This document shows, piece after piece, positions 1 to 64,000 of a stretch of 64,000 nt of DNA. Below the pieces are notes generated by a model, which was not told the DNA's origin, made no database searches, and worked only from the letters and a program-made list of their open reading frames with translations. The position numbers were made by a program, and so were the translations under genes. Position 1 is the first letter of the stretch. Each line of letters begins with the position of its first letter. Source of the stretch: Thermophilibacter provencensis. Its GTDB lineage: Bacteria > Actinomycetota > Coriobacteriia > Coriobacteriales > Atopobiaceae. Where the stretch lies: NCBI RefSeq assembly GCF_900128445.1, contig NZ_LT671417.1, positions 1,536,769 to 1,600,768 on the forward strand, written 5' to 3'.

Positions 1-158
1 TGGCGTACGTGCCCAACCGCCGCCAGCTCGTGGAGGACCTCTGCGAGCTCGTCCGCCCCGGCGACCTGCTCGTCACCCAGGGCGCGGGCGACGTCACCAC
101 GCTCGGCCCCGCCTTCATCGAGGCCATGCGCGAGCGAGAGGGCGGTCGCGCCTCGTGA
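1..158 (+). CDS. murC: MurC, UDP-N-acetylmuramate-L-alanine ligase (C-terminal end only)
   Basis: This is the last 51 codons of a gene that enters from the left edge; the reading frame starts at base 3 and stops at 156-158. The visible end reads as the Rossmann-like C-terminal domain of a Mur ligase, including the segment GDLLVTQGAGDVTTLGP, which fits MurC (family knowledge: a GAGD/GAGDI segment is usual there). MurC adds L-alanine to UDP-MurNAc in the cytoplasm. The stop overlaps the GTG start of murB by four bases (GTGA), so the two are translationally coupled. MurC is favoured over other Mur ligases because murB and ftsQ follow directly. Confidence 0.85.
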   Translation, partial: AYVPNRRQLVEDLCELVRPGDLLVTQGAGDVTTLGPAFIEAMREREGGRAS

Positions 159-1069
159 GCGTCTTCAACGCGTACATGACCCTCTCGGGCGCGATCGACG
201 CCGACGTCCTGCGCGACGAGCGCCTCTCGCGCCACACCACCTATCGCATCGGCGGGCCGGCGGCGCTGTTCGTCGCCGCGCACAGCTACGCCGCCCTCGC
301 GCGGACGGTGGCGGTCCTCGCCGCCGAGCACGTCGACTGGGTCATCATCGGGAAGGGCTCCAACCTGCTCGTGTCCGACCGGGGCTACGACGGCTGCGTC
401 ATCACGCTCGACGACGAGTTCTCCCGCATCGCCATCGGTGACGACGGCTCCGTCACCGTGGGTGCCGGAGCGGCGCTCTCCAAGGTGGTCAACGAGGCCC
501 TCAAGGCGGGCCTCTCCGGCCTCGAGTTCTGCGTGGGCATCCCCGGCACCGCGGGCGGCGCCATCTCCATGGACGCCGGGACGCGCCACGAGTGGATCGG
601 GCGGCGCGTCCGCGACCTCGTGGTCCTGCGCCCGGGGGAGGGCCTGCACCGCTACCAGGGGTCCGACGTCGAGTGGGGCTACCGCTCGACCTCGATCCCC
701 ACCTCCGAGATCATCCTCGAGGCGACGCTCGCGCTCGAGCCCGGCTCGCGCGCCGAGATCACCGCCGACATGGAGGAGCGCCTGCGCCGCCGTCGCGAGG
801 CCCAGCCGCTCGGCGCCCCGAGCTGCGGCTCGGTCTTCCGAAACCCGCCCGAGCGCTCGGCGGGCATCCTCGTTGAGTCGTGCGGCCTCAAGGGGGCCTC
901 CTGCGGTGGCGCGCAGATCTCGCCCGAGCACGCCAACTTCATCGTGAACCGCGGGGGCGCCACGGCGGCCGACGTCATCGCGCTCATCGGCCGCGCGCAC
1001 GACGAGGTGCTCGCCCGCTATGGGGTGGACCTCGCGTGCGAGGTCAAGCTCCTCGGCTTCGGGGCATAA
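155..1069 (+). CDS. murB: MurB, UDP-N-acetylenolpyruvoylglucosamine reductase
   Basis: A 304-residue FAD enzyme that reduces the enolpyruvyl group of UDP-GlcNAc-enolpyruvate to UDP-MurNAc with NADPH. Visible family motifs are RHTTYRIGGPA near the N-terminus, GKGSNLLVSDRGY (FAD-binding), GLEFCVGIPGTAGGAI, the active-site segment CGSVFRNP, which contains the proton-donating serine, and a C-terminal EVKLLG with the conserved glutamate. Length is normal for the family. The GTG at 155 is chosen because it overlaps the murC stop; it has no separate ribosome site and probably relies on coupling. The last 14 bases, including the stop, form the left arm of a perfect 49-bp inverted repeat, so the 3' end of the gene is duplicated in inverse orientation just downstream. 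Confidence 0.95.
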   Translation: MSVFNAYMTLSGAIDADVLRDERLSRHTTYRIGGPAALFVAAHSYAALARTVAVLAAEHVDWVIIGKGSNLLVSDRGYDGCVITLDDEFSRIAIGDDGSVTVGAGAALSKVVNEALKAGLSGLEFCVGIPGTAGGAISMDAGTRHEWIGRRVRDLVVLRPGEGLHRYQGSDVEWGYRSTSIPTSEIILEATLALEPGSRAEITADMEERLRRRREAQPLGAPSCGSVFRNPPERSAGILVESCGLKGASCGGAQISPEHANFIVNRGGATAADVIALIGRAHDEVLARYGVDLACEVKLLGFGA

Positions 1070-1196
1070 GGGCGAAGATGGCAAGGAACCCCGGCATGCG
1101 GCCGACGCCGCGTCAGAAGTCCCCCCTCTCGTCGTCCTCCCCCCGCGCGGCCGCATGCCGGGGTTCCTTGCCATCTTCGCCCTTATGCCCCGAAGC
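1056..1196. repeat. Perfect 49-bp inverted repeat duplicating the murB 3' end
   Basis: Bases 1056-1104 and 1148-1196 are exact reverse complements (49 of 49 by eye), separated by a 43-base loop rich in C and T. The left arm contains the last murB codons and its stop. The right arm is therefore an inverted copy of coding sequence and not an ordinary terminator. Transcribed, it would form a very stable hairpin between murB and ftsQ and could separate their expression. There is no T-run after the right arm. The rest of the gap to ftsQ (1197-1294) is C-rich and shows no gene. Confidence 0.93.
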
Positions 1197-1294
1197 GGGC
1201 CAGAGTTTATTAGGAGACCCCCCCCAAGGCGTCCCGGAGGGAGGCGTCCCCCGCGGGCTCCCCCCGCCCCGCCTTCCTCGACCGCGCCGTCGCC

Positions 1295-2371
1295 ATGACG
1301 CGCCAGGCAGGCTCGGGCTCGCCAAGCGCGGCGTCCGGGCGCGAGCGGCGCCAGCGCCACCAGCGCGGGCAGGCCCTGCGCGTCGTTCTCATGGTCGCGG
1401 GCGGCCTCGTCGCGCTCGCCCTCGTGGGCCTCGTCGCGCTCTTCATCCTCAGGGACTCCCCGGTCTTCCTCATCGAGTCGGTCGAGGCCGAGCCGACCGA
1501 GCACGTCACCCAGACCGACATCCAGAACCTCGTCAGCGTCCCCGTGGGCTCGACCCTGCTCAACGTCGACACCGACGCCGTGGAGGCCGCCCTCAAGAAG
1601 GACCCCTGGGTCGCCGACGTGACCTTCGAGCGGGTCTTCCCCCACACCCTGCGGATCGAGATCGTCGAGCAGCAGGTCGAGGCGCTCGTGGTCATGAACA
1701 CCGGCTCGATCGCCTGGTACCTCGGCGACGCTGACATCTGGATCCAGCCCACCAAGATCGAGGCCTCCGAGGGCCAGTCCGTGAACGACGCGGCGCTCGC
1801 GCAGGCGCTCGCCGACGGCTGCCTGCTCATCACCGACGTCCCGGCGACGGTCTCCCCGGTCGCGGGCTCCGTCGCCACCGACGAGGTCCTCGACGCGGTC
1901 GCGGCCTTCAGGCGGGGCTTCTCGGAGGAGTTCCTCTCCCAGGTGGTGAGCTTCTCGGCCGCCTCGACGGACAGCATCACCTGCACCCTCAGGAACGGCG
2001 TCGAGATCTTGCTGGGGTCGCCGACCGACATCGCGGCGAAGGAGACCGTCATCACCCAGACGCTCGAGCAGCACCCCGGCGCGGTCACCTACATCAACGT
2101 CCGCGTGGTCACGGACCCCGCCGTGAGGCCGACCGTGCGCCTCGTGGACTCCGAGAACGTCGAGGCGGGCGACGGCGTCTCCGCGTCGGGCGCCGACGAG
2201 GGGCAGGCCGCGACCGACTCCTCGCAGGGGTCGAGCGACGCCTCGCAGGGAGACGCCTCGCAGGGGGCGGACTCGGGCGGGGAGGGGTCCCAGGGCGCGG
2301 GCGACGGCTCCTCGGACGGCGGCGGGGACGCCGAGGGTTCCGCCGACGCGACGGCCGAGGGCGACGCCTGA
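1295..2371 (+). CDS. ftsQ: FtsQ/DivIB-type division protein
   Basis: A 358-residue single-pass membrane protein of the divisome. It has a basic cytoplasmic tail (residues 1-30), one transmembrane helix around residues 31-52 (VVLMVAGGLVALALVG...), then a POTRA domain beginning FLIESVEAEPTEHVTQTDI with the typical DPWVADVTFERVFPHTL segment, followed by the FtsQ beta domain. The last 80 residues are a Ser/Gly/Asp/Gln-rich, probably disordered extracytoplasmic tail, longer than usual. FtsQ links early and late divisome parts through FtsB/FtsL. Position after murB and before ftsZ is the actinobacterial order. The ATG at 1295 lacks a clear Shine-Dalgarno sequence, so the exact start is uncertain. 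Confidence 0.9.
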   Translation: MTRQAGSGSPSAASGRERRQRHQRGQALRVVLMVAGGLVALALVGLVALFILRDSPVFLIESVEAEPTEHVTQTDIQNLVSVPVGSTLLNVDTDAVEAALKKDPWVADVTFERVFPHTLRIEIVEQQVEALVVMNTGSIAWYLGDADIWIQPTKIEASEGQSVNDAALAQALADGCLLITDVPATVSPVAGSVATDEVLDAVAAFRRGFSEEFLSQVVSFSAASTDSITCTLRNGVEILLGSPTDIAAKETVITQTLEQHPGAVTYINVRVVTDPAVRPTVRLVDSENVEAGDGVSASGADEGQAATDSSQGSSDASQGDASQGADSGGEGSQGAGDGSSDGGGDAEGSADATAEGDA

Positions 2372-2598
2372 CCCTTCGCTGAAAAGTCTCAAGGGTGAGC
2401 GGCGGGCCCGCTACCTGCGAACTCCATGATTTCACCAAACTGTTTGACGCGAGACCCTCAAGTGTGTCAATATACGTCGCTTTCGCTAAAGCGTCGACGT
2501 TAACCTGAGCTTTAGGGTTTCTGCCAGCGCCGAGGCGACCGGCAGGAAGAAAAATCGAAAGCAGAACGCAGCACGAAAGGCCCTTCGAGGAGGACACG
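2372..2598 (+). promoter_or_regulatory. ftsZ leader and likely promoter region
   Basis: This 227-base gap is clearly richer in A+T than its surroundings, as expected for the separate ftsZ promoter commonly found in actinobacteria. A TTGACG hexamer at 2444-2449 and a TATACG at 2471-2476 could be promoter parts, but the spacing of 21 is poor, so no exact promoter is claimed. A small hairpin (CGCTTTCGCTAAAGCG, near 2479-2494) follows. The ribosome site GAGGAGG lies just before the ftsZ ATG. Confidence 0.4.
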
Positions 2599-3726
2599 AT
2601 GATCAAGGACACCGACACCCTCAACAACTACCTCGCCGTGATCAAGGTCGTGGGCGTGGGCGGCGGCGGTACCAACGCCGTGAACCGCATGATCGAGGAG
2701 GGCATTCGCGGTGTCGAGTTCGTCGCCGTGAACACCGACGCGCAGGCGCTCGCCATCTCCGACGCCGACATCAAGGTCCACATTGGCACCGACATCACCA
2801 AGGGCCTCGGCGCCGGCGCCAACCCCGAGGTCGGCAAGGAGGCGGCCGAGGACTCCCGCGACGAGATCAAAGCCGCGCTCGCCGGCTCCGACATGGTCTT
2901 CATCACCGCCGGAGAGGGCGGCGGCACCGGCACGGGCGCGGCGCCCGTCGTGGCCGACATCGCCAAGAACGACGTGGGCGCGCTCACGGTCGGCGTCGTC
3001 ACCAAGCCCTTCACCTTCGAGGGCCGCAAGCGCTACAACTCCGCCGTCGAGGGCATCCGCAACCTCTCCGAGAACGTCGACACGCTCATCGTGATCCCCA
3101 ACGACCGCCTGCTCGACCTCTCCGAGAAGAAGACCACTATGCTCGAGGCCTTCCGCATGGCCGACGACGTCCTGTGCCAGGGCACCCAGGGCATCACCGA
3201 CCTCATCACGGTCCCCGGCCTCATCAACCTCGACTTCGCGGACGTCTGCACCATCATGAGGGGCTCCGGCACCGCCATGATGGGCATCGGCACCGCCTCC
3301 GGCGACAATCGCGCCACCGACGCGGCCGAGGAGGCCATCTCCAGCCGCCTGCTCGAGAGCTCCATCGACGGCGCTACGCGCGTCCTTCTCTCCATCGCCG
3401 GCAACAAGGACCTCGGCATCCAGGAGATCAACGACGCCGCCGACCTCGTCGCCAAGAACGTCGACCCGGAGGCCACGATCATCTTCGGCACCGTCGTCGA
3501 CGAGTCCCTCGGGGACCAGGTGCGCGTGACCGTCATCGCCACGGGCTTCAGCGACTCCAACGTCCAGCAGACCCTCCCCACGATGACCGTCTCCCGCCCG
3601 TCCTCGCGCGAGCGCCAGGCCGCCCCGGCCCCCGCTCCCGCGCCGGCGAGCCGCCCGTCGTCCTCCTCGTCCAACAACGACAAGGAGTTCGACATCCCCG
3701 ACTTCCTGAAGCGCAGCCGCATCTAG
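2599..3726 (+). CDS. ftsZ: FtsZ, cell division GTPase
   Basis: A 375-residue tubulin-like GTPase that polymerises into the Z-ring. The glycine-rich loop [15 protein letters not shown] is at residues 17-31 and the tubulin signature GGGTGTG at 107-113. The T7-loop region follows in the normal place. After a short Pro/Ala linker the protein ends in the conserved tail peptide [11 protein letters not shown], the docking site for SepF in actinobacteria; sepF lies in the same cluster. No ftsA is present, which agrees with SepF being the membrane tether. Start ATG at 2599 follows GAGGAGGACACG. Confidence 0.98.
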
Positions 3727-3728
3727 CG

Positions 3729-4577
3729 ATGCCCTCCCTCGAGAGACATCGCTCGGGCGACGTGACCCTGCTGACCGACCCGTCGGTCCCGGGCAGGGTC
3801 ACGTTCGCGTTCACCGAGCGCGCGGGCGGGGTCTCGGAGCCCCCGTACGCCTCGCTCAACCTCGGCGACCGCTGCGGTGACGACCCCGCGCGCGTGGCGG
3901 AGAACCGCCGCCGCGCGCTTGCCGCGCTCGGCGCCGAGGACCTGCTCGAGAGGCTCGTGTGCCCGCATCAGGTGCACGGGGACCGCGTGGTGACGGTGCG
4001 CTCCGCCGAGCCCGCGGCGCTCGAGGCCGCCCGCGCCGAGGCGCTCTCCGGCGCCGACGCCGTGGTGTGCGTCGCCGACGAGGTGCCGGTCCTCATGTGC
4101 TTCGCCGACTGCGTGCCCGTGGTGCTCGTCGCGCCGGGCGGCTTCGCCGTCGTCCACTCGGGCTGGCGCGGCACGCTCGCGCGCGTTGCCGCCAGGGCGG
4201 CGCGCGAGCTCGTCGAGGCGGCGGGCTGCGGCGCGGGCGAGCTTCTCGCCTACGTGGGGCCGCACATCGGGGCGGGGGACTACGAGGTCTCCGAGGAGCT
4301 CCTCGGGACCTTCGCGGGCGAGTTCGGCGAGGGGGTCGCCCGCGCGCCGCGAAACCTCGACCTCGCCTTCGCCGTGACCTCCGCGCTCGCCGACGCGGGC
4401 GTGGCGGCGGATAGGGTGGCCGTGTGCGACGCATCGACGGCGCGCGCGACCGACCGGTTCTTCTCGTATCGCGCCGAGGGCGGCGCCTGCGGCCGGCATG
4501 CCGCCGTCGCCCTCATGGGGAGGCGCCCCGCAGGCTGGCCTGCCGCGGGCGCCATGGAAGAGGGGTGGTGCAGATGA
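3729..4577 (+). CDS. pgeF: PgeF/YlmD-family multicopper-like protein (purine nucleoside-acting)
   Basis: A 282-residue member of the YfiH/YlmD/PgeF family (older name polyphenol oxidase, laccase domain). Metal-binding motifs visible are PHQVHGDRV, CFADCVPVVLV followed by VVHSGWRGT, and the C-terminal CDASTARATDRFFSYRAEGG...GRHAAV. Characterised relatives process purine nucleosides, and E. coli PgeF hydrolyses muropeptide errors; which applies here is not known. The ATG at 3729 is two bases after the ftsZ stop. Its stop overlaps the next start (ATGA at 4574-4577), so it is coupled to yggS. The ftsZ-ylmD-yggS-sepF order is standard in Gram-positive bacteria. Confidence 0.92.
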   Translation: MPSLERHRSGDVTLLTDPSVPGRVTFAFTERAGGVSEPPYASLNLGDRCGDDPARVAENRRRALAALGAEDLLERLVCPHQVHGDRVVTVRSAEPAALEAARAEALSGADAVVCVADEVPVLMCFADCVPVVLVAPGGFAVVHSGWRGTLARVAARAARELVEAAGCGAGELLAYVGPHIGAGDYEVSEELLGTFAGEFGEGVARAPRNLDLAFAVTSALADAGVAADRVAVCDASTARATDRFFSYRAEGGACGRHAAVALMGRRPAGWPAAGAMEEGWCR

Positions 4578-5305
4578 GCGAGCGCGACGAGTCATACGCC
4601 CGCTTCCTTGAGACGCGCCGCCGGGAGATCTGCGACATGATCGGCGCCGCGGCCGCCCGCGCGGGACGCGACGCCGCGGGGGTCTCCGCGATCGCGGTCT
4701 CCAAGACGGTCGGCTTCGACGAGGTCCTTCTCGCCCGCCGCGCCGGGTGGGACGCCTTCGGCGAGAACCGTCCCCAGGAGCTCGTCCGCAAGCTCGAGGC
4801 GGCCGCGGCGTCGCCCGAGATGGCGGGCGCGCGCTTCGACATGATCGGCAACCTGCAGAAGAACAAGATCAACCAGGTGATCGGGCGCGTCGCGCTGATC
4901 CACTCGATCTCGTCGGCCCACCTCGCCGAGGCGGTGTCCACGCGCTGCGAGGCGCGCGGGATCGTGGCCGACGTCCTGCTCGAGGCCAACGTGTCGGGGG
5001 AGGCCTCGAAGTCGGGCTTCTCCCCGGACGAGCTGCGCGCCGCCGCCGAGGGCGTGGTGGCGCTCCCCGGGATTCGCGTCCTGGGGCTCATGACGATGGC
5101 CCCCGCGGGCGACGCCGACGCGGCGCGCCGGACGTTCTCGGGCCTGCGCGAGCTCGCCTCCGAGCTGCGCGACCGCACGGGGCTCCCCCTGCCGGAGCTC
5201 TCCTGCGGCATGAGCGACGACTTCGAGATCGCGGTGGAGGAGGGCTCGACCCTCGTCCGCCTCGGCAGGTGCGTGTTCGACCAGGGCTATGCCCTGAGAG
5301 ACTAG
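4574..5305 (+). CDS. yggS: YggS/YlmE, PLP homeostasis protein
   Basis: A 243-residue single-domain, alanine-racemase-fold protein that binds pyridoxal phosphate and helps balance vitamin B6 and amino-acid pools; it has no known catalysis. Motifs seen are AVSKTVGF with the PLP lysine, FGENRPQEL, MIGNLQKNKI, EANVSGEASKSGF, LGLMTMAP and the phosphate-binding C-terminal segment LSCGMSDDFEIAVEEGSTLVRLG. The ATG at 4574 overlaps the pgeF stop. A GGCGAGAAG motif (reverse orientation) lies at 4727-4735, where it encodes Leu-Leu-Ala. Confidence 0.95.
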   Translation: MSERDESYARFLETRRREICDMIGAAAARAGRDAAGVSAIAVSKTVGFDEVLLARRAGWDAFGENRPQELVRKLEAAAASPEMAGARFDMIGNLQKNKINQVIGRVALIHSISSAHLAEAVSTRCEARGIVADVLLEANVSGEASKSGFSPDELRAAAEGVVALPGIRVLGLMTMAPAGDADAARRTFSGLRELASELRDRTGLPLPELSCGMSDDFEIAVEEGSTLVRLGRCVFDQGYALRD

Positions 5306-5353
5306 CTGGGCCGCGCGCCGGTGCGCCGGCGCGTCGCATGGAAGGAGAAGAAC

Positions 5354-6031
5354 ATGGGCTTCCTCGACTCGATCAGGGACCGTCTGCGTGGCGGCTCGGA
5401 TGACGACTACTACGAGGACGACTACTACGACGAGGGCTACGAGGACGACGGCTACTCCGGTGCCCAGGAGCCCCGCCGCCGCGACGTGGGGTCGAGCCCG
5501 CGCCTGCTCGGCAACACGCCGCGCCCCGAGGCGGAGAGCGTCTCGGTCTACACGCGCTCCGGCCGCCCCGTGAGCGCCGAGCGCCCGGCGAGCGCGGCGT
5601 CGCGGCCCGCTCCGAGCACCTATGCGGCTCCGTCGCCCGTCGAGCCGTCCTATCAGCCGAGCTACCACTCGGACGCCACCTCGGTGATGCGCCCGACCTC
5701 CTCGGCGACGCCCGGCGACGTGGGGCTCAAGCCGGTCTCGCGCGTCAGCTCGGGCAAGCTGCCCCCCTACGTCCTCAAGCCGGTCTCCTACGACGACGTC
5801 CAGACGGTCGTGCGCCGCGTGCGCACCAACCAGCCGGTCGTCATCGTGTTCCGCAACACGAACATCGAGACCGCCAAGCGCATCCTCGACTTCTGCTTCG
5901 GCCTCTCCTTCGGCCTCGGCGGCGAGGTCCGCGAACTCGGCGACCGCGTCTTCGTCGTGCTGCCGGCCGACGTCGACCTCTCGCAGTCGGACCTCGACAA
6001 GCTGGTCGCCGACGGCGACCTCGTTCGGTAG
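5354..6031 (+). CDS. sepF: SepF, FtsZ membrane-anchor protein
   Basis: A 225-residue SepF. The first residues MGFLDSIRDRLRG form the short amphipathic helix that binds the membrane. An acidic, tyrosine-rich stretch (residues 15-35) and a long Pro/Ser/Ala linker follow. The SepF domain occupies the last 85 residues (KPVSYDDVQTVVRRVRTNQP onward). SepF binds the FtsZ tail and bends membranes at the septum; without ftsA it is probably the essential tether. The ATG at 5354 is preferred over an upstream frame extension because GAAGGAG precedes it and the protein then begins with the amphipathic helix. Confidence 0.95.
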   Translation: MGFLDSIRDRLRGGSDDDYYEDDYYDEGYEDDGYSGAQEPRRRDVGSSPRLLGNTPRPEAESVSVYTRSGRPVSAERPASAASRPAPSTYAAPSPVEPSYQPSYHSDATSVMRPTSSATPGDVGLKPVSRVSSGKLPPYVLKPVSYDDVQTVVRRVRTNQPVVIVFRNTNIETAKRILDFCFGLSFGLGGEVRELGDRVFVVLPADVDLSQSDLDKLVADGDLVR

Positions 6032-6041
6032 GGGAGGCGCC

Positions 6042-6854
6042 ATGGGCAAGCTGGGCGTGACCGTCGGCATCGTCGGCGGCGGGTCCATGGGCGGCGCCAT
6101 CGCCCGGGGCCTCGTGGAGTCGGGGAAGCTCGACGCCTCCGCCGTGCGCGTGGCGGATAGCGACCCGGCCCGCGTCGAGGAGCTCGCCTCCTGCGGGATC
6201 GCGGGGTGCGCGGACGCCTCCGACCTGCTCTCGAGCGGTCCCGACGTCGTCATACTCGCAGTGAAGCCGCAGGTCATCGGCGACGTCATGGCCGACATCG
6301 CCGAGGCTGCCGCGGACAGGCTCGTCATCTCGATCGCCGCCGGGGTGGGCACCGCCGCCATCGCCGCGGCGCTCCCCGGCTCGAGGGTGGTGCGCGTGAT
6401 GCCCAACCTCCCCGTCCAGGTCCGCTCCGGGGCCACGACGGTGTGCGCCGGGCCGCGCGCCACGGCGGACGACGTCGAGCTCGCCCGCGAGCTCTTCTCG
6501 GCGCTCGGCACCGCGTGCGTCGTGCGCGAGGACCAGCTCGATGCCGCCGGGGCGGTGGTGGGAACCGCGCCCGCGTTCTTCTCGCTCTTCGTCGACGCGC
6601 TCACCCGAGCCGGCGTGAGGACGGGCCTCCCCGCTGCGGCATGCCGCGAGCTCCTCGAGACCACGATGCGCGGCTGCGCGGAGCAGCTCCTCTCCGAGGG
6701 GGTTCACCCGCGCGCGTACATGGAGCGGGTGACCTCGCCGGGGGGCACCACCGCCGCCGCGCTGCGAGAGCTCGAGCCGCTGCTCGTGGAGGGGTCGGAG
6801 GAGGCCGTCGACGCGGCGCTCGCGCGGACGCGAGAGCTTGCGGGAGACCGATAG
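6042..6854 (+). CDS. proC: ProC, pyrroline-5-carboxylate reductase
   Basis: A 270-residue NAD(P)H-dependent enzyme making L-proline from pyrroline-5-carboxylate. The Rossmann motif VGIVGGGSMGGAIARGL is at residues 6-22. VILAVKPQVI, SIAAGVGTAAI, RVMPNLPVQVRSGAT and the C-terminal dimerisation/active-site segment SPGGTTAAALRELE are all present. Start ATG at 6042 follows GGGGAGGCGCC. It sits ten bases after sepF, in the place where many Gram-positive division clusters carry proC, so its location is conserved rather than functionally linked to division. Confidence 0.95.
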   Translation: MGKLGVTVGIVGGGSMGGAIARGLVESGKLDASAVRVADSDPARVEELASCGIAGCADASDLLSSGPDVVILAVKPQVIGDVMADIAEAAADRLVISIAAGVGTAAIAAALPGSRVVRVMPNLPVQVRSGATTVCAGPRATADDVELARELFSALGTACVVREDQLDAAGAVVGTAPAFFSLFVDALTRAGVRTGLPAAACRELLETTMRGCAEQLLSEGVHPRAYMERVTSPGGTTAAALRELEPLLVEGSEEAVDAALARTRELAGDR

Positions 6855-6912
6855 GAACGGCCGATTGCGGGTACCATCACGAGAGTGACGTCTCGGATCC
6901 GAAAGGCAGGGA

Positions 6913-7182
6913 ATGGGGCTCTACAGCATCGCGGTTCTTCTTCAACGGCTGATTGACATCTACGGCTGGGTCATCGTGATCTGGTGCATTCTGTCGTGGG
7001 TGCCGCGCACGGGATCGGGGCTCTTCGAGGACATTCGCGGTGCCCTCGGCATGCTCGTCGAGCCCTACCTCGGCCTCTTCCGTCGGTTCATACCGCCGGT
7101 CATGGGGGTCGACTTCTCTCCGATTGTGGCGATATTGGCACTCAGCCTCATCGAGAGGCTGCTCTTCGCCATCATTTTGTAG
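6913..7182 (+). CDS. YggT-family small membrane protein
   Basis: An 89-residue protein with two hydrophobic helices (about residues 5-25 and 66-86) joined by a loop containing LGLFRRFIPPVMGVDFSPIVA, the typical YggT signature. The family is linked to osmotic tolerance and to cell division or plastid division (YlmG/CCB3 relatives); its molecular role is unsettled. It lies between sepF/proC and divIVA as in many Firmicutes and Actinobacteria. ATG at 6913 follows AAAGGCAGGGA. Confidence 0.88.
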   Translation: MGLYSIAVLLQRLIDIYGWVIVIWCILSWVPRTGSGLFEDIRGALGMLVEPYLGLFRRFIPPVMGVDFSPIVAILALSLIERLLFAIIL

Positions 7183-7240
7183 ACTGGTACGGTACGGACA
7201 CGCGGGACAGCCCGCGTCCTGCGAAGCGAAAGGGAACAAG

Positions 7241-7906
7241 ATGGCAATCACACCAGCAGACATCGAGCAGCAGACCTTCTCTCCCTCCAAGCACGGATAT
7301 GACACCGAGGAGGTCGACGCCTTCCTCGAGCAGCTCTCCGCCGAGGTCGACGCGATGCTCCAGAAGATCGCCGACCTCAAGGGCCGCCTGACCTCCACCG
7401 AGCAGCAGCTCTCCGCCGCGCAGGCGCAGATCGCGAGCATGGAGGAGCACGGCTCCGCCACCGTTGCCGCCCCCGTGGTCGCCGCGCCCGCAGATGCCAT
7501 CACCGCCTCCGAGCGCCAGATCTCCCAGGTGCTCATCGTGGCGCAGCAGTCCGCTGACAAGCTCGTCGCCGACGCCCGCGACAACGCGGAGAAGATCCGC
7601 AACGACGCCGACGCCAAGGCCCGCGAGGTCATCCGCCAGGCGCTCGCCGAGAAGCAGAACGAGCTCGACGAGATCGACCGCCTCAAGGCCTCCCGCGAGG
7701 AGTTCCGCTCCGAGTACAAGAAGCTCCTCCAGCACTTCATGGACGACGCCGAGGCCGTCTTCCCGGCCCAGGTCGCGCTCTCGAGCGCGCCGAACGGCTC
7801 CGCCGGCACCACCCACGCCGACGTCGCCGCGCCGGCCCGCGTCGCCGCGCCCGTGGCCCCCTCGACCCCGGCAGTGAGCCTCGCCGACTTCGGCGACCTC
7901 GACTAG
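7241..7906 (+). CDS. divIVA: DivIVA-family polar/septal coiled-coil protein
   Basis: A 221-residue DivIVA. The N-terminal membrane-binding domain ITPADIEQQTFSPSKHGYD followed by EEVDAFL is characteristic, then two coiled-coil stretches (about residues 35-70 and 95-165) separated by an Ala/Val/Pro-rich hinge, and an Ala/Pro-rich tail. DivIVA marks curved membrane at septa and poles and recruits cell-wall synthesis. ATG at 7241 follows AAAGGGAACAAG; the frame upstream of it is open but lacks a ribosome site. It is the last gene of the cluster and is followed at once by a strong hairpin. Confidence 0.94.
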   Translation: MAITPADIEQQTFSPSKHGYDTEEVDAFLEQLSAEVDAMLQKIADLKGRLTSTEQQLSAAQAQIASMEEHGSATVAAPVVAAPADAITASERQISQVLIVAQQSADKLVADARDNAEKIRNDADAKAREVIRQALAEKQNELDEIDRLKASREEFRSEYKKLLQHFMDDAEAVFPAQVALSSAPNGSAGTTHADVAAPARVAAPVAPSTPAVSLADFGDLD

Positions 7907-7928
7907 GCCCTCGTCCCATAGCCTTCTC

Positions 7929-7960
7929 GCGGCCCCGCGCCCCTCTGGGTGCGGGGCCGC
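7929..7960 (+). terminator. Hairpin after divIVA
   Basis: GCGGCCCCGC at 7929-7938 pairs perfectly with GCGGGGCCGC at 7951-7960 across a 12-base loop, 22 bases after the divIVA stop. Only a short T-poor tail follows (TTCGTCTC), so termination efficiency is uncertain. Confidence 0.7.
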
Positions 7961-7990
7961 TTCGTCTCCGCGCCGTATCGGCGTTGCGGC

Positions 7991-8324
7991 GAGCATGCCT
8001 GGGCGCACGGATTTCGCCCTCTGCGGGACGGAACCGTGCGCCCTGGCATGCTCAGCCGACACGTGCGCCCAGGCATGCTCGCGAGGTCCCGCGCGCCCTT
8101 CTCGCCTCCCGTCTCTGGTGCCGAGCATGCCCTCATGCACAGATTGCCTCACGACCCGCATAGCGAGAAGAACGTGTGCCGCGGCATGCTCGCTCCTCCT
8201 GCCCGCCGTCCACCGCTCGCCGGATGACCCTGGCGAGGATGCCATCCTGCACGGTTTCGTCGAGCATGCCCCGGCGCACGGTTCCGGTCCTCGGAGGCCC
8301 AAATCCGTGCGCCGGGGCATGCTC
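7991..8324. repeat. Cluster 1 of the GCATGC palindromic repeat
   Basis: Most of the 533-base gap between divIVA and the next gene is this repeat; no gene is seen in it. Two full units are present: 7991-8010 with 8034-8053, and 8262-8281 with 8305-8324. Each has a left arm of the form GAGCATGCCNNNGCGCACGG, a 23-base loop and the complementary right arm. Orphan or decayed arms are at 8061-8080, 8123-8142 with 8173-8191, and 8235-8254. A CTTCTCGCC motif sits at 8098-8106. Bases 8325-8439 are the GC-rich leader of the next gene. Confidence 0.9.
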
Positions 8325-8439
8325 GAGCATGAAGGCGGCATGGAGGCGGCCGCCATGACCGCCGCCCGCCGAAAGCCCTCGTCCGGGAGAGCGCCTTCGT
8401 GGGAGAATTGCGGCCCTTTACACCGGAGAGGGGGCAGGC

Positions 8440-9543
8440 ATGAGCAGGAAGGTCGACGAGCGAATCGGGGCCGAGCTGGCACGAGCCGAGGCGGAGGGCT
8501 CATGCCTTGTTCCGGCGACGCGGGCGGACCGCACCGCGCTCATGCGGCGCGTCAGGCGGCGCCGGACCGCGGACGAGGACCGCATCATATCCCCGGCCCC
8601 CGGGATCTACGCGCGCTGGGCCCACTGGCGCTCGCTCAAGCCCCCGCAGCGCGCCCTCGGCATCATCCGCGGGCTCGCGGCGCTTCACCCCGACTGGGTT
8701 TTCTGCGGTCCCTCCGCCGCGCTCGTCCGGGGCATCTCCGTCTCCTGGGCATCGCTTCGAAGGACGCATGTGGTCTGCGGCTCGCGCGACGGCAAGAGGC
8801 TCGCCGCGCGCATCGTCCGACACCAGATCGACCCGGGCGACGTCGAGGTGGTGTCCGGCGTTCGCGTGACCTCGCTCGCGCGCACCGCGTTCGACTGCAT
8901 GCGCGACGCGAGCTTCCCTGATGCCCTCGCCGTCGCGGACTCCGTGCTCCGGCTGAGCGGGATGTCGCGCGGCGCGCTCCGACGGCTGCTGCGCCGCTCC
9001 TTCTCGGGTCACCGCGGCATAGCGCGCACGCTTGCCACCTGCGACTGGGCCGACACCCGCGCGGAGAACGGCGGGGAGTCCGTGGCCCGGGCCATCATGA
9101 TCGAGCGCGGGGTGGCGCTCCCGACCATCCAGGTCCGCCTTGCCGACCCGCTTGAGGAGGACGGCTGGTTCAGGATTGACTTCACATGGCTCGGTGAGGA
9201 CGGGAGGCCCGTCGCGGGGGAGCTCGACGGCCTGGTCAAGTACGTCGACCCCGCGTTTATGGGCGGCCTCGACCTCATGGCGGTCATCTCCGGCGAGCGC
9301 CGTCGCGAGGCTCGCATCACGGCCTACGATATGCGCGTGGCGCGCTTCTCGCTCGGTGAGGTGGAGAACGAGGCGAGCTTCTGGCGCTGGGTGCGCCTCT
9401 ACGGCATCCCCTTCGGGCCCCCGCCCGAGCGACGTCACGGCGTCCCCGTGCGCGCGCTGGCGGGAGGGTGGAGTCCCTCATGCGGGGCCGGGGAGATGAG
9501 CCTCGGCGGATGGCGGCTCGAGTACCAGGTGGTCGCCGCCTGA
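8440..9543 (+). CDS. Orphan AbiEi-like protein with a DUF559-like nuclease-type C-terminus
   Basis: A 367-residue basic protein. Residues 1-190 resemble the AbiEi/type IV antitoxin-like proteins common in Coriobacteriia: a region around SPAPGIYARWAHW, CGPSAALVRG, and a segment HQIDPGDVEVVSGVRVTSLA followed by ARTAFDC. The C-terminal third has IDFTWLGEDGRPVAGELDGLVKYVD, which fits the D...E-x-DG...K layout of DUF559/VSR-fold nucleases. No AbiEii nucleotidyltransferase toxin is adjacent, so a toxin-antitoxin role is not supported. The gene is bracketed on both sides by palindromic repeat clusters. ATG at 8440 follows GAGAGGGGGCAGGC. Family assignment is by motif and general likeness only. Confidence 0.6.
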   Translation: MSRKVDERIGAELARAEAEGSCLVPATRADRTALMRRVRRRRTADEDRIISPAPGIYARWAHWRSLKPPQRALGIIRGLAALHPDWVFCGPSAALVRGISVSWASLRRTHVVCGSRDGKRLAARIVRHQIDPGDVEVVSGVRVTSLARTAFDCMRDASFPDALAVADSVLRLSGMSRGALRRLLRRSFSGHRGIARTLATCDWADTRAENGGESVARAIMIERGVALPTIQVRLADPLEEDGWFRIDFTWLGEDGRPVAGELDGLVKYVDPAFMGGLDLMAVISGERRREARITAYDMRVARFSLGEVENEASFWRWVRLYGIPFGPPPERRHGVPVRALAGGWSPSCGAGEMSLGGWRLEYQVVAA

Positions 9544-9561
9544 CGTCCGCCCGCGCCGGCC

Positions 9562-9811
9562 GAGCATGCCTCCGCGCACGTCTCTGGCCCCTCGCGGCCC
9601 GAAACCGTGCGCCCGGGCATGCTCGGCCGATGTGGGCGCCGGGGCATGCTCGGTCGACGCGGGACGGCGCGGGCGAGAAGGGCGCGCCCTCGCGACCATG
9701 CCCCCGCGCACGGACCGCCCCAGCATGCCCCCGCGCACGGACCGCCCCAGCATGCCCCCGCGCACGGTTTCGGGCCGCTCAGAGAGCGATTCCGTGCGCC
9801 GCGGCATGCTC
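9562..9811. repeat. Cluster 2 of the GCATGC palindromic repeat, with three tandem arms
   Basis: Full units are 9562-9581 with 9605-9624 (23-base loop) and 9748-9767 with 9792-9811 (24-base loop). A lone right arm is at 9632-9651. Three left arms run in tandem with a 27-base period at 9694-9713, 9721-9740 and 9748-9767, separated by identical 7-base spacers ACCGCCC. A GGCGAGAAG motif is at 9672-9680. The cluster lies between the ends of two convergent genes and its right end is read as the final codons of the minus-strand gene. Confidence 0.9.
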
Positions 9812-10726
9812 GGGACACTCGGGGGAGGCCGCCCTCTCGCCGCCCCCGGCGTAGCGGGCCGGCACGTGTGCCCCGGCGTTGTCCGAGCGGGGGTCGAGCT
9901 CCGTCATGCGGCCGCGCAGCCGGACGGGGACGAACTTCGTCCGCAGGTCGTAGCCGCGCTCCTCCACCTCGCGCCCCGGGAGCGAGACGTGGTCGTAGAA
10001 GCGCTTCCAGAGGGCGCGGACGTAGCGCTCGTCGTCTGCGAGGTCGTCCTCGCCGAGCGCGGCCAGCCTCTGCGCCAGGCCCTCGTCGAGGCGCACCACG
10101 GCGCAGCGGGCGGCGCGCGCCTCGTGGAAGGCGGCCACGCGGTGGGCGGGGTCCACGAGACAGAAGCGCTCCGTCCCCATTCGCCGGGCGAAGTGGGGAG
10201 CCGCGAGGGGCACGACGTCCGCCGCGGGCTCGATCGCGGCGACCCACGACCCGTCCGCCCTTCTCGAGAAGCGCGCGAACTGCCGCGCGTGCTCGACCTC
10301 GGAGAGCACACGCCGCGCGAGGTCGTCCACGGCGAGGACCCGCTTGTCCGTGGCGCGGGCGTGCAGCTCGTGCGGTCGGGAGAAGCCGAGCCTCAGGTAG
10401 CGGTGGACCGCCTCGGGCGCGGAGGGGTCGTCGGAGGCGCAGGCGAGAAGGGCGCGCCGCGCGCACTCGCGGCCCGTCTTGCGCCGGAAGCCCTTGAGCA
10501 CCCGCTCGGAGAGCCTGACCACGCCCCCGTCCGCGGCGTCGAGCGGGCCGAGCGCCACCTGCCCCAGGCGCGGCTGCACGGCGTCCGCCCGGCAGAGCTC
10601 GAGCGACCCCTCGCCCACGTGGGCGAGGTAGCCGACCCCCACCGAGGCCACGACGCCCTCGGCCCCCGGCGCGCAGGCGAGAAGGACGCCGTAGCGCCGC
10701 GCGGCCTCGGCGACTGCCCCCACCAT
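9779..10726 (-). CDS. TIGR03915-family putative DNA repair protein
   Basis: A 315-residue protein resembling the SAM-partner family TIGR03915 (DUF4130), which almost always accompanies the radical-SAM protein encoded next to it. Segments that fit are RLSERVLKGFRRKTGRECARR, YLRLGF, VLAVDDLARRVLSEVEHARQF, ADGSWVAAIEPAADVVPLAAPHFARR and LWKRFYDHV. The pair is annotated in many genomes as putative DNA modification or repair, without proven chemistry. The ATG at 10726 is chosen because GAGG precedes it and it lies ten bases past the radical-SAM stop. The last 30 or so residues run into the palindromic repeat at 9792-9811, so the C-terminus is an unusual extension. Two pieces of this gene (10243-10361 and 10414-10458) are copied inside its neighbour. 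Confidence 0.8.
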   Translation of the reverse strand: MVGAVAEAARRYGVLLACAPGAEGVVASVGVGYLAHVGEGSLELCRADAVQPRLGQVALGPLDAADGGVVRLSERVLKGFRRKTGRECARRALLACASDDPSAPEAVHRYLRLGFSRPHELHARATDKRVLAVDDLARRVLSEVEHARQFARFSRRADGSWVAAIEPAADVVPLAAPHFARRMGTERFCLVDPAHRVAAFHEARAARCAVVRLDEGLAQRLAALGEDDLADDERYVRALWKRFYDHVSLPGREVEERGYDLRTKFVPVRLRGRMTELDPRSDNAGAHVPARYAGGGERAASPECPEHAAAHGIAL

Positions 10727-10736
10727 GCGCTCGACC

Positions 10737-12164
10737 TCAGAAGAGGCGCATCTGGGCGCCCTCGAGCTCGGCGCGTCTCCTGTTGTAGGCGCTCCCTCGC
10801 GCATCGTTCACCAGCCTCTCGCGTATGAGCCCCTCGTCGAGCGGGCTTCCCTCGTCCCGAACGCCGCCGCACGTGAGGAAGTGCCGCGCCCTCCTGAGCG
10901 TCACGCGCAGCGCGCGCAGGTCGTCGAAGGTCACGGGCCCGCGTGCCCGGGCGGCCACGATGCGCCGGGCGCCCACGGGCCCCACGCCCGGCACGCGCAG
11001 CAGCAGCTCGAGCGGCGCGTCCATCACCTCGACGGGAAAGCGGTCGATGTGCCTCAGGGCCCACGCGAGCTTGGGGTCCACCTCGAGGTCGAGCCAGGGC
11101 TCCTCCTCCGTGACGAGCTCCCCCGGCTCGAAGGCGTAGTAGCGCATGAGCCAGTCGGCCTGGTAGAGACGGTGCTCGCGGCGCAGGGGCACGGGCGTGC
11201 CGGGATCGGGGAGCCGCGCGTCGTCCATGAGCGGAATGTAGGCCGAGAAGAACACGCGCCTCAGGTCGAAGCGGTCGTAGAGCGCCTTGGAGAGGGAGAG
11301 GACGTGCCGGTCATCCTCGGGCGTGGCGCCTACGATGAGCTGGGTGGACTGGCCGGCCGGGGCAAAGGCGCGCCCGCGCCACGGACAAGCGGGTCCTCGC
11401 CGTGGACGACCTCGCGCGGCGTGTGCTCTCCGAGGTCGAGCACGCGCGGCAGTTCGCGCGCTTCTCGAGAAGGGCGGACGGGTCGTGGGGCGCGCCCTTC
11501 TCGCCTGCGCCTCCGACGACCCCTCCGCGCCCGCCGCGTTGCCGCCTGCGAGCAGGAGCCGCTCCTCGTCCTCGCGCCTCGAGCGGATCTGCGCCATGGG
11601 GCGCAGCACGGCGTCGCGGCTCTTCTCGGGGCAGAGCGCCTCGAGGGAGGTCGCGCTCGGGAGCTCTATGTTCACCGAGAGGCGGTCCGCCAGCCGCCCG
11701 AGCGCGTCGACGAGCTCGGGGGACGTCCCGGGGATGACCTTGGCGTGCACGTAGCCGTTGAAGCGCAGGTCCTCGCGCAGGATGCGCAGGCAGGCGACCA
11801 TGCGCTCGGTCGTGGCGTCCGCCGTTCCCAGGACGCCGGAGGAGAGGAAGAGGCCCTCCACGTAGTTCCTCTTGTAGAAGTCCACCGTGAGCTCGGCAAG
11901 CTCGCGCGGGGCGAACGTCGCCCGCGCGCAGGAGGCGGAGCTGCGGTTGACGCAGTAGGCGCAGTCATGGGCGCAGGCGTTGGAGAGCAGCACCTTGAGC
12001 AGGGTCACGCAGCGCCCGTCCGGCGTGAAGGCGTGGCAGCAGCCCGCCGGCTGCGTGGCGCCGAGCCTGTCCTGGCGCGGCGCGCGCATGGCGCCCGAGG
12101 AGGTGCACGCCGCGTCGTAGCGCGCGGCCTCGGCGAGTATGCCAAGCTTATCGAGTGCGTCCAT
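10737..12164 (-). CDS. Radical SAM protein, putative DNA modification/repair (TIGR03916 type), with internal insert
   Basis: A 475-residue radical-SAM enzyme. The cluster-binding motif CAHDCAYC (C64, C68, C71) sits after KVLLSN; the family segments FAPAGQSTQLIVGATPE, VFFSAYIPL and a C-terminal helix-hairpin-helix LLLRVPGVGPVGARRIV, which suggests DNA binding, are present. It forms an operon with the TIGR03915 gene downstream. Residues about 211-265 (bases 11371-11533) are an Arg/Pro/Ala-rich insert of low complexity that is a rearranged inverse copy of the partner gene; the frame stays open through it. The protein is therefore longer than relatives of about 420 residues. The ATG at 12164 follows GAAGGAGGGCGA. 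Confidence 0.85.
   Translation of the reverse strand: MDALDKLGILAEAARYDAACTSSGAMRAPRQDRLGATQPAGCCHAFTPDGRCVTLLKVLLSNACAHDCAYCVNRSSASCARATFAPRELAELTVDFYKRNYVEGLFLSSGVLGTADATTERMVACLRILREDLRFNGYVHAKVIPGTSPELVDALGRLADRLSVNIELPSATSLEALCPEKSRDAVLRPMAQIRSRREDEERLLLAGGNAAGAEGSSEAQARRARPTTRPPFSRSARTAARARPRRAHAARGRPRRGPACPWRGRAFAPAGQSTQLIVGATPEDDRHVLSLSKALYDRFDLRRVFFSAYIPLMDDARLPDPGTPVPLRREHRLYQADWLMRYYAFEPGELVTEEEPWLDLEVDPKLAWALRHIDRFPVEVMDAPLELLLRVPGVGPVGARRIVAARARGPVTFDDLRALRVTLRRARHFLTCGGVRDEGSPLDEGLIRERLVNDARGSAYNRRRAELEGAQMRLF
11371..11533. repeat. Inverted, rearranged duplication inserted in the radical-SAM gene
   Basis: Bases 11371-11489 are the exact reverse complement of 10243-10361 (119 bases), and 11489-11533 the exact reverse complement of 10414-10458 (45 bases). 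In a simple inverted copy the two pieces would be in the opposite order, so at least two template switches or joins are needed. The intervening donor bases 10362-10413 are missing. The join shares one G. Donor and copy both carry CTTCTCG-type motifs near the join. Confidence 0.93.
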
Positions 12165-12280
12165 TCGCCCTCCTTCTCCCGAACATCTGTTTGAGAGTAG
12201 GGTAGCACAGGGTCCGGACACATGTTCTCATTCTGGGAGGCCGGATGAGCCGGCGGCGTCAGGCCAATTTGGCGCACGGT

Positions 12281-12647
12281 ACGCGAGGTGGGCCTGTAAG
12301 CCGGGTTCTGTCGTGGGCGGCCATTTATCTACTGCGGACGTCGCCGTCCGCCTCTAGCGCGCAACCCGAGCGCAGTGCGGGCCACACCATGGCGCTCCTA
12401 TTTGCGTTTGCTCCGGATGGGGCTTGCCAAGCCGTCGCGTTGCCGCGGCGCTGGTGGTCTCTTACACCACCGTTTCAGCTTTTCCCTTTGCGCGGCCCGA
12501 GGGCCGGCCAGTTGGAGTCTTCTTTTCTGCGGCGCTTTCCGTCGGGTTACCCCGCCCGGCCGTTAGCCGGCATCCTGCCCTATGGAGCCCGGACTTTCCT
12601 CATGACGCCCTCACGGGCGCCCCGCGGTCGCCTGGCCCACCTCGCGT
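12281..12647 (-). ncRNA. rnpB: RNase P RNA, bacterial class A
   Basis: On the minus strand the conserved 5' core GAGGAAAGTCCGGGCTCC is followed by GGGCAGGATGCCGGCTAACGG and by an extended domain, and the 3' end carries ACAGAACCCGGCTTACAGG. The two ends pair as helix P1: ACGCGAGGTGGGCC at the 5' end with GGCCCACCTCGCGT at the 3' end, fixing the ends at 12647 and 12281 (367 bases). RNase P RNA is the catalytic part that cuts 5' leaders from pre-tRNAs. Long open frames run across it but are not genes. Confidence 0.96.
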
Positions 12648-12653
12648 TCGATG

Positions 12654-12662
12654 ATTCTAGCA
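12654..12662 (-). promoter_or_regulatory. Extended -10 promoter of rnpB
   Basis: On the minus strand TGCTAGAAT ends six bases before the predicted rnpB 5' end, the right distance for a -10 element with an extended TGn. The same nonamer occurs upstream of cca (17152-17160). No good -35 is seen. Confidence 0.6.
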
Positions 12663-12770
12663 TGATTCGAACGGTTTTCTGTGGACATGAGGTGGACTAC
12701 AATACATTGGGCCAGAATGCGAGCGCGCGGCGCCGACCGGCGGCGCGCCTTCGACGAAAGGTTTCTGCAC

Positions 12771-13310
12771 GTGGGTCTGCTCGAAGTCATCGGCGCCGGT
12801 CGCGCCGCAAAGCCCGCCCCGGTCGCGGCGGCGGACGATCCCGGGGTGGTGAGCGCGCCCGTCTCGGGCTGCGTCGTCTCGCTCGACCGGGTGGGGGACC
12901 CGGTCTTCGCGCAGGGCATGCTCGGCGCCGGGGTCGGCATCAGGCCGCGCGAGGCGGCCGATGGCCCCGCCGTGGCGTTCTCGCCGGTCTCGGGCACGGT
13001 CATGGCCGACGTCAAGACGCGTCACGCCCTGCTCATCAGGACGGACGCCGGCGCCGAGGTGCTCCTGCACGTGGGGGTGGACTCCGTGCGCCTGCACGGG
13101 AAGGGCTTCCGCCTCTTCGTGGGCAAGGGCGACCAGGTGCGCGCGGGCGACCCGCTGATCTCCTTCGACCGCGGACTGCTGGAGAGAAGCGGCCTCGACG
13201 ACACCGTGATCGTCACCGTCACCAACTCCGAGTCCTTCTCGCGGGTCGAGTCCGCCGCAGACGACACGCTCGTATCCGCCGGCAGCGCGGTGCTGCGCAC
13301 GGACCGATGA
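12771..13310 (+). CDS. PTS glucose-family EIIA domain protein
   Basis: A 179-residue free IIA protein of the glucose/sucrose family (Crr-like). Core segments are VVSAPVSGCVVSLDRVGDPVFAQGM, AFSPVSGTVMADVKTRHALLI and the phosphorylation site region LLHVGVDSVRLHGKGF with the active histidine. EIIA takes phosphate from HPr and passes it to an EIIB; free copies can serve several permeases and regulate other proteins. The GTG at 12771 is preferred because GAAAGG lies eleven bases upstream; an ATG at 12720 would add 17 basic residues. A TACAAT at 12698-12703 could be its -10. The stop overlaps the next start (ATGA). Confidence 0.85.
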   Translation: MGLLEVIGAGRAAKPAPVAAADDPGVVSAPVSGCVVSLDRVGDPVFAQGMLGAGVGIRPREAADGPAVAFSPVSGTVMADVKTRHALLIRTDAGAEVLLHVGVDSVRLHGKGFRLFVGKGDQVRAGDPLISFDRGLLERSGLDDTVIVTVTNSESFSRVESAADDTLVSAGSAVLRTDR

Positions 13311-13966
13311 CGCTCGGGAGGGACGCGACGCCCGGGGGCTATCGCACGCTGCGCGGCGGCGCCGAGGCCAAAGGCGAGGTCGAGGACCGGCGCAGCCGCT
13401 TCATCGCCCAGCTCGCCCACGTGGGGGGAGAGGGGGACGCCGAGGCCTTCATCGCCGAGGTTCGCTCCCGCCACCATGACGCCCGGCACAACGTCCCCGC
13501 ATGGATTCTCGCCGACGGGCGCGAGCGCTGCTCTGACGACGGCGAGCCCAGCCGCACCTCCGGCATGCCCACCCTCGAGGTGCTGCGCGGCGCCGGCCTC
13601 GCAGACGTCTGCTGCGTCGTCACGCGCTACTTCGGCGGCACGCTCCTCGGGCCCGGCGGGCTCGTGCGCGCCTACACGGCCGCCGCGCAGGCCGCCGTCG
13701 CCGCCGCCGAGAGGGATGGCGCCATCGTGGAGATGACGCTCGTGACCCCGGTGACGGCACAGCTTCCCTACGCCCTCTACGACCGCGTGACACGGCTCGT
13801 CTCCGACTGCGGCGGCAAGGTCGCGGACCAGCTCTTTGCCGAGGACGTGCGGCTCTCCTGCGTCTTTCGCGCCGGGGACGAGGAGCGCTTCCTCGCCGCG
13901 GCCCGCGAGCTCGCCAGCGGCGAGGACCTGGCGCGCGCGGGCGAGCCGCGCTTCGCCGAGTTCTAG
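13307..13966 (+). CDS. YigZ/IMPACT family protein (UPF0029)
   Basis: A 219-residue protein with the IMPACT N-terminal domain (EDRRSRFIAQLAHV, HNVPAWIL, CSDDGEPSRTSGMPTLEVL, VTRYFGGTLLGPGGLVRAY) and the smaller C-terminal UPF0029 domain. Bacterial members bind nucleic acids or ribosome-related partners; the function is not established. It is translationally coupled to the IIA gene by ATGA overlap at 13307-13310, an uncommon pairing. A 29-nt-arm inverted repeat starts immediately after its stop. Confidence 0.9.
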   Translation: MTLGRDATPGGYRTLRGGAEAKGEVEDRRSRFIAQLAHVGGEGDAEAFIAEVRSRHHDARHNVPAWILADGRERCSDDGEPSRTSGMPTLEVLRGAGLADVCCVVTRYFGGTLLGPGGLVRAYTAAAQAAVAAAERDGAIVEMTLVTPVTAQLPYALYDRVTRLVSDCGGKVADQLFAEDVRLSCVFRAGDEERFLAAARELASGEDLARAGEPRFAEF

Positions 13967-14076
13967 CGTGCAAAAGGGACAGGCACTTTTGCACGGTCCC
14001 TTTTGCGCGGCACCAGAGTTCGGAGAAGCGTGGCTCCCCGTGCAAAGCGTGCAAAAGTGCCTGTCCCTTTCGCACG
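13967..14076. repeat. Inverted repeat with 29-nt arms between convergent genes
   Basis: Bases 13967-13995 and 14048-14076 are inverse copies with one mismatch; each arm is itself nearly palindromic (CGTGCAAAAG ... CTTTTGCACG around GGACAGGCA). A third partial copy, GTCCCTTTTGCGCGG, lies in between at 13996-14010. It fills the gap between two convergent genes, so it may act as a two-way terminator, but its sequence looks like a dispersed repeat. Confidence 0.85.
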
Positions 14077-14104
14077 GGTGAATCCAACGCGCAGGCTCAG
14101 AGCC

Positions 14105-15547
14105 CTACAGCCGAGGAGCCATCGCCATGCCGATGGTGGTCCAGGGTTCGACCTCCTCGACGGGCGCGTTGTCCCAGAGGTCGAGGACCTCGGCCGGGAC
14201 GAACTCGCGACGCACGACGACCTCGCCGCCGTAGGTGCGCAACCACTCGGCGCTCGCCACGAGGTAGCCCTTCTTGCAGGCGTCCTCGCCCCAGCTGTTC
14301 TCGATCCGCCAGGCCACGGGGCGCCCGTCGTCGCCGAGCTCGACGCCCTGGAACGTCATGGCGTGGGTGTTGCGGGTCTCGTGCGCGTCGATCATCTCGG
14401 AGCGGCCCATGGAGAGGTCAACGCCGAAGAGCCCCTCGTAGTCCATCGTGTCGCACGCGAGCACGCCGGGGAAGTCCTCGATCCTGCGCGGGAACTGCTG
14501 CGCCACGTCGCAGGCCATCTCGCAGGGGACGCCCGCGCGCAGCGACGCCACGGCGGCGTCCTCGAGCACCTCGATGCCCACGTTGAGCATCCTGAGCGCC
14601 CGTCCCCCGGCCATGGTGTCCGAGAAGCGCCGGTGGAACGCGTGGCCGAAGGGACGGCCCTCGCCGGGCATGTGCACGAGCTGAACGTAGTCGTCGGGGT
14701 CGAAGGGCACGTAGCGCTCGGCGAACTCGCGGGGGGTGATGCCGCGGTCAACGAGGAGGCGGCGCGTCTTGCCGTCGGGCGCGGGCCCGCCCTCCTGCTC
14801 CACGAGCATGGAGGCGTGCACGCGGCACTTCTCGCCCACGGGGACCTCGACGTCGATCGTGGCGGGCGGCTCGCCGAGGCAGACGCAGAGCACGCGATGG
14901 CAGTCGGCGACCATGCCCTCCTTGGCGGCCCGCAGCTCGCCCGTGCCGGCGCCGGCGGCGGCCATGCGCCGCAGCTCCATGGCGCTCTTGCGGAAGAGGC
15001 GATCGAGCTGGGCGTTCATCTGGTCGGCGTCCTTGGTGCAGGCGCTCTCGGGCATGGCGTCCTTGGGCACGAGGCCCCACTTCTTGATGATGTTCATCGC
15101 GGCGGGGTAGTAGTTGCCGTCGCCCATCGAGTGCTCGAGCAGGTCGGAGACCTCGCGCGAGTCAGACGGGAGCGCGGCGGTCTCGATGACGTACTCGAGG
15201 CCCACGTTGAACTTCTCGAGCTTGTCGTAGAAGAAGCCGAAGGCCTGGGAGAACTCGAAGTCGTCCACGTCGAGGAGCTCCATCGTGGCCGCGCGGGCCA
15301 CGTTGAACGCGGAGAACATCCAGCAGCGGCCGGAGTGGCGCTGGTTGGTGACCTTGCCCGTGCGCAGGCGGCTCACGCGGAACGTGTCGTGGTAGGTGCG
15401 CATGCGCGAGACGTCGCGCGCGGCGGCGTGGACGTTCATCGAGGTCACGGCGTTTCTCGCCACGCGGTTCGCGCGGTCTGCCGAGAAGGACGCGGCGAGC
15501 TCGTCGGAGGTTGCGGGCGCGATGGCGCCGGCGGAGTAGTCGGTCAT
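14105..15547 (-). CDS. pepC: C1-family aminopeptidase (PepC/bleomycin hydrolase type), copy 1
   Basis: A 480-residue cytosolic papain-fold aminopeptidase that trims N-terminal residues from peptides. The catalytic set is visible: Q69 and C75 in NQRHSGRCWMFSAFN, the histidine in NTHAMTFQGV and the asparagine in RIENSWGED. Length is a little over the usual 440-450, with an insertion around residues 250-290. The ATG at 15547 follows AAGGGAGGCAGAC. It lies 11 bases downstream of a paralogue on the same strand, so the two form an operon. Confidence 0.92.
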   Translation of the reverse strand: MTDYSAGAIAPATSDELAASFSADRANRVARNAVTSMNVHAAARDVSRMRTYHDTFRVSRLRTGKVTNQRHSGRCWMFSAFNVARAATMELLDVDDFEFSQAFGFFYDKLEKFNVGLEYVIETAALPSDSREVSDLLEHSMGDGNYYPAAMNIIKKWGLVPKDAMPESACTKDADQMNAQLDRLFRKSAMELRRMAAAGAGTGELRAAKEGMVADCHRVLCVCLGEPPATIDVEVPVGEKCRVHASMLVEQEGGPAPDGKTRRLLVDRGITPREFAERYVPFDPDDYVQLVHMPGEGRPFGHAFHRRFSDTMAGGRALRMLNVGIEVLEDAAVASLRAGVPCEMACDVAQQFPRRIEDFPGVLACDTMDYEGLFGVDLSMGRSEMIDAHETRNTHAMTFQGVELGDDGRPVAWRIENSWGEDACKKGYLVASAEWLRTYGGEVVVRREFVPAEVLDLWDNAPVEEVEPWTTIGMAMAPRL

Positions 15548-15558
15548 GTCTGCCTCCC

Positions 15559-16917
15559 TTAGCGCACGCGCGCGAGCGAGCCCATGGGGTCCCACGGCGC
15601 CAGCACGCGGGGCTCCTCGGTCTCGTAGGCGGCGCGCTCCTCGTCCGTCAGGTGCCTCTTGTCAACGACGACCTGGTAGACGTACTCGTCAAACCATGCG
15701 TCGGAGAGGGTGTCGAAGCCGTCGCGGCCGTGGTCGGCACCCCAGCTGTTCTCCACCTTCCAGAGCGTGGGGCGGCCGGCCTCGTCCAGGTTCACGCCCT
15801 CGAGGACCATGGCGTGGGTCATGAGCGACTCGCCGTAGCCCAGGCGCTCGGCGCGGTCCATGCAGCCCTCCACCGGGAAGCCGAGAAGGCCGTCCACGTC
15901 CAGCGCGGCCGTGTCCATGATGCCCTCCTCGCGCAGGTAGCTCTGGCCCACGTCGCAGCCGAACCACACGGGCAGGTCCTCGCGCAGCTGGGCCACGGCG
16001 CACTCCTTGAGGCGCTGGATGGGGAGGTTGAGGTAGCGCACGCCGCCGTCCTCAACCACGTTGCCCAGGCGGCTCACGGTGTAGGTGTGGCCGAAGGGCT
16101 TGTCGGCGGTGGGGGCGGAGATGAGGCTCACGTAGTCGTCGACGTCCATGCCCACGGCCTCGTCGAAGAACGCGGCGGGCGTGAAGGTGCCGGAGAGCGC
16201 CAGCCTGCCGTCCTTGTCGCGCAGGCGGACGCCGAAGCTTGCGGGCGGCTCTCCGAGGCAGGTCACGAGGAGGTGGTAGACGTCGCCCATCATCTCCTTC
16301 TTCATGGCAGCGAGGTCGTCAGGCGCGACGCCGGCGGCGTGGCTCTCGCGCAGCCTCTTGGCGGCGCCGCGCAGGTAGCGCGTGAGGTAGGAGTCCATCT
16401 CGCGGGTGTTGCGCGAGCAGGCGGTCTCGGGCATGGCCTCCTTGGGCACCACGCCGTACTTCTTGACGAGGCTCTTGAACATGTCCCACTGCCCGCCGTC
16501 GCCGATGGGGTCGGCGAGCAGGTAGCTCACGAGGCGGCCGTCCAGCGGCTCGTCCAGCGTGTCGAGGACGTTCTCGAAGAACCAGTTGCTCTTCTCGAGC
16601 TTGTCCCAGAAGAGGGGGTATGCCTGGCTCAGCTCGAAGGTCTTGAGGTTGTACTTCTTGATGATGCGGTAGCGCATGGTGTTGAGGCTCGCGAACATCC
16701 AGCAGCGGCCCGAGCGCTCCTGGTTGCAGCGCTCGCCCTGCGTGACCTCGACGTCGAAGGTCAGGGCGTTTCTCGCGACCCCCTCGGGCACGCGCGCGGC
16801 GGCGCGGATGCCGACGGAGCTCACGGCGTTCTTGGCGACGACGTTGGCGCGCTCGGAGAAGAACTCCTCGCGGGCGGCCGCCAGGTCGTCGGCGGTGACG
16901 GATGCCATCTCGTCCAT
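15559..16917 (-). CDS. pepC: C1-family aminopeptidase (PepC/bleomycin hydrolase type), copy 2
   Basis: A 452-residue homologue of the next gene. Catalytic Q66 and C72 are in CNQERSGRCWMFASLN, the histidine in MTHAMVLEGVN and the asparagine in KVENSWGADHG. The two copies share the fold but differ widely in sequence, so the duplication is old. The ATG at 16917 follows GGGAGG nine bases upstream; the longer open frame upstream has no ribosome site. It is the first gene of the pair and is divergent from cca. Confidence 0.92.
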   Translation of the reverse strand: MDEMASVTADDLAAAREEFFSERANVVAKNAVSSVGIRAAARVPEGVARNALTFDVEVTQGERCNQERSGRCWMFASLNTMRYRIIKKYNLKTFELSQAYPLFWDKLEKSNWFFENVLDTLDEPLDGRLVSYLLADPIGDGGQWDMFKSLVKKYGVVPKEAMPETACSRNTREMDSYLTRYLRGAAKRLRESHAAGVAPDDLAAMKKEMMGDVYHLLVTCLGEPPASFGVRLRDKDGRLALSGTFTPAAFFDEAVGMDVDDYVSLISAPTADKPFGHTYTVSRLGNVVEDGGVRYLNLPIQRLKECAVAQLREDLPVWFGCDVGQSYLREEGIMDTAALDVDGLLGFPVEGCMDRAERLGYGESLMTHAMVLEGVNLDEAGRPTLWKVENSWGADHGRDGFDTLSDAWFDEYVYQVVVDKRHLTDEERAAYETEEPRVLAPWDPMGSLARVR

Positions 16918-17151
16918 GGGGCGGTACCTCCCATTCGTTGGCTCGGATTGGATCGGCATCGAGCATAGCACTCGGGCGCCGGCGCCGTTGCGGCGGGGCG
17001 GGCACTCCGGGTGCGTACGCGATTTGAGGTCCGATATCGTCTCCCCAGCGGGAAATCCGCAGGTCGGGGCCGCGGCGGGCATGACATCAACACGGAAACC
17101 TCGTACGTACCCGGACGTGGCGCGTACGCACCCGGGGGCGCCCGGCCGAGC

Positions 17152-17160
17152 TGCTAGAAT
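17152..17160 (+). promoter_or_regulatory. Extended -10 promoter of cca
   Basis: TGCTAGAAT, identical to the rnpB element, lies 32 bases before the cca start. The predicted leader begins with GTGGCGAGAAGAACC, which carries the GGCGAGAAG motif and the GAGAAGAAC leader motif seen before several other genes. Confidence 0.55.
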
Positions 17161-17192
17161 GTGGCGAGAAGAACCATGGGTGGAGGGGTCAT

Positions 17193-18587
17193 ATGGCTAC
17201 GGACATCGAGGGCCGCCTCGCGCGCGAGCTGCCCGCATACGCCCGGCGCGTCGTCGACGCGCTCGAGGCCGCCGGCTACGAGGCGTGGGTCGTCGGCGGC
17301 TGGGTCCGCGACGCCCTTCTCGGCGCGCCCGGCCACGACGTCGACGTGACCACCTCGGCCCCCTGGCAGAAGGCGGCGGCGGTGCTGCGCGCGGCGGGGA
17401 TCGCCGTGCACGAGACCGGCACCGCCCACGGGACGGTCACAGCCGTCGTGGGCGGCCGGCCCGTCGAGACCACCACCTACCGCGTGGAGGGCGCCTACAG
17501 CGACCGCCGCCATCCCGACGAGGTGCACTTCGTCACGGACGTCCGCGAGGACCTCGCGCGGCGCGACTTCACCGTCAACGCGATGGCGTTTCATCCGGAG
17601 CGCGGCCTGCTCGACCCCTTCGGCGGCGAGAGGGACCTCGCGGCGCGCGTCATCCGCGCGGTGGGGGAGCCGCGCAGGCGCTTCGAGGAGGACGCCCTGC
17701 GCGTGCTGAGGGCCGTGCGCTTCGCCTGCCGGCTCAGCGCCGCGATCGAGCCGGCCACGCAGGCGGCGCTCGAGGCGTGCGCGCCCGAGCTTGACCAGAT
17801 CGCGTCCGAGCGCATCGGCCAGGAGCTCGACGGGATCCTCGCCACGGGGCGCGTCGCCTGGGCGCTGCGCCACGAGTTCGCCGTGCTCGCCGCGGCGGTC
17901 CCCGAGCTCGCGCCAATGGAGGGCTTCGACCAGAGGAGCCCCTATCACGCTCATGACGTGCTCGAGCACACGGCGCGCGTCTGCGCGGGCGTGGAGGAGT
18001 TCGCGGGCGGGCGCCCGCTGCCGGCCCTGCGCTGGGCGGCGCTTTTGCACGACGTTGCCAAGCCGGCGTGCTGGAGCGAGGACGTCTCGGGGCGCGGACA
18101 CTTCTTCGGCCATCCCGAGGAGGGCGCCCGCACGGCGCGCCGCGTGATGGGGCGGCTGGCGGTTCCCGGGGAGGTGACGCGCGCCGCCGCGGCGCTCGTG
18201 CTGCTTCACGACTTCGAGATCCGCGCGACGGCCCCCTCCATGCGTCGGATGCTCTCCGAGCTGGAGGCGGCGGCGCCGGGGCAGGCGCGGCCGCTCGCCT
18301 TTGCCCTTCTGGACCTCAAGCGCGCCGACGCGGTGGCCAAGGCCCCCAAGTGCATGGGCTACGCGGTGGAGCTTGACGCCATGACGGCGGTCCTGCGCGC
18401 GGAGCTCTCCGCCGGGGCGGTGTGGCGCGTGCGCGACCTGGCCGTGGGCGGGGCGGACGTGATCCGCGAGCGCGGGGTGGAGCCCGGGCCCGGCGTGGGC
18501 ATGGTGCTCGCGCAGCTGCTCGAGGCCGTCAAGGCGGATGAGGTCCCCAACAGGCGCGACGATCTTCTCGCCTGGCTGAGGTGGTAG
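17193..18587 (+). CDS. cca: CCA tRNA nucleotidyltransferase
   Basis: A 464-residue class II CCA-adding enzyme that builds or repairs the 3' CCA of tRNAs. The nucleotidyltransferase motif AWVVGGWVRDALLG with the metal-binding DVDVTT is at residues 30-53, RRDFTVNAMAF at about 120, the nucleotide-selecting region EEDALRVLRAVRFACRL near 170, and an HD phosphohydrolase-like domain (ALLHDVAKP) in the C-terminal half. It lies just upstream of a tRNA cluster in which all three genes already encode CCA. ATG at 17193 follows GGAGGGGTCAT. Confidence 0.96.
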   Translation: MATDIEGRLARELPAYARRVVDALEAAGYEAWVVGGWVRDALLGAPGHDVDVTTSAPWQKAAAVLRAAGIAVHETGTAHGTVTAVVGGRPVETTTYRVEGAYSDRRHPDEVHFVTDVREDLARRDFTVNAMAFHPERGLLDPFGGERDLAARVIRAVGEPRRRFEEDALRVLRAVRFACRLSAAIEPATQAALEACAPELDQIASERIGQELDGILATGRVAWALRHEFAVLAAAVPELAPMEGFDQRSPYHAHDVLEHTARVCAGVEEFAGGRPLPALRWAALLHDVAKPACWSEDVSGRGHFFGHPEEGARTARRVMGRLAVPGEVTRAAAALVLLHDFEIRATAPSMRRMLSELEAAAPGQARPLAFALLDLKRADAVAKAPKCMGYAVELDAMTAVLRAELSAGAVWRVRDLAVGGADVIRERGVEPGPGVGMVLAQLLEAVKADEVPNRRDDLLAWLRW

Positions 18588-18650
18588 GTGCCGAGGGGCG
18601 ACACCCTCGTGCGAGGCTGCTCTAGAGCACAAGTTCTCCAAAATTCTCGC

Positions 18651-18679
18651 TTGCATGACGTGAGGGGATGCCGTATAGT
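18651..18679 (+). promoter_or_regulatory. Promoter of the tRNA cluster
   Basis: TTGCAT (18651-18656), a 17-base spacer and TATAGT (18674-18679) make a near-consensus housekeeping promoter. The predicted start is about 30 bases before tRNA-Gln. Confidence 0.8.
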
Positions 18680-18715
18680 GTTTCTCCGCGCTGAGAGGCG
18701 CACGAAGTGGCAAAT

Positions 18716-18789
18716 TGGGACTTCGTCTAGTGGTAGGACAGCGGATTCTGGTTCCGTCAACGGGAGTTCGACTCTCTCAGTCCCAGCCA
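18716..18789 (+). tRNA. tRNA-Gln (CTG)
   Basis: The 74-base gene folds as a cloverleaf: TGGGACT pairs with AGTCCCA, the anticodon stem GCGGA/TCCGT encloses TTCTGGT giving anticodon CTG, and the T-arm carries GTTCGACTC. The 3' CCA is encoded. Confidence 0.95.
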
Positions 18790-18818
18790 TTTGCCGCTTG
18801 CCTCACAATCGCATATGT

Positions 18819-18895
18819 GGCCCGTTCGTCTAGCGGTTCAGGACGCCGCCCTCTCAAGGCGGAGATCACCAGTTCGAATCTGGTACGGGCTACCA
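18819..18895 (+). tRNA. tRNA-Glu (CTC), copy 1
   Basis: A 77-base tRNA. GGCCCGT pairs with ACGGGCT (one G-U), the anticodon loop CTCTCAA between CCGCC and GGCGG gives CTC, the T-arm contains GTTCGAATC and CCA is encoded. Confidence 0.95.
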
Positions 18896-18898
18896 AAC

Positions 18899-18975
18899 GG
18901 CCCGTTCGTCTAGCGGTTCAGGACGCCGCCCTCTCAAGGCGGAGATCACCAGTTCGAATCTGGTACGGGCTACCA
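18899..18975 (+). tRNA. tRNA-Glu (CTC), copy 2
   Basis: Identical to the preceding tRNA-Glu across all 77 bases and spaced by three bases, so the pair is a recent tandem duplication with an 80-base period. Confidence 0.95.
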
Positions 18976-18983
18976 AACGTTCA

Positions 18984-19012
18984 GGGTCGGTCCTTCGGGT
19001 CCGGCCCTTTTT
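18984..19012 (+). terminator. Terminator of the tRNA cluster
   Basis: GGGTCGG (18984-18990) pairs with CCGGCCC (19001-19007) through a TCCTTCGGGT loop, followed by five T residues. It ends the tRNA transcript nine bases after the last CCA. Confidence 0.9.
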
Positions 19013-19040
19013 CGTTGTCGAGGTCATGGGTCACGCCGTC

Positions 19041-19110
19041 CCGAGCATGCCGTGGCGCACGGAAACCCCGCGTTCGAGGGGCGGTTCCGTGCCATGGGGC
19101 ATGCTCGGGC
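19041..19110. repeat. GCATGC palindrome, left flank of the PTS island
   Basis: A single full unit: left arm 19043-19062, a 24-base loop with its own CCCC...GGGG stem, right arm 19087-19106. Its 70 bases (19041-19110) match 24606-24675 on the other side of the PTS genes with one difference, in the same orientation. Confidence 0.93.
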
Positions 19111-19128
19111 GTGGTGCACACGCTTTGT

Positions 19129-21078
19129 TTATTTTCCGCGGATGATATGTTCTAGCCTCTCGATGGCATCTTCGTAGGAAGAGCTTTCAATTAATGATGA
19201 GGCGTTGAGGGGGTCAGCAAGCGCAGAGAGAAGATCGCCATAAAGGTTCATGAAGGATTCTCGCTCATATGGGGCCATTCCTAGGAGCAGGACGAGATTC
19301 ACCTTCTGCTTGCCCCACGAGATTGGCTGTCTACTGATGATGAGATACAGGAATGGCTGTACTGCCAGAGGGCGAAGCGTGTGGGGAATGGCGACAAGGT
19401 TGTTAAAGGAGGTTGGAGATAGACGTTCGCGCTCGAGCACATCGTCCTCAAAGCCATCCTCAACAAGTCCCTTGCGCTCACAGTCTGAGGCGAGTAGCTT
19501 GACTACTTCCTCTCGCGTCTTGACGGGTGGATCAAATTGGATGAGATCTGGGAGGATAAAGCGGCGAAGGGTAGAAGTCGTTGAATCTCCTCGTCGCGTA
19601 TTGAAGATGTCCTCAACACAGTTTTTCAGCGCGTGTTCGTCCGAATCACTCATCATCGGCCCAACGACAAACAAACGGATGTCTGGTGCAGCTTCAACGG
19701 GAGCCACGCTGACTATGAGGTCACAATCTATCTGATCAGGAACATAATCGGAGACCGCCTCAGCAAGTACGACTTCTCCGCGGATTCCGAGTGTCTCGTC
19801 AACGCGTTTCGTAAGAGTGCTTCCGAGCCCCTGGTAATCAAGGTAGAGTACTACACAACGTATCCGCCCACTTTTTTGCGGGCTTTGAGATAGGTACCCC
19901 CCGACGTGAAAGGCGAGAAACGCGATTTCGTCCTCGCTTACGGCGTAACCCGAAGATCCCTCGATGATTCCTGCTGCCCTGACGGCCATATCGTAAATTA
20001 ACGGGTAGTCAGACTTGACTTTATCCAACAACGGGTTGGGCACTTCCATACCGAGCTCCGCCCGGCGCAGAAGTAGGTTGACGTGCGCTGCGAGACGCCT
20101 AATGAACTCTTCCGAAAAGTCATCTAGGCAATAGGTCCACGAGAGACGCTCTGCTATCTCACGTGCAATGCGTAGGTCGCTTGGGGTTACAAGCTCAAGT
20201 TCCTCAGGTTTGTTTTGCCCTCTGCGTGTGTTGGTTTCGACGATGAGGGAGACGTAGGTGCGTTCCGCAGTGTTTATCTCGATGCCAAGTACTTTCCCGA
20301 CCAAAGAGCAGATTTCGTTGGCGGCATGCTGAGAGGCGTCGGATGCTCCGGTCCAACTGAGATCCGTATCACTGATGGCCGACCCAAGAGATATCCTGCT
20401 TGCCATAATCTGAAGGTGAATCACGAGGTTATCGAGGCCGAAGTCACTGCAAGCGAGCTCGTTTTTGTCCAGGACGTCTTTAACAAGCCTGTTAGTTTCG
20501 GTTGGGTCGAGGGTATTTCCCGCGGGGAGATTTGCAACAGGTGACGGGAAGTCGGCGAGGGGGTGCTCTCGCATGATGTGCCTGATGAGTCTTCGTTTGT
20601 CTCGCTCGGCTCCCTCAATCCAAACAAACTCGCGCCGCCTGGCAAGGTGAAGGCCTCTTTCGGAGAGCCGCGGGCGTAGTGACCTAAAGAGCGCTGAGAG
20701 AGAGGAGTCAGAGACGTGGAGAACCTCGGCAAGGTCATAGACGCTTTGGGCACCTGGACGAGAAAGCAGCATCATGAGCAGCCGGTTGTCACGCTTGGCC
20801 ACGGGCGTGATACGGGCTGAAGGCATGGCGTACTCGCCGGCGTTCGCCATAAGACGATAGCCCCTGTGGGACGACTCGATTATCTGACGGCTCTTGTTTG
20901 CTCTGCGTACGTAGGAACGTACGGTCCTCGTTGTTACCTGGAACGCTTCCGCTAAAGCTTGCGCCTCGACCCAGTCGCCTTGTTTACGAAGCACCGTGAG
21001 CAAGGCATCGATCGTCATTTGCATGCCTGCACCGCCTTTCGTGCTGGCCATTACAGCAAGTTCTTGCCCGCTCGTCAA
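19129..21078 (-). CDS. BglG/MtlR-type PTS-controlled transcription regulator
   Basis: A regulator of about 649 residues with the order: N-terminal helix-turn-helix domains (MTIDALLTVLRKQGDWVEAQ, then QSVYDLAEVLHVSDSSLSAL), two PRD domains (conserved histidines in the HVNLLLRRAELG and AFHVGG regions), an EIIB-like domain and a C-terminal EIIA domain with active histidine in LVAIPHTLRPL. Such proteins activate the neighbouring PTS genes when phosphorylated by the PTS. The EIIB-like P-loop, VVLYLDYQGLGSTL, lacks the usual cysteine. The start is uncertain: a TTG at 21078 is preferred because GGAAGGAGG precedes it, but ATGs at 21051 and 21024 are possible. A+T content and codon use differ sharply from the flanks. 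Confidence 0.85.
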   Translation of the reverse strand: MTSGQELAVMASTKGGAGMQMTIDALLTVLRKQGDWVEAQALAEAFQVTTRTVRSYVRRANKSRQIIESSHRGYRLMANAGEYAMPSARITPVAKRDNRLLMMLLSRPGAQSVYDLAEVLHVSDSSLSALFRSLRPRLSERGLHLARRREFVWIEGAERDKRRLIRHIMREHPLADFPSPVANLPAGNTLDPTETNRLVKDVLDKNELACSDFGLDNLVIHLQIMASRISLGSAISDTDLSWTGASDASQHAANEICSLVGKVLGIEINTAERTYVSLIVETNTRRGQNKPEELELVTPSDLRIAREIAERLSWTYCLDDFSEEFIRRLAAHVNLLLRRAELGMEVPNPLLDKVKSDYPLIYDMAVRAAGIIEGSSGYAVSEDEIAFLAFHVGGYLSQSPQKSGRIRCVVLYLDYQGLGSTLTKRVDETLGIRGEVVLAEAVSDYVPDQIDCDLIVSVAPVEAAPDIRLFVVGPMMSDSDEHALKNCVEDIFNTRRGDSTTSTLRRFILPDLIQFDPPVKTREEVVKLLASDCERKGLVEDGFEDDVLERERLSPTSFNNLVAIPHTLRPLAVQPFLYLIISRQPISWGKQKVNLVLLLGMAPYERESFMNLYGDLLSALADPLNASSLIESSSYEDAIERLEHIIRGK

Positions 21079-21225
21079 ACCGCCTCCTTCCTCCAAAGCG
21101 GAAGTGTTGGTAACGAAGTCACGTTTCCGCATAGAGGGAAGTCTCTCAGTTTTCTTTTTCCTGGTGGTTCGTGAGAAAACGCTTTCGGAGGGAGCCTGTG
21201 TGGAAGAGGAGAGGAGGTGAACAAC
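21079..21225. promoter_or_regulatory. Divergent control region of the PTS island
   Basis: The 147 bases between the regulator and the IIA gene must hold both promoters. A GTTTTC (21149-21154) and its complement GAAAAC (21175-21180) form an imperfect inverted repeat in the middle that could be the regulator's operator. No consensus promoter stands out. Confidence 0.35.
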
Positions 21226-21681
21226 GTGCTGTTCAACGAGAAACTTGCCAGATTTCATGTGAGAGCGGATTCGGCGAGGCAGGCTATCTGCCTTGGCTCG
21301 CGTATGCTGCTTGAAGCAGGTGATGTGAAGGGTGAGTTCGAGCGACGTGTGCTTGAGCGCGAGGTACTGTTTCCTACAGGGCTCGATGTCCAACCAGTTG
21401 GGGTGGCGATTCCCCACACCGACTCTATTTACGTTAACCACTCACAGATGGCCTTTGTGTCCCTTCGGCGACCGGTGGAGTTTCGCTATATGGCGGATAA
21501 GGATCGGATTGTCAGGGTGGGGATGGTGTTCGTTCTCGCAATGGCTCATTCTCACGAACAGGTCGATACTCTGAGCGCGCTTATGGGGCTTTTTGCGCGA
21601 GAGGAGACGGTTTCCGAGCTGTATGAATGTGCATCGTCAGTTGAGCTGGCTGCACTTTTACAACGTAACGGAATCAGCTAA
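21226..21681 (+). CDS. PTS EIIA, fructose/galactitol (type 2) family
   Basis: A 151-residue cytosolic EIIA that relays phosphate from HPr to the EIIB at 23101. The active site is in VGVAIPHTDSIYVNHSQM. The segment VREVLFPTGLDVQ-like around residues 45-55 and the C-terminal EQVDTLSALMGLF are typical of the galactitol branch. The GTG at 21226 is preferred: GAGGAGGTG ends seven bases before it; a GTG at 21217 is inside that ribosome site. Confidence 0.9.
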   Translation: MLFNEKLARFHVRADSARQAICLGSRMLLEAGDVKGEFERRVLEREVLFPTGLDVQPVGVAIPHTDSIYVNHSQMAFVSLRRPVEFRYMADKDRIVRVGMVFVLAMAHSHEQVDTLSALMGLFAREETVSELYECASSVELAALLQRNGIS

Positions 21682-21709
21682 CAGTTTGTTTCTTGAGAAG
21701 GGAAATGCA

Positions 21710-23044
21710 ATGATTGATGCGATCTTGCAGTGGGTTATCGGATTGGGCGGAACAATCCTTGTCCCGGCAATCCTCATCATCCTCGGTCTCGTTGTTCGTC
21801 TCAAGCCATCTCGTGCGATTCAGGCTGGACTTACTGTTGCCGTTGGCATGATTGGCGTCAACGCCATCATTGGCATACTTACCTCGGCTCTCGCCCCCGC
21901 AGTGCAGGCAATGGTAGAGAACTTCAATCTCTCCCTTAACATTATCGACATGGGAAGCGGTACGGCAGGCCCCCTGTCCTTCTCGACGACACTCGGTGTC
22001 CTGATTATTCCTATTGCCATAGTAATCAACCTTGCGCTTGTTTGGATGGGTCTGACCAAGACGCTAAACGTTGACGTCTGGAATCTTTGGCAGCCTGCTA
22101 TGGTGGGAGTTATGGTCTGGGCGGTTACAGGCGATTATCTACTCGCAGTCTGCTCCATGGTTCCGTTTTTCCTGCTTGAGCTGTTGCTGGCGGATATTTT
22201 CCAGCCAATGATCTCGAGATTCTTCGGACTTCCCGGTATCGCCATTACGCATGTTATGGCACTTGCTGGCTTGGTTCTTGCAGTGCCACTTAACTGGGTT
22301 TTTGAGCACATTCCCGGTATTGGCAAGATTGACGTTAGCTCAGAGACGATTCAGAGGCGATTTGGGTTCCTTGGAAACCCCATGTTTATTGGATTTGTTA
22401 TCGGCTGCATCATCGGCGTGCTTGCTAGGTTTGACTTTGCTGGCGTCGTGAACCTGGGCCTTCAGACTGCTGCGGTTCTTATGCTGCTTCCCAAGATGAT
22501 TTCAATGTTCATGGAAGGGCTTACTCCGATTGCTGAGGCAACCCAGCAGTTTACTGAGAAGCACCTTCACGGGGCAGACGTTAACATCGGCATGGACGCC
22601 GCCCTTACCGTCGGCAACCCAGATGTTCTTGCCGTCTCCATCGTTATGATTCCGATTACGCTTTTCATTGGCGTTGTCCTTCCTGGAAACCAGGTCCTTC
22701 CCGTTGGTGATTTGCCGACGCTCGTCTTTGCGCTGTGCCTCATGGTTGCAGCGTTCCGCGGGAACTTCGTGCGCTCCATCATCGGCTGCTCGATATATAC
22801 CGTAACGATGCTCTATCTGGCCACCTGGATTGCCCCTGCCCTTACGGGTGCGTACCAAATTGCCGGATATGCGGTTGAGGGCCTCGCATCTTTTGTCTCC
22901 GCCGGGCTGTGGCCCAACGCTCTTGGCCTCGCTGCCGCTCAGTATGGTGGCTATGTTGGCGTTGCGGTGCTCTCTGTCATTGTGCTCGTTCTGCTCTTCT
23001 ACGTTAACAAGGTGCTTCGTCGTCCTTCCAATCAGAATGTATAA
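21710..23044 (+). CDS. PTS EIIC, galactitol (GatC) family
   Basis: A 444-residue membrane permease of the PTS galactitol family with about 10-12 hydrophobic helices. Recognisable pieces are the N-terminal MIDAILQWVIGLGGTILVPAI..., IDMGSGTAGPLSFSTTLG, and the central NPMFIGFVIG...LPKMISMFMEGLTPIAEA. It carries the sugar across the membrane while the IIB phosphorylates it. Galactitol-family permeases also take other polyols and pentoses, so the substrate cannot be read from the sequence. ATG at 21710 follows GAGAAGGGAA. Confidence 0.92.
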   Translation: MIDAILQWVIGLGGTILVPAILIILGLVVRLKPSRAIQAGLTVAVGMIGVNAIIGILTSALAPAVQAMVENFNLSLNIIDMGSGTAGPLSFSTTLGVLIIPIAIVINLALVWMGLTKTLNVDVWNLWQPAMVGVMVWAVTGDYLLAVCSMVPFFLLELLLADIFQPMISRFFGLPGIAITHVMALAGLVLAVPLNWVFEHIPGIGKIDVSSETIQRRFGFLGNPMFIGFVIGCIIGVLARFDFAGVVNLGLQTAAVLMLLPKMISMFMEGLTPIAEATQQFTEKHLHGADVNIGMDAALTVGNPDVLAVSIVMIPITLFIGVVLPGNQVLPVGDLPTLVFALCLMVAAFRGNFVRSIIGCSIYTVTMLYLATWIAPALTGAYQIAGYAVEGLASFVSAGLWPNALGLAAAQYGGYVGVAVLSVIVLVLLFYVNKVLRRPSNQNV

Positions 23045-23100
23045 TTAAATTAGAACACTTATGACGGTGAATTAGAAATAGAGGGAAGTTGTATTTAAAT

Positions 23101-23391
23101 ATGAAAACAATTCTTATTATGTGCGGAGCTGGACACGCGACCTCGACTGTCGTGCGCTCTAAAGTTGGCCGATGGCTCGAATCGGAGGGCCTGGAGGGGA
23201 CGGTTCAGATTAAGCAATCTGCAGTGACGCGCGAAGTCGAGAACATCTCAAATGGTGTCTATGACGTTGTGGTGTCCACCACGCAGGTCCCCGACTCAAT
23301 CAAGAGCAAGGTCATCAACGGCATTGCCCTCCTTACCGGTGCAGGAACCGATTCTGTGTTTGCGCAGATCAAAGCTGAGCTGGAGAAGTGA
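23101..23391 (+). CDS. PTS EIIB, galactitol/lactose-like family
   Basis: A 96-residue EIIB. The N-terminal MKTILIMCGAGHATSTVV is the phosphorylated P-loop with its cysteine at residue 8. It completes the IIA-IIC-IIB set as three separate polypeptides. The ATG at 23101 gives a normal N-terminus; the ribosome site GAGGGAAG is rather far upstream (14 bases), so the TTG at 23089 is an alternative. The 56 bases between IIC and IIB are very A+T-rich. Confidence 0.9.
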   Translation: MKTILIMCGAGHATSTVVRSKVGRWLESEGLEGTVQIKQSAVTREVENISNGVYDVVVSTTQVPDSIKSKVINGIALLTGAGTDSVFAQIKAELEK

Positions 23392-23398
23392 GAGCAAC

Positions 23399-23923
23399 AT
23401 GATTGTGAGACATGCAAGGATTGATGTCCACTCGTGCGCGGGACGCCCCTCGTATCATAATGTCACCGATGATGTCAGGCTCATCGTGTCAGAGAGTGGT
23501 ATTCGTGACGGCATTTGTGTCGTGGCTTCCGCTCATACCACCTGCTCGGTCTTCTTCGAAGAGTTTATGCATGACCGAAATTTCTACGGCGATGAGTTTT
23601 TGCACGTTGATCTTAACGAGGTGCTAGATCGGGTCGTTCCGCGTCAGACTACTGAGGGCCAATATCATAGTCCTGGCCCCGAGCACCTTGCATATGGCAT
23701 GGCGAAGGCCGATCCCGACTATCCAGCACAGGAATGGACCATGCTCAATACCGACGGCCATCTTAGGAGCGATTTGCTTGGTGCGTCTGAGACGTTTCCC
23801 ATCAAGGGCGGAGAGCTTCTGGTGGGGGCTGTGGGCTCCATCTACTTTGTCGACTTTGATCAGACGCGCGAGCGCGACCGGCATATCAATGTAGTCGTGC
23901 TTGGAAGTGGGGAGGGAGTATGA
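23399..23923 (+). CDS. YjbQ-family protein (UPF0047)
   Basis: A 174-residue member of the YjbQ/UPF0047 family. Typical segments are GICVVASAHTTCSVFFEE, LRSDLLGASETFPIKGGELLVGAVGSIYFVDFD and a final HINVVVLG. YjbQ proteins show weak thiamine-phosphate synthase activity, but the true role is unknown; some lie in PTS operons, as here. It starts seven bases after IIB and ends in an ATGA overlap with the SIS gene, so it is part of the same transcript. Confidence 0.88.
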   Translation: MIVRHARIDVHSCAGRPSYHNVTDDVRLIVSESGIRDGICVVASAHTTCSVFFEEFMHDRNFYGDEFLHVDLNEVLDRVVPRQTTEGQYHSPGPEHLAYGMAKADPDYPAQEWTMLNTDGHLRSDLLGASETFPIKGGELLVGAVGSIYFVDFDQTRERDRHINVVVLGSGEGV

Positions 23924-24516
23924 GTACCGAGACAGTGAGAAGCGTTATGCAAGCAGAGAGCGCAGAGCTTGAAAAGCTTGCGGAAAGCATCGATTCCCGG
24001 GCCATCAAACGCTTTGAGGGGATGATTCGCGACGAGGACCGCTGCATTTTCTTTACGGGATGCGGAACCTCGGCTATGGCGGCACGAAAGTGCGTTCATA
24101 CGCTCCAGGTAATCGGCAGACGCGCTTTCTACCTCAATCCAAGCGATGCGGTGCACGGAGGTCTGGGCGCAATACGGGATGAAGATGTTGTCATCGTCAT
24201 TTCTAAGGGCGGGGAGACCAAGGAGCTCTCGGCATTTATTCCTTGCCTTCGGGAGAAAGGCGCTACGATTGTTGTGGTCGGCGAGAAGGAGGAATCGTCC
24301 ATTGGTAAGATGGCGAGCCTCTTCATCCGAGTAAAGATTGACCGCGAGCCCGACTCCTTTAATATGCTGGCGACCGCCAGCACGCTTGCGGTAATTTCAC
24401 TGTTTGACGGCATTGCCATTTCGCTCATGCGTGAGAGTGGCTTCTCTCGGGAGGCGTTTTTAGCTAACCATCCCAGCGGGGATGTGGGAGCGCGTCTTGC
24501 GGAGGGGCGTGAATAA
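23920..24516 (+). CDS. SIS-domain sugar-phosphate isomerase (arabinose-5-phosphate isomerase-like)
   Basis: A 198-residue single SIS domain. It reads most like the SIS half of KdsD/GutQ: FFTGCGTSAMAARK, LNPSDAVHGGLGAIRDEDVVIVISKGGETKEL, ATASTLAVISLFDGIAISLM and ANHPSGDVGARL. The CBS domains of full-length KdsD are missing. Family knowledge: KdsD interconverts D-arabinose 5-phosphate and D-ribulose 5-phosphate. As last gene of the PTS operon it is the obvious first step for the imported sugar phosphate. A 6-phospho-3-hexuloisomerase-like role is the main alternative. Confidence 0.8.
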   Translation: MSTETVRSVMQAESAELEKLAESIDSRAIKRFEGMIRDEDRCIFFTGCGTSAMAARKCVHTLQVIGRRAFYLNPSDAVHGGLGAIRDEDVVIVISKGGETKELSAFIPCLREKGATIVVVGEKEESSIGKMASLFIRVKIDREPDSFNMLATASTLAVISLFDGIAISLMRESGFSREAFLANHPSGDVGARLAEGRE

Positions 24517-24558
24517 TCGAGCGCAGGGTTGTGGCGGACAGACCACTTTACCTATGGG

Positions 24559-24605
24559 ACGGTGTGCTGGTGAGATTGTTATTCTTGCCAGCACGCCGTT
24601 TGTTT
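24559..24605 (+). terminator. Terminator of the PTS operon
   Basis: ACGGTGTGCTGG (24559-24570) pairs with CCAGCACGCCGT (24588-24599, one G-U pair) and is followed by TTGTTT. It is 42 bases past the SIS stop. Confidence 0.75.
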
Positions 24606-24890
24606 CCGAGCATGCCGTGGCGCACGGAAACCCCGCGTTCGAGGGGCGGTTCCGTGCCACGGGGCATGCTCGGGCATTCCGTGCTGGGAGGCATGTTCGC
24701 GAGGTCCTTCCCTCGCGTCCTTCTCGCCAGCAGTGGTCGCGACCATGCCATGGCGCACGCTTCTTTCGAGCATGCCTGGACGCACGGAATCGTGACGAGT
24801 TCGAGCCCGCCTGTGCCATGGGGCATGCTCGCCAGGAGGCGGGGCATCAGGCGGGCGCGAGAAGGGCAGGCGAGAAGGGCGGGCGAGAAG
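24606..24890. repeat. Cluster 4 of the GCATGC palindrome with GGCGAGAAG motifs
   Basis: No gene is seen in the 400-base gap. The first unit (24608-24627 with 24652-24671) is the near-identical twin of 19043-19106. A second full unit is 24768-24787 with 24811-24830. Lone arms lie at 24679-24698 and 24741-24760. Downstream, GGCGAGAAG occurs at 24869-24877 and 24882-24890, with a GCGCGAGAAG just before; the inverse form is at 24720-24728. The stretch GCATG(C/T)TCGCGAGGTCC is shared with cluster 1. Confidence 0.92.
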
Positions 24891-24917
24891 GACCTCGCGT
24901 CGCCGCTGCCCCGCGGG

Positions 24918-26525
24918 CTACTGCCCGCAGGCCCCGCATGCCGCGCACGCGGCGCGGGCCGTGGGCGTTGCGGCAAGGCCGCCGCGCGCGGTCTCGCGCA
25001 GGCGCGAGGGCAGGGCGTGGCCGACCTCGGCCATGGCGGCGACGACCTCGTCAAACGGCACGAGCGAGCGCACGCCGGAGAGCGCGAGCTGCGCCGAGGA
25101 GATGGCGGCCGCGACGCCGATGGCGTTTCTCGCCTGGCAGGGCACCTCGACGAGGCCCCCCACCGGGTCGCAGACGAGCCCCAGCAGGTTGGAGATGGCA
25201 AGCGAGCTCGCCGTCAACGCCTGCTCGGGCGTGCCGCCGAGCAGCTCGACCACAGCCGCCGCCGCCATCGCGGCGGCGGAGCCCACCTCGGCCTGGCAGC
25301 CGCCCTCGGCCCCGGCCACGCACGCGTGCGTCTGGATGTTGAGGCCGACGGCGGCGGCGCACCAGAGGGCGGACGCCACGGCGTCGTCATCCGCGCCCAC
25401 GGCGTCCGCGACGGCGAGGACGCTGCCCGGCACCACGCCGGCCGAGCCCGCCGTGGGGGCGGCCACGATGACGCCCATCGCGGCGGAGCGCTCGAGCACG
25501 GCCATCGCGCGGGCCACGGCGTCGGTCTGCACCGGCCCCATGAGCGAGCCGGACCAGCGCGCGGAGCCGGCATCCAGGAGCTGGGCCTCGCCGCCGATGA
25601 AGCCGCCGAGCGAGCGGGCCGGCGCCGCGATGGGCGCCGTCGTCTCCTCGCGCATGACCTCGATCACGCGGCGCATGGACGCCTCGGCGCGCTCCTCTCC
25701 CGTGAGGCCGCGCTCGCGCAGCGCCATCACGCCGCCGATGGAGAGGCCTCGGTCGGCGCAGGCCTCCAGGAGCTGCGCGCCGTCGTCGAAGAGCTCGGCG
25801 GCCGTGACGCCGGGGGAGACCGTGGAGGCCGAGCCGGGAACCGATATGAAGGTGGCGAAGCTCACGTCGCGGATGCGGCGGATCATGGGCAGCACCGAGT
25901 CGTCCGGCGCGCCGTCCGTCTCGAAGACCGAGTACGCGCGCCCGCCCTGCTCGGTGCGGTACGTGCGGCAGAAGGCGATGTTGACCTCCGCCATCGCGAG
26001 CAGGTGGGTGAGGGAGGCGAGGATGCCGGGGGCGTCTCTGTGCGAGACGAAGAGCGTGGCATAGGCGCCCGTGATGTCCACGCCCACGCCGTTGATGCGG
26101 CTGATGCGCATCTTGCCGCCGCCGAGGCTCTCGCCGCGGACCTGGCAGCGCGCCCCGGACTCGCCCTCAAGGTCGATGTCGACGGTGTTGGGGTGGACGG
26201 AGGTGTCGTCGCCCGCCTCGACGAACTCGAAGGCCAGGCCCGCCTCGCGCGCGAGGTCGAAGGCGTCGCGGATGCGCTCGTCGTCGGTGTCCAGCCCGAG
26301 CACGCCCGCCACGAGCGCGCGGTCCGTGCCGTGCCCGCGGTAGGTGTGCGCGAAGGAGTTCCACAGCGTGAAGCGCACGCGGGAGACGCGGCCCCCCATG
26401 AGCGAGGCGGCCACGCGGGCGCAGCGCAGGGCGCCGGCCGTATGGGACGAGGAGGGTCCCACCATGACGGGGCCGAGCACCTCGAAGGCCGAGGTCGTGG
26501 CGAGGGTCTGCGGCTTTGCTGCCAT
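24918..26525 (-). CDS. sdaA: L-serine dehydratase (iron-sulfur, single chain)
   Basis: A 535-residue enzyme deaminating L-serine to pyruvate and ammonia. The N-terminal beta part carries LGPVMVGPSSSHTAGALR and an ACT-like section (FVSHRDAPGILASLTHLLA); the alpha part contains GGEAQLLDAG, the 4Fe-4S region GAEGGCQAEVGSA and GLVCDPVGGLVEVPCQARNA. Both parts are fused as in the E. coli type. The C-terminus ends in a cysteine-rich tail (CAACGACG). The ATG at 26525 follows GGAAGGAGCCCCC. It is monocistronic and divergent from the DUF969 operon. Confidence 0.93.
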   Translation of the reverse strand: MAAKPQTLATTSAFEVLGPVMVGPSSSHTAGALRCARVAASLMGGRVSRVRFTLWNSFAHTYRGHGTDRALVAGVLGLDTDDERIRDAFDLAREAGLAFEFVEAGDDTSVHPNTVDIDLEGESGARCQVRGESLGGGKMRISRINGVGVDITGAYATLFVSHRDAPGILASLTHLLAMAEVNIAFCRTYRTEQGGRAYSVFETDGAPDDSVLPMIRRIRDVSFATFISVPGSASTVSPGVTAAELFDDGAQLLEACADRGLSIGGVMALRERGLTGEERAEASMRRVIEVMREETTAPIAAPARSLGGFIGGEAQLLDAGSARWSGSLMGPVQTDAVARAMAVLERSAAMGVIVAAPTAGSAGVVPGSVLAVADAVGADDDAVASALWCAAAVGLNIQTHACVAGAEGGCQAEVGSAAAMAAAAVVELLGGTPEQALTASSLAISNLLGLVCDPVGGLVEVPCQARNAIGVAAAISSAQLALSGVRSLVPFDEVVAAMAEVGHALPSRLRETARGGLAATPTARAACAACGACGQ

Positions 26526-26726
26526 GGGGGCTCCTTCCGGGCGCGTGGCCCTGCGCGGGATGCGGCGACCGCGCTGGGGCGCCGTCGCCGCGCCCCGCGT
26601 CGGGCGCTCTTCTCAGCACCAAGCATACCGCGTCCGCCACGGCGGGTGCGCCCGCGCGCCGCGCCCCTGTGACGCCCCCGTTTCGTGATGTTTCCGTTTG
26701 CGCACGTTCTTCTCGGTGCGAGCGCG

Positions 26727-26747
26727 ACTTGGATACGATAGCCAAGT
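26727..26747. promoter_or_regulatory. Palindrome upstream of the DUF969 operon
   Basis: ACTTGG-N9-CCAAGT lies 29 bases before the DUF969 start, in a locally A+T-rich patch that also contains TACGAT (26734-26739). It could be an operator overlapping a promoter; this is inference. The remaining bases 26526-26726 show no gene. Confidence 0.4.
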
Positions 26748-26775
26748 TGGATTGTCTCTCGAAGAAGGAGGACCG

Positions 26776-27567
26776 ATGGATCCCGCAGAGCTCCTCAAGC
26801 TCCTGGGAATCGTCATCGTCGTCGTGGGCTTCGCGCTGAAGCTCGACTCCATCCTCATCATCATGGTGGCCGCGATCGCGACCGCCGTGGTGGGCGGCAT
26901 GGACCCGGTGGCGTTCTTGGACACCCTTGGCACGAGCTTCGTCTCCAACCGGAGCATGTGCATCTTCATCATGACGTTCGTGCTCACGGGTACGCTTGAG
27001 CGAAACGGCCTGCGCCAGGCGGCGGCAGCGCTCATTCGCAAGCTCAAGAACGCCACGTCGGGCATCATCATCTCCGCCTACGGCGTCGTGCGCGTCCTCT
27101 TTGCCGCCTTCAACATCAACTTCGGCGGCGTGGCCGGCTTCATCCGCCCGGTCATCATGCCCATGGCCCAGGCGGCCGTTGAGCGCGACGGCAAGAAGAT
27201 CGGCGACGGTCACCTCGAGGAGCTCAAGGGCATGTCCTCGGGCATGGACAACGTTGCGTGGTTCTTCGGTCAGGTGCTCTTCGTTGGCGGCTCGGGCGGC
27301 CTGCTCGTCCAGGGCACGCTCGCGGGCCTCGGCTACGACGTGAGCCTGCTCGACCTCGCCATGGTGCAGGTGCCCGTGGCCGTGGTCGCCATGCTCGCCG
27401 CAATCGTCTACTACAACGTTATCGACCGTCGCCTCACCAAGCGCCGCGCACGCGTCATCAAGGCAACCGGGTCGGCCTCCTACGAGGAGGGCTCCGCCGA
27501 GACCGGGGCCGAGGGCGCCGGCACGGCCGCGCCCGCCGACGCCGAGAAGGGCGGTGAGGCAAAGTGA
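26776..27567 (+). CDS. DUF969 membrane protein, likely 5-oxoproline transporter subunit
   Basis: A 263-residue protein with about six hydrophobic segments; the first starts at residue 7 (LLKLLGIVIVVVGFALKL). It matches the DUF969 family in length and in its partnership with DUF979 and pyrrolidone-carboxylate peptidase. Comparative genomics has tied this pair to 5-oxoproline metabolism as a probable transporter; that is family knowledge, not shown here. The C-terminal 35 residues are a Gly/Ala/Glu-rich cytoplasmic tail. ATG at 26776 follows AAGGAGGACCG. The stop overlaps the GTG of the next gene. Confidence 0.85.
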   Translation: MDPAELLKLLGIVIVVVGFALKLDSILIIMVAAIATAVVGGMDPVAFLDTLGTSFVSNRSMCIFIMTFVLTGTLERNGLRQAAAALIRKLKNATSGIIISAYGVVRVLFAAFNINFGGVAGFIRPVIMPMAQAAVERDGKKIGDGHLEELKGMSSGMDNVAWFFGQVLFVGGSGGLLVQGTLAGLGYDVSLLDLAMVQVPVAVVAMLAAIVYYNVIDRRLTKRRARVIKATGSASYEEGSAETGAEGAGTAAPADAEKGGEAK

Positions 27568-28526
27568 CGGAGTTCATCCAGTTCTTCCAGAGCGCCGACG
27601 TGACGCTCTCTGACAAGCTCCTCGAGGTCGCCTACATCGTCATGGGACTCATCGCCGTCTACGCGGGCATCCGCAACGCGCAGGACGAGACCAACCCCAA
27701 GCGCATGGGCACGGCCCTGTTCTGGGTGGTCTGCGGCATGCTGTTCATCGTCGGCCGCTGGGTGCCGAGCACCGTCGCGGGCGCGATGGTCGTCATCATG
27801 GTCATCCCCGCCATCTGCAAGCAGGTTGGCCGCGGCACGGGCGACGAGCCCACTCAGGAGGAGATGGAGGGCAACTACGAGAAGATCGGCATGAAGCTCT
27901 TCGTGCCCGCGCTCTCGCTGGGCGTCATGGCTCTCATCTTCGCCCTCTTCACCAACATCAGCTCGCTCGTCGGCCTCACCTTCGGCGTCGTGGTGGGCGG
28001 CCTCATGCTCTTCGCGTTCTCGCACAAGAACACGCCCAAGGTGTTCCTTAACGACACGCGCCGCATGCTTGACGCGGTGGGCCCGCTCTCGATGCTGCCG
28101 ATCCTGCTCGCCGCCCTCGGCTCCATCTTCACCGCCGCTGGCGTGGGAGACGTCATCTCCCACATCGTCTCCGGCGTGATTCCGCAGGGCAACCTGGTGG
28201 TGGGCATCATCGTCTACGCCATCGGCATGGCCGTCTTCACCATGGTCATGGGCAATGCCTACGGCGCCATCACGGTGCTCACGGTGGGCATCGGCGCGCC
28301 GTTCGTCCTCTCGCTCGGCGCCGACCCCGCCCTCATCGGCTCGGTGGCGCTCACCTGCGGCTTCTGCGGCACGCTCATGACGCCCATGGCGGCCAACTTC
28401 AACATCCTGCCGGTGGCCATCCTCGAGATGAAGGACTCCTACGGCGTCATCAAGAAGCAGATCCCCATCGCGCTGTTCATGCTCGCCGCGCAGATCGTCT
28501 ACATGATCGTCATGACCGCCCTCTAG
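27564..28526 (+). CDS. DUF979 membrane protein, partner of DUF969
   Basis: A 320-residue protein with about nine hydrophobic helices, one glycine-rich (VVVGGLMLFAFSH). The C-terminal section CGFCGTLMTPMAANFNILPVAILEM is well suited to the DUF979 family. Together with DUF969 it probably forms one transporter. The GTG at 27564 overlaps the DUF969 stop (GTGA), so subunits are made in a fixed ratio. Confidence 0.85.
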   Translation: MTEFIQFFQSADVTLSDKLLEVAYIVMGLIAVYAGIRNAQDETNPKRMGTALFWVVCGMLFIVGRWVPSTVAGAMVVIMVIPAICKQVGRGTGDEPTQEEMEGNYEKIGMKLFVPALSLGVMALIFALFTNISSLVGLTFGVVVGGLMLFAFSHKNTPKVFLNDTRRMLDAVGPLSMLPILLAALGSIFTAAGVGDVISHIVSGVIPQGNLVVGIIVYAIGMAVFTMVMGNAYGAITVLTVGIGAPFVLSLGADPALIGSVALTCGFCGTLMTPMAANFNILPVAILEMKDSYGVIKKQIPIALFMLAAQIVYMIVMTAL

Positions 28527-28535
28527 CGCATAACC

Positions 28536-28594
28536 TGACAGAGGTGACAGGGTAAATTGTCATCATGACAGTTGACCCTGTCACCTTTGTCAGA
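28536..28594. repeat. Intra-operon inverted repeat before pcp
   Basis: CTGACAGAGGTGACAGGGT (28536-28554) and ACCCTGTCACCTTTGTCAG (28576-28594) are complementary with one mismatch, and the loop contains a second small hairpin (TGTCATCATGACA). It lies 10 bases past DUF979 and 31 before pcp. No T-run follows, so it may set relative expression or RNA stability instead of ending transcription. Confidence 0.85.
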
Positions 28595-28624
28595 AACCAC
28601 CCGACCTGGAAGGAAGCGATACGC

Positions 28625-29269
28625 ATGAAGGTACTGGTGACGGGCTTCGAGCCCTTCGACGGCGCGTCCATCAACCCCGCGCTCGAGGCGGTGCGCCGCC
28701 TGCCGGCAAGGATCGCCGGCGCGGACGTGGTCACCGTGCAGATCCCCGTGGTCTTTGAGAAGGACGCCGCCGCCGTGGACGCAGCCATCGACGCCGAGCG
28801 GCCCGACGTGGTGCTCTGCATCGGCCAGGCCGGCGGGCGCAGCCACATCACGCCCGAGTTCGTGGGCATCAACTTCGCGAACGCCCGCATTCCTGACAAC
28901 GAGGGCAACCAGCCCGTCGGCGCGCTCGTGGAGGGCGCCCCGGACGCCTACTTCGCCACGGTCCCCGTCTTCGCGATGGTCGACGCCGCGCGGGCCGCGG
29001 GCGTGCCGGCCGCAGTCTCCTACACGGCGGGCACCTTCTGCTGCAACGAGGTCCTCTACCGGCTGCTGCACTCGCTCGCGACGCGCCACCCCGGCGTCCG
29101 CGGCGGCTTCGTCCACGTGCCGTACGCCACCGAGCAGGCGGTCTCCATGGGCGAGGGCACCGCGTCCATGAGCGTCGACATGATGGTCGCTGGCCTCACG
29201 GCCATGATCGAGGCCGCGGTCACCGGCTCCGATGACGCCGTCTCGGCGGGGGAGGGCACCGAGCAGTAG
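28625..29269 (+). CDS. pcp: Pyrrolidone-carboxylate peptidase
   Basis: A 214-residue cysteine peptidase (C15) that removes N-terminal 5-oxoproline from peptides. The catalytic set can be placed by family pattern at Glu78 (PEFVGINFANARIPDNEGNQP), Cys140 (GTFCCNEVLY) and His164 (GGFVHVPYA). Length matches the family. The ATG at 28625 gives the conserved N-terminus KVLVTGFEPFDG and follows GGAAGGAAG. Context suggests that released 5-oxoproline, or peptides carrying it, are the cargo of the DUF969/DUF979 pair. Confidence 0.95.
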   Translation: MKVLVTGFEPFDGASINPALEAVRRLPARIAGADVVTVQIPVVFEKDAAAVDAAIDAERPDVVLCIGQAGGRSHITPEFVGINFANARIPDNEGNQPVGALVEGAPDAYFATVPVFAMVDAARAAGVPAAVSYTAGTFCCNEVLYRLLHSLATRHPGVRGGFVHVPYATEQAVSMGEGTASMSVDMMVAGLTAMIEAAVTGSDDAVSAGEGTEQ

Positions 29270-29315
29270 GCCCTCCTCGCCTCTTGCGCCACGCGCTATT
29301 CCGATTAATCAGCAG

Positions 29316-29360
29316 TCCCGACCTGCGCATGCCGAGAAGGACGCGCAGGTCGGGATTTCT
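29316..29360 (+). terminator. Terminator of the pcp operon
   Basis: TCCCGACCTGCGC (29316-29328) pairs perfectly with GCGCAGGTCGGGA (29343-29355), followed by TTTCT. It ends the DUF969-DUF979-pcp transcript. Confidence 0.8.
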
Positions 29361-29474
29361 GGTCATAAGGACGCATGGTCACAGGCTGCGCGCGCCTCTC
29401 AAGCCCCTCTCGCGTGCGCAGGCTCCCGTTCTCGGCAGCCCCTGATGGGGCGCGTGCCCGGCTAGAAGAGCGGA

Positions 29475-29514
29475 CGGGCCCCGGACGTCCCGTACGGGGA
29501 TCGTCCGGGGCCCG
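29475..29514 (-). terminator. Hairpin after gltX
   Basis: CGGGCCCCGGACG (29475-29487) and CGTCCGGGGCCCG (29502-29514) are perfect complements, 34 bases beyond the gltX stop. Between the two terminators (29360-29474) nothing recognisable is seen. Confidence 0.75.
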
Positions 29515-29547
29515 CCCGGCAGCTCGAGGAGGCAGCTCCCTCTTGGC

Positions 29548-31026
29548 CTACAGCGCCATCGCGCGGGCGCGGTCGATGCGGGCGAGGCAGTCCTCGCGGC
29601 CCACGAGCGCCATCGTCTCGCCGAGAGGAGGCGACACCATGTTGCCGCACACGGCCACGCGTACGGCCTGGAAGACCAGGCGCTTCTTCAGGTCGAGCGT
29701 CTCGGGCAGCGGCTCCAGAGCGGCGTCGATCACGGCCGGCTCCCAGGCTTCCAGTCCGGCGAGCGCGTCGCGCGCGGCGTCCAGAACGGCGCCCATGCCC
29801 TCCTTGGCGAGGCCCTTGGCCACGCTCTTCTCGTCGTAGGTGAGGGTCTCGGCGGTGGCGAAGACGGGCGCCGTCACCGTGACCACGTCCGCGGGGAACT
29901 TCGTGCGCGGCTTCACGATGGCCGCGAGCGCGTCAACCCAGGCCTCGTCGGCCTCGAAGTCCCCGCCGATGACGCCGGCCTCGTGGAGCTCCGGCAGCAT
30001 GACCTCGTCGGCGAACTCCTGGTCGCTCATCGAGCGGATGTACTCCGCCTGGATCCAGTCGAGCTTCTTGGGGTCGAAGGTCGCCGGGTTCTTGGAGACG
30101 TGGTCGAGCGAGAACTGCGAGGCGAGGACGTCTCGCGGGATGATCGTGGTCTCGCCGTCGAGCGACCAGCCGAGAAGCGCGAGGTAGTTCACGAAGGCGT
30201 CGGAGAGGTAGCCTGCGTCGCGGTACTCCTCCACGTTGGTGGCGCCGTGGCGCTTGGAGAGCTTCTTGCCGTCGGCGCCCAGGATCATGGAGATGTGCGC
30301 GAAGGTGGGCACCGGCGCGCCCAGGGCCTCGTAGACGATGACCTGGCGCGGGGTGTTGGAGAGGTGGTCGTCGCCGCGGATGACGTGGGTGATGCCCATC
30401 GCGGCGTCGTCCACCACGGTGGCAAAGTTGTAGGTGGGGGTGCCGTCGGTGCGCTGGATCACGAAGTCGTCGAGCTCGCGGGCCGCAAAGGTCACGTCGC
30501 CGTGGACGGCGTCGCGCACCACCACGTCGCCGCGGTCCTCGGGCACCTTGATGCGCAGGACGTAGGGCTCGCCGGCGTCGATCCGGCGACGGGCCTCGGC
30601 GGGGTCGAGGTCGCGGCAGCGACGCTGGTAGCCCTGGAAGGGGTCCTTGCGAGCCTGCGCGGCCTCGCGGTCGGCGGCTAGCTGCTCGGGCGTGCAGAAG
30701 CAGGGGTATGCCTTCCCCTCGTCCCACAGGCGCTGCGCTGCGTCGCGATACATCTGGGCTCGCTCGGTCTGCTTGTAGGGGCCGAAGTCGCCGCCCACCT
30801 CCGGGCCCTCGTCCCAGTCGAGGCCCAGCCAGCGCATGGCGCGCAGGATGATCTGGGTGTTCTCCTCGGTTGAGCGCGTGGGGTCGGTGTCGTCGATGCG
30901 CAGGATGAAGGTGCCGTGGTTGGCGCGGGCGAAGGCCCAGTTGTAGATTGCGGTGCGCGCGCCGCCAACGTGGAGCTTTCCGGTGGGGGAGGGCGCAAAG
31001 CGCACGCGAACGGGGGTCTCTGACAT
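29548..31026 (-). CDS. gltX: Glutamyl-tRNA synthetase
   Basis: A 492-residue class I aminoacyl-tRNA synthetase charging tRNA-Glu. The HIGH-type motif is in FAPSPTGKLHVGGAR (residues 9-23) and the KMSKS-type motif in KKLSKRHG. ILRIDDTDP and the C-terminal anticodon-binding domain are intact, and the length is normal. The two tRNA-Glu genes at 18.8-19.0 kb are its substrates. ATG at 31026 follows GAGAGGAACCTC. Confidence 0.97.
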   Translation of the reverse strand: MSETPVRVRFAPSPTGKLHVGGARTAIYNWAFARANHGTFILRIDDTDPTRSTEENTQIILRAMRWLGLDWDEGPEVGGDFGPYKQTERAQMYRDAAQRLWDEGKAYPCFCTPEQLAADREAAQARKDPFQGYQRRCRDLDPAEARRRIDAGEPYVLRIKVPEDRGDVVVRDAVHGDVTFAARELDDFVIQRTDGTPTYNFATVVDDAAMGITHVIRGDDHLSNTPRQVIVYEALGAPVPTFAHISMILGADGKKLSKRHGATNVEEYRDAGYLSDAFVNYLALLGWSLDGETTIIPRDVLASQFSLDHVSKNPATFDPKKLDWIQAEYIRSMSDQEFADEVMLPELHEAGVIGGDFEADEAWVDALAAIVKPRTKFPADVVTVTAPVFATAETLTYDEKSVAKGLAKEGMGAVLDAARDALAGLEAWEPAVIDAALEPLPETLDLKKRLVFQAVRVAVCGNMVSPPLGETMALVGREDCLARIDRARAMAL

Positions 31027-31155
31027 GAGGTTCCTCTCCGTGAGACAATCGTCACATACGCCATCAGTATAGCGCGCTCGACTTTCTGGCCGAGGCCGGG
31101 ACGGCCCTTGGGGGAAATCTGCTGCCGTGCCCGGGAGGGAAGCGTGCCGTCGCGT

Positions 31156-31373
31156 GCAATCAGGCGGATAGTGTGAAATTCGGGGCTCGTTCCCTGCAGT
31201 CAGGGGGATAGTGTGAAGCGATTCTCAGGGCAGCCCGAGTATCCGCCTCAGCCGCAACAGGCATTTTGCTGGAGATGCGACGTCAATCGTGACGATGACC
31301 CCCGAAAACGCTTCGCACTATCCCCCTGATTGCATTGTTGGGGCCGCTTTTTTCACACTATCCGCCTGATTGC
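31156..31373. repeat. 218-bp nested inverted repeat (GGATAGTGTGAA family)
   Basis: Outer arms 31156-31177 and 31352-31373 are perfect 22-base complements. Inner arms 31196-31220 and 31309-31333 (25 bases, two mismatches) are related to the outer ones; all four share CAGGNGGATAGTGTGAA or its complement. The centre (31221-31308) is unique and codes nothing evident. The structure resembles a small non-autonomous mobile element or paired binding sites. It sits upstream of gltX and beyond the yhgE gene ends. Confidence 0.9.
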
Positions 31374-31401
31374 GGACCCTACTCTCAGCTTGCCCAATGC
31401 C

Positions 31402-31465
31402 GAGTGACGCGCTTCGAACGGACCGCACCTCCCGAGGGGCTTTGTCCGTTCAAAACGCGTCGCTC
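31402..31465. repeat. GTGACG...GGAC palindrome, copy 1
   Basis: Arms 31402-31423 (starting GAGTGACGCGCTTCG) and 31444-31465 are complementary with three mismatches and a 20-base loop. The same type occurs at 36375-36438 and 55730-55793. Here it follows the end of the minus-strand yhgE gene by about 50 bases. Confidence 0.85.
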
Positions 31466-31514
31466 GTGCGGAGGCCCGCGCCTCCGCGCCCGGCGCCTCC
31501 GTGACGCAGGGCGC

Positions 31515-33740
31515 TCACATGAGGCGGGTCTCCTCCAGGCGCTCCTCGAGCCGCTCGTTGAGGCGGATCACCGGACGGCGGAGCACCAGGCCCAGGAGCA
31601 GGGCGGGAACGAGGTAGGCAAGAAGGACCGCCAGCTCGCGCCAGATGTCGCCCTCCCAGACGCCGAACATCGCCGCGCGCATGGCGTTCTCGCTGTGGAC
31701 GAAGGGCAGCCACGCGTAGACGGCCTGGAAGGCGGGAGGCAGCATCTGGGGCGGGAAGGTGCCGCCCGATCCCGCCACCTGGATCACCATGAGCACCACG
31801 GCCACTGCCTTGCCCACGTCGCCGAAGGACGCGGTGAGCGAGAAGATCAGGTTCACGTACACGAGCGAGGATGTGAGGCACGCGAGGAGGAGCAGCCACG
31901 GATGCTCGCACTGCACACCCAGGTAGAAGAGGTCGCCGCCGCAAATGAGCGCCGCCTGGGCGAGCCCCACCGCGCAGAACAGCAGGAGCCTCCCCACGTA
32001 GGCCTGCGCGTGCGAGCAGCCGGTCTCGGCAAGCGCCTCGGCCGAGGGGGTGGCCCGCACGAGCGCGCAGAGCACGACGCCCCCGATCCAGATGGCGAGC
32101 GTGGTGTAGAACGGGGCCATGGCAGACCCGTTGTTCTCCACGGGAAAGATGGCCGTGCGCTCCACGTCGACCGGCGCCGCGACGAAGTCCGCGAGCTCGG
32201 AGGGGTCGGCGGCGAGCACCCTGCGGACCTGCTCGACGTCTCCGCTGGTCAGTGCCGCGGAGAGGCGCTCGCGCAGGTCGCCCAGCCGCCCCGCGCTCTT
32301 CTCAATGGCGTCCGCCGTCTCGTCGAGCGAGGTCTGCGCGTCGCCGAGCGTTCCCTCGGCTCCCCGCGCGGCGTCGCGCGCGGCGCAGAGCGCCGCCGAG
32401 AGGCTCCCCTGCACGGCGTCTGCCTGCGTCGCAGCGTCGCCGACCTGCGTCGCGAGCTCCTCGAGCACGCCGCGCACGTCGGCGTCGTAGGACCCGCGCA
32501 CCTCGTCGATCGCCGCGCGCGCCTCGCCGACGAGCCCTGCGAGCTCCTGGCGCGCCGCCCCGGCGTCGGCCACGCCCGCGTCGAGGTCGGACATGGTGCG
32601 CTGGAGGCCCTGCGAGAGGTCGCGCATCTCGTCGGCCGCCTGCGTCACGCGCTCGGCGAGCCCCTGCACGCGCTCGCGCGCCGCCGCCACCCGGTCGCGC
32701 GCCGCCCCCTCGGGGAGCGTCTCCTCGAGCTGGCCCATAAGCGCGGCCTGCTCCCCGAGCGCGGACGCGAGCGCGTCGAGCGAGGAGGCCTGCCCGTCCG
32801 CGGCGGCGCGCGCGTCGTCGAGCAGGCCGCGGACGCGCGCCGACTGCGCCTCCGCCGCAGAGAGCGCGTCGTCAATGGCGTCGTCGACCCCGTCGAGGCC
32901 CGCCCCGGCGGACGCGAGCGCCCCCTCGACGGACGTCGCCGCGCCGTCGATCGCAGAGCCCGCGCCCGCGAGCCCGGAGGCCGTCTCGCGCAGCGCGTCG
33001 CCCGCCCCGGCGGCGGGGGAGAGCGCCGACTCCGCCGCGTCCGCGCCGCTGCCGAGGAGCCCACGCGTCGAGGCGAGAAGCTCGGAGAACCCGCGCACGT
33101 CGTCGGCCGTGCCGGCGAGCGAGTCCTCCGCGTCAGCCACGGCGGAGCCGAGCCGCGCGGCGAGCGAGGTGACGCCGTCGTCGTCGAGCGCGCGAGAGAG
33201 CTCGTCGAGCACGCCCGCCCCCACGCTCGCGACCGACCGCGCGAAGCTCGCGTCGATGTCCGCCTGCGCGGCGGCCGACGCCTTGTCCGTCACGATCGTG
33301 GCGATGGCGTTCTCCTTCTCGTTCTGGTAGAAGCTCACCCGCGGCCGCCCGGAGGTCCCCGAGAGCACGCCCATCATGTCGCGCGAGAAGTCCTCCGGGA
33401 TCACGATCGCGGCGAAGTACTCGCCGGACCGCACTCCCTCGACGGCATCGTCGGCCGAGGTGACCTCGTATCCGATCGACTCGGACGCGCGCAGGTCGGA
33501 CACCACGCGCTCGCCCATGTTGACCCTCACGGGAAGGAGGCGCCCCTCGTAGCCGGCGTCCTCGTTCGCCACGGCCACGCGGAGGTTCCTCGTGTTGCCG
33601 TAGGGGTCCCAGCTGCCGGCGATGTTGAACCACGCGTAGAACGACGGCACGGCCACTATTCCCGCAAACACGACGAGCGCGATCGCGCTCGAGACCGCGT
33701 GCCGAGCGTCGCGGCGCAGGAACGCCCAGATCCTCCTCAT
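31515..33740 (-). CDS. YhgE/Pip-family membrane protein, second gene of the pair
   Basis: A 741-residue membrane protein. One N-terminal helix (about residues 18-38, SSAIALVVFAGIVAVPSFYAWFNI) is followed by an extracytoplasmic part including the family signature WDPYGNTRNLRVAVANED and a long Ala-rich coiled coil with heptad-like repeats (about residues 170-480). The last 250 residues have five or six helices of the ABC-2 permease type. Relatives (YhgE/Pip, phage infection protein) act in phage adsorption or type VII-like export. The ATG at 33740 overlaps the stop of the preceding gene. Confidence 0.9.
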   Translation of the reverse strand: MRRIWAFLRRDARHAVSSAIALVVFAGIVAVPSFYAWFNIAGSWDPYGNTRNLRVAVANEDAGYEGRLLPVRVNMGERVVSDLRASESIGYEVTSADDAVEGVRSGEYFAAIVIPEDFSRDMMGVLSGTSGRPRVSFYQNEKENAIATIVTDKASAAAQADIDASFARSVASVGAGVLDELSRALDDDGVTSLAARLGSAVADAEDSLAGTADDVRGFSELLASTRGLLGSGADAAESALSPAAGAGDALRETASGLAGAGSAIDGAATSVEGALASAGAGLDGVDDAIDDALSAAEAQSARVRGLLDDARAAADGQASSLDALASALGEQAALMGQLEETLPEGAARDRVAAARERVQGLAERVTQAADEMRDLSQGLQRTMSDLDAGVADAGAARQELAGLVGEARAAIDEVRGSYDADVRGVLEELATQVGDAATQADAVQGSLSAALCAARDAARGAEGTLGDAQTSLDETADAIEKSAGRLGDLRERLSAALTSGDVEQVRRVLAADPSELADFVAAPVDVERTAIFPVENNGSAMAPFYTTLAIWIGGVVLCALVRATPSAEALAETGCSHAQAYVGRLLLFCAVGLAQAALICGGDLFYLGVQCEHPWLLLLACLTSSLVYVNLIFSLTASFGDVGKAVAVVLMVIQVAGSGGTFPPQMLPPAFQAVYAWLPFVHSENAMRAAMFGVWEGDIWRELAVLLAYLVPALLLGLVLRRPVIRLNERLEERLEETRLM

Positions 33741-36331
33741 CGCACATCGCCCCCTCTCATGTCCTCGACGAGCCCCACGAGCTCGTCGGTCCCCATCCTC
33801 TCGAGCTCGCTCATGCGGGCGAGCCGGTCGTGTGCGTACTCGACGCCGATGAGGTACGCGCTCGCGGCCACGAGCGAGAGCACCCACAGCACGAGCAGCG
33901 CGAACTTCGCGGGCGTCACAAAGAGCAGGGCGAGAAGGACCAGCGGCACGGCCAGCAGCGCCGCCACGCCCCGCCGCACGAGCCGCGGGTACGCGAGCTC
34001 GAAGCGCGCGGCCCGCGCGAGGAAGGCCTCCCTATGGCCCGGCGAGGTGGCGAGCGCGTCCACGACGGACGCCAGGAACCCCTCGTCCTTCTCGCCCCAT
34101 GCGGCGGGGTGGTCGGCGATGAGGAGGTCCGTCTGGGCCATGCGCCGGTCGAAGAGGGCGTTCACGCCCGCCAGCCTGCGGCGCGCGGCCACGCCGAGCA
34201 GCAGCGCCGGCAGCGCGAAGGCGAGAAGGACCAGCAGGTTGCGGACGTAGTAGCCGTCATAGAAGCCCGCGACGGCCTCGCGCATGGCGTTGATGCCGTA
34301 GGTGAAGGGCAGCCACGGCCCGAGCGCGCGGAAGAAGTCGGGCTGCATCTGGATGGGATAGAGCCCCGAGGCGCCGGGGATCTGCAGGACCACGAGCAGC
34401 ACGCCGAGGGCCTTTCCCACGTGCTTCAAGGCTACCGCCAGCGCGTAGACGACGAACACGTAGACGAGCGACTCCACCATCCCCGCCAGCACGAAGGCCG
34501 CGGGCGAGACGCACTGGATGCCGAGCGCCACGTCGCCCACGCAGCAGACGAGCGCCTGCACCTGCCCGAGCAGGGCGAGCAGCAGCCAGCGGCCGAAGAA
34601 CGCCTGGGTGGGCGTCACCTCGGCGACGCCGAGGCCCTCGCGGTCGACCTCGAGCTTGTAGACGGCCACGAGGACGAACCCGCCCACCCAGAGGGCGAGG
34701 TTGGTGTAGAAGGGCGCCACCCCCGAGCCGTAGTTGGCGACGGGGAAGACGGGCTCGCTCGCCATCTCGACGGGGGCTCCGAGCGCCGACCCCGTGGACG
34801 CGGGGTCGAGTGCGAGCAGGCCGCTCACGGCGGCGGAGTCGGAGGCCCCCGCTACGGCCGCGAGGTCGTCGGCGAGGCCGCCCGCCGTGCCCGCGGCGTC
34901 GCGCAGGCCCGATGCGGCCCGCCCGAGCGTGGCGTCGCACTGGGCGAGAAGGGCGTCGAGCTGCGCCAGCGTGCCGTCAGCCTGCCCCGTCATCGGGCCG
35001 AGCGCGGAGACGCCGCCGGCCACGCGCCCGCCGGCGTCCGCGAGCTCGTCGAGCGCGGCGGAGAGCTGGGGCGAGGCGTCCTGCGCCACCTGGGAGCGGA
35101 GCCCCTCCAGCGAGGAGGCGCCCGCCTGCATCGCGTCGTTCACCTCCCCGGCGAGGTTGCCCATCGCGTCAGCGCCGGAGGCGACCTCCCGGGAGGCGGC
35201 CTCCAGCTCGTCGAGCTCGGCGGCCTGGTCGGCGGAGAGCCGCTCGAGGTCGGAGAGGGCGGAGCGCAGGCCCTCGACCACGCGGTCGCGAAGCGCGGCC
35301 GCCGCCCCGTCCGAGGGGCCCGCCGCGGAGAGCTCGTCCAGGGCGGACTCGAGCGTCCCCAGCATGCCGCCCACGGTGCCGTTGGCGGCGCGGATCTGCG
35401 AGATGGCCGCCTGGGCGCGCCCCTGCGCCCAGCCCACGTCCCCGGCGATGGCGCCGATGTCGTGGCTCGCGGTCGAAGAGAGGTCGGCGAGCGCGCTCGC
35501 GCCCGTCCCGAGCGCGGAGGAGAGGTCGCCCGCGAGGGTCCGCGCCCGCCCGCGCGCCTGGCCGAGCGTCCCGAGCGCCGCGTCGAGCGACCCGGCGAGC
35601 GAGCTTGCGGCCCCGCCGGCGTCCGCCACGGCGGCGCGGGCGTCGCCTACGGCCTCGCGCGCGGCCGCGACATCGCCGCGTGCCGCCTCGAGCACGCCCG
35701 CGAGCCCGTCGAGGCGACCGCCGACGTCGCGCAGGTCTGCCGCCGCGCCCTCTGACGCGGCGTCGGCGGCGCCCGTCGCTCCGCGCACGGCGCCCTGGAG
35801 CCGCTCGGTCACCGTCTCTCCCGCCACGCTGACGAACTCCTGGGCTATCTGGGTCTCGAGCGTGGTGGCGCCGGTGTCCGTGACCTTGGGCGCCACGGCG
35901 TTCGCCTTCTCGTTGACGTAGTAGCCCACGCGCGCGGGCTCGGTGCGCCCGTCGAGCACGCCCGCGAGCGTGGAGGTGAAGTCCTCGGGGATGACGAAGG
36001 CCGCGAAGTAGCGCCCCGAGCGCACGCCCTCGAGCGCGTCCTCCTCGCTGTCGACGAACGTCCATCCCAGCTGGTCGTTCTCCTCGAGGCGCTGGCGGAC
36101 CATGTCGCCCGCGTCCGTGAACCCCATCCCGGGGACGTCCGCCCCCCGGTCGAGCTCGGCCACCGCCACGGGAACCGTGCCCGTGTTCTCGTACGGGTCC
36201 CAGTTTGCCAGGATGTTGAGCCACGCGTAGACGGAGGGTATGACGCAGACCCCCACGGCGATCACAATCGCGGCGGGGCTCGCGAGGAGCCTCCTCAGGT
36301 CGCGGATGAATATTCGGATGGCGGTGCGCAT
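33737..36331 (-). CDS. YhgE/Pip-family membrane protein, first gene of the pair
   Basis: An 864-residue paralogue of the next gene with the same plan: N-terminal helix (ASPAAIVIAVGVCVIPSVYAWLNI), WDPYENTGTVPVAVAELDRG, long Ala/Asp/Ser-rich coiled coil, then five or six C-terminal helices. It adds about 150 C-terminal residues with two further hydrophobic stretches and an acidic cytoplasmic tail. The ATG at 36331 follows AGAGGGGATCG. The gene pair is transcribed away from a TetR regulator, a common layout for YhgE operons under repressor control. Confidence 0.9.
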   Translation of the reverse strand: MRTAIRIFIRDLRRLLASPAAIVIAVGVCVIPSVYAWLNILANWDPYENTGTVPVAVAELDRGADVPGMGFTDAGDMVRQRLEENDQLGWTFVDSEEDALEGVRSGRYFAAFVIPEDFTSTLAGVLDGRTEPARVGYYVNEKANAVAPKVTDTGATTLETQIAQEFVSVAGETVTERLQGAVRGATGAADAASEGAAADLRDVGGRLDGLAGVLEAARGDVAAAREAVGDARAAVADAGGAASSLAGSLDAALGTLGQARGRARTLAGDLSSALGTGASALADLSSTASHDIGAIAGDVGWAQGRAQAAISQIRAANGTVGGMLGTLESALDELSAAGPSDGAAAALRDRVVEGLRSALSDLERLSADQAAELDELEAASREVASGADAMGNLAGEVNDAMQAGASSLEGLRSQVAQDASPQLSAALDELADAGGRVAGGVSALGPMTGQADGTLAQLDALLAQCDATLGRAASGLRDAAGTAGGLADDLAAVAGASDSAAVSGLLALDPASTGSALGAPVEMASEPVFPVANYGSGVAPFYTNLALWVGGFVLVAVYKLEVDREGLGVAEVTPTQAFFGRWLLLALLGQVQALVCCVGDVALGIQCVSPAAFVLAGMVESLVYVFVVYALAVALKHVGKALGVLLVVLQIPGASGLYPIQMQPDFFRALGPWLPFTYGINAMREAVAGFYDGYYVRNLLVLLAFALPALLLGVAARRRLAGVNALFDRRMAQTDLLIADHPAAWGEKDEGFLASVVDALATSPGHREAFLARAARFELAYPRLVRRGVAALLAVPLVLLALLFVTPAKFALLVLWVLSLVAASAYLIGVEYAHDRLARMSELERMGTDELVGLVEDMRGGDVR

Positions 36332-36374
36332 GCTTGACGATCCCCTCTGGTCCTCCGGGCGGTTCTGTCCAGCC

Positions 36375-36438
36375 GAGTGACGGGCTTCGGACAGACGAGG
36401 CCGTTTCCGCGGCCCCATCCGTCCAAACCCCGTCACCC
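36375..36438. repeat. GTGACG...GGAC palindrome, copy 2, in the yhgE leader
   Basis: Arms 36375-36395 and 36418-36438 are complementary with a few mismatches around a 22-base loop. It is the same family as 31402-31465 and 55730-55793 but lies inside the presumed 5' leader of the yhgE operon, between the promoter and the start codon. Confidence 0.8.
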
Positions 36439-36492
36439 GGCGTCGGTCGGGCCGTCGGGCCCGCCTACCCTCTCGTTTCCCTTTCGGCCGAA

Positions 36493-36522
36493 ACTATACA
36501 CTCGCGTTCAATATTTTTGAAC
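36493..36522 (-). promoter_or_regulatory. yhgE promoter overlapping a TetR-type operator
   Basis: On the minus strand TTCAAA (36521-36516), a 17-base spacer and TATAGT (36498-36493) form a good promoter. The -35 lies in a perfect palindrome, GTTCAA-TATTT-TTGAAC (36506-36522), as expected for a repressor site. The divergent TetR gene starts 94 bases away. The binding partner is inferred from position. Confidence 0.65.
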
Positions 36523-36615
36523 TGCACTCAAAAATAGAGACCAGATGATAGGATTCTGCTAACGAGAGGCGCACCCGGGGGGAGGCTCGGGACGACGTCG
36601 CGAGGGGAGGCGCGC

Positions 36616-37251
36616 ATGGAGATCAGGGGAGGCCGGGCGGAGGCGAGGACCCGCAAGAGCGCGGTGACGCGCGAGAAGATCATGGAGGCCGCGGCGGAGC
36701 TCATGGTGGAGCGCGGCGGGACGGACTTCCAGATGATGGAGGTCTCGTCCCGCTGCGAGATGTCGAAGGGCTCGCTCTACTACTACTTTGCGGACAAGGG
36801 GGAGCTCGTCCGCGCCGTGATGGACCGCTCGGTCGAGGCGCTCGTCGACGCGGTGGAGCGGGTCGTCGCCGACGCCCCCTCGGCGGCCGACTCCATCCTC
36901 GGGCTCGTTCGCGCGCTCGCAGAGGCCCTGAGGCCCGGCGGCCCCCTCATGCTCGCGATGCTCGGCTCCGGGACGAGCGCGACGGGGGCGCCCGCCGTGG
37001 AGGGGCCGCGGCTCGCGCGCGTCCTCGCCATCCTCACGGCCCAGCTCGAGCGCGCCAAGGGGGAGGGGCTCGTCCGCGAGGACGCCGACAGCCGCCTCTG
37101 CGCGGCCGCCGTGGCAGGCGCCTTCCTGGTGTTCGAGCACGTGGCCCCCGACGGGGCGCCCAAGAGCGTCGAGGCGCTCACCCAAAGGATTCTGGACCTC
37201 GCGCTCTTCGGTGTGGGCACGGAGCGCGGCCGCGCCGTCTTTCTCGGCTGA
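36616..37251 (+). CDS. TetR/AcrR-family transcription regulator
   Basis: A 211-residue repressor. The helix-turn-helix covers residues 18-62 (TREKIMEAAAELMVERGG ... SKGSLYYYFADKGELV), a textbook TetR DNA-binding domain; the C-terminal ligand domain is not recognisable beyond being helical. Divergent orientation and the palindrome at 36506-36522 suggest that it controls the yhgE pair and perhaps itself. ATG at 36616 follows GGGGAGGCGCGC. Confidence 0.9.
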   Translation: MEIRGGRAEARTRKSAVTREKIMEAAAELMVERGGTDFQMMEVSSRCEMSKGSLYYYFADKGELVRAVMDRSVEALVDAVERVVADAPSAADSILGLVRALAEALRPGGPLMLAMLGSGTSATGAPAVEGPRLARVLAILTAQLERAKGEGLVREDADSRLCAAAVAGAFLVFEHVAPDGAPKSVEALTQRILDLALFGVGTERGRAVFLG

Positions 37252-37292
37252 CCCACGGGCGCGACGGCCGGTGTCGCTGCCATGCCGCCGCC

Positions 37293-37464
37293 GAGCATGC
37301 CTCGGCGCACGGCTTCTCGTCTTCAGCGACCGATTCCGTGCATATGGGCATGCTGGTACATACGGCATGCTCGAAGGCGAGGAGGGCGCCCGCTTCTCGC
37401 CTCTCGCGCCTGCCGAGCATGCCTCCGCGCGCGGTTCCGCATGGCGAGAAGAACCGGCGAGAAG
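37293..37464. repeat. Cluster 5 of the GCATGC palindrome
   Basis: The 369-base gap between the TetR gene and metK holds one full unit (37293-37312 with 37336-37355, 23-base loop, right arm ending TGCTG), a partial right arm at 37356-37372 and a lone left arm at 37415-37434. GGCGAGAAG occurs at 37443-37451 and 37456-37464, inverted at 37393-37401. Bases 37465-37620 are the metK leader; no SAM riboswitch fold was recognised. Confidence 0.85.
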
Positions 37465-37620
37465 AGCCCGCCACCCTCCTGCCCGCGCCGGAACGTGTGG
37501 TTGCCGTGCTGACGTGCGGGCGCGGCGTCGGCGCCGCGGCATTTGGGTATCATCACTAGGCATTTGTATCGGGAGGGGCGGAATGGCAACGGCCGCCCCG
37601 AAAGCGAAAGAAGGACCGAC

Positions 37621-38904
37621 ATGTCTTCACCCCATCGTTCCACCTCGTCCCGCAGCTACCTCTTCACCTCGGAGAGCGTGACGGAGGGCCACCCGGACAA
37701 GATCTGCGACCAGGTCTCAGACGCCATCCTCGACGCGCTTCTCGCCAAGGAGGCTGAGCTCCAGGAGGCCGGCTACGTCTCGCCCTCGGGCGTGGCGGCC
37801 AACGTGGACAACGTCCGCTGCGCGTGCGAGACCTTCGTGACCACGGGCACCGTGATCATCGCCGGCGAGATTCGCACCGAGGCCTACCTCGACGTGCAGA
37901 AGATCGCCCGCGACGTCATCCGCCGCATCGGCTACACGCGCGCCAAGTTCGGCTTCGACGCCGACACCTGCGGCGTCCTCAACCTCATCCACGAGCAGAG
38001 CCCCGACATCGCCGCCGGCGTCGACGAGTCCTTCGACGCCCAGGCCGGCCGCACGACCGACCCCATCGACCTCGTGGGCGCGGGCGACCAGGGCATGATG
38101 TTCGGCTACGCCACCGACGAGACCCCCGTCCTCATGCCCATGCCGCACTACCTCGCGAGCCGCATGGCGGAGCGCCTCACGGAGGTCCGCCGCAACGGCC
38201 AGGTGCCGTACCTGCGGCCGGACGGCAAGACCCAGGTGACCGTCCGCTACGAGGACGACCGTCCTGCGGAGGTCACGGCCATCGTGGTCTCCACCCAGCA
38301 CGACGCCGCCATCGAGGACATGGCCACCGTCAAGGCGGACATGGTCGACTACGTGATCGCGCCCGTGATGGACACCGTGGGCATCGAGTGGCACAACGCC
38401 GACGTCTACGTGAACCCCACCGGCCGCTTCGTGGTGGGCGGCCCCATGGGCGACACCGGCCTCACCGGGCGCAAGATCATCGTGGACACCTACGGCGGCA
38501 TGGGACGCCACGGCGGCGGGTGCTTCTCCGGAAAGGACTGCACCAAGGTGGACCGCTCGGCCGCCTACGCCGCGCGCTGGGTGGCCAAGAACGTGGTGGC
38601 CGCGGGCCTCGCGCACCGCTGCGAGATCGAGCTGGCCTACGCCATCGGCGTCTCCCACCCGCTTTCCGTGATGGTGGACACCTTCGGCACGGGGGAGGTC
38701 GACGACGCCGCGATCGAGGCCGCCGTGGAGAGGGTCTTCGACCTGCGACCGGGCGCCATCATCCGCGACCTCGACCTGCGCCGCCCCATCTACGAGAAGA
38801 CCGCCGCCTACGGCCACTTCGGCCGGGAGCTCCCCGAGTTCACCTGGGAGCGCACGGACCGCGTGGAGGAGCTCCGCGCCGCGGTGGAGGAGCTCGGGGC
38901 CTAG
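37621..38904 (+). CDS. metK: S-adenosylmethionine synthase
   Basis: A 427-residue enzyme making S-adenosylmethionine from methionine and [25 protein letters not shown] (residues 17-38), [15 protein letters not shown] and [18 protein letters not shown] are the signature segments. It is slightly longer than the usual 385-400 residues because of a short N-terminal extension and loop growth around residue 40. The supply of SAM serves the radical-SAM protein of this window among many others. ATG at 37621 follows GAAAGAAGGACCGAC. Confidence 0.96.
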
Positions 38905-38937
38905 CGTCGCGCGACAAGGCGAGAAGGACGGGCCGCC

Positions 38938-38973
38938 ACGGGGCCGGGGAGCGATTCCCCGGCCCCGTTCTCA
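38938..38973 (+). terminator. Terminator of metK
   Basis: ACGGGGCCGGGGA (38938-38950) and TCCCCGGCCCCGT (38956-38968) are perfect complements with a 5-base loop, 34 bases past the metK stop and just after a GGCGAGAAG motif (38919-38927). Confidence 0.8.
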
Positions 38974-39054
38974 TGCGGTGCGGCGGCCCCTCGCCCTGTC
39001 TCCCGCCGTCTCGCATGCTAAGATGCACGGGAGACATCGCACGAAAGGAGCCAC

Positions 39055-39582
39055 ATGAGCGACACCGACATCTCCCTCGCCATGCGCGTCGACGACCTCT
39101 CGCTCATCGAGTGCGTCTTCCACGCCGCGCCCGTCGCGGAGCGCACCGGCGAGAGCCGCCTCGCCATCACCAACCCGGACAAGCGCTTCAGCCTGGACGT
39201 CAAGAACCGCCAGAACGTCCTCAGGGCCATGGTGGGCGTCCAGTTTGGCATCGCCGACCCGTCCGCGCCCGCGGGAGAGCAGGGCGAGCGCCCCGAGTTC
39301 CTGCACTTCGGCGCGCTCGTCGGCGTGGTCGTGACCTCGCCCATCATGGGGGACGCCGCGATAGCCGCGCGCCACATGGCCGGCAGCGAGGAGTCCGCCG
39401 CCGCGCAGCGCGACAAGAAGATGGAGCACGCCATGCGCCTCGAGGCCATCAAGGCAGGCTACGCCTTCGCCACGAGCAAGCTCGCTGAGATGTCCGCGAT
39501 GTCGCCCATGGGCACCGTGATGCTGCCCCTCATCGACGCGGACGAGATCCTCATAGACATCGAGAAGAACGACGCTCGATAG
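39055..39582 (+). CDS. Conserved-looking protein of unknown function
   Basis: A 175-residue soluble protein without signal peptide or membrane segment. It has a beta-rich N-terminal half (LSLIECVFHAAPVAE, RQNVLRAMVGVQFGIADP) and a helical stretch (residues 110-145, EESAAAQRDKKMEHAMRLEAIKAGYAF) that ends in GTVMLPLIDADEIL. The layout, a sheet followed by a helix and a final hydrophobic strand with a proline, is faintly like SecB chaperones, but no motif proves it. ATG at 39055 follows GAAAGGAGCCAC. It is flanked by two terminators, so it is transcribed alone. Confidence 0.7.
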   Translation: MSDTDISLAMRVDDLSLIECVFHAAPVAERTGESRLAITNPDKRFSLDVKNRQNVLRAMVGVQFGIADPSAPAGEQGERPEFLHFGALVGVVVTSPIMGDAAIAARHMAGSEESAAAQRDKKMEHAMRLEAIKAGYAFATSKLAEMSAMSPMGTVMLPLIDADEILIDIEKNDAR

Positions 39583-39613
39583 CGGTCGCGGAAAGCTCGG
39601 AAGACGATCGGAG

Positions 39614-39647
39614 CGGGGCGCCGGCGGAGGAAGTCGCCGGCGCCCCG
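39614..39647. terminator. Bidirectional hairpin between convergent genes
   Basis: CGGGGCGCCGGCG (39614-39626) and CGCCGGCGCCCCG (39635-39647) pair perfectly. It serves the gene at 39055 and the convergent NlpC/P60 gene. Confidence 0.75.
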
Positions 39648-39677
39648 CCCCATGTCACGAGCCTGCGGTGCCCGTCC

Positions 39678-41921
39678 CTACGCCCTCAGGCGCAGGATGC
39701 CGCTCCACGGATAGTCGTAGTAGCTGCGGATGCGGATCTCCTCGCCCGTCTGGTCTCCAGGCTCGCCGCCAACCGCCCCGTTGAACTCGTTTGCCCAGGC
39801 CTCCACGAGCTTCCCGTCGCCGAGGTAGACCGCGGCGTGGTGCCCCTCCGCGAGGAGGATGTCGCCGTACTGCAGGTCGGAGAGGTTGGGGATCCACTCG
39901 AACTCCGTGCTCGTGAGCGCGGCGCGCATGTCGCGCGTGCTCCATGCCCAAGCGGTGTCGATGCCGGCCTTCTGGAGCGCGGCGATGGTGAGCGCCGAGC
40001 AGTCGTAGTCGCCGTACTCGCCCTCGCGGTAGAGCTGGTCGTAGCCGTGGGAGTCGTCGAGCGCGATCTCCGCCATCCATTTGGCGTAGGCGCTCACCAC
40101 CTTGGAGCGCGCCTCGTCGAGGACGAGCTGCCCGTCGTTGTTGGCAACGTAGTAGCGGGCTGTGTAGTCGTCGCCCAGGCACCAGATGGGGGCATTGCGA
40201 AGCACGTAGCCCTGGCCCGCCACGCCATAGCCCGACGTGCCGTCGGGAAGGTCGAAGAAGCCCGTGACGGCGCCGAAGAAGCCCGCGAAGCCGTCAATCT
40301 CGCCGATCCAGTAGCGCTGCAGCGTCCCGCCGTCGTAGAGCCCGGTCACGAGCCAGCCGGCGGTCTGCACCATGTCGCCGTCGTTGCTGGCGAGAAGGAC
40401 GTGGTCGCCCCAGGGCATCTTGCCGCGCAGGACGTAGCCCTGGTTGCCGAGGCCGAAGTAGGTCTTCCCGCCCACGGCGAAGAAGCCACTCCGGGCGGCG
40501 TGGGAGACCGGATCGATGTAGTAGCGCTGAAGCCCGCCGCCGTCGTATGCGCCCGTGACGAGCCAGCCGCCTCCGTCCTTCGTCGAGGCGAGCACGCCAT
40601 CGTTGTTCGCGAGGTAGACCAGGCCTCTGCCCGTGTCGTACTTCCCGCGCACGACGTAGCCCTCGGGCCGCGCGTATGCGTACCACCCCGCGCCGGCGTC
40701 CTCCGCGCTCGTGGGGTCAACGAGGCGGCCTGCGGCCATGCGTGCCGAGGAGTCAAACCAGTAGCGCTGGAGGCCCTGGCCAAAGGCGTCCGTCACCACC
40801 CACCGCGACTGGGCGAGCGCGCCGTCGTTGTCAGCGTAGCGGCCCTTTGCCGCGTCAGTTCCGGCGCCCCTGAGGACGTAGCCCTCTCTCTCGAGGCCGA
40901 AGTACGTGGACGCGCCCACCATGAACTCGCCGAGCTTGGCGGCGCCCCTCTCGATGTAATAGCGCTGGAGGCTGCCGCCATCATATGTTCCCGTGACGAG
41001 CCAGCCGTCCTTCTCCACGCGCCCGTCGTTGTTCGCCAGGGCGACGGTGCCATCCGCGTCCACGGTCTTTCCCCGGGCGACGTAGCCACGGGTGGTGGTG
41101 TAGTGCGCCCAGCCGCCGGACTCCGCGTAGCCCACGTGCGCGGCGTGGTCGCTCTCTATGTAGTAGCGCTGCAGCTCCCCGCCCGTGAACTCCCCCGTCA
41201 CGTGCCAGCCGGGGGAGAGGAGGACGCCGTCGTTGTCCGCGACGTAGATGAGCCCGTCGATGACGTCTGAGATGCCTCGCAGCACCCAGCCCTCATCGGC
41301 GAGCGCGTAGCCGCACGTTCCGTCGCCAACGTGGAAAAGCCCCTCCGTGAACTTCTCGCCGTTCAGCACCCAGTAGCGCTGCAGGCCCTCTCCGTCATGG
41401 TCGTCCACGACCCACCCGGTGTAGAGCCTCTCCGTGCCGTCTTCGTTGAGCGTGCCGTCCCAGTAGTGGTTTCCGCTCCAGCCCCTGACGGGGGTTGACG
41501 GCTGCAAGGGCTCGGGCTCGGTTGGGAGTGCGGGCGCGGAGGGGAGCGGGTTTGAGGCGATGGTGTCGGCATCCGGGATGGGGGAGGCCTCGGTCGTTGC
41601 GCTCTCGCCGCTGTCTGTCTTTGGAGGGGTTTCCGGCGCCGTCGTCGCGTCGTCCCCGTTCTGGGCGAGCGTCTCATCAGCGGGGTCGTCTGGCGTCTCG
41701 TTGCTCTGCCGCGGGGCTTCAGGGCCAGAGACGTCGGTGTCCGAGACGGGCGCATTCTCATCATCCGGCGTCGCGGCTTCCTCGACCGAAAGCTCAGCCG
41801 CAGCATTCTGGGTTTGGAACGTGGCCTCCAGCTCGTCAGCAATCGCGCCATGAGCGGGCAAGGCGGCGAGGGCGAGCCCGAGCCCGGCCGTGACCGCGAC
41901 CGCCCTGAGTCGATGGTGCAT
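39678..41921 (-). CDS. Secreted NlpC/P60 wall hydrolase with wall-binding-like repeats
   Basis: A 747-residue exported protein. Residues 1-28 are a signal peptide (basic MHHRLR, hydrophobic core, AHGAIA). Residues 30-155 are an acidic Thr/Pro/Ser-rich linker. About eight repeats of 55-75 residues follow, each with GW-V-TG-Y-GG-LQRYYI, then YVLRG and A-NDG; these look like a Coriobacteriia form of cell-wall-binding repeats. The C-terminal domain has Cys641 in YGDYDCSALTIAAL and His694/695 in GHHAAVYLGDG, the NlpC/P60 catalytic residues. It probably cleaves peptidoglycan stem peptides while bound to wall polymer. The ATG at 41921 follows GGGAGGTTCC. Confidence 0.88.
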   Translation of the reverse strand: MHHRLRAVAVTAGLGLALAALPAHGAIADELEATFQTQNAAAELSVEEAATPDDENAPVSDTDVSGPEAPRQSNETPDDPADETLAQNGDDATTAPETPPKTDSGESATTEASPIPDADTIASNPLPSAPALPTEPEPLQPSTPVRGWSGNHYWDGTLNEDGTERLYTGWVVDDHDGEGLQRYWVLNGEKFTEGLFHVGDGTCGYALADEGWVLRGISDVIDGLIYVADNDGVLLSPGWHVTGEFTGGELQRYYIESDHAAHVGYAESGGWAHYTTTRGYVARGKTVDADGTVALANNDGRVEKDGWLVTGTYDGGSLQRYYIERGAAKLGEFMVGASTYFGLEREGYVLRGAGTDAAKGRYADNDGALAQSRWVVTDAFGQGLQRYWFDSSARMAAGRLVDPTSAEDAGAGWYAYARPEGYVVRGKYDTGRGLVYLANNDGVLASTKDGGGWLVTGAYDGGGLQRYYIDPVSHAARSGFFAVGGKTYFGLGNQGYVLRGKMPWGDHVLLASNDGDMVQTAGWLVTGLYDGGTLQRYWIGEIDGFAGFFGAVTGFFDLPDGTSGYGVAGQGYVLRNAPIWCLGDDYTARYYVANNDGQLVLDEARSKVVSAYAKWMAEIALDDSHGYDQLYREGEYGDYDCSALTIAALQKAGIDTAWAWSTRDMRAALTSTEFEWIPNLSDLQYGDILLAEGHHAAVYLGDGKLVEAWANEFNGAVGGEPGDQTGEEIRIRSYYDYPWSGILRLRA

Positions 41922-42091
41922 GGGAACCTCCCTGCTTCAGGTGTAAAACCTCAGATAGTTTACTATTTTCAAATCAGGGAAGAGGCGGGGAGACAGTATG
42001 CGCTTGCGACCCAAATGAGGAATGCGCGAGAAGAACCGCTATGATGGAAAGACTGCAGAACAGCCCAACGCAAACCTTGGAGGAAGACCGC

Positions 42092-43192
42092 ATGCGCAAC
42101 GACTCCCAGGCGCTCGTCTCCGTCATTGTGCCCATCTACAACGTCGAGAAGTACCTCGATCAGTGCCTCGACAGCATCGAGGCCCAGACGCACCGGAACA
42201 TCGAGGTCCTCTGCATCAACGACGGCAGCACGGACGGCTCGCGGGCCATCATGGCCGCGCATGCGGAGAAGGACCCGCGCGTCCGCGTGATCGACAAAGA
42301 GAACGGTGGCTACGGTCAGGGCTGCAACCGCGGTCTCAGCCTCGCCAAGGGCGAGTGGGTCTCCATCATCGAGCCGGACGACTGGATCGACCCCACCATG
42401 TACGAGGACATGCTCGCCTTCGCCTCGAGCTTCGACGAGACCATTGACATCGTCAAGACCCCGTGGACGGACATCTGCGACTGGGACAACCCCAAGAAGC
42501 AGCATCCGCACAGGTGCAGTATGAAGGGCAAGATTCAGACCTCGGAGCGCCCGTTCACGCTGTCGGAGAACCCTCTGCTCATCGAGCATCACCCGTCCAT
42601 CTGGTCGGCCATCTACCGCCGTGGCTTCCTCGAGGAAAAGAAGATCCGCTTCCCGGAGTACCCCGGCGCGGGTTGGGCCGACAACCCCTTCCTGGTTGAG
42701 ACCATGTGCCAGGGCGAGGCGATCGTCTACCTCGACCATGCCTACTACAACTACCGCCGCGACCTGCCTGGGTCCACGCGGCATCATAAGACTGCCGAGG
42801 CGGTGGAGCGCCCCTTCGACCGCTGGGACGACATGCTCGATATTATCGAGAGGCTCGGCATCACGGATGAGCGCATTCTCGCCGGCCACTATGTGCGCGG
42901 CTTCAACTACGCCCACGGGGCACGTTACGACGACGGCATGAAGAACCCGCTTGTGGTCAAGCGAGTCCACGAGATGGTGGCCAAGATGGACCCCGGCATC
43001 GTGGAGCGCTCGGAGCGGATCTCCCCGTTCAATAAGAAGTTCTTTGCCGAGCAGCGGGGCCTTCCGTACGGCAAGTCGCGCCTCGCGTACCTCATGGAGG
43101 AGCTGCGCTTCTCCCTCAGGACGGAGGGCCCGCTCTTCGTGCTGGAGAGCGCCTTTAACCACTTCACTGGGCGCTATATGCCCGAGGACTAG
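42092..43192 (+). CDS. Family 2 glycosyltransferase
   Basis: A 366-residue GT2 enzyme. The GT-A start VSVIVPIYNVEKYLDQCLDS, the nucleotide-binding INDGSTDGS and the DxD-like metal site IIEPDDW are present. The C-terminal part is helical with aromatic patches. It transfers a sugar from an activated donor in surface polymer synthesis; donor and acceptor cannot be told. ATG at 42092 follows TTGGAGGAAGACCG. First of three GT2 genes in a row. Confidence 0.9.
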   Translation: MRNDSQALVSVIVPIYNVEKYLDQCLDSIEAQTHRNIEVLCINDGSTDGSRAIMAAHAEKDPRVRVIDKENGGYGQGCNRGLSLAKGEWVSIIEPDDWIDPTMYEDMLAFASSFDETIDIVKTPWTDICDWDNPKKQHPHRCSMKGKIQTSERPFTLSENPLLIEHHPSIWSAIYRRGFLEEKKIRFPEYPGAGWADNPFLVETMCQGEAIVYLDHAYYNYRRDLPGSTRHHKTAEAVERPFDRWDDMLDIIERLGITDERILAGHYVRGFNYAHGARYDDGMKNPLVVKRVHEMVAKMDPGIVERSERISPFNKKFFAEQRGLPYGKSRLAYLMEELRFSLRTEGPLFVLESAFNHFTGRYMPED

Positions 43193-43210
43193 GCGGGACG
43201 GAGGGATCTC

Positions 43211-44347
43211 ATGACGCGTGGGTCAGGGGCTGCCGCGCCGGCGCCCGAGGTCTCGGTCCTCGTCCCCATCTACAACGTTGAACGCTACCTCGAGAGGTGT
43301 CTCACGTCCCTCGTCGGGCAGACCTACGACGACTTCGAGGCCATCTGCATAAACGACGGCTCCACGGACGGATCGCGCGCCATCATCCAGCGCTTCCTCG
43401 ACGCCGATTCGCGTTTTCGCGTGATCGACAAGGAGAACTCCGGTTATGGCGCCTCCATGAACCGCGGACTCGATGCTGCGCGCGGGCGCTATGTGGCGAT
43501 TCTCGAGTCGGATGACTTTTTCGAGCCCGATGCCCTCGCCGTCCTCCACGAGGCTGCCGAGATGAATCAGGCCGAGGTCGTGAAGGCCAACTTCTATCTC
43601 TACTGGTCCCGTCCGGAGGAACGGCGCGAGCTCTTCCGCGTGGTGGATGAGGTCGAGGCCGGCCATGTGCTCCGACCGCTCGACGACCTTGCCGTCTTCT
43701 TTCGCAAGCCCTCCATCTGGTCGGCGCTCTATCGTCGAGACTTCCTCGTTGATGACGGCATCCGCTTCCTCGAGACGCCCGGCGCCTCCTATCAGGACTC
43801 CGGCTTCAACTTCAAGGTCTGGGCCTCTGCTCGGCGCGTCGCATTCCTCGCCGCGCCGGTCCTCAACTACCGCCAGGATAACGAGGGCTCTTCGGTCAAC
43901 AACCCGGGCAAGGTCTTCTGCGTCTGCGACGAGTACGCCTCCATGGAGGAGTTCGTTCGCGCTCGAGGCTCCGCCGACGAGCGACGGCTCCTTGCCATCC
44001 TGCAGCGCATGAAGCTCGACAGCTACCTCTGGAACTACGATCGCCTCGCCCCGGAGCTGCGCCCGGCGTTCGTCGCTCGTGCTGCGGAGGAGTTCTCTGG
44101 TGCCCTCGAGAGGGGAGAGGTCGACCTCGCGCTCTTTGAGCCTGCAGCGGAGGCGGACCTGCGCGCGATGGTAGCGGACCCTGCGGCGTTCTGCGTTGAG
44201 CGCGATGCCGCTGCGTCCGCGGGTGCCGCGGGCGCCCTTAGGCGCTACCTGCGCATGGGAGGGCCCGCCCTCGTGGCACGTGTCCTCTGGTTCAGACTCT
44301 TCGGACGCTCTGAGCGAAGGATCGACGCCCAGGGGGCCGCGCTGTGA
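43211..44347 (+). CDS. Family 2 glycosyltransferase
   Basis: A 378-residue GT2 enzyme closely related in its first 200 residues to the preceding one ([39 protein letters not shown], then FRKPSIWSALYRRDFL). The two genes are probably an old tandem duplication. ATG at 43211 follows GGAGGGATCTC. The stop overlaps the GTG of the next gene. Confidence 0.9.
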   Translation: MTRGSGAAAPAPEVSVLVPIYNVERYLERCLTSLVGQTYDDFEAICINDGSTDGSRAIIQRFLDADSRFRVIDKENSGYGASMNRGLDAARGRYVAILESDDFFEPDALAVLHEAAEMNQAEVVKANFYLYWSRPEERRELFRVVDEVEAGHVLRPLDDLAVFFRKPSIWSALYRRDFLVDDGIRFLETPGASYQDSGFNFKVWASARRVAFLAAPVLNYRQDNEGSSVNNPGKVFCVCDEYASMEEFVRARGSADERRLLAILQRMKLDSYLWNYDRLAPELRPAFVARAAEEFSGALERGEVDLALFEPAAEADLRAMVADPAAFCVERDAAASAGAAGALRRYLRMGGPALVARVLWFRLFGRSERRIDAQGAAL

Positions 44348-45441
44348 GCCGCCTCAGCGTCATCGTCCCCGTCTACAACGTCGAGCGCTGGGTGGACCGA
44401 TGCCTCGAGTCGCTCTCCATGCAGGAGTTTCGCGACTTTGAGGTCATCTGCGTGAACGACGGCTCCACTGACGGCTCTCGCGAGCGGCTGGCCGCATGGG
44501 AGGCCAAAGACCACCGGATTCGTGTGATTGACCAAGCCAACCAAGGGCCCTCCGCCGCGCGCAACGCTGGTATCCATGCGGCGCGTGGGGACTACGTGAG
44601 CTTTCTCGACGCGGACGACCGCTACCTCCCGGGCGCGTGCGGGCGCATCGTCAGTGCCCTCGACGAGTCCGGCTCTGACGTCCTCGTCTTTGGTGGTCGC
44701 TGTTACCCGGACGACGCCCCCTGCCCCGAGTGGCTCTCCGAGTCGCTCCACCCGCGCGACGTCACCTACGACTCCTTCAGCATGGACCTCCTGCTCAAGG
44801 AGGCCTCGCGCCCCTTCGTCTGGAAGCTCGCCCTCAGGAGAAGCTTCCTCCTTGAGAGTGGCGTCATTCTCGACGAGGGCCTGCGCTTCGGCGAGGACCA
44901 GCTCTTCTGCTTTTCCGTCTACCCGCGCTCGCTGCGTACCACGCTCATATCCGATGAGCTCTACGAGTACCAAATCGTGCGTGAGGGCTCGCTCATGAGT
45001 GGCCTGCGCGCGGACTTTGGCGCCAAGATGCTTGAGCACAACAAGGTGGTCGAGCGCATCCTTGCGGACTGGAGCGCGGGAGGGTTCCTGGACGACCATG
45101 CGGCCGACCTCGTGTCCTTCTCCCTCGACTTCTCGCTCTACGACGCGCTCAAGCTGGACGATGCCGCATATCGGTCCGTGGCCGAGGGGCTTCGGGAGAT
45201 TCTCTCCCGCTACTGGACAGAGGCTGATATCGCAGCGATGTGCCTGCCACGTACGACGCGCCGCATGGCGCTTGATGCCTGCTACCGTGCGAACATGCCC
45301 ATGCGGGAGAGAAGGGCGCTCGCGCTCGAGCATCGTCTTCGAGAGCGTGGCGTCCGATCCTTCCTTAGGCGCGTGCTGCAGAAGGCAGGGCTATGCCGAA
45401 CTCGTGCGCCGCATCGGGCGAACCCCCGCACGCGGGCCTAA
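44344..45441 (+). CDS. Family 2 glycosyltransferase
   Basis: A 365-residue GT2 enzyme. [30 protein letters not shown] and [12 protein letters not shown] are the catalytic-domain landmarks. The GTG at 44344 overlaps the preceding stop (GTGA), so the two are coupled. It ends the first glycosyltransferase block; a cold-shock gene and an IS element separate it from the rhamnose genes. Confidence 0.88.
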
Positions 45442-45571
45442 TTCGGCGCTGAGCGGTTTTCTCGGAAATCGGAGGCGGTTTCGGGGTAAGATATCCCTCG
45501 TGGCCAAACGGTCACGGTATCGCGCGCAAGCGCAGCTTTTGCCCCGCGGGGCAGAGAAAGAAAGGCACGAC

Positions 45572-45775
45572 ATGGCTCAGGGTACTGTCAAGTGGTTCAA
45601 TCCGGACAAGGGCTACGGCTTCATCTCCCGTGAGGATGGGGACGACCTGTTCGTTCACTACTCCGAGATCCAGATGGACGGCTTCAAGACGCTGGACGAG
45701 GGCCAGGCTGTCGAGTTCGACGTCACGACCGGCCAGAACGGCAAGCTCCAGGCCTCCAACGTCCGCAAGCTCTAA
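45572..45775 (+). CDS. Cold-shock domain protein
   Basis: A 67-residue Csp. [17 protein letters not shown] contains RNP1 (KGYGFI) and LFVHYSEI contains RNP2. It binds single-stranded RNA/DNA and melts RNA structure. ATG at 45572 follows GAGAAAGAAAGG. It has its own leader (45442-45571, with TAAGAT at 45487-45492 as a possible -10) and terminator. It seems unrelated to its polysaccharide neighbours. Confidence 0.96.
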
Positions 45776-45796
45776 GCTCGGGACACGGCGACTTGG

Positions 45797-45827
45797 GAGG
45801 GGCCCGCTTAGACGGGCCCCTCTTTTT
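45797..45827 (+). terminator. Terminator of the cold-shock gene
   Basis: GAGGGGCCCG (45797-45806) and CGGGCCCCTC (45813-45822) pair with a 6-base loop and are followed by TTTTT. Confidence 0.93.
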
Positions 45828-45850
45828 GTGCCACGTGCCACGGGGACGGA

Positions 45851-47197
45851 GGGATATAGGACAAAATGTGTGTCCGTTTCAGGGGCATCGACGCAGGTCG
45901 ATGCCCCTTTTTCTCGGCCTTAAATCCATGTGGCGAATTTAACCACTCGGACAGAAAGTGTGTCCGTTCGCAACTCGTTTCCGCAGGTCGATGACGGAAA
46001 ATCCGACCGTTAAACCCGGCGGAATCGAGGTTCGCGGATGAAGGCGGTCAGGTGCCCCTCCTGCGGGGCGGCGATGAAGAGGAACGGGAAGACGAGCGCA
46101 GGCGCGCAGAGGTGGAGGTGTGGCTCCTGCGGCGCCTCCACGACGCTCTCCTACGACGACACGGCCGCGAGGCTCGGTGAGTTCCTGGCGTGGCTGACCT
46201 CGAAGGACACCCAGCTCTCGATGCCCGGCCAGGGGCGCACGTTCAGGAGGAGGACCGCCGGGTTCTGGCGGGTGTGGCCCATGCCCGAGCCGACCGGGGA
46301 GGTCCGCAGGGTGCTCTTCGTCGACGGGATATGGCTCGCCCGCGACCTCGTGGTCCTGATCGCGCACGACGGGAGCTTCGTCGTGTCGTGGTACATGGCG
46401 CAGTCGGAGACCTCGAGGGCGTGGGAGGCCCTGATGGCGCCGATCCCGGCCCCGGACGTGGTGGTGTGCGACGGCGGGACGGGCTTCGAGAGGGCCAGGC
46501 GCCGCGCGTGGCCGAGGACGCGCGTGCAGAGGTGCCTCTTCCACGCGTTCTGCCAGGTGAGGCGCTACACCACCTCGCGCCCGAGGCTCCAGGCGGGCAG
46601 GGAGCTCTACGCGCTCGCGCTCGAGCTGATGCACCTCGAGACGCTCCGCCAGGCCGACTGGTGGGTTGAGCGCTACCTGCAGTGGTGCGAGTTCTGGGCC
46701 GACTTCCTCGAGGACGTCTCGTACGTCGACGGGAGGCGCCAGTTCACCCACGAGAGGCTCAGGAAGGCCCGCTCCTCGCTCTCGCGGCTCGTCTCGCGGG
46801 GGACCCTCTTCACCTACCTGGACCCCGCACTGACGGCGGAGGGGCCGCTGCCGCGCACCAACAACGCGATCGAGGGAGGGGTCAACGCGCAGCTCCGGGA
46901 CATGCTCAGGAACCATCGCGGCATGTCGACCATGCGGCGCGTGAAGGCGGTCTTCTGGTGGTGCTACCTGCACACAGAGAGCCCGAGGGACGCGCGCGGA
47001 ATCCTCGCCTCCATGCCAACGGACGACGACATCGACCTGCTCTACAGGACCTACTCGGCATCACCCAAGCGCGACGACGGGGGCCCGGAGTGGGGCGACC
47101 GGGTAGTCTGGGAGGAGCTCCACCACAAGGACCCGTATACCTTCTGGCTGGACTAGGACAGGCGTTCCGCCGAGACACACATTTTGTCCTATAACCC
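45851..47197 (+). mobile_element. Intact IS1249-type (IS256-family) insertion sequence
   Basis: The ends 45851-45874 and 47174-47197 are 24-bp inverted repeats with one mismatch (GGGATATAGGAC... on the left). Both are flanked directly by the 8-bp target duplication GGGACGGA (45843-45850 and 47198-47205), the size usual in the IS256 family. The 1347-bp element holds one full-length transposase. Near the left end a rho-independent terminator (GGGGCATCGAC at 45882-45892 with GTCGATGCCCC at 45897-45907, then TTTTT) shields the transposase from outside transcription. A second end-like sequence, CGGACAGAAAGTGTGTCCG (45948-45966), may be an internal transposase site or promoter part. Clean ends suggest recent insertion. 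Confidence 0.93.
46038..47156 (+). CDS. IS1249-family transposase
   Basis: A 372-residue transposase. An N-terminal zinc ribbon has two CxxC pairs (CPSCGAAMKR ... WRCGSCGAS), followed by an RNase-H-like core with the aspartates of VLFVDGIWLARDLVVL and VVCDGGTGFERARR, and the C-terminal glutamate region NNAIEGGVNAQLRDMLRNHRGMS. This is the MULE/IS256-type DDE pattern of IS1249 elements. Its heavy use of AGG for arginine differs from the neighbours, pointing to outside origin. No frameshift or stop is seen. Confidence 0.9.
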   Translation: MKAVRCPSCGAAMKRNGKTSAGAQRWRCGSCGASTTLSYDDTAARLGEFLAWLTSKDTQLSMPGQGRTFRRRTAGFWRVWPMPEPTGEVRRVLFVDGIWLARDLVVLIAHDGSFVVSWYMAQSETSRAWEALMAPIPAPDVVVCDGGTGFERARRRAWPRTRVQRCLFHAFCQVRRYTTSRPRLQAGRELYALALELMHLETLRQADWWVERYLQWCEFWADFLEDVSYVDGRRQFTHERLRKARSSLSRLVSRGTLFTYLDPALTAEGPLPRTNNAIEGGVNAQLRDMLRNHRGMSTMRRVKAVFWWCYLHTESPRDARGILASMPTDDDIDLLYRTYSASPKRDDGGPEWGDRVVWEELHHKDPYTFWLD

Positions 47198-47275
47198 GGG
47201 ACGGAGGAGTTGTCACCGCTCCGTCCCCGTGGCATGCTCTTCCATGTTGTGCAGGAGTGCTTCCGGAGAAGAACC

Positions 47276-47677
47276 ATGAGTCTCAGGTCCCTTGTTGAAC
47301 AGTTTCTCAAGTTCGGCGTCGTGGGTGCGATTGCCTTTGTCATCGACTACGGCATCCTCATGTTGCTGTCTCAGGTCGTCGGCTGGGATCCCGTCCTCTC
47401 GTCCGCGATTTCGTTCACGATCTCAGTGGTCTTCAACTACGTTGCCTCGATGCGCTACGTGTTCACGCGCCGCGAGGACCTCTCTCGCGAGCGGGAGTTC
47501 GTCATCTTTGTGGTTCTTTCCATCATTGGCCTCGTGATTAACTCCGCCTGCATCTGGGCGGGGACCCAGGCGTTTGGCGACGGCGCCCTCGCGGTGACGG
47601 CTACCAAGGTGGTGGCCACCATCATCGTGGCACTCTGGAACTTCTGGAGCAGAAAGCGCTGGCTCGAGGCCAAGTAG
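47276..47677 (+). CDS. GtrA-family membrane protein
   Basis: A 133-residue protein with four transmembrane helices ([21 protein letters not shown] is the first, and residues 100-125 the last) and the family ending [12 protein letters not shown]. GtrA-like proteins are thought to flip polyprenyl-phosphate-linked sugars made by GtrB-type enzymes, two of which lie downstream (48657 and 54770). The ATG at 47276 follows GGAGAAGAACC, which also contains the GAGAAGAAC leader motif. Confidence 0.9.
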
Positions 47678-47744
47678 GTTCCATCCGTCACTCTTGTCGT
47701 ATGATGTGCAGGTAGCAGAGAAGAACTCGCTGGAGGGAGACTCC

Positions 47745-48647
47745 ATGAAGGGCATCATCCTCGCGGGCGGCTCGGGCACCCGGCTCTACCCGCTGACCAC
47801 GGTCACGAGCAAGCAGCTCCTGCCCGTCTACGACAAGCCGATGGTCTACTACCCGCTCTCCACGCTCATGCTCGCGGGGATCAGGGACATACTCATCATC
47901 TCCACCCCGGCGGACCTCCCCAACTTCGAGCGCCTGCTCGGCGACGGCTCCGACTTCGGGATCTCGCTCTCCTACGCCGTGCAGCCCGAGCCCAACGGCC
48001 TGGCGCAGGCCTTCGTCATCGGGCGCGAGTTCGTGGGCGGCGACCCCTGCGCCCTCGTCCTGGGGGACAACATCTTCTACGGCAACGGCCTCGGCCGGCA
48101 CCTGAGGCGCGCGGCGAGGAACGCGGAGGCGGGCCGTGCCACGGTCTTCGGCTACCGCGTGGACGACCCCGAGCGCTTCGGCGTCGTGGAGTTCGACGAG
48201 GACTACAACGCGATTTCGATAGAGGAGAAGCCCGCCCACCCCAAGAGCAGCTATGCCGTGACGGGCCTCTACTTCTACGACGGGCGCGTGTGCGACTACG
48301 CGGCGCGCGTGGAGCCCTCCGAGCGCGGCGAGTACGAGATCACCGACCTCAACCGCATGTACCTCGAGGACGGCTCTCTCGACGTGGTGACGCTCGGGCG
48401 CGGCTACGCGTGGCTGGACACCGGCACCATGGAGAGCCTCTTCGAGGCCTCCCAGTTCGTGCGCACCGTGGAGACGGCCCAGGACCTGCCGGTCTCGGTC
48501 CCCGAGGAGATCGCCTACGAGAACGGCTGGGTCACCCGCGAGCGCCTGCTGGAGTGCGCCGAGCGCTACGGCAAGTCCAACTACGGCGCGCATCTGCGCA
48601 CCGTGGCCGAGGGCAAGATCGCGCCGGACAGGCCGTACAAGGACTAG
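47745..48647 (+). CDS. rfbA: RmlA, glucose-1-phosphate thymidylyltransferase
   Basis: A 300-residue nucleotidyltransferase making dTDP-glucose, the first step to dTDP-L-rhamnose. [18 protein letters not shown] is the nucleotide-binding start, followed by [21 protein letters not shown] and VLGDNIFYG, and the late [19 protein letters not shown]. Full length. A TATGAT at 47699-47704 may be its -10, with GAGAAGAAC at 47718-47726 in the leader. ATG at 47745 follows GGAGGGAGACTCC. Confidence 0.95.
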
Positions 48648-48656
48648 GGAGCTCGA

Positions 48657-49600
48657 GTGGAACGAGGGTCTCTCTGCGTAGTGGTTCCTTGCCATAATGA
48701 GGAGCAGTCTCTTCCCGTCCTGTTCAAGCGGATGGGAACGGTAGAACCTGCTCTTTCGAGGTGGCTGGACGAGCCAATCCAGTATGTTTTCGTCGATGAC
48801 GGCTCCACGGATGACACACTTTCCATTCTCCGTAGCGAGCACGCAAAGCGCCCGTCGGTCCATTACGTCTCCTTTTCCCGCAACTTTGGAAAGGAGGCGG
48901 GGCTTGCTGCCGGTCTGAGGAAAGCCTTGGACCTTGGTTCTCAGTTCATCTCTGTTATGGACGCTGATCTTCAGGACCCCCCGGAGCTTCTTGGGGAGAT
49001 GTTTGCGAGACTCGAGGACGGGTTTGACGTCGCGGCGGCCTATCGGACGACACGCGCGGGGGAGCCTCCCATACGCAGCTGGTTCGCCGAGCGGTTCTAC
49101 GGGATTATCAACCGAATCTCGGACGTCGAGATCAAGAGCGGGGCCCGCGACTTCCGCCTCATGACGAGGAGGGTTGTCACGGCGATTCTCTCCCTACCGG
49201 AGAACTCGCGCTTCTCCAAGGGGATTTTCTCATGGGTCGGATTCAGGACTGCCTGGATTCCCTACGAGAACATCGAGCGCGAACGCGGTGAGTCCAGCTG
49301 GAGCTTCTTTTCGCTTGCCCGATACGCGCTCGAGGGCATCGTTGCCTTCTCTACCGTGCCACTCGAGCTCATTTCCATCCTCGGTCTGTTGACCTGCCTC
49401 CTTGCCATGCTCTTCCTCGTGTTCGTCCTTGTTCGCGCCTTGGCGTTTGGCGACCCGGTCGCGGGATGGCCCTCGCTGATGTGCGTGATTCTGCTTCTCG
49501 GGGGCGCCATTCTCTTTGGCGTCGGCCTGGTGGGACTTTATCTCTCTAAGGTTTACTCGGAGGTAAAGAGAAGGCCGCTTTACGTGATAGCGGAGGAGGC

Positions 49601-49604
<4 letters not shown>
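48657..49604 (+). CDS. GtrB-type polyprenyl-phosphate glycosyltransferase
   Basis: A 315-residue GT2 enzyme with a catalytic domain (CVVVPCHNEEQSLPVLF, VDDGSTDDT, MDADLQDPPELL) and two C-terminal helices (residues about 235-260 and 270-295), as in GtrB, DPM1-like and bactoprenol glucosyltransferases. It loads a sugar on undecaprenyl phosphate on the cytoplasmic face. The GTG at 48657 is ten bases after rfbA. The stop overlaps the next ATG. Base composition is a little lower in G+C than the rml genes. Confidence 0.9.
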
Positions 49605-52508
<2,904 letters not shown>

Positions 52509-52516
52509 GGGGACGC

Positions 52517-53977
52517 ATGGAGTTCGAGAAGGAGCTGAGCGCGGTCGAGACCGGCATCGAGGGGCTCGTCGTCGTCGAGCTGACGGTCCACGGCGACTCG
52601 CGGGGCTGGTTCAAGGAGAACTGGCAGCGCGCCAAGATGGTCGGGGGCCTCGGCCTGCCGGACCACCGCTGGGTCCAGAACAACGTGAGCTACAACCTCG
52701 AGCGCGGCGTCACGCGCGGCATCCACGCCGAGCCCTGGGACAAGTTCGTCTCGGTCGCCGCGGGGTCGGTCTTCGGCGCGTGGGTGGACCTGCGCGCCGG
52801 CAGCCCCACCTACGGGAGGGCCTACACGACGACCCTCGACCCCTCGCGCGCGATCCTGGTCCCGCGCGGCGTCGGCAACTCCTACCAGGCGCTCGAGGAC
52901 GGCACCGCCTACACCTACCTGGTGGACGCCCACTGGTCCGCGGAGCTCAAGAGGACCTACACCTTCGTCAACCTCGCCGACCCCGAGCTCGCCATACCGT
53001 GGCCCATCCCGCTCGGGGAGTGCGAGCTCTCGGAGGCCGACAGGCACCACCCGCTCCTGAGGGACGTGGAGCCCATGCAGCCCAGGCGCACGCTGGTGAC
53101 GGGCTGCAACGGGCAGCTCGGCCGCGCGGTGCGCGAGGCCGCCGAGGCGCGCCCGGACGCCGGCACGTTCGACTACTGCGACATCGACACCTTCGACTTC
53201 TCCGACCCCGCGCAGTACGGCCGCTACGACTGGTCGCTCTACGGCGCCGTGATCAACTGCGGCGCCTACACCGCCGTGGACGCCGCGGAGACCCCGGAGG
53301 GCCGCGCCGCCTGCTGGAAGGCAAACGCGACCGGCCCCGCGCTGCTGTCCAGGGTATGCGCCGAGCACGGCATCACGCTCGTGCACGTCAGCTCGGACTA
53401 CGTCTTCGACGGGACGAGGGAGGTCCACGACGAGGGCGAGCCCCTCAGCCCCCTCTCCGTCTACGGCCAGTCCAAGGCGGCGGGGGACCTCGCCGTGTCG
53501 ACGTGCCCGCGGCACTACGTGCTGCGCAGCTCGTGGGTCATCGGCGACGGGAGGAACTTCGTGAGGACCATGTGGGGGCTCTCCGACCGCGTGGCCGCCG
53601 GCGAGCTGCCGCGCGTGACCGTGGTGGACGATCAGGAGGGCAGGCTCACCTTCGCCGACCAGATGGCCGCCGCGATCCTCCACCTGCTGGACTCGGGCGC
53701 CCCCTACGGCACCTACGACATGACCGGCTCCGGCGCCGTGCGCACCTGGGCGGACATAGCGCGCGCCACCTTCGACGCAGCCAACGGCAACGGCGGGGCC
53801 GTCGTGCCCGTCCCCACGGCCGAGTACTACGCGGGCGCGACGGGCCCCGTCGCCCCGCGCCCCGCGCACTCCGCGCTCGACCTCTCCAAGATCGAGGCGA
53901 CGGGCTTCCACCCCCGCGACTGGGAGGAGGAGCTCGCGGAGTACCTCGGCAGGCTCAAGGAGGAGCTCAGGGGATAG
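52517..53977 (+). CDS. RmlC-RmlD fusion (epimerase plus dTDP-rhamnose synthase)
   Basis: A 486-residue bifunctional protein. Residues 1-185 are a cupin epimerase (RmlC) with the catalytic histidine H70 in GVTRGIHAEPWDKF and GVGNSYQALEDGTAYTYLV. From about residue 190 an RmlD reductase follows (TLVTGCNGQLGRAV, CGAYTAVDAAE, SSDYVFDG, and the Y-x3-K of YGQSKAAGD). It turns the RmlB product into dTDP-L-rhamnose in two steps on one chain. The fusion is known from several actinobacteria. The stop shares a base with the next GTG. Confidence 0.95.
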   Translation: MEFEKELSAVETGIEGLVVVELTVHGDSRGWFKENWQRAKMVGGLGLPDHRWVQNNVSYNLERGVTRGIHAEPWDKFVSVAAGSVFGAWVDLRAGSPTYGRAYTTTLDPSRAILVPRGVGNSYQALEDGTAYTYLVDAHWSAELKRTYTFVNLADPELAIPWPIPLGECELSEADRHHPLLRDVEPMQPRRTLVTGCNGQLGRAVREAAEARPDAGTFDYCDIDTFDFSDPAQYGRYDWSLYGAVINCGAYTAVDAAETPEGRAACWKANATGPALLSRVCAEHGITLVHVSSDYVFDGTREVHDEGEPLSPLSVYGQSKAAGDLAVSTCPRHYVLRSSWVIGDGRNFVRTMWGLSDRVAAGELPRVTVVDDQEGRLTFADQMAAAILHLLDSGAPYGTYDMTGSGAVRTWADIARATFDAANGNGGAVVPVPTAEYYAGATGPVAPRPAHSALDLSKIEATGFHPRDWEEELAEYLGRLKEELRG

Positions 53978-54393
53978 TGGAAGTCCGCACGAATACCAAG
54001 AGGCAGGGGGGCGGCGAGGGCAAGGCGCTTGTCGCCCTTCACGTGATGCTCGCCGTCTACTCGCTCTCGAGCGTCTGCGCCAAGCTCGCGGCGGGCTTCG
54101 ACTTCATGAGCCTGGGCTTCATTGCCTGCTACGGCGGCATGATAGCCCTCCTCGGCGCCTATGCCATCGGGTGGCAGCAGGTCATCAAGCGCCTGCCGCT
54201 CACCTACGCATATGCCAACAAGGCGGTCACGGTGCTCTGGGGCATCGTGTGGGGAGTGCTTCTCTTCCATGAGCGGGTGTCCCCCCTGAAGGTCCTCGGC
54301 GCCCTCATCGTCCTTGCGGGCGTCGTGCTCTTCTCGCTCGCCGAGAGGGACGAGAACGGCCCGCAGGGCAAGAGGGGCGGTGACGCCCAGTGA
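53977..54393 (+). CDS. SMR/EamA-like small membrane transporter, subunit 1
   Basis: A 138-residue protein with a basic N-terminus and four helices (first at about residues 15-35, last about 100-120). The central helices with AYANKAVTVLWGIVWGVLLFHE carry the conserved tryptophans and glutamate of ArnE/ArnF- and EmrE-like proteins. Together with the next gene it likely forms a heterodimer that flips a lipid-linked sugar. The GTG at 53977 shares a base with the rmlCD stop. Confidence 0.8.
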   Translation: MEVRTNTKRQGGGEGKALVALHVMLAVYSLSSVCAKLAAGFDFMSLGFIACYGGMIALLGAYAIGWQQVIKRLPLTYAYANKAVTVLWGIVWGVLLFHERVSPLKVLGALIVLAGVVLFSLAERDENGPQGKRGGDAQ

Positions 54394-54743
54394 GCGGCAC
54401 TGTCCTCGCATTCGCCGCGCTCAACCTCCTCGGCGTGCTCGTGAGCGCGGTCTCACAGGTCATGCTCAAGAAGAGCGCCACGCGCGAGCATGGGTCGGTG
54501 GTGGGGGAGTACCTGAACCCGCTCGTCATCTTCGCGTACGTGCTCTTCGTTGGCGCGACGCTGCTCTCCGTGCTCTCGTACCGGGGCATCCCGCTCTCCA
54601 TGGGCCCCATCCTCGACGCCACGGGCTACCTTTGGGTGACCCTCTTCGGCGTTACCATCTTTCATGAGCGCATGAGCGGGCGCAAGGCCATTGCCCTCGC
54701 GCTCATCGTGTGCGGCATCGTCGTGTATGCTCTTGGGGCATAG
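54390..54743 (+). CDS. SMR/EamA-like small membrane transporter, subunit 2
   Basis: A 117-residue four-helix partner of the preceding protein. SQVMLKKSA after the first helix, SYRGIPLSMGPILDATGYLWVTL and FHERMSGRKAIAL are typical of SMR-type and ArnE/F proteins. The GTG at 54390 overlaps the preceding stop. Family knowledge: ArnEF flips aminoarabinose-phosphoundecaprenol; the GtrB-type enzyme downstream could supply the substrate here. Confidence 0.8.
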   Translation: MSGTVLAFAALNLLGVLVSAVSQVMLKKSATREHGSVVGEYLNPLVIFAYVLFVGATLLSVLSYRGIPLSMGPILDATGYLWVTLFGVTIFHERMSGRKAIALALIVCGIVVYALGA

Positions 54744-54769
54744 AACCAAGGCTCCCTGAAAGGTCTCAC

Positions 54770-55705
54770 ATGCTCGTCTCCATCGTCATCCCGTGCTACA
54801 ACTCCGAGAACTCGATTCGTCAGGTCGTTGACCTCACACTCGCGGAGTTCGAGCGCCTGCCGGGCTACGAATGCGAGTTCGTCCTCGTTGACGACTGCTC
54901 TCCTGACGGCACCTATGCGGAGATCCGTCGCCTCGCCGAGGAACATCCTAGCGTGCACGGCATCACGCTCATGCGCAACTTCGGCCAGCACAACGGCATC
55001 ATGTGCGGCCTCAACCACGCGAGGGGCGACCTCGTCATGGGCATGGACGACGACCTCCAGACCCACCCCTCGCAGATTCCCGCCCTCATCCGCAAGATGG
55101 AGGAGGGCTATGACGTGGTCTACGGCGTCTACCGACAGTCGGCCAACGGACCCATCAAGAACTTCACGAGCTGGCTCAATCGCGTGACCGCTCAGAAGCT
55201 CCTCGAGCGTCCCAGGGACATCGAGACGAGCAACTTCTGGCTCATCACCCGCGCCGTGCGCGACCAGGTCATCCAGTACCGCAACTACAACCCGTACGTG
55301 GAGGCGCTGTTCGGCCGGATGACCAACCGCATCGGCAACGTGACGATCGAGCACCACGCCCGCGAGCAGGGGAGCTCCAACTACACCCTCGGCAAGCTCG
55401 CCAAGCTCTGGCTCTCGTACTTCAACTACACCGTGCTGCCGCTGCGCATGGTTTCGTGCATCGGCGTCATCTCGGCCGCGGCGGGCTTCCTCTATGCCAT
55501 CTTCGTGCTCGTGCGGCGCATCGTGGTGCCGGACGTGCCGGCCGGCTGGTCCTCGATCATCTGCATACTGCTCTTCTTCTTCGGGCTCATCCTGCTCACG
55601 CTCGGCATCATCGGCGAGTACGTGGGCAACCTCGTCCTGCCCGCCAATGGCACGCCGCAGTTCATCGTCCGGGAGACCACGGACGAGGCCGGGGAAGAGT
55701 CCTAG
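54770..55705 (+). CDS. GtrB/ArnC-type polyprenyl-phosphate glycosyltransferase
   Basis: A 311-residue GT2 enzyme with VSIVIPCYNSENSIRQVVD, LVDDCSPDGT, MGMDDDLQTHPSQI and two C-terminal helices. It resembles ArnC and GtrB and probably loads a sugar on undecaprenyl phosphate, to be flipped by the SMR pair directly upstream. ATG at 54770 follows GAAAGGTCTCAC. Confidence 0.92.
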   Translation: MLVSIVIPCYNSENSIRQVVDLTLAEFERLPGYECEFVLVDDCSPDGTYAEIRRLAEEHPSVHGITLMRNFGQHNGIMCGLNHARGDLVMGMDDDLQTHPSQIPALIRKMEEGYDVVYGVYRQSANGPIKNFTSWLNRVTAQKLLERPRDIETSNFWLITRAVRDQVIQYRNYNPYVEALFGRMTNRIGNVTIEHHAREQGSSNYTLGKLAKLWLSYFNYTVLPLRMVSCIGVISAAAGFLYAIFVLVRRIVVPDVPAGWSSIICILLFFFGLILLTLGIIGEYVGNLVLPANGTPQFIVRETTDEAGEES

Positions 55706-55729
55706 GGCAGGCTTCTCTCCCTTGGGGCT

Positions 55730-55793
55730 GAGTGACGGCTTTAGGACGGATGGGGCTTCCAAGCTGGCCCCATCCGTCCGAAAGCCGTCACTC
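55730..55793. repeat. GTGACG...GGAC palindrome, copy 3
   Basis: Arms 55730-55755 and 55768-55793 (26 bases) are complementary with one mismatch around a 12-base loop. It is the best-preserved copy of the family and lies in the gap between convergent genes (55706-55885), where it may terminate both. Nothing else is seen in this gap. Confidence 0.9.
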
Positions 55794-55885
55794 ACTGCAA
55801 TGGGACAGTTGCCATCGCGACGTTCTTTGGGCCTCCTCGCCAGTCAATGGCGGGGAGGCCCAAAGAGGTAAGGTCGGGTGGTTGA

Positions 55886-57034
55886 CTACCGCACGATCGC
55901 GTTTCTTCTCGTGCGGCCCGCCTCGTCAAGCGCGTCGATGGCTGCGAGCTTCTCGCGATAGTACGGCGCAAGCGTCTCGTCCTTCCAGATTGGGTGGAAG
56001 AGCTGCAGGTACTTGATCCCGGAATGGGAGTTTATCTCCATGATCTTCGGCCCCTTGTCGGTGATGCAGGCGTCGAAGCCCAGATACTCGCAGGCGCCCA
56101 CCTTGAGGGAGAGCCGTCGCATCATCTCCTTGGCCTCGTCCCAGTAGGGGAGCGTGCCCTCGGCGAGGATGCCGCTCGTGGGGTGGCATGGGGAGTCCAC
56201 CACGCGGTTGGCAAAGACGAGCTTGCCGTTGCCGAACTCGCCGGTCTCGAGGTCAATCTGAACGTTGTAGGCGCCGATCTGGTCCTCGGTGGGCGGGACG
56301 TAGTTCGCACCGTTGCCCTCGTTTGCACCCTCGAGAGCGAAGCGGAGGTAGCCGATCGTGGGCGTGGGGGCAACGCCCGTGGGATTGATCACGAGAGCGC
56401 GGATGGTGTGGATGAGCGGGTTGATGGCGGCGAGGCTCGCCTCGGGGTGGATGAACTCGGTGAAGACGTAGTTGGGGTTGTTCTCCACAAAGTCCCGCAC
56501 GCCCGCCTCGGTCACCTCCTCGCCGTCGAGTCGGTAGGATCCGTCACGCCACTCGAGCTTGTGGAAGCCGCTCGCCTCGGTTCCGTTGCTCGGCTTGCAG
56601 GCAAAGGCCCCCTCACGGTGCAGGCAGGCGAGAAGGCCGTCTATCCCGGGGGCATAGTCGCTCCCGGCAAGGGGAAGGAGCCCCTCGGGGCGGCTGTAGT
56701 AGAAGTAGGTGGGCACGTAGCGTGCGAGGTCCGAGTCCTGGACGAGGGCGTTCAGCGTTAGCTTGTCGTTGATCCAGATGCGCTCCCAGCCGTTGAGCGG
56801 CCAGAGCCGCCAGTAGTCGTAGTCGGAGAGGTAGTCATCGAGGCTGTCCTCGTTGAGTCCATAGGCGTAGGCGGACTCGGCGCAGAAGCCGTGAGCGTGC
56901 GACCAGGCAAGGTAGTCGGGGTCGTACATCCCGCTTGCCTTCTCGCGCTCCAGGATGTCGAGGTACTCTCGCGCAAAGCGCTCGGTGAACCCATCGGCGA
57001 GAAGGGCGTCCAGGGACAAGGGCTTATCGTTCAT
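55886..57034 (-). CDS. Sugar-transfer-associated ATP-grasp protein
   Basis: A 382-residue ATP-grasp protein. Recognisable parts are FACKPSNGTEASGFHKLEW (nucleotide-binding lysine), TEFIHPEASLAAINP, IRALVINPTGVAPTPTIGYLRF and the metal-binding end IMEINSHSGIKYLQL. The best match from memory is the ATPgrasp_ST group in polysaccharide clusters, thought to ligate or modify sugar-linked acids; substrates are not known. The ATG at 57034 follows TAGGAGTCAAC. It is divergent from the flippase. Confidence 0.8.
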   Translation of the reverse strand: MNDKPLSLDALLADGFTERFAREYLDILEREKASGMYDPDYLAWSHAHGFCAESAYAYGLNEDSLDDYLSDYDYWRLWPLNGWERIWINDKLTLNALVQDSDLARYVPTYFYYSRPEGLLPLAGSDYAPGIDGLLACLHREGAFACKPSNGTEASGFHKLEWRDGSYRLDGEEVTEAGVRDFVENNPNYVFTEFIHPEASLAAINPLIHTIRALVINPTGVAPTPTIGYLRFALEGANEGNGANYVPPTEDQIGAYNVQIDLETGEFGNGKLVFANRVVDSPCHPTSGILAEGTLPYWDEAKEMMRRLSLKVGACEYLGFDACITDKGPKIMEINSHSGIKYLQLFHPIWKDETLAPYYREKLAAIDALDEAGRTRRNAIVR

Positions 57035-57158
57035 GTTGACTCCTAGGGGATGGATGCGTAGGTGCTCGTATCTGCGAATTCCTAGTATACAATACGCCTT
57101 TGAGCCAAACAGACGTGCGCGGCGGTACGGGAGGCCGCGTGTTGGGGAGGGTGTCCGC

Positions 57159-58613
57159 GTGCCGACGAGCGACTTCAAGATGTCAACGATAAGGTCCCTG
57201 TTCTGGAAGCTCTTCGAACAGGGTGGGACTGCGGTCGTGACGCTCCTCATCCAGGTCGTTCTCGCGCGCCTCCTCTCCCCGGACGAGTTCGGTATGCTCG
57301 CCATCATGCTCGTCTTCGTGAACATTGGCAACGTCATCGTCCAAAGCGGCCTCAACACCGCTATCATCCAGGCTCCGGATGCCACGGAGCGAGACTACTC
57401 GACCGTGTTCTGGATGAGCCTCACCACCTCTGTGGTGCTCTATGCGATCGTCTTTTGCGCCGCGCCCGCGGTTGCCGACTTCTATGCCATGCCGGCGGCC
57501 GTGACCCCGCTGCGCGCGCTCGTCCTCGTGCTCGTCATCAATGCGTACAACTCCATCCAAGAGGCCATCGTCGCTCGCAACCTCGAGTTCCACAAGACCT
57601 TCCGCGCCACCATCACGGCGGGCGTGGTCTCCGGGGCAACAGGCATAGGGGTCGCGCTCGCAGGGGGAGGAATCTGGGCCCTCGTGCTCCAGCAGCTCGT
57701 TCAGCAGGGATGCAAGTGCCTCGTGCTGGCGCTGCAGGTCCCCTGGAAGCCCCGCCTCGTCTTCGAGCGGGATCGAGCAGTGACTCTCTTCCGTTTTGGG
57801 TGGAAGCTCCTCGCTTCCGGCCTGCTCGACCAGGGCTACCAGAGCCTCTCAGACCTCATGATCGGCAAGGTGTTCACCAGCTCCGACCTCGGCTACGTTT
57901 CACAGGGCAAAAGATATCCGAATGCCGTTGGCATGCTTCTCGATGGCGCCATCCAGCCCGTCATGCTCTCCGCAGTTGCTCATGCGCAGAGCGACCTCAC
58001 GCTTGTCAAGCGCCTGGCCCGCCGTGCGCTCAAGACGAGCACCTTTCTCGTGGCCCCTGCCATGGCGCTCTTTGCGGCCGCGGCGGAGCCCATCGTGAGA
58101 CTCGTCCTCGGCGAAGCCTGGGTGCCCTGTGTTCCGTTCCTGCAGATGTACTGCTTCGTCTACGCGCTTCTTCCCATCCACACGACCAACCTCCAAGTGC
58201 TCAACGGCATGGGAAGGAGCGACCTTTTCCTTAGGCTCGAGGTCATCAAGAAGATCGTGGGCGTGGTCATCCTCGCCTTTACGGTTTTTGTTCTGCGCGA
58301 TCTTGGCCTCATCGTCGCCGGGTATATGGTCTCGGGCATCCTGAGCACATTCATCAACGCCTCGCCGAACAGGCGCGTCATCGGCTATGCATACCACGAG
58401 CAGGTGAGGGACATTCTGCCCGCGTTCGCTATGGCCGCCGTGGCAGCCGCCATGACGCTTGTGGTGCCCCTGGCGGGCTTCTCTGACCTCCCGACCATCC
58501 TCTTGCAGGTCGTCGTAATGGTGCTGGCCTATCTTGGCATCGCTCAGCTCTTCAGGGTCGAGGAGCTCACCTACCTGCTGTCCACGCTCAAGGACCTGAC
58601 GGGCAGACGCTAG
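57159..58613 (+). CDS. Wzx/TuaB-type polysaccharide flippase
   Basis: A 484-residue MATE/MOP-superfamily exporter with about 14 helices. The N-terminus (SLFWKLFEQGGTAVVTLLIQ) and ARLLSPDEFGMLAIM are characteristic of the Wzx/TuaB group. It flips undecaprenyl-linked repeat units outward. The GTG at 57159 is preferred: GGGGAGGG ends seven bases before it; upstream in-frame codons lack a ribosome site. Its stop overlaps the stop of the convergent YfhO gene by four bases, so there is no room for a terminator. Confidence 0.9.
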   Translation: MPTSDFKMSTIRSLFWKLFEQGGTAVVTLLIQVVLARLLSPDEFGMLAIMLVFVNIGNVIVQSGLNTAIIQAPDATERDYSTVFWMSLTTSVVLYAIVFCAAPAVADFYAMPAAVTPLRALVLVLVINAYNSIQEAIVARNLEFHKTFRATITAGVVSGATGIGVALAGGGIWALVLQQLVQQGCKCLVLALQVPWKPRLVFERDRAVTLFRFGWKLLASGLLDQGYQSLSDLMIGKVFTSSDLGYVSQGKRYPNAVGMLLDGAIQPVMLSAVAHAQSDLTLVKRLARRALKTSTFLVAPAMALFAAAAEPIVRLVLGEAWVPCVPFLQMYCFVYALLPIHTTNLQVLNGMGRSDLFLRLEVIKKIVGVVILAFTVFVLRDLGLIVAGYMVSGILSTFINASPNRRVIGYAYHEQVRDILPAFAMAAVAAAMTLVVPLAGFSDLPTILLQVVVMVLAYLGIAQLFRVEELTYLLSTLKDLTGRR

Positions 58614-61099
58614 TCTAGGGACTCTCTACGAGCGCGCCCTGCCGCCACCCTGGCGCCGACGACGCATGACGCGGCAGTCAAGGCGATTCCGGCGACGCTG
58701 AGCATGGCGCCCTGCCGGAGTCCCGGAAGCGAAAAGCTCACCTCCAGGGCGTGCGTCCCCTCAGGGACCTCAAATCCGATGAAACCGAGATTTGCCCGGA
58801 AGGTCTCGACCTCCTCCCCGTCGATTCGGACGCTCCAGCCGGAGCTGTAGGGGAGGGAGAGGCAAGAGACGGTGGCGGCGGATGACTCGACGGTGCCGAT
58901 AATCCGGTCCGTCCCGTCGAGCTCCAAGCGAGATGACAGCTCAGCCGGCCTCTGCTCCCCGGAGGGGGTGGCAAGGTCGTCAGACACGATTATGGCATTC
59001 AGGGCGGCGATGTGCCTAGCGGTGTCCGTGGGAAGGGCCTGGAGGTCACCCTCGCTCATGATGGTCTCACGGGTGAAGAGCAGGGGCGTGGCACCCTCGT
59101 TGTGATAGATGTAGACGCTCCCCACCTGCTTGACAAGAGTGAAGCGGCTGTCCGCGATGGGATCCTTGGAGAGCAGATATCTGACCCCAAGTTGGGAGAG
59201 CAGGGAGTATCCGTCGACATCGGCCCTGAAGTCCTGAACGGCGCTGTCGCCGTTGTAGGCGTCGGGCCAGAGCGTCCGATAGAACTCGACGACATCCCCG
59301 TCGGTCGTGGAGTTATACGTGTTCACGCCCCAGTACCCCTGCACTAGTGCGTCGTTGTACGAGCAGGAGTCAACGTAGGTTTTCTCGATGCGGTAGAGTC
59401 CGTCGTCACTCTGTCGGATCCACGCCAGAGCGTCGAGCGTGTCCTGCGCGGCTTCCGCCTCGCGGGAGGGGAAGTCATCGCTGGCGCAGGTGGCGCGGAC
59501 CTGCGTGACATAGAATCCGTCGAGCACGCACCCCGCCACGGCAAGCCCCGCGAGGACGACGCAGCTGACAGAATGCCGGGCCAACGTATGGCATGGTTCA
59601 CCTTGCGACGAGGAGAGGAGCGCGATGGCACAGAACGCAGCCGTGATGATGAGGCATGCAAGGCAAAGCCACTTCCCGTTGACCGAGTTGACGGCCGACC
59701 AGATGAGAATCGCGACGGTGGGAATGACGCCGGCAAGCAGCGCAGCGCGGGACGCCCTTCCGGCCTGGACGCGCTTCTCCCACCCCATGGCCAAGGCTGT
59801 GCAGACGGGCACCGCCAGGACGAAGCTGCTGCGATACTTGGGTTCGACGAACACGTTGAATAGCGCGGGAAGGAACTCGTTGAAGCAGTACAGGGCTATG
59901 AGGACGCTTGCGATGACAACGAGGGCACGGTCCTTTCGGCTGCAGTCCCTCGCTACCCAGTGGAAGAACTGAAGCAGAAGGACGAGGGCCAGCGGTCCGA
60001 AGCCGAGAACGATCAGCTCATAGCAGTTGACGTAGGGGAAGCTCTCAGTGGGGGGCACGAGCTCTGCCGGAATGGCGGCGCCACTCGAGATGAGCCCGCT
60101 CCCTAGGAAACGGCTGAGGACCATGGGGACCCATCGCAGTGGGACGAAGCCGAGGAGGAACGAGCCAGCGCGCTCGGTGATCGACGACTGCGCCCCCGAC
60201 GTGACCCGGGAGGTCTCCCCGAGAAGATAGCTCGCGTACGGAACGAGCGCGACGCCCGCGAGCAGCACCCCGCAGAGGACGGGAAGGCAGAGCCTGAGCG
60301 TGCCCATGACGACCCGCCTCGTCCCGTGCTCCCCGTCTGCGGCGTGGACGAGGCGGAGCAGGCAGTAGAGGGCGGCTCCGAGCAGGGACATGAAGCCGCA
60401 GTACGCGCTCCAACCAACGCTGACCGCCGAGACGAGCGCAACGCAGCAGAAGCGCGGGGCGCTCCAGAGCTCCATCAGGCGCTCAAACTGGAGGATGCCG
60501 ACGGCAAAGACCGCGTAGACGCTGCCGAGCCAGTAGTGCTGGCCCCAGAGCAGGAGGAAGCCCCCGAAGGCAAAGAAGGACGCCCCGACGATGCGGCCGA
60601 ACGGGGTCTCGCAGTAGCGCTTGAGCAGGAGATCGAACGCAAGACCCGAGACCACGATTTTGAGAATCTGGACGAGCGCGAGGGCGAGCGAGAGACGCCC
60701 GCTTCCCAGGAGGAGCCCCAAGGGGATAAGAGCAACGTTGAAGGGGTCGAGCAGCCACGACTGGTAGCTCGTCGCGGCAGCCCCCAGGCCGTACTCGAAG
60801 TTCCATGCGCCCAGGCTGCCGCTCCTTATCCCCTCGATGAGGTTGGTGTAGAACGGGACGTACACCTCGTAGGTATCCGACCCAGCGTCAAGATAGGCGA
60901 AGGCGGACCGTCCCAGCAGAAAGCTCCCGTATATGGCGATGGAGCCTATGAGGAGAATGCCTAGGAGGACGATGACCTCCTGCCCCCTTACGCTCTGCGA
61001 GGCAGCGGTGAGGGGGCGGAGTCGTTTGGCAATCAGGAGGCCCAAGGCAATCGCGGCGAGGGCGCAGAGGGCGAGGACGCAGAGGTTGAATCGGTTCAT
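58610..61099 (-). CDS. YfhO-family membrane protein (GT-C-type)
   Basis: An 829-residue protein with about 12 N-terminal helices, a loop with AYLDAGSDTYEVYVPFYTNLIEGI (acidic residue typical of GT-C active sites), GLGAAATSYQSWLLDPFN, an extracytoplasmic C-terminal domain (about 560-790, with FYRTLWPDAYNGDSAV and ALEVSFSLPGLRQG) and a final helix. YfhO of Bacillus and CsbB/GtrA-type partners glycosylate lipoteichoic acid or wall polymer outside the cell. ATG at 61099 follows GGGAGCATT. Confidence 0.88.
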   Translation of the reverse strand: MNRFNLCVLALCALAAIALGLLIAKRLRPLTAASQSVRGQEVIVLLGILLIGSIAIYGSFLLGRSAFAYLDAGSDTYEVYVPFYTNLIEGIRSGSLGAWNFEYGLGAAATSYQSWLLDPFNVALIPLGLLLGSGRLSLALALVQILKIVVSGLAFDLLLKRYCETPFGRIVGASFFAFGGFLLLWGQHYWLGSVYAVFAVGILQFERLMELWSAPRFCCVALVSAVSVGWSAYCGFMSLLGAALYCLLRLVHAADGEHGTRRVVMGTLRLCLPVLCGVLLAGVALVPYASYLLGETSRVTSGAQSSITERAGSFLLGFVPLRWVPMVLSRFLGSGLISSGAAIPAELVPPTESFPYVNCYELIVLGFGPLALVLLLQFFHWVARDCSRKDRALVVIASVLIALYCFNEFLPALFNVFVEPKYRSSFVLAVPVCTALAMGWEKRVQAGRASRAALLAGVIPTVAILIWSAVNSVNGKWLCLACLIITAAFCAIALLSSSQGEPCHTLARHSVSCVVLAGLAVAGCVLDGFYVTQVRATCASDDFPSREAEAAQDTLDALAWIRQSDDGLYRIEKTYVDSCSYNDALVQGYWGVNTYNSTTDGDVVEFYRTLWPDAYNGDSAVQDFRADVDGYSLLSQLGVRYLLSKDPIADSRFTLVKQVGSVYIYHNEGATPLLFTRETIMSEGDLQALPTDTARHIAALNAIIVSDDLATPSGEQRPAELSSRLELDGTDRIIGTVESSAATVSCLSLPYSSGWSVRIDGEEVETFRANLGFIGFEVPEGTHALEVSFSLPGLRQGAMLSVAGIALTAASCVVGARVAAGRARRESLD

Positions 61100-61212
61100 A
61101 ATGCTCCCAGCATATGCTTTTAGGGCCACACTCATCTTATGCGATAGAATTGGGGCCGCGGAACGGGGATAATGATTCCCGCACAATCACGCGAGCGTGA
61201 GGAGCCTGCCCT

Positions 61213-62325
61213 ATGCACAAGACGCCCATCTGGGTCACCCATTCCTCTATGCCCTCCCTGGAGGAGTACACGGAGGAGATCTCCCGGCTCTGGGAGACGC
61301 ACATGCTCACCAACATGGGCGAGAAGCACCGTCAGCTGGAGTCCGACCTCGAGCGCTACCTCCAGGTGGATGACATCGCCCTCTTCACCAACGGTCACAA
61401 CGCGCTCGAGTGCGTCTTCGAGGCGATGGGCCTTAGGGGCAAGGTCATCACCACGCCCTTCACCTTCGCCTCCACCACGCATGCCATCGTGCGCAAGGGT
61501 CTCACGCCCGTCTTCGCGGACATCAAGGAGGACGACTTCACCATCGACCCAGCCTCCGTCGAGCGTCTCATCGATGACGAGACCTGTGCCATCGTGCCCG
61601 TCCACGTCTACGGCAACCTCTGCGACGTGGACGCCATCCAGCGCATCGCGGACGAGCACGGCCTCAAGGTGATCTACGACGCGGCGCACGCGTTCGGCGT
61701 CTTCAGGGACGGGGTCTCCGCGGCAACGTATGGCGACGCGTCAATGTTCAGCTTTCACGCTACCAAGGTCTTCAACACCATCGAGGGCGGCGCGGTCTGC
61801 TTCCACGACCACGCGCTCAAGAGCCTCCTCGACCAGTGGAAGAACTTCGGCATCACGGGCACCGAGTCCGTGGAGTACGTGGGCGGCAACGCCAAGATGA
61901 ACGAGTTCTGCGCCGCCATGGGCATCTGCAACCTGCGCCACGTTGACGAGGAGATCGAGAAGCGCCGTCACGTGGCGGAGCGCTACTGGGAGCGCCTGGA
62001 GGGCGTGTCCGGCGTGCGGGTCTTCCGCCCGCGGGGGGACGTGCGCTACAACTACGCCTACCTGCCCGTCACGTTTGACGCGCGGGCGTTCGGCGCCACG
62101 CGCGACGACGTCTACGCCGCCCTCATGGCCAGTGACATCCACCCGCGCAAGTACTTCTACCCGCTCGTGAGCGACTACGAGTGCTACGAGGGCCGCTTCG
62201 ACTCCTCCCAGACGCCCGTCGCCAAGCGCGCGGCAAGCGAGGTGCTCACGCTCCCCATGTACGCGGACCTCGCGCCTGAGGACGTGGACTGGATCTGCGA
62301 CATCGTCCTTTCTTGCGGGAGGTAG
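61213..62325 (+). CDS. DegT/DnrJ/EryC1/StrS sugar aminotransferase
   Basis: A 370-residue PLP enzyme of the DegT family that aminates a nucleotide-linked keto-sugar. The Schiff-base lysine lies in SMFSFHATKVFNTIEGGAV, and DAAHAFGV holds the pyridine-binding aspartate. It could act on dTDP-4-keto-6-deoxyglucose from RmlB, giving an amino sugar, but this is inference from context. ATG at 61213; a GAGG lies ten bases upstream. The GT2 gene follows after seven bases. Confidence 0.93.
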   Translation: MHKTPIWVTHSSMPSLEEYTEEISRLWETHMLTNMGEKHRQLESDLERYLQVDDIALFTNGHNALECVFEAMGLRGKVITTPFTFASTTHAIVRKGLTPVFADIKEDDFTIDPASVERLIDDETCAIVPVHVYGNLCDVDAIQRIADEHGLKVIYDAAHAFGVFRDGVSAATYGDASMFSFHATKVFNTIEGGAVCFHDHALKSLLDQWKNFGITGTESVEYVGGNAKMNEFCAAMGICNLRHVDEEIEKRRHVAERYWERLEGVSGVRVFRPRGDVRYNYAYLPVTFDARAFGATRDDVYAALMASDIHPRKYFYPLVSDYECYEGRFDSSQTPVAKRAASEVLTLPMYADLAPEDVDWICDIVLSCGR

Positions 62326-62332
62326 CGGGGGG

Positions 62333-63301
62333 ATGCAGGGGCCACTTGTCAGCGTTCTCGTCTCCACGTACAACCACGAGGGCTACATCGAGGAGTGCCT
62401 GAGGAGCATCCTTTCCCAGAAGGTCAGCTTCGAGTATGAGGTGCTGGTCGGCGAGGACTGCTCCCCAGACGGAACAGCCGAGGTCCTCAGGCGGATTCGC
62501 CCGGAGTTCCCCGAAAACTTCCAGTTCATCCTGCGCGAGAAGAACCTCGGTGCCGTGAGGAACGGGGAGGACCTCTACGCCCGGGCGCGAGGGAAGTACC
62601 TGGTCGACCTCGAGGGCGATGACTTCTTCCTCTATGAGGGCAAGCTCCAGGCGCAGGTGGACTACCTCGAGTCGCATCCGGAATGCTCCGCCACCTACAC
62701 GCACTGTGTGGTGGTTGGGGAGGACTCGGTCCCCAACGGCGAGCGATACCCAGACTGCCCGAGCGAGACGTACGACTTCAGGGACTGCTTCTACAGCCGC
62801 CTCCCCGGGCAGAGCGGGACGCTCATGTGCCGGCGGGAGCAGTACGTCGACGCGCGCTCGACCTTCATGGAGATGCGCAAGTTCGATTTCTATCCCGGCG
62901 ACAGGAGAAACGCCTTCCTCTTCCTTTGCATGGGGGCAGTCCACGTGTTCTGCGAGCCGTGGTCGGCCTATCGCCACGTGAAGAGGAAGGGGTCGACCAG
63001 CTACTCCTCCACGGTCACGTTTGACGACGCCTATGCCAGGAACGAGATAGGGTATGGGAGGACGCTCGTCGCATACGCAGAGCGATATGCCTCCGAGGAG
63101 GCCCTCCGGTGCGCCAAGATGACCTACTACCGCCTTCTTCTCAAGTGGGGCGCGGACCGCCGGAGCTCCGCACGTCTGCGCGATGCGCTCCGGGAGGTCA
63201 TGCGGGAGCCCTCGGGGAGGCTTGGCTTTCTGCTGGCTCCGCTCAAATGGTATACGGTCCTCGCCCTCCGCAAGCTCCGGGGGGTCCCCGTCGACCTCTA
63301 G
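62333..63301 (+). CDS. Family 2 glycosyltransferase
   Basis: A 322-residue GT2 enzyme. VSVLVSTYNHEGYIEECLRS, VGEDCSPDGTAEVL and DLEGDDFFLYEGKLQ (DxD-type site) are visible, and the HPECSATYTHC segment is usual in this subgroup. ATG at 62333 follows GGGAGGTAGCGGGG. It is probably co-transcribed with the aminotransferase and may transfer its amino sugar. Confidence 0.88.
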   Translation: MQGPLVSVLVSTYNHEGYIEECLRSILSQKVSFEYEVLVGEDCSPDGTAEVLRRIRPEFPENFQFILREKNLGAVRNGEDLYARARGKYLVDLEGDDFFLYEGKLQAQVDYLESHPECSATYTHCVVVGEDSVPNGERYPDCPSETYDFRDCFYSRLPGQSGTLMCRREQYVDARSTFMEMRKFDFYPGDRRNAFLFLCMGAVHVFCEPWSAYRHVKRKGSTSYSSTVTFDDAYARNEIGYGRTLVAYAERYASEEALRCAKMTYYRLLLKWGADRRSSARLRDALREVMREPSGRLGFLLAPLKWYTVLALRKLRGVPVDL

Positions 63302-63314
63302 GCCTTGGCGGCGC

Positions 63315-64000
63315 CTACCACTTGATGTCTATTCCCAGCCTGGAAATGAGGAACCGGTATGCGGAGAGGGATACCGGCATGAGGCCGGCACGGTAGAGCC
63401 CCTGCGCAAGCCAGAGCTTCCTGAACGCCCCTCCGGCGTTCCTCACGTACGAGAGGCGAAGATAGGGGGAGCGCGACCATGAGGGGAAGAACTCGTCGAG
63501 ATACCTCGTCATCTCGTCGATGACGCCCCGGATGTCGTTCGTCGGGTCGCAGGAGAGCCTGAAGACGAACGAGACCCCTAAGTGGAGAAACGCCATGAGG
63601 TCGAGCATGGGGAGAAGCTCGGGGCGGCCAGCCTCGTAGTGCCGCCTTATCTCAAGGAAGGCGTCCAGGACTGGCCTCACCTGCGCCATGCCCATGGAGT
63701 TCATGGCGGAGTCCGATCGGACCATGTAATGGACGAGCGGCCTCGGGGCAAATGCGACGACGCCCCTCATGTCGAGGTAAGCGAGGAGGTGGAAGGCGAC
63801 GTCCTCGGCCACGGAGGGAGGGTTGTCCAGGTCTCGCATGGACTTGAGCACGCTGGCCCTGAAGCACTTGTTCCACGGGGCGGTGTTGAGGCCCACAAGG
63901 CGGCCCGGGTCGCGTTCTATGCTGAAGGAGGGGGAGGCCCCACAGAGCTCGCGGGAGAGGACCCTGCCGGTTCCCAGCTCCGTGCGCTCAAAACCACAGA
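63315..64000 (-). CDS. Family 2 glycosyltransferase (C-terminal part; continues past the right edge)
   Basis: The open frame runs from the stop at 63315 through the right edge; about 228 residues are visible. The segment TAPWNKCFRASVLK and AEDVAFHLLAYL match the acceptor side of GT2 enzymes like those at 42-45 kb, and the C-terminus is helical and basic. A GTG at 63896 could be taken as a start, but the frame upstream still reads as family sequence (CGFERTELGTGRVLSREL), so the gene is truncated by the window. Confidence 0.8.
   Translation of the reverse strand, partial: CGFERTELGTGRVLSRELCGASPSFSIERDPGRLVGLNTAPWNKCFRASVLKSMRDLDNPPSVAEDVAFHLLAYLDMRGVVAFAPRPLVHYMVRSDSAMNSMGMAQVRPVLDAFLEIRRHYEAGRPELLPMLDLMAFLHLGVSFVFRLSCDPTNDIRGVIDEMTRYLDEFFPSWSRSPYLRLSYVRNAGGAFRKLWLAQGLYRAGLMPVSLSAYRFLISRLGIDIKW

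Follow-up and report, generated by a model that had tools for sequence, protein, structure and literature searches.

Many small gene gains in bacteria involve no visible mobility gene. Strain-specific DNA at REP- or BIME-type repeats is already known, and the locus described here is a variant with an operon lying between duplicated palindromes. In Escherichia coli, 100 strain-specific loops are BIME-associated, and 69 of them consist wholly or for the greater part of the BIME (PMC1187871, PMC1525189). These loops are likewise lineage-specific DNA adjoining or containing intergenic palindromic repeats, whereas our case is a 5.5-kb operon between two copies of one palindrome from a different repeat family. 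In Neisseria, too, insertion takes place at a dispersed repeat that has terminal inverted repeats: the 20-bp dRS3 element, present in almost 700 copies, is the integration site of a filamentous phage (PMC3898611); in contrast, the copies found here are locus-specific, and no recombinase is known. Palindromic REP sequences also occur at some borders of exchanged gene clusters, at the recombination points of the O157 O-antigen locus, but there the locus is replaced between strains, and the available part of that report does not describe duplication of a palindrome around an insertion (PMC3158064).

With respect to architecture, REPINs also consist of two inverted half-sites around a spacer with a predicted hairpin (PMC3116915), but the present genome has no Y1 transposase gene flanked by palindromes. 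In REP/REPIN elements with a RAYT, the repeats flank the cognate Y1 transposase gene and a GT(A/G)G head precedes the palindrome (PMC2817692); our palindromes are hairpin-forming inverted pairs as well, yet they lack the flanked Y1 gene and, in the listed copies, the GT(A/G)G head. A tRNA-associated genomic island shares atypical composition, lineage-specific presence and flanking direct repeats with our locus, which nonetheless has no repeat derived from a tRNA 3′ end and no integrase or mobility gene. Compared with an IS-type insertion with target-site duplication, the locus lacks a transposase gene and exact terminal inverted repeats inside the duplication.

The locus lies in a 64,000-nucleotide stretch of Thermophilibacter provencensis DNA (contig NZ_LT671417.1; the window), in which the following features are numbered.

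18716-18789, + strand, tRNA-Gln (conserved left flank, 18716..18975)
18819-18895, + strand, tRNA-Glu (first; conserved left flank)
18899-18975, + strand, tRNA-Glu (second; conserved left flank)
19041..19110, left border copy of the palindrome (T at 19095, as in the single copy of sister species G012 and G018)
19129..21126, - strand, PRD-type regulator comprising HTH_11, two PRD stretches and one EIIA domain (uncertain start codon)
21217..21681, + strand, PTS EIIA (PF00359)
21710..23044, + strand, PTS EIIC of the galactitol family (PF03611; under the TIGR00827 cut-off)
23101..23391, + strand, PTS EIIB (PF02302)
23399..23923, + strand, UPF0047/YjbQ protein
23920..24516, + strand, SIS-domain protein, KpsF/GutQ-like (CBS domain not found)
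24606..24675, right border copy of the palindrome (the first palindrome of the composite element)
24608..24830, 223-bp composite element (palindrome, inverted half-site, spacer, half-site, palindrome)
24918..26525, - strand, L-serine dehydratase, sdaA (conserved right flank)

Taken together, our comparisons indicate that this species' lineage probably gained the PTS operon at a resident palindrome. The bracketing of the island by direct palindrome copies, noted in an earlier sequence-only reading, was confirmed: 19041-19110 and 24606-24675 are identical at 69 of 70 bases, the sole mismatch being at 19095 (T on the left, C on the right). Both copies, the two for which folding was computed, fold as hairpins, and 19041-19110 reaches -27.2 kcal/mol as single-stranded DNA (z -4.99). 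Since the stem of the left copy spans 19040-19109, the ends of repeat and hairpin agree to within 1 bp, and the duplicated stretch stops within 1-2 bp of the hairpin base. In the fetched parts of this genome 25 palindromes were detected, of which the border pair is 97% identical and the runner-up pair 81%, which argues that the duplicated palindrome was the resident one. The identity of the border copies thus exceeds chance and is locus-specific, not family-wide, which removes the concern that it might reflect general conservation of the family. That reading also placed the module directly after the tRNA-Glu pair, a point that needs correction, as the left repeat begins 66 bp past the end of the second tRNA-Glu (18975), after a terminator-like hairpin. 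No tRNA sequence occurs within either border repeat, and the tRNA genes are neighbours of the island, not its insertion site. A search of 7000-38500 with Rfam at gathering threshold returned RNase P RNA and three tRNAs, and nothing else.

The interval between the repeats (19111-24605; 5,495 bp) has 53.3% G+C, compared with about 70% in the neighbourhood (68-74% per kb over 17001-19000 and 66-76% over 25001-29000). Codon usage shifts at the borders together with G+C, GC3 being 0.57-0.62 inside the island and 0.88-0.97 in eight neighbouring genes, so that the distinct composition proposed from the sequence is borne out. The proposed lack of an integrase also holds, as Pfam identified no recombinase, transposase or other mobility gene among the six genes, and an interval that is 95% coding has scarcely any space for a recombinase gene. 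On the grounds of lineage-specific presence and atypical composition, the operon appears foreign.

An empty site, with one palindrome copy and no PTS genes, had been predicted for relatives and was found in two sister species (G012 and G018). Both carry the tRNA-Gln/Glu/Glu genes in the same order, a single palindrome, the same downstream DNA and sdaA, with no PTS genes, and in each a single alignment spans from upstream of tRNA-Gln to inside sdaA. In these species the matches to the left and right of the island share 71 and 72 bp, and the arrangement of the composite element is identical at their empty site. The orthologous palindrome is nearly unchanged across the present genome (G000), G012 and G018; the 69/70 identity therefore cannot date the event. 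Over about 6 kb to the right of the site, identities are 91.3% (G000-G012), 88.5% (G000-G018) and 89.5% (G012-G018), values that offer a weak basis for the branching order of the three species.

In terms of mechanism, we envisage that a horizontally acquired operon (regulator, EIIA, EIIC, EIIB, YjbQ and SIS) would have inserted between tRNA-Glu and sdaA at the REP-like palindrome resident there, and that insertion would have duplicated the palindrome to give the 70-bp direct repeat that now brackets the operon. The likeliest joining reaction is recombination, mediated by RecA or by a recombinase supplied in trans, between the resident copy and a circular or strain-borne molecule bearing the same palindrome; this particular step has about an even chance of being correct. 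Run backwards, it would recreate the empty site. Gain is the likeliest direction on parsimony, as the rest of the genus yielded no close relative of EIIC or SIS (24 genomes for EIIC; among the matches listed for SIS), a result also at odds with the idea that all relatives carry the module.

Other routes to the same arrangement deserve consideration. The tRNA neighbourhood, direct repeats and foreign composition would also fit an ordinary integrase-type genomic island in which the palindrome is the attachment core and the integrase was lost or acted in trans, an account that overlaps with gain at a resident palindrome. We regard it as rather unlikely, given that neither an integrase nor a remnant was found, that the repeat is not tRNA sequence, and that G012, where the sole integrase-type insertion next to an array of this kind was seen, shows it with its own 23-base repeats and not the palindrome. 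Rather unlikely as well is capture linked to the hairpin or cruciform, in which the palindrome extrudes or stalls replication, is nicked once on each strand, at the two hairpin bases, and foreign DNA is joined; fill-in of ends of about 70 nt, or a template switch that leaves the hairpin base and later returns to it, would then duplicate exactly one palindrome. This route would account for a duplication that matches the hairpin to 1-2 bp and comprises one palindrome instead of the 223-bp element, for border copies that both carry the resident allele with no chimaeric pattern, and for the lack of a recombinase and of inverted exact matches of at least 8 bases when the outermost 120 bp at each island end are compared (exact repeats only). 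Recombination with an incoming palindrome having unmatched flanks yields the same ends, however, and a second example is absent at 17 loci. It is doubtful that palindromes of this REP-like family act as break points at which hairpin or cruciform processing captures foreign DNA and leaves one palindrome on each side; if they did, island-like direct repeats could arise without integrase, transposase or long homology.

The direction of change could also be reversed, with a common ancestor carrying palindrome, island and palindrome and both sister lineages losing the island by repeat recombination. Although 70-bp direct repeats can recombine, and the product would be the single copy seen in the sister species, such a history is quite improbable: it requires one gain and two losses, the codon composition of the island is unameliorated, and in four further genomes (G001, G020, G008 and G021) the tRNA pair is followed by sdaA at a distance of about 221-576 bp, with no palindrome there. 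More improbable still is a tandem duplication of the palindrome by slippage, with foreign DNA landing between the copies later. Unit numbers in palindrome arrays do differ between species, yet no other within-genome pair exceeds 85% identity among 78 palindromes from three genomes. Gain at a resident palindrome remains our preferred reading, and the locus would be a clean example of such a gain without an integrase of its own. Because both the state before (one palindrome) and the state after (a foreign operon enclosed by two near-identical copies) are available, whether short palindromes are gene-capture sites becomes a testable question.

Relatives of the module occur at some distance. For EIIC, the top match in 24 other genomes of the genus and 15 of the order has 38% identity, and distant relatives are common (20 of those 39 genomes). 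Across 395 genomes of the order, SIS reaches 49-62% identity in four genomes from other genera of the family, and about 31% at best among the matches listed for the rest of the genus. The whole module is present, also at low G+C (47-51%), in two genomes of another genus of the family (G084 and G085), with no palindrome pair or long bracketing repeat around it, which suggests that palindromes are not its usual vehicle. Syntenic five-gene modules occur at eight loci in lactic and related bacilli. Among plasmids, the best EIIC match is 58.5% (Lacticaseibacillus paracasei) and no direct donor was found; no viral relative of EIIC was found either. Viral contigs contained 14 stretches with one exact half-site apiece, which we treated as chance.

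The island also points to a family of REP-like palindromes that is apparently undescribed so far, neither the family nor the insertion site having been found described in the literature searched. Its members, built on the half-site GAGCATGCCNNNGCGCACGG, are dispersed as inverted pairs able to form hairpins and are numerous in all three sister species (G000, G012 and G018). By eye, no GT(A/G)G head precedes the palindrome in the listed copies. A link to RAYTs was rejected, as this genome has four Y1_Tnp genes, none with a flanking palindrome and each at least 5.1 kb from the nearest palindrome locus. In a covariation set of 63 palindromes with exact 63-nt spacing, out of the 78 detected, signal clearly exceeds shuffles only at pairs 12-52 (0.43 vs 0.32) and 31-33 (0.44 vs 0.31), and hence does not point strongly to selection for pairing. 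The terminus was not located by GC skew in the stretches fetched.

The suggestion that the repeats served as insertion sites, making palindromes vehicles for gene gain and loss, is supported for this palindrome by its empty site but not as a general rule. Length differences of at least 250 bp were compared in the fetched stretches of the three genomes, with the G018 counterparts of two loci left out, and of 17 palindrome loci in this genome only the island locus combines a palindrome on either side with an empty site that holds a single copy. In G012, an insertion of 8.7 kb (C35:72402-81116) begins beside an array but was rejected as palindrome-bounded cargo, as it has its own 23-base repeats (22/23 alike) and contains an ORF in which a Phage_integrase domain was recognised. 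G000 and G012 also differ by a 4.2-kb segment (C3:1520155-1524334) of native G+C, situated between a palindrome at 1520202 and a lone half-site at 1524143, a position that speaks in part for palindromes as vehicles; it too was set aside, since its junction, which shares about TGGGACG, is not at the half-site, which by eye lies inside the segment and some 85 bp short of the junction. Palindromes occur on one side only of two further differences, one of 770 bp at 1980319 and the other an inverted segment of 415 bp at 1727494, and the remaining differences that touch arrays are small changes of array length.

As the sequence-only reading had described, two 70-bp copies of a palindrome occupy 19041-19110 and 24606-24675 of the window (C3:1536769-1600768; source genome 2.63 Mb in three contigs) in the same orientation and agree at 69 of 70 positions. 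Their sole mismatch is at 19095. Folding computed for each copy gives a hairpin in both cases. The interior of 5,495 bp, 95% of it coding, holds a six-gene PTS operon.

19041-19110, left palindrome copy
19111-24605, PTS island, with its genes in the following order:
regulator with HTH_11, PRD and EIIA-like domains, divergent from the remaining island genes
EIIA, then EIIC (galactitol family), EIIB, a YjbQ/UPF0047 protein and an SIS-domain protein
24606-24675, right palindrome copy

The distinct base composition claimed for the module held on measurement, with 53.3% G+C inside against 66-76% per kilobase outside, and a check of codon usage across the borders gave GC3 values of 0.57-0.62 for island genes versus 0.88-0.97 outside. 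The island genes include no recombinase, in keeping with the reported lack of an integrase, and the right flank holds sdaA, an L-serine dehydratase gene. The module had been placed directly after a tRNA-Glu pair; the two tRNA-Glu genes are identical, and the left copy actually starts 66 bp past the second.

The border copies belong to a family whose half-site, GAGCATGCCNNNGCGCACGG, occurs 80 times in the Thermophilibacter provencensis genome at no more than two mismatches, versus 5 for a reversed control. Half-sites pair in inverted orientation over 62-64 nt, and at some loci two pairs plus two extra half-sites form a composite element of about 223 bp. At no more than one mismatch, we counted 47, 73 and 41 half-sites in T. 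provencensis and its sister species G012 and G018, respectively, and 0 to 6 in the other 22 same-genus genomes searched; at zero mismatch, across 140 genomes of the bacterial family, the counts were 24, 28 and 20, with one each in four others. All 18 T. provencensis arrays aligned in place with G012 stretches and 16 of 18 with G018 stretches, which were chosen for holding half-sites, such that the alignment gives shared position and not an unbiased census. On these comparisons, the family looks mostly inherited. Separately, the half of the main contig (C3) opposite the best DnaA-like match contains 16 of the 17 palindrome loci. This match lies at 475 kb and is below the cut-off of its family; if it is taken as the origin, the one-sided binomial value is 1.4e-4. 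A 12-mer, GTCCTTCTCGCC, was also seen at 29 places in the window at no more than one mismatch (e.g. 4724, 24717 and 34085) versus 0.8 expected, and part of these sites adjoin palindromes.

A query of the tRNA region found matches, some of them short, in all 31 genus genomes searched. Relatives with a single 70-bp copy and no PTS genes, which the sequence-only reading had suggested looking for, are represented by G012 and G018. Specifically, both run from upstream of tRNA-Gln through the two tRNA-Glu genes and one palindrome straight into the DNA found right of the right copy in T. provencensis, and the alignment to a query of the window flanks joined with the left copy reaches 92% (G012) and 91% (G018) over about 1.2 kb. 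Whole-stretch comparison for length differences of at least 250 bp returned the island against both species alike, with the matches on either side sharing 71 bp (G012) and 72 bp (G018), an overlap that represents the duplicated palindrome. In the alignment, T at 19095 and G at 19111 are common to the left copy, G012 and G018, and the right copy differs at both. The whole composite element is present at the empty site in both sister species, so the island lies at one end of the composite and only its first palindrome has been doubled.

The site was also surveyed at 29 loci of other genus genomes, over at most about 1.5 kb each side. A tRNA-Glu match is lacking at one locus, and another stops 7 bp past the tRNA; sdaA follows within about 1.5 kb downstream in 11 of the 27 remaining, at distances of 221 to 1,250 bp. 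Palindrome pairs were found in G012 and G018 only; beyond these, one half-site at three mismatches turned up at the G044 locus. EIIC matches did not exceed 38% in 24 further genomes of the genus and 15 of the order, 20 of these 39 having some distant EIIC. Taken together, the locus combines an empty site in the sister species with a foreign operon, a duplicated resident palindrome and an island without a recombinase, and the three-species comparison, together with the lack of the island in the rest of the genus, points to gain as the direction of change.

The relatives of the module mark it as a travelling operon, since it recurs whole or in part in other genera of the family and at loci of bacilli, with EIIC relatives on Lacticaseibacillus plasmids. 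Among 395 order genomes, the best SIS relatives (62, 61, 60 and 49%) belong to G128, G084, G085 and G097, all from genera of the family other than this one. The module is complete in G084 and G085 (EIIC 65%, YjbQ 76%, SIS 60-61%, regulator 38-39%) at 47-51% G+C, the rest of their stretches being mostly 58-68%; G097 holds five of the six genes, and SIS is the only module gene found on the 7.9-kb contig of G128. No long repeats bracket the modules of G084 and G085, and each of these stretches has one half-site at three mismatches, outside the module. The order EIIA-EIIC-EIIB-YjbQ-SIS is preserved, at about 36-68% identity, at eight loci of Lactobacillus-related, Sporolactobacillus and Heyndrickxia genomes, seven with a weakly similar regulator. 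A donor was not found among the genomes and plasmids searched.

With regard to the joining reaction, the two border copies share 97% identity when four flanking bases per side are counted, the next best of the 25 palindromes detected in this genome pairing at 81% and the best pairs in G012 (30 palindromes) and G018 (23) at 85% and 83%. This near-identity does not date the insertion, because the palindrome of this locus hardly differs between species either. Both border copies carry the loop of their own locus, and no mixed (chimaeric) copies were seen. Had the site recombined with a palindrome of another locus in the genome, mixed copies would remain, unless later gene conversion evened them, so either the incoming molecule had this locus's palindrome already or the resident one was copied during insertion. 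If recombination took place through this palindrome, whether by RecA or by a recombinase acting in trans, the incoming molecule would need to carry the same palindrome, for instance on a circle derived from a different strain. Capture at a broken hairpin would need the resident copy alone and would account for the exact ends of the duplication, which lie no more than 1-2 bp from the hairpin base on both sides, but it has one example. We put forward either reaction more tentatively than the gain itself.

That palindromes serve as vehicles of gene gain and loss agrees with the island site, yet the claim rests on one case because no second difference of at least 250 bp that is flanked on both sides by a palindrome and matched by an empty site with one copy was found at the 17 T. 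provencensis palindrome loci (the two border arrays counted as one; C3:1520202 and C3:1682403 compared with G012 only). The nearest second case was a 4.2-kb segment from the palindrome at 1520202 to a lone half-site at 1524143, whose junction and composition do not fit. This segment (C3:1520265-1524143) encodes two lipoprotein-like ORFs and an 819-aa ORF, none with a Pfam match, and is absent from G012 at the corresponding place. An 8.7-kb insertion adjoining a palindrome array in G012 (contig C35:72402-81116) was set aside as integrase-type; it has 23-base end repeats, 22 alike, and a tyrosine integrase, apparently frame-broken, with PF00589 in one ORF. A segment of about 415 bp beside another palindrome (C3:1727494-1727905), which contains a 60-bp palindrome of other sequence, is inverted in G012 and was not found in G018 at that place.

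The idea of repeat-associated DNA gain is familiar from E. coli strain-specific DNA associated with BIMEs (PMC1187871, PMC1525189), REP sequences at O157 recombination points (PMC3158064) and Neisseria dRS3 repeats as integration sites (PMC3898611), and a study of short variable segments in E. coli counts palindromic units among them (PMC2884548). No published account of this palindrome family or insertion site was found in the open-licence literature. The palindromes resemble REPINs (PMC3116915), but no Y1 transposase gene of T. provencensis has them on its flanks, an arrangement described as constant for RAYTs (PMC2817692). At a conserved place elsewhere (C3:2066984-2067882), the DNA of G012 differs from that of T. 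provencensis, and each has a Y1 transposase-like gene. Within the window, a pair of neighbouring genes for C1-like peptidases (PF03051) at 14105-17082 on the minus strand shows 71-78% identity over several stretches and is apparently a tandem duplication.
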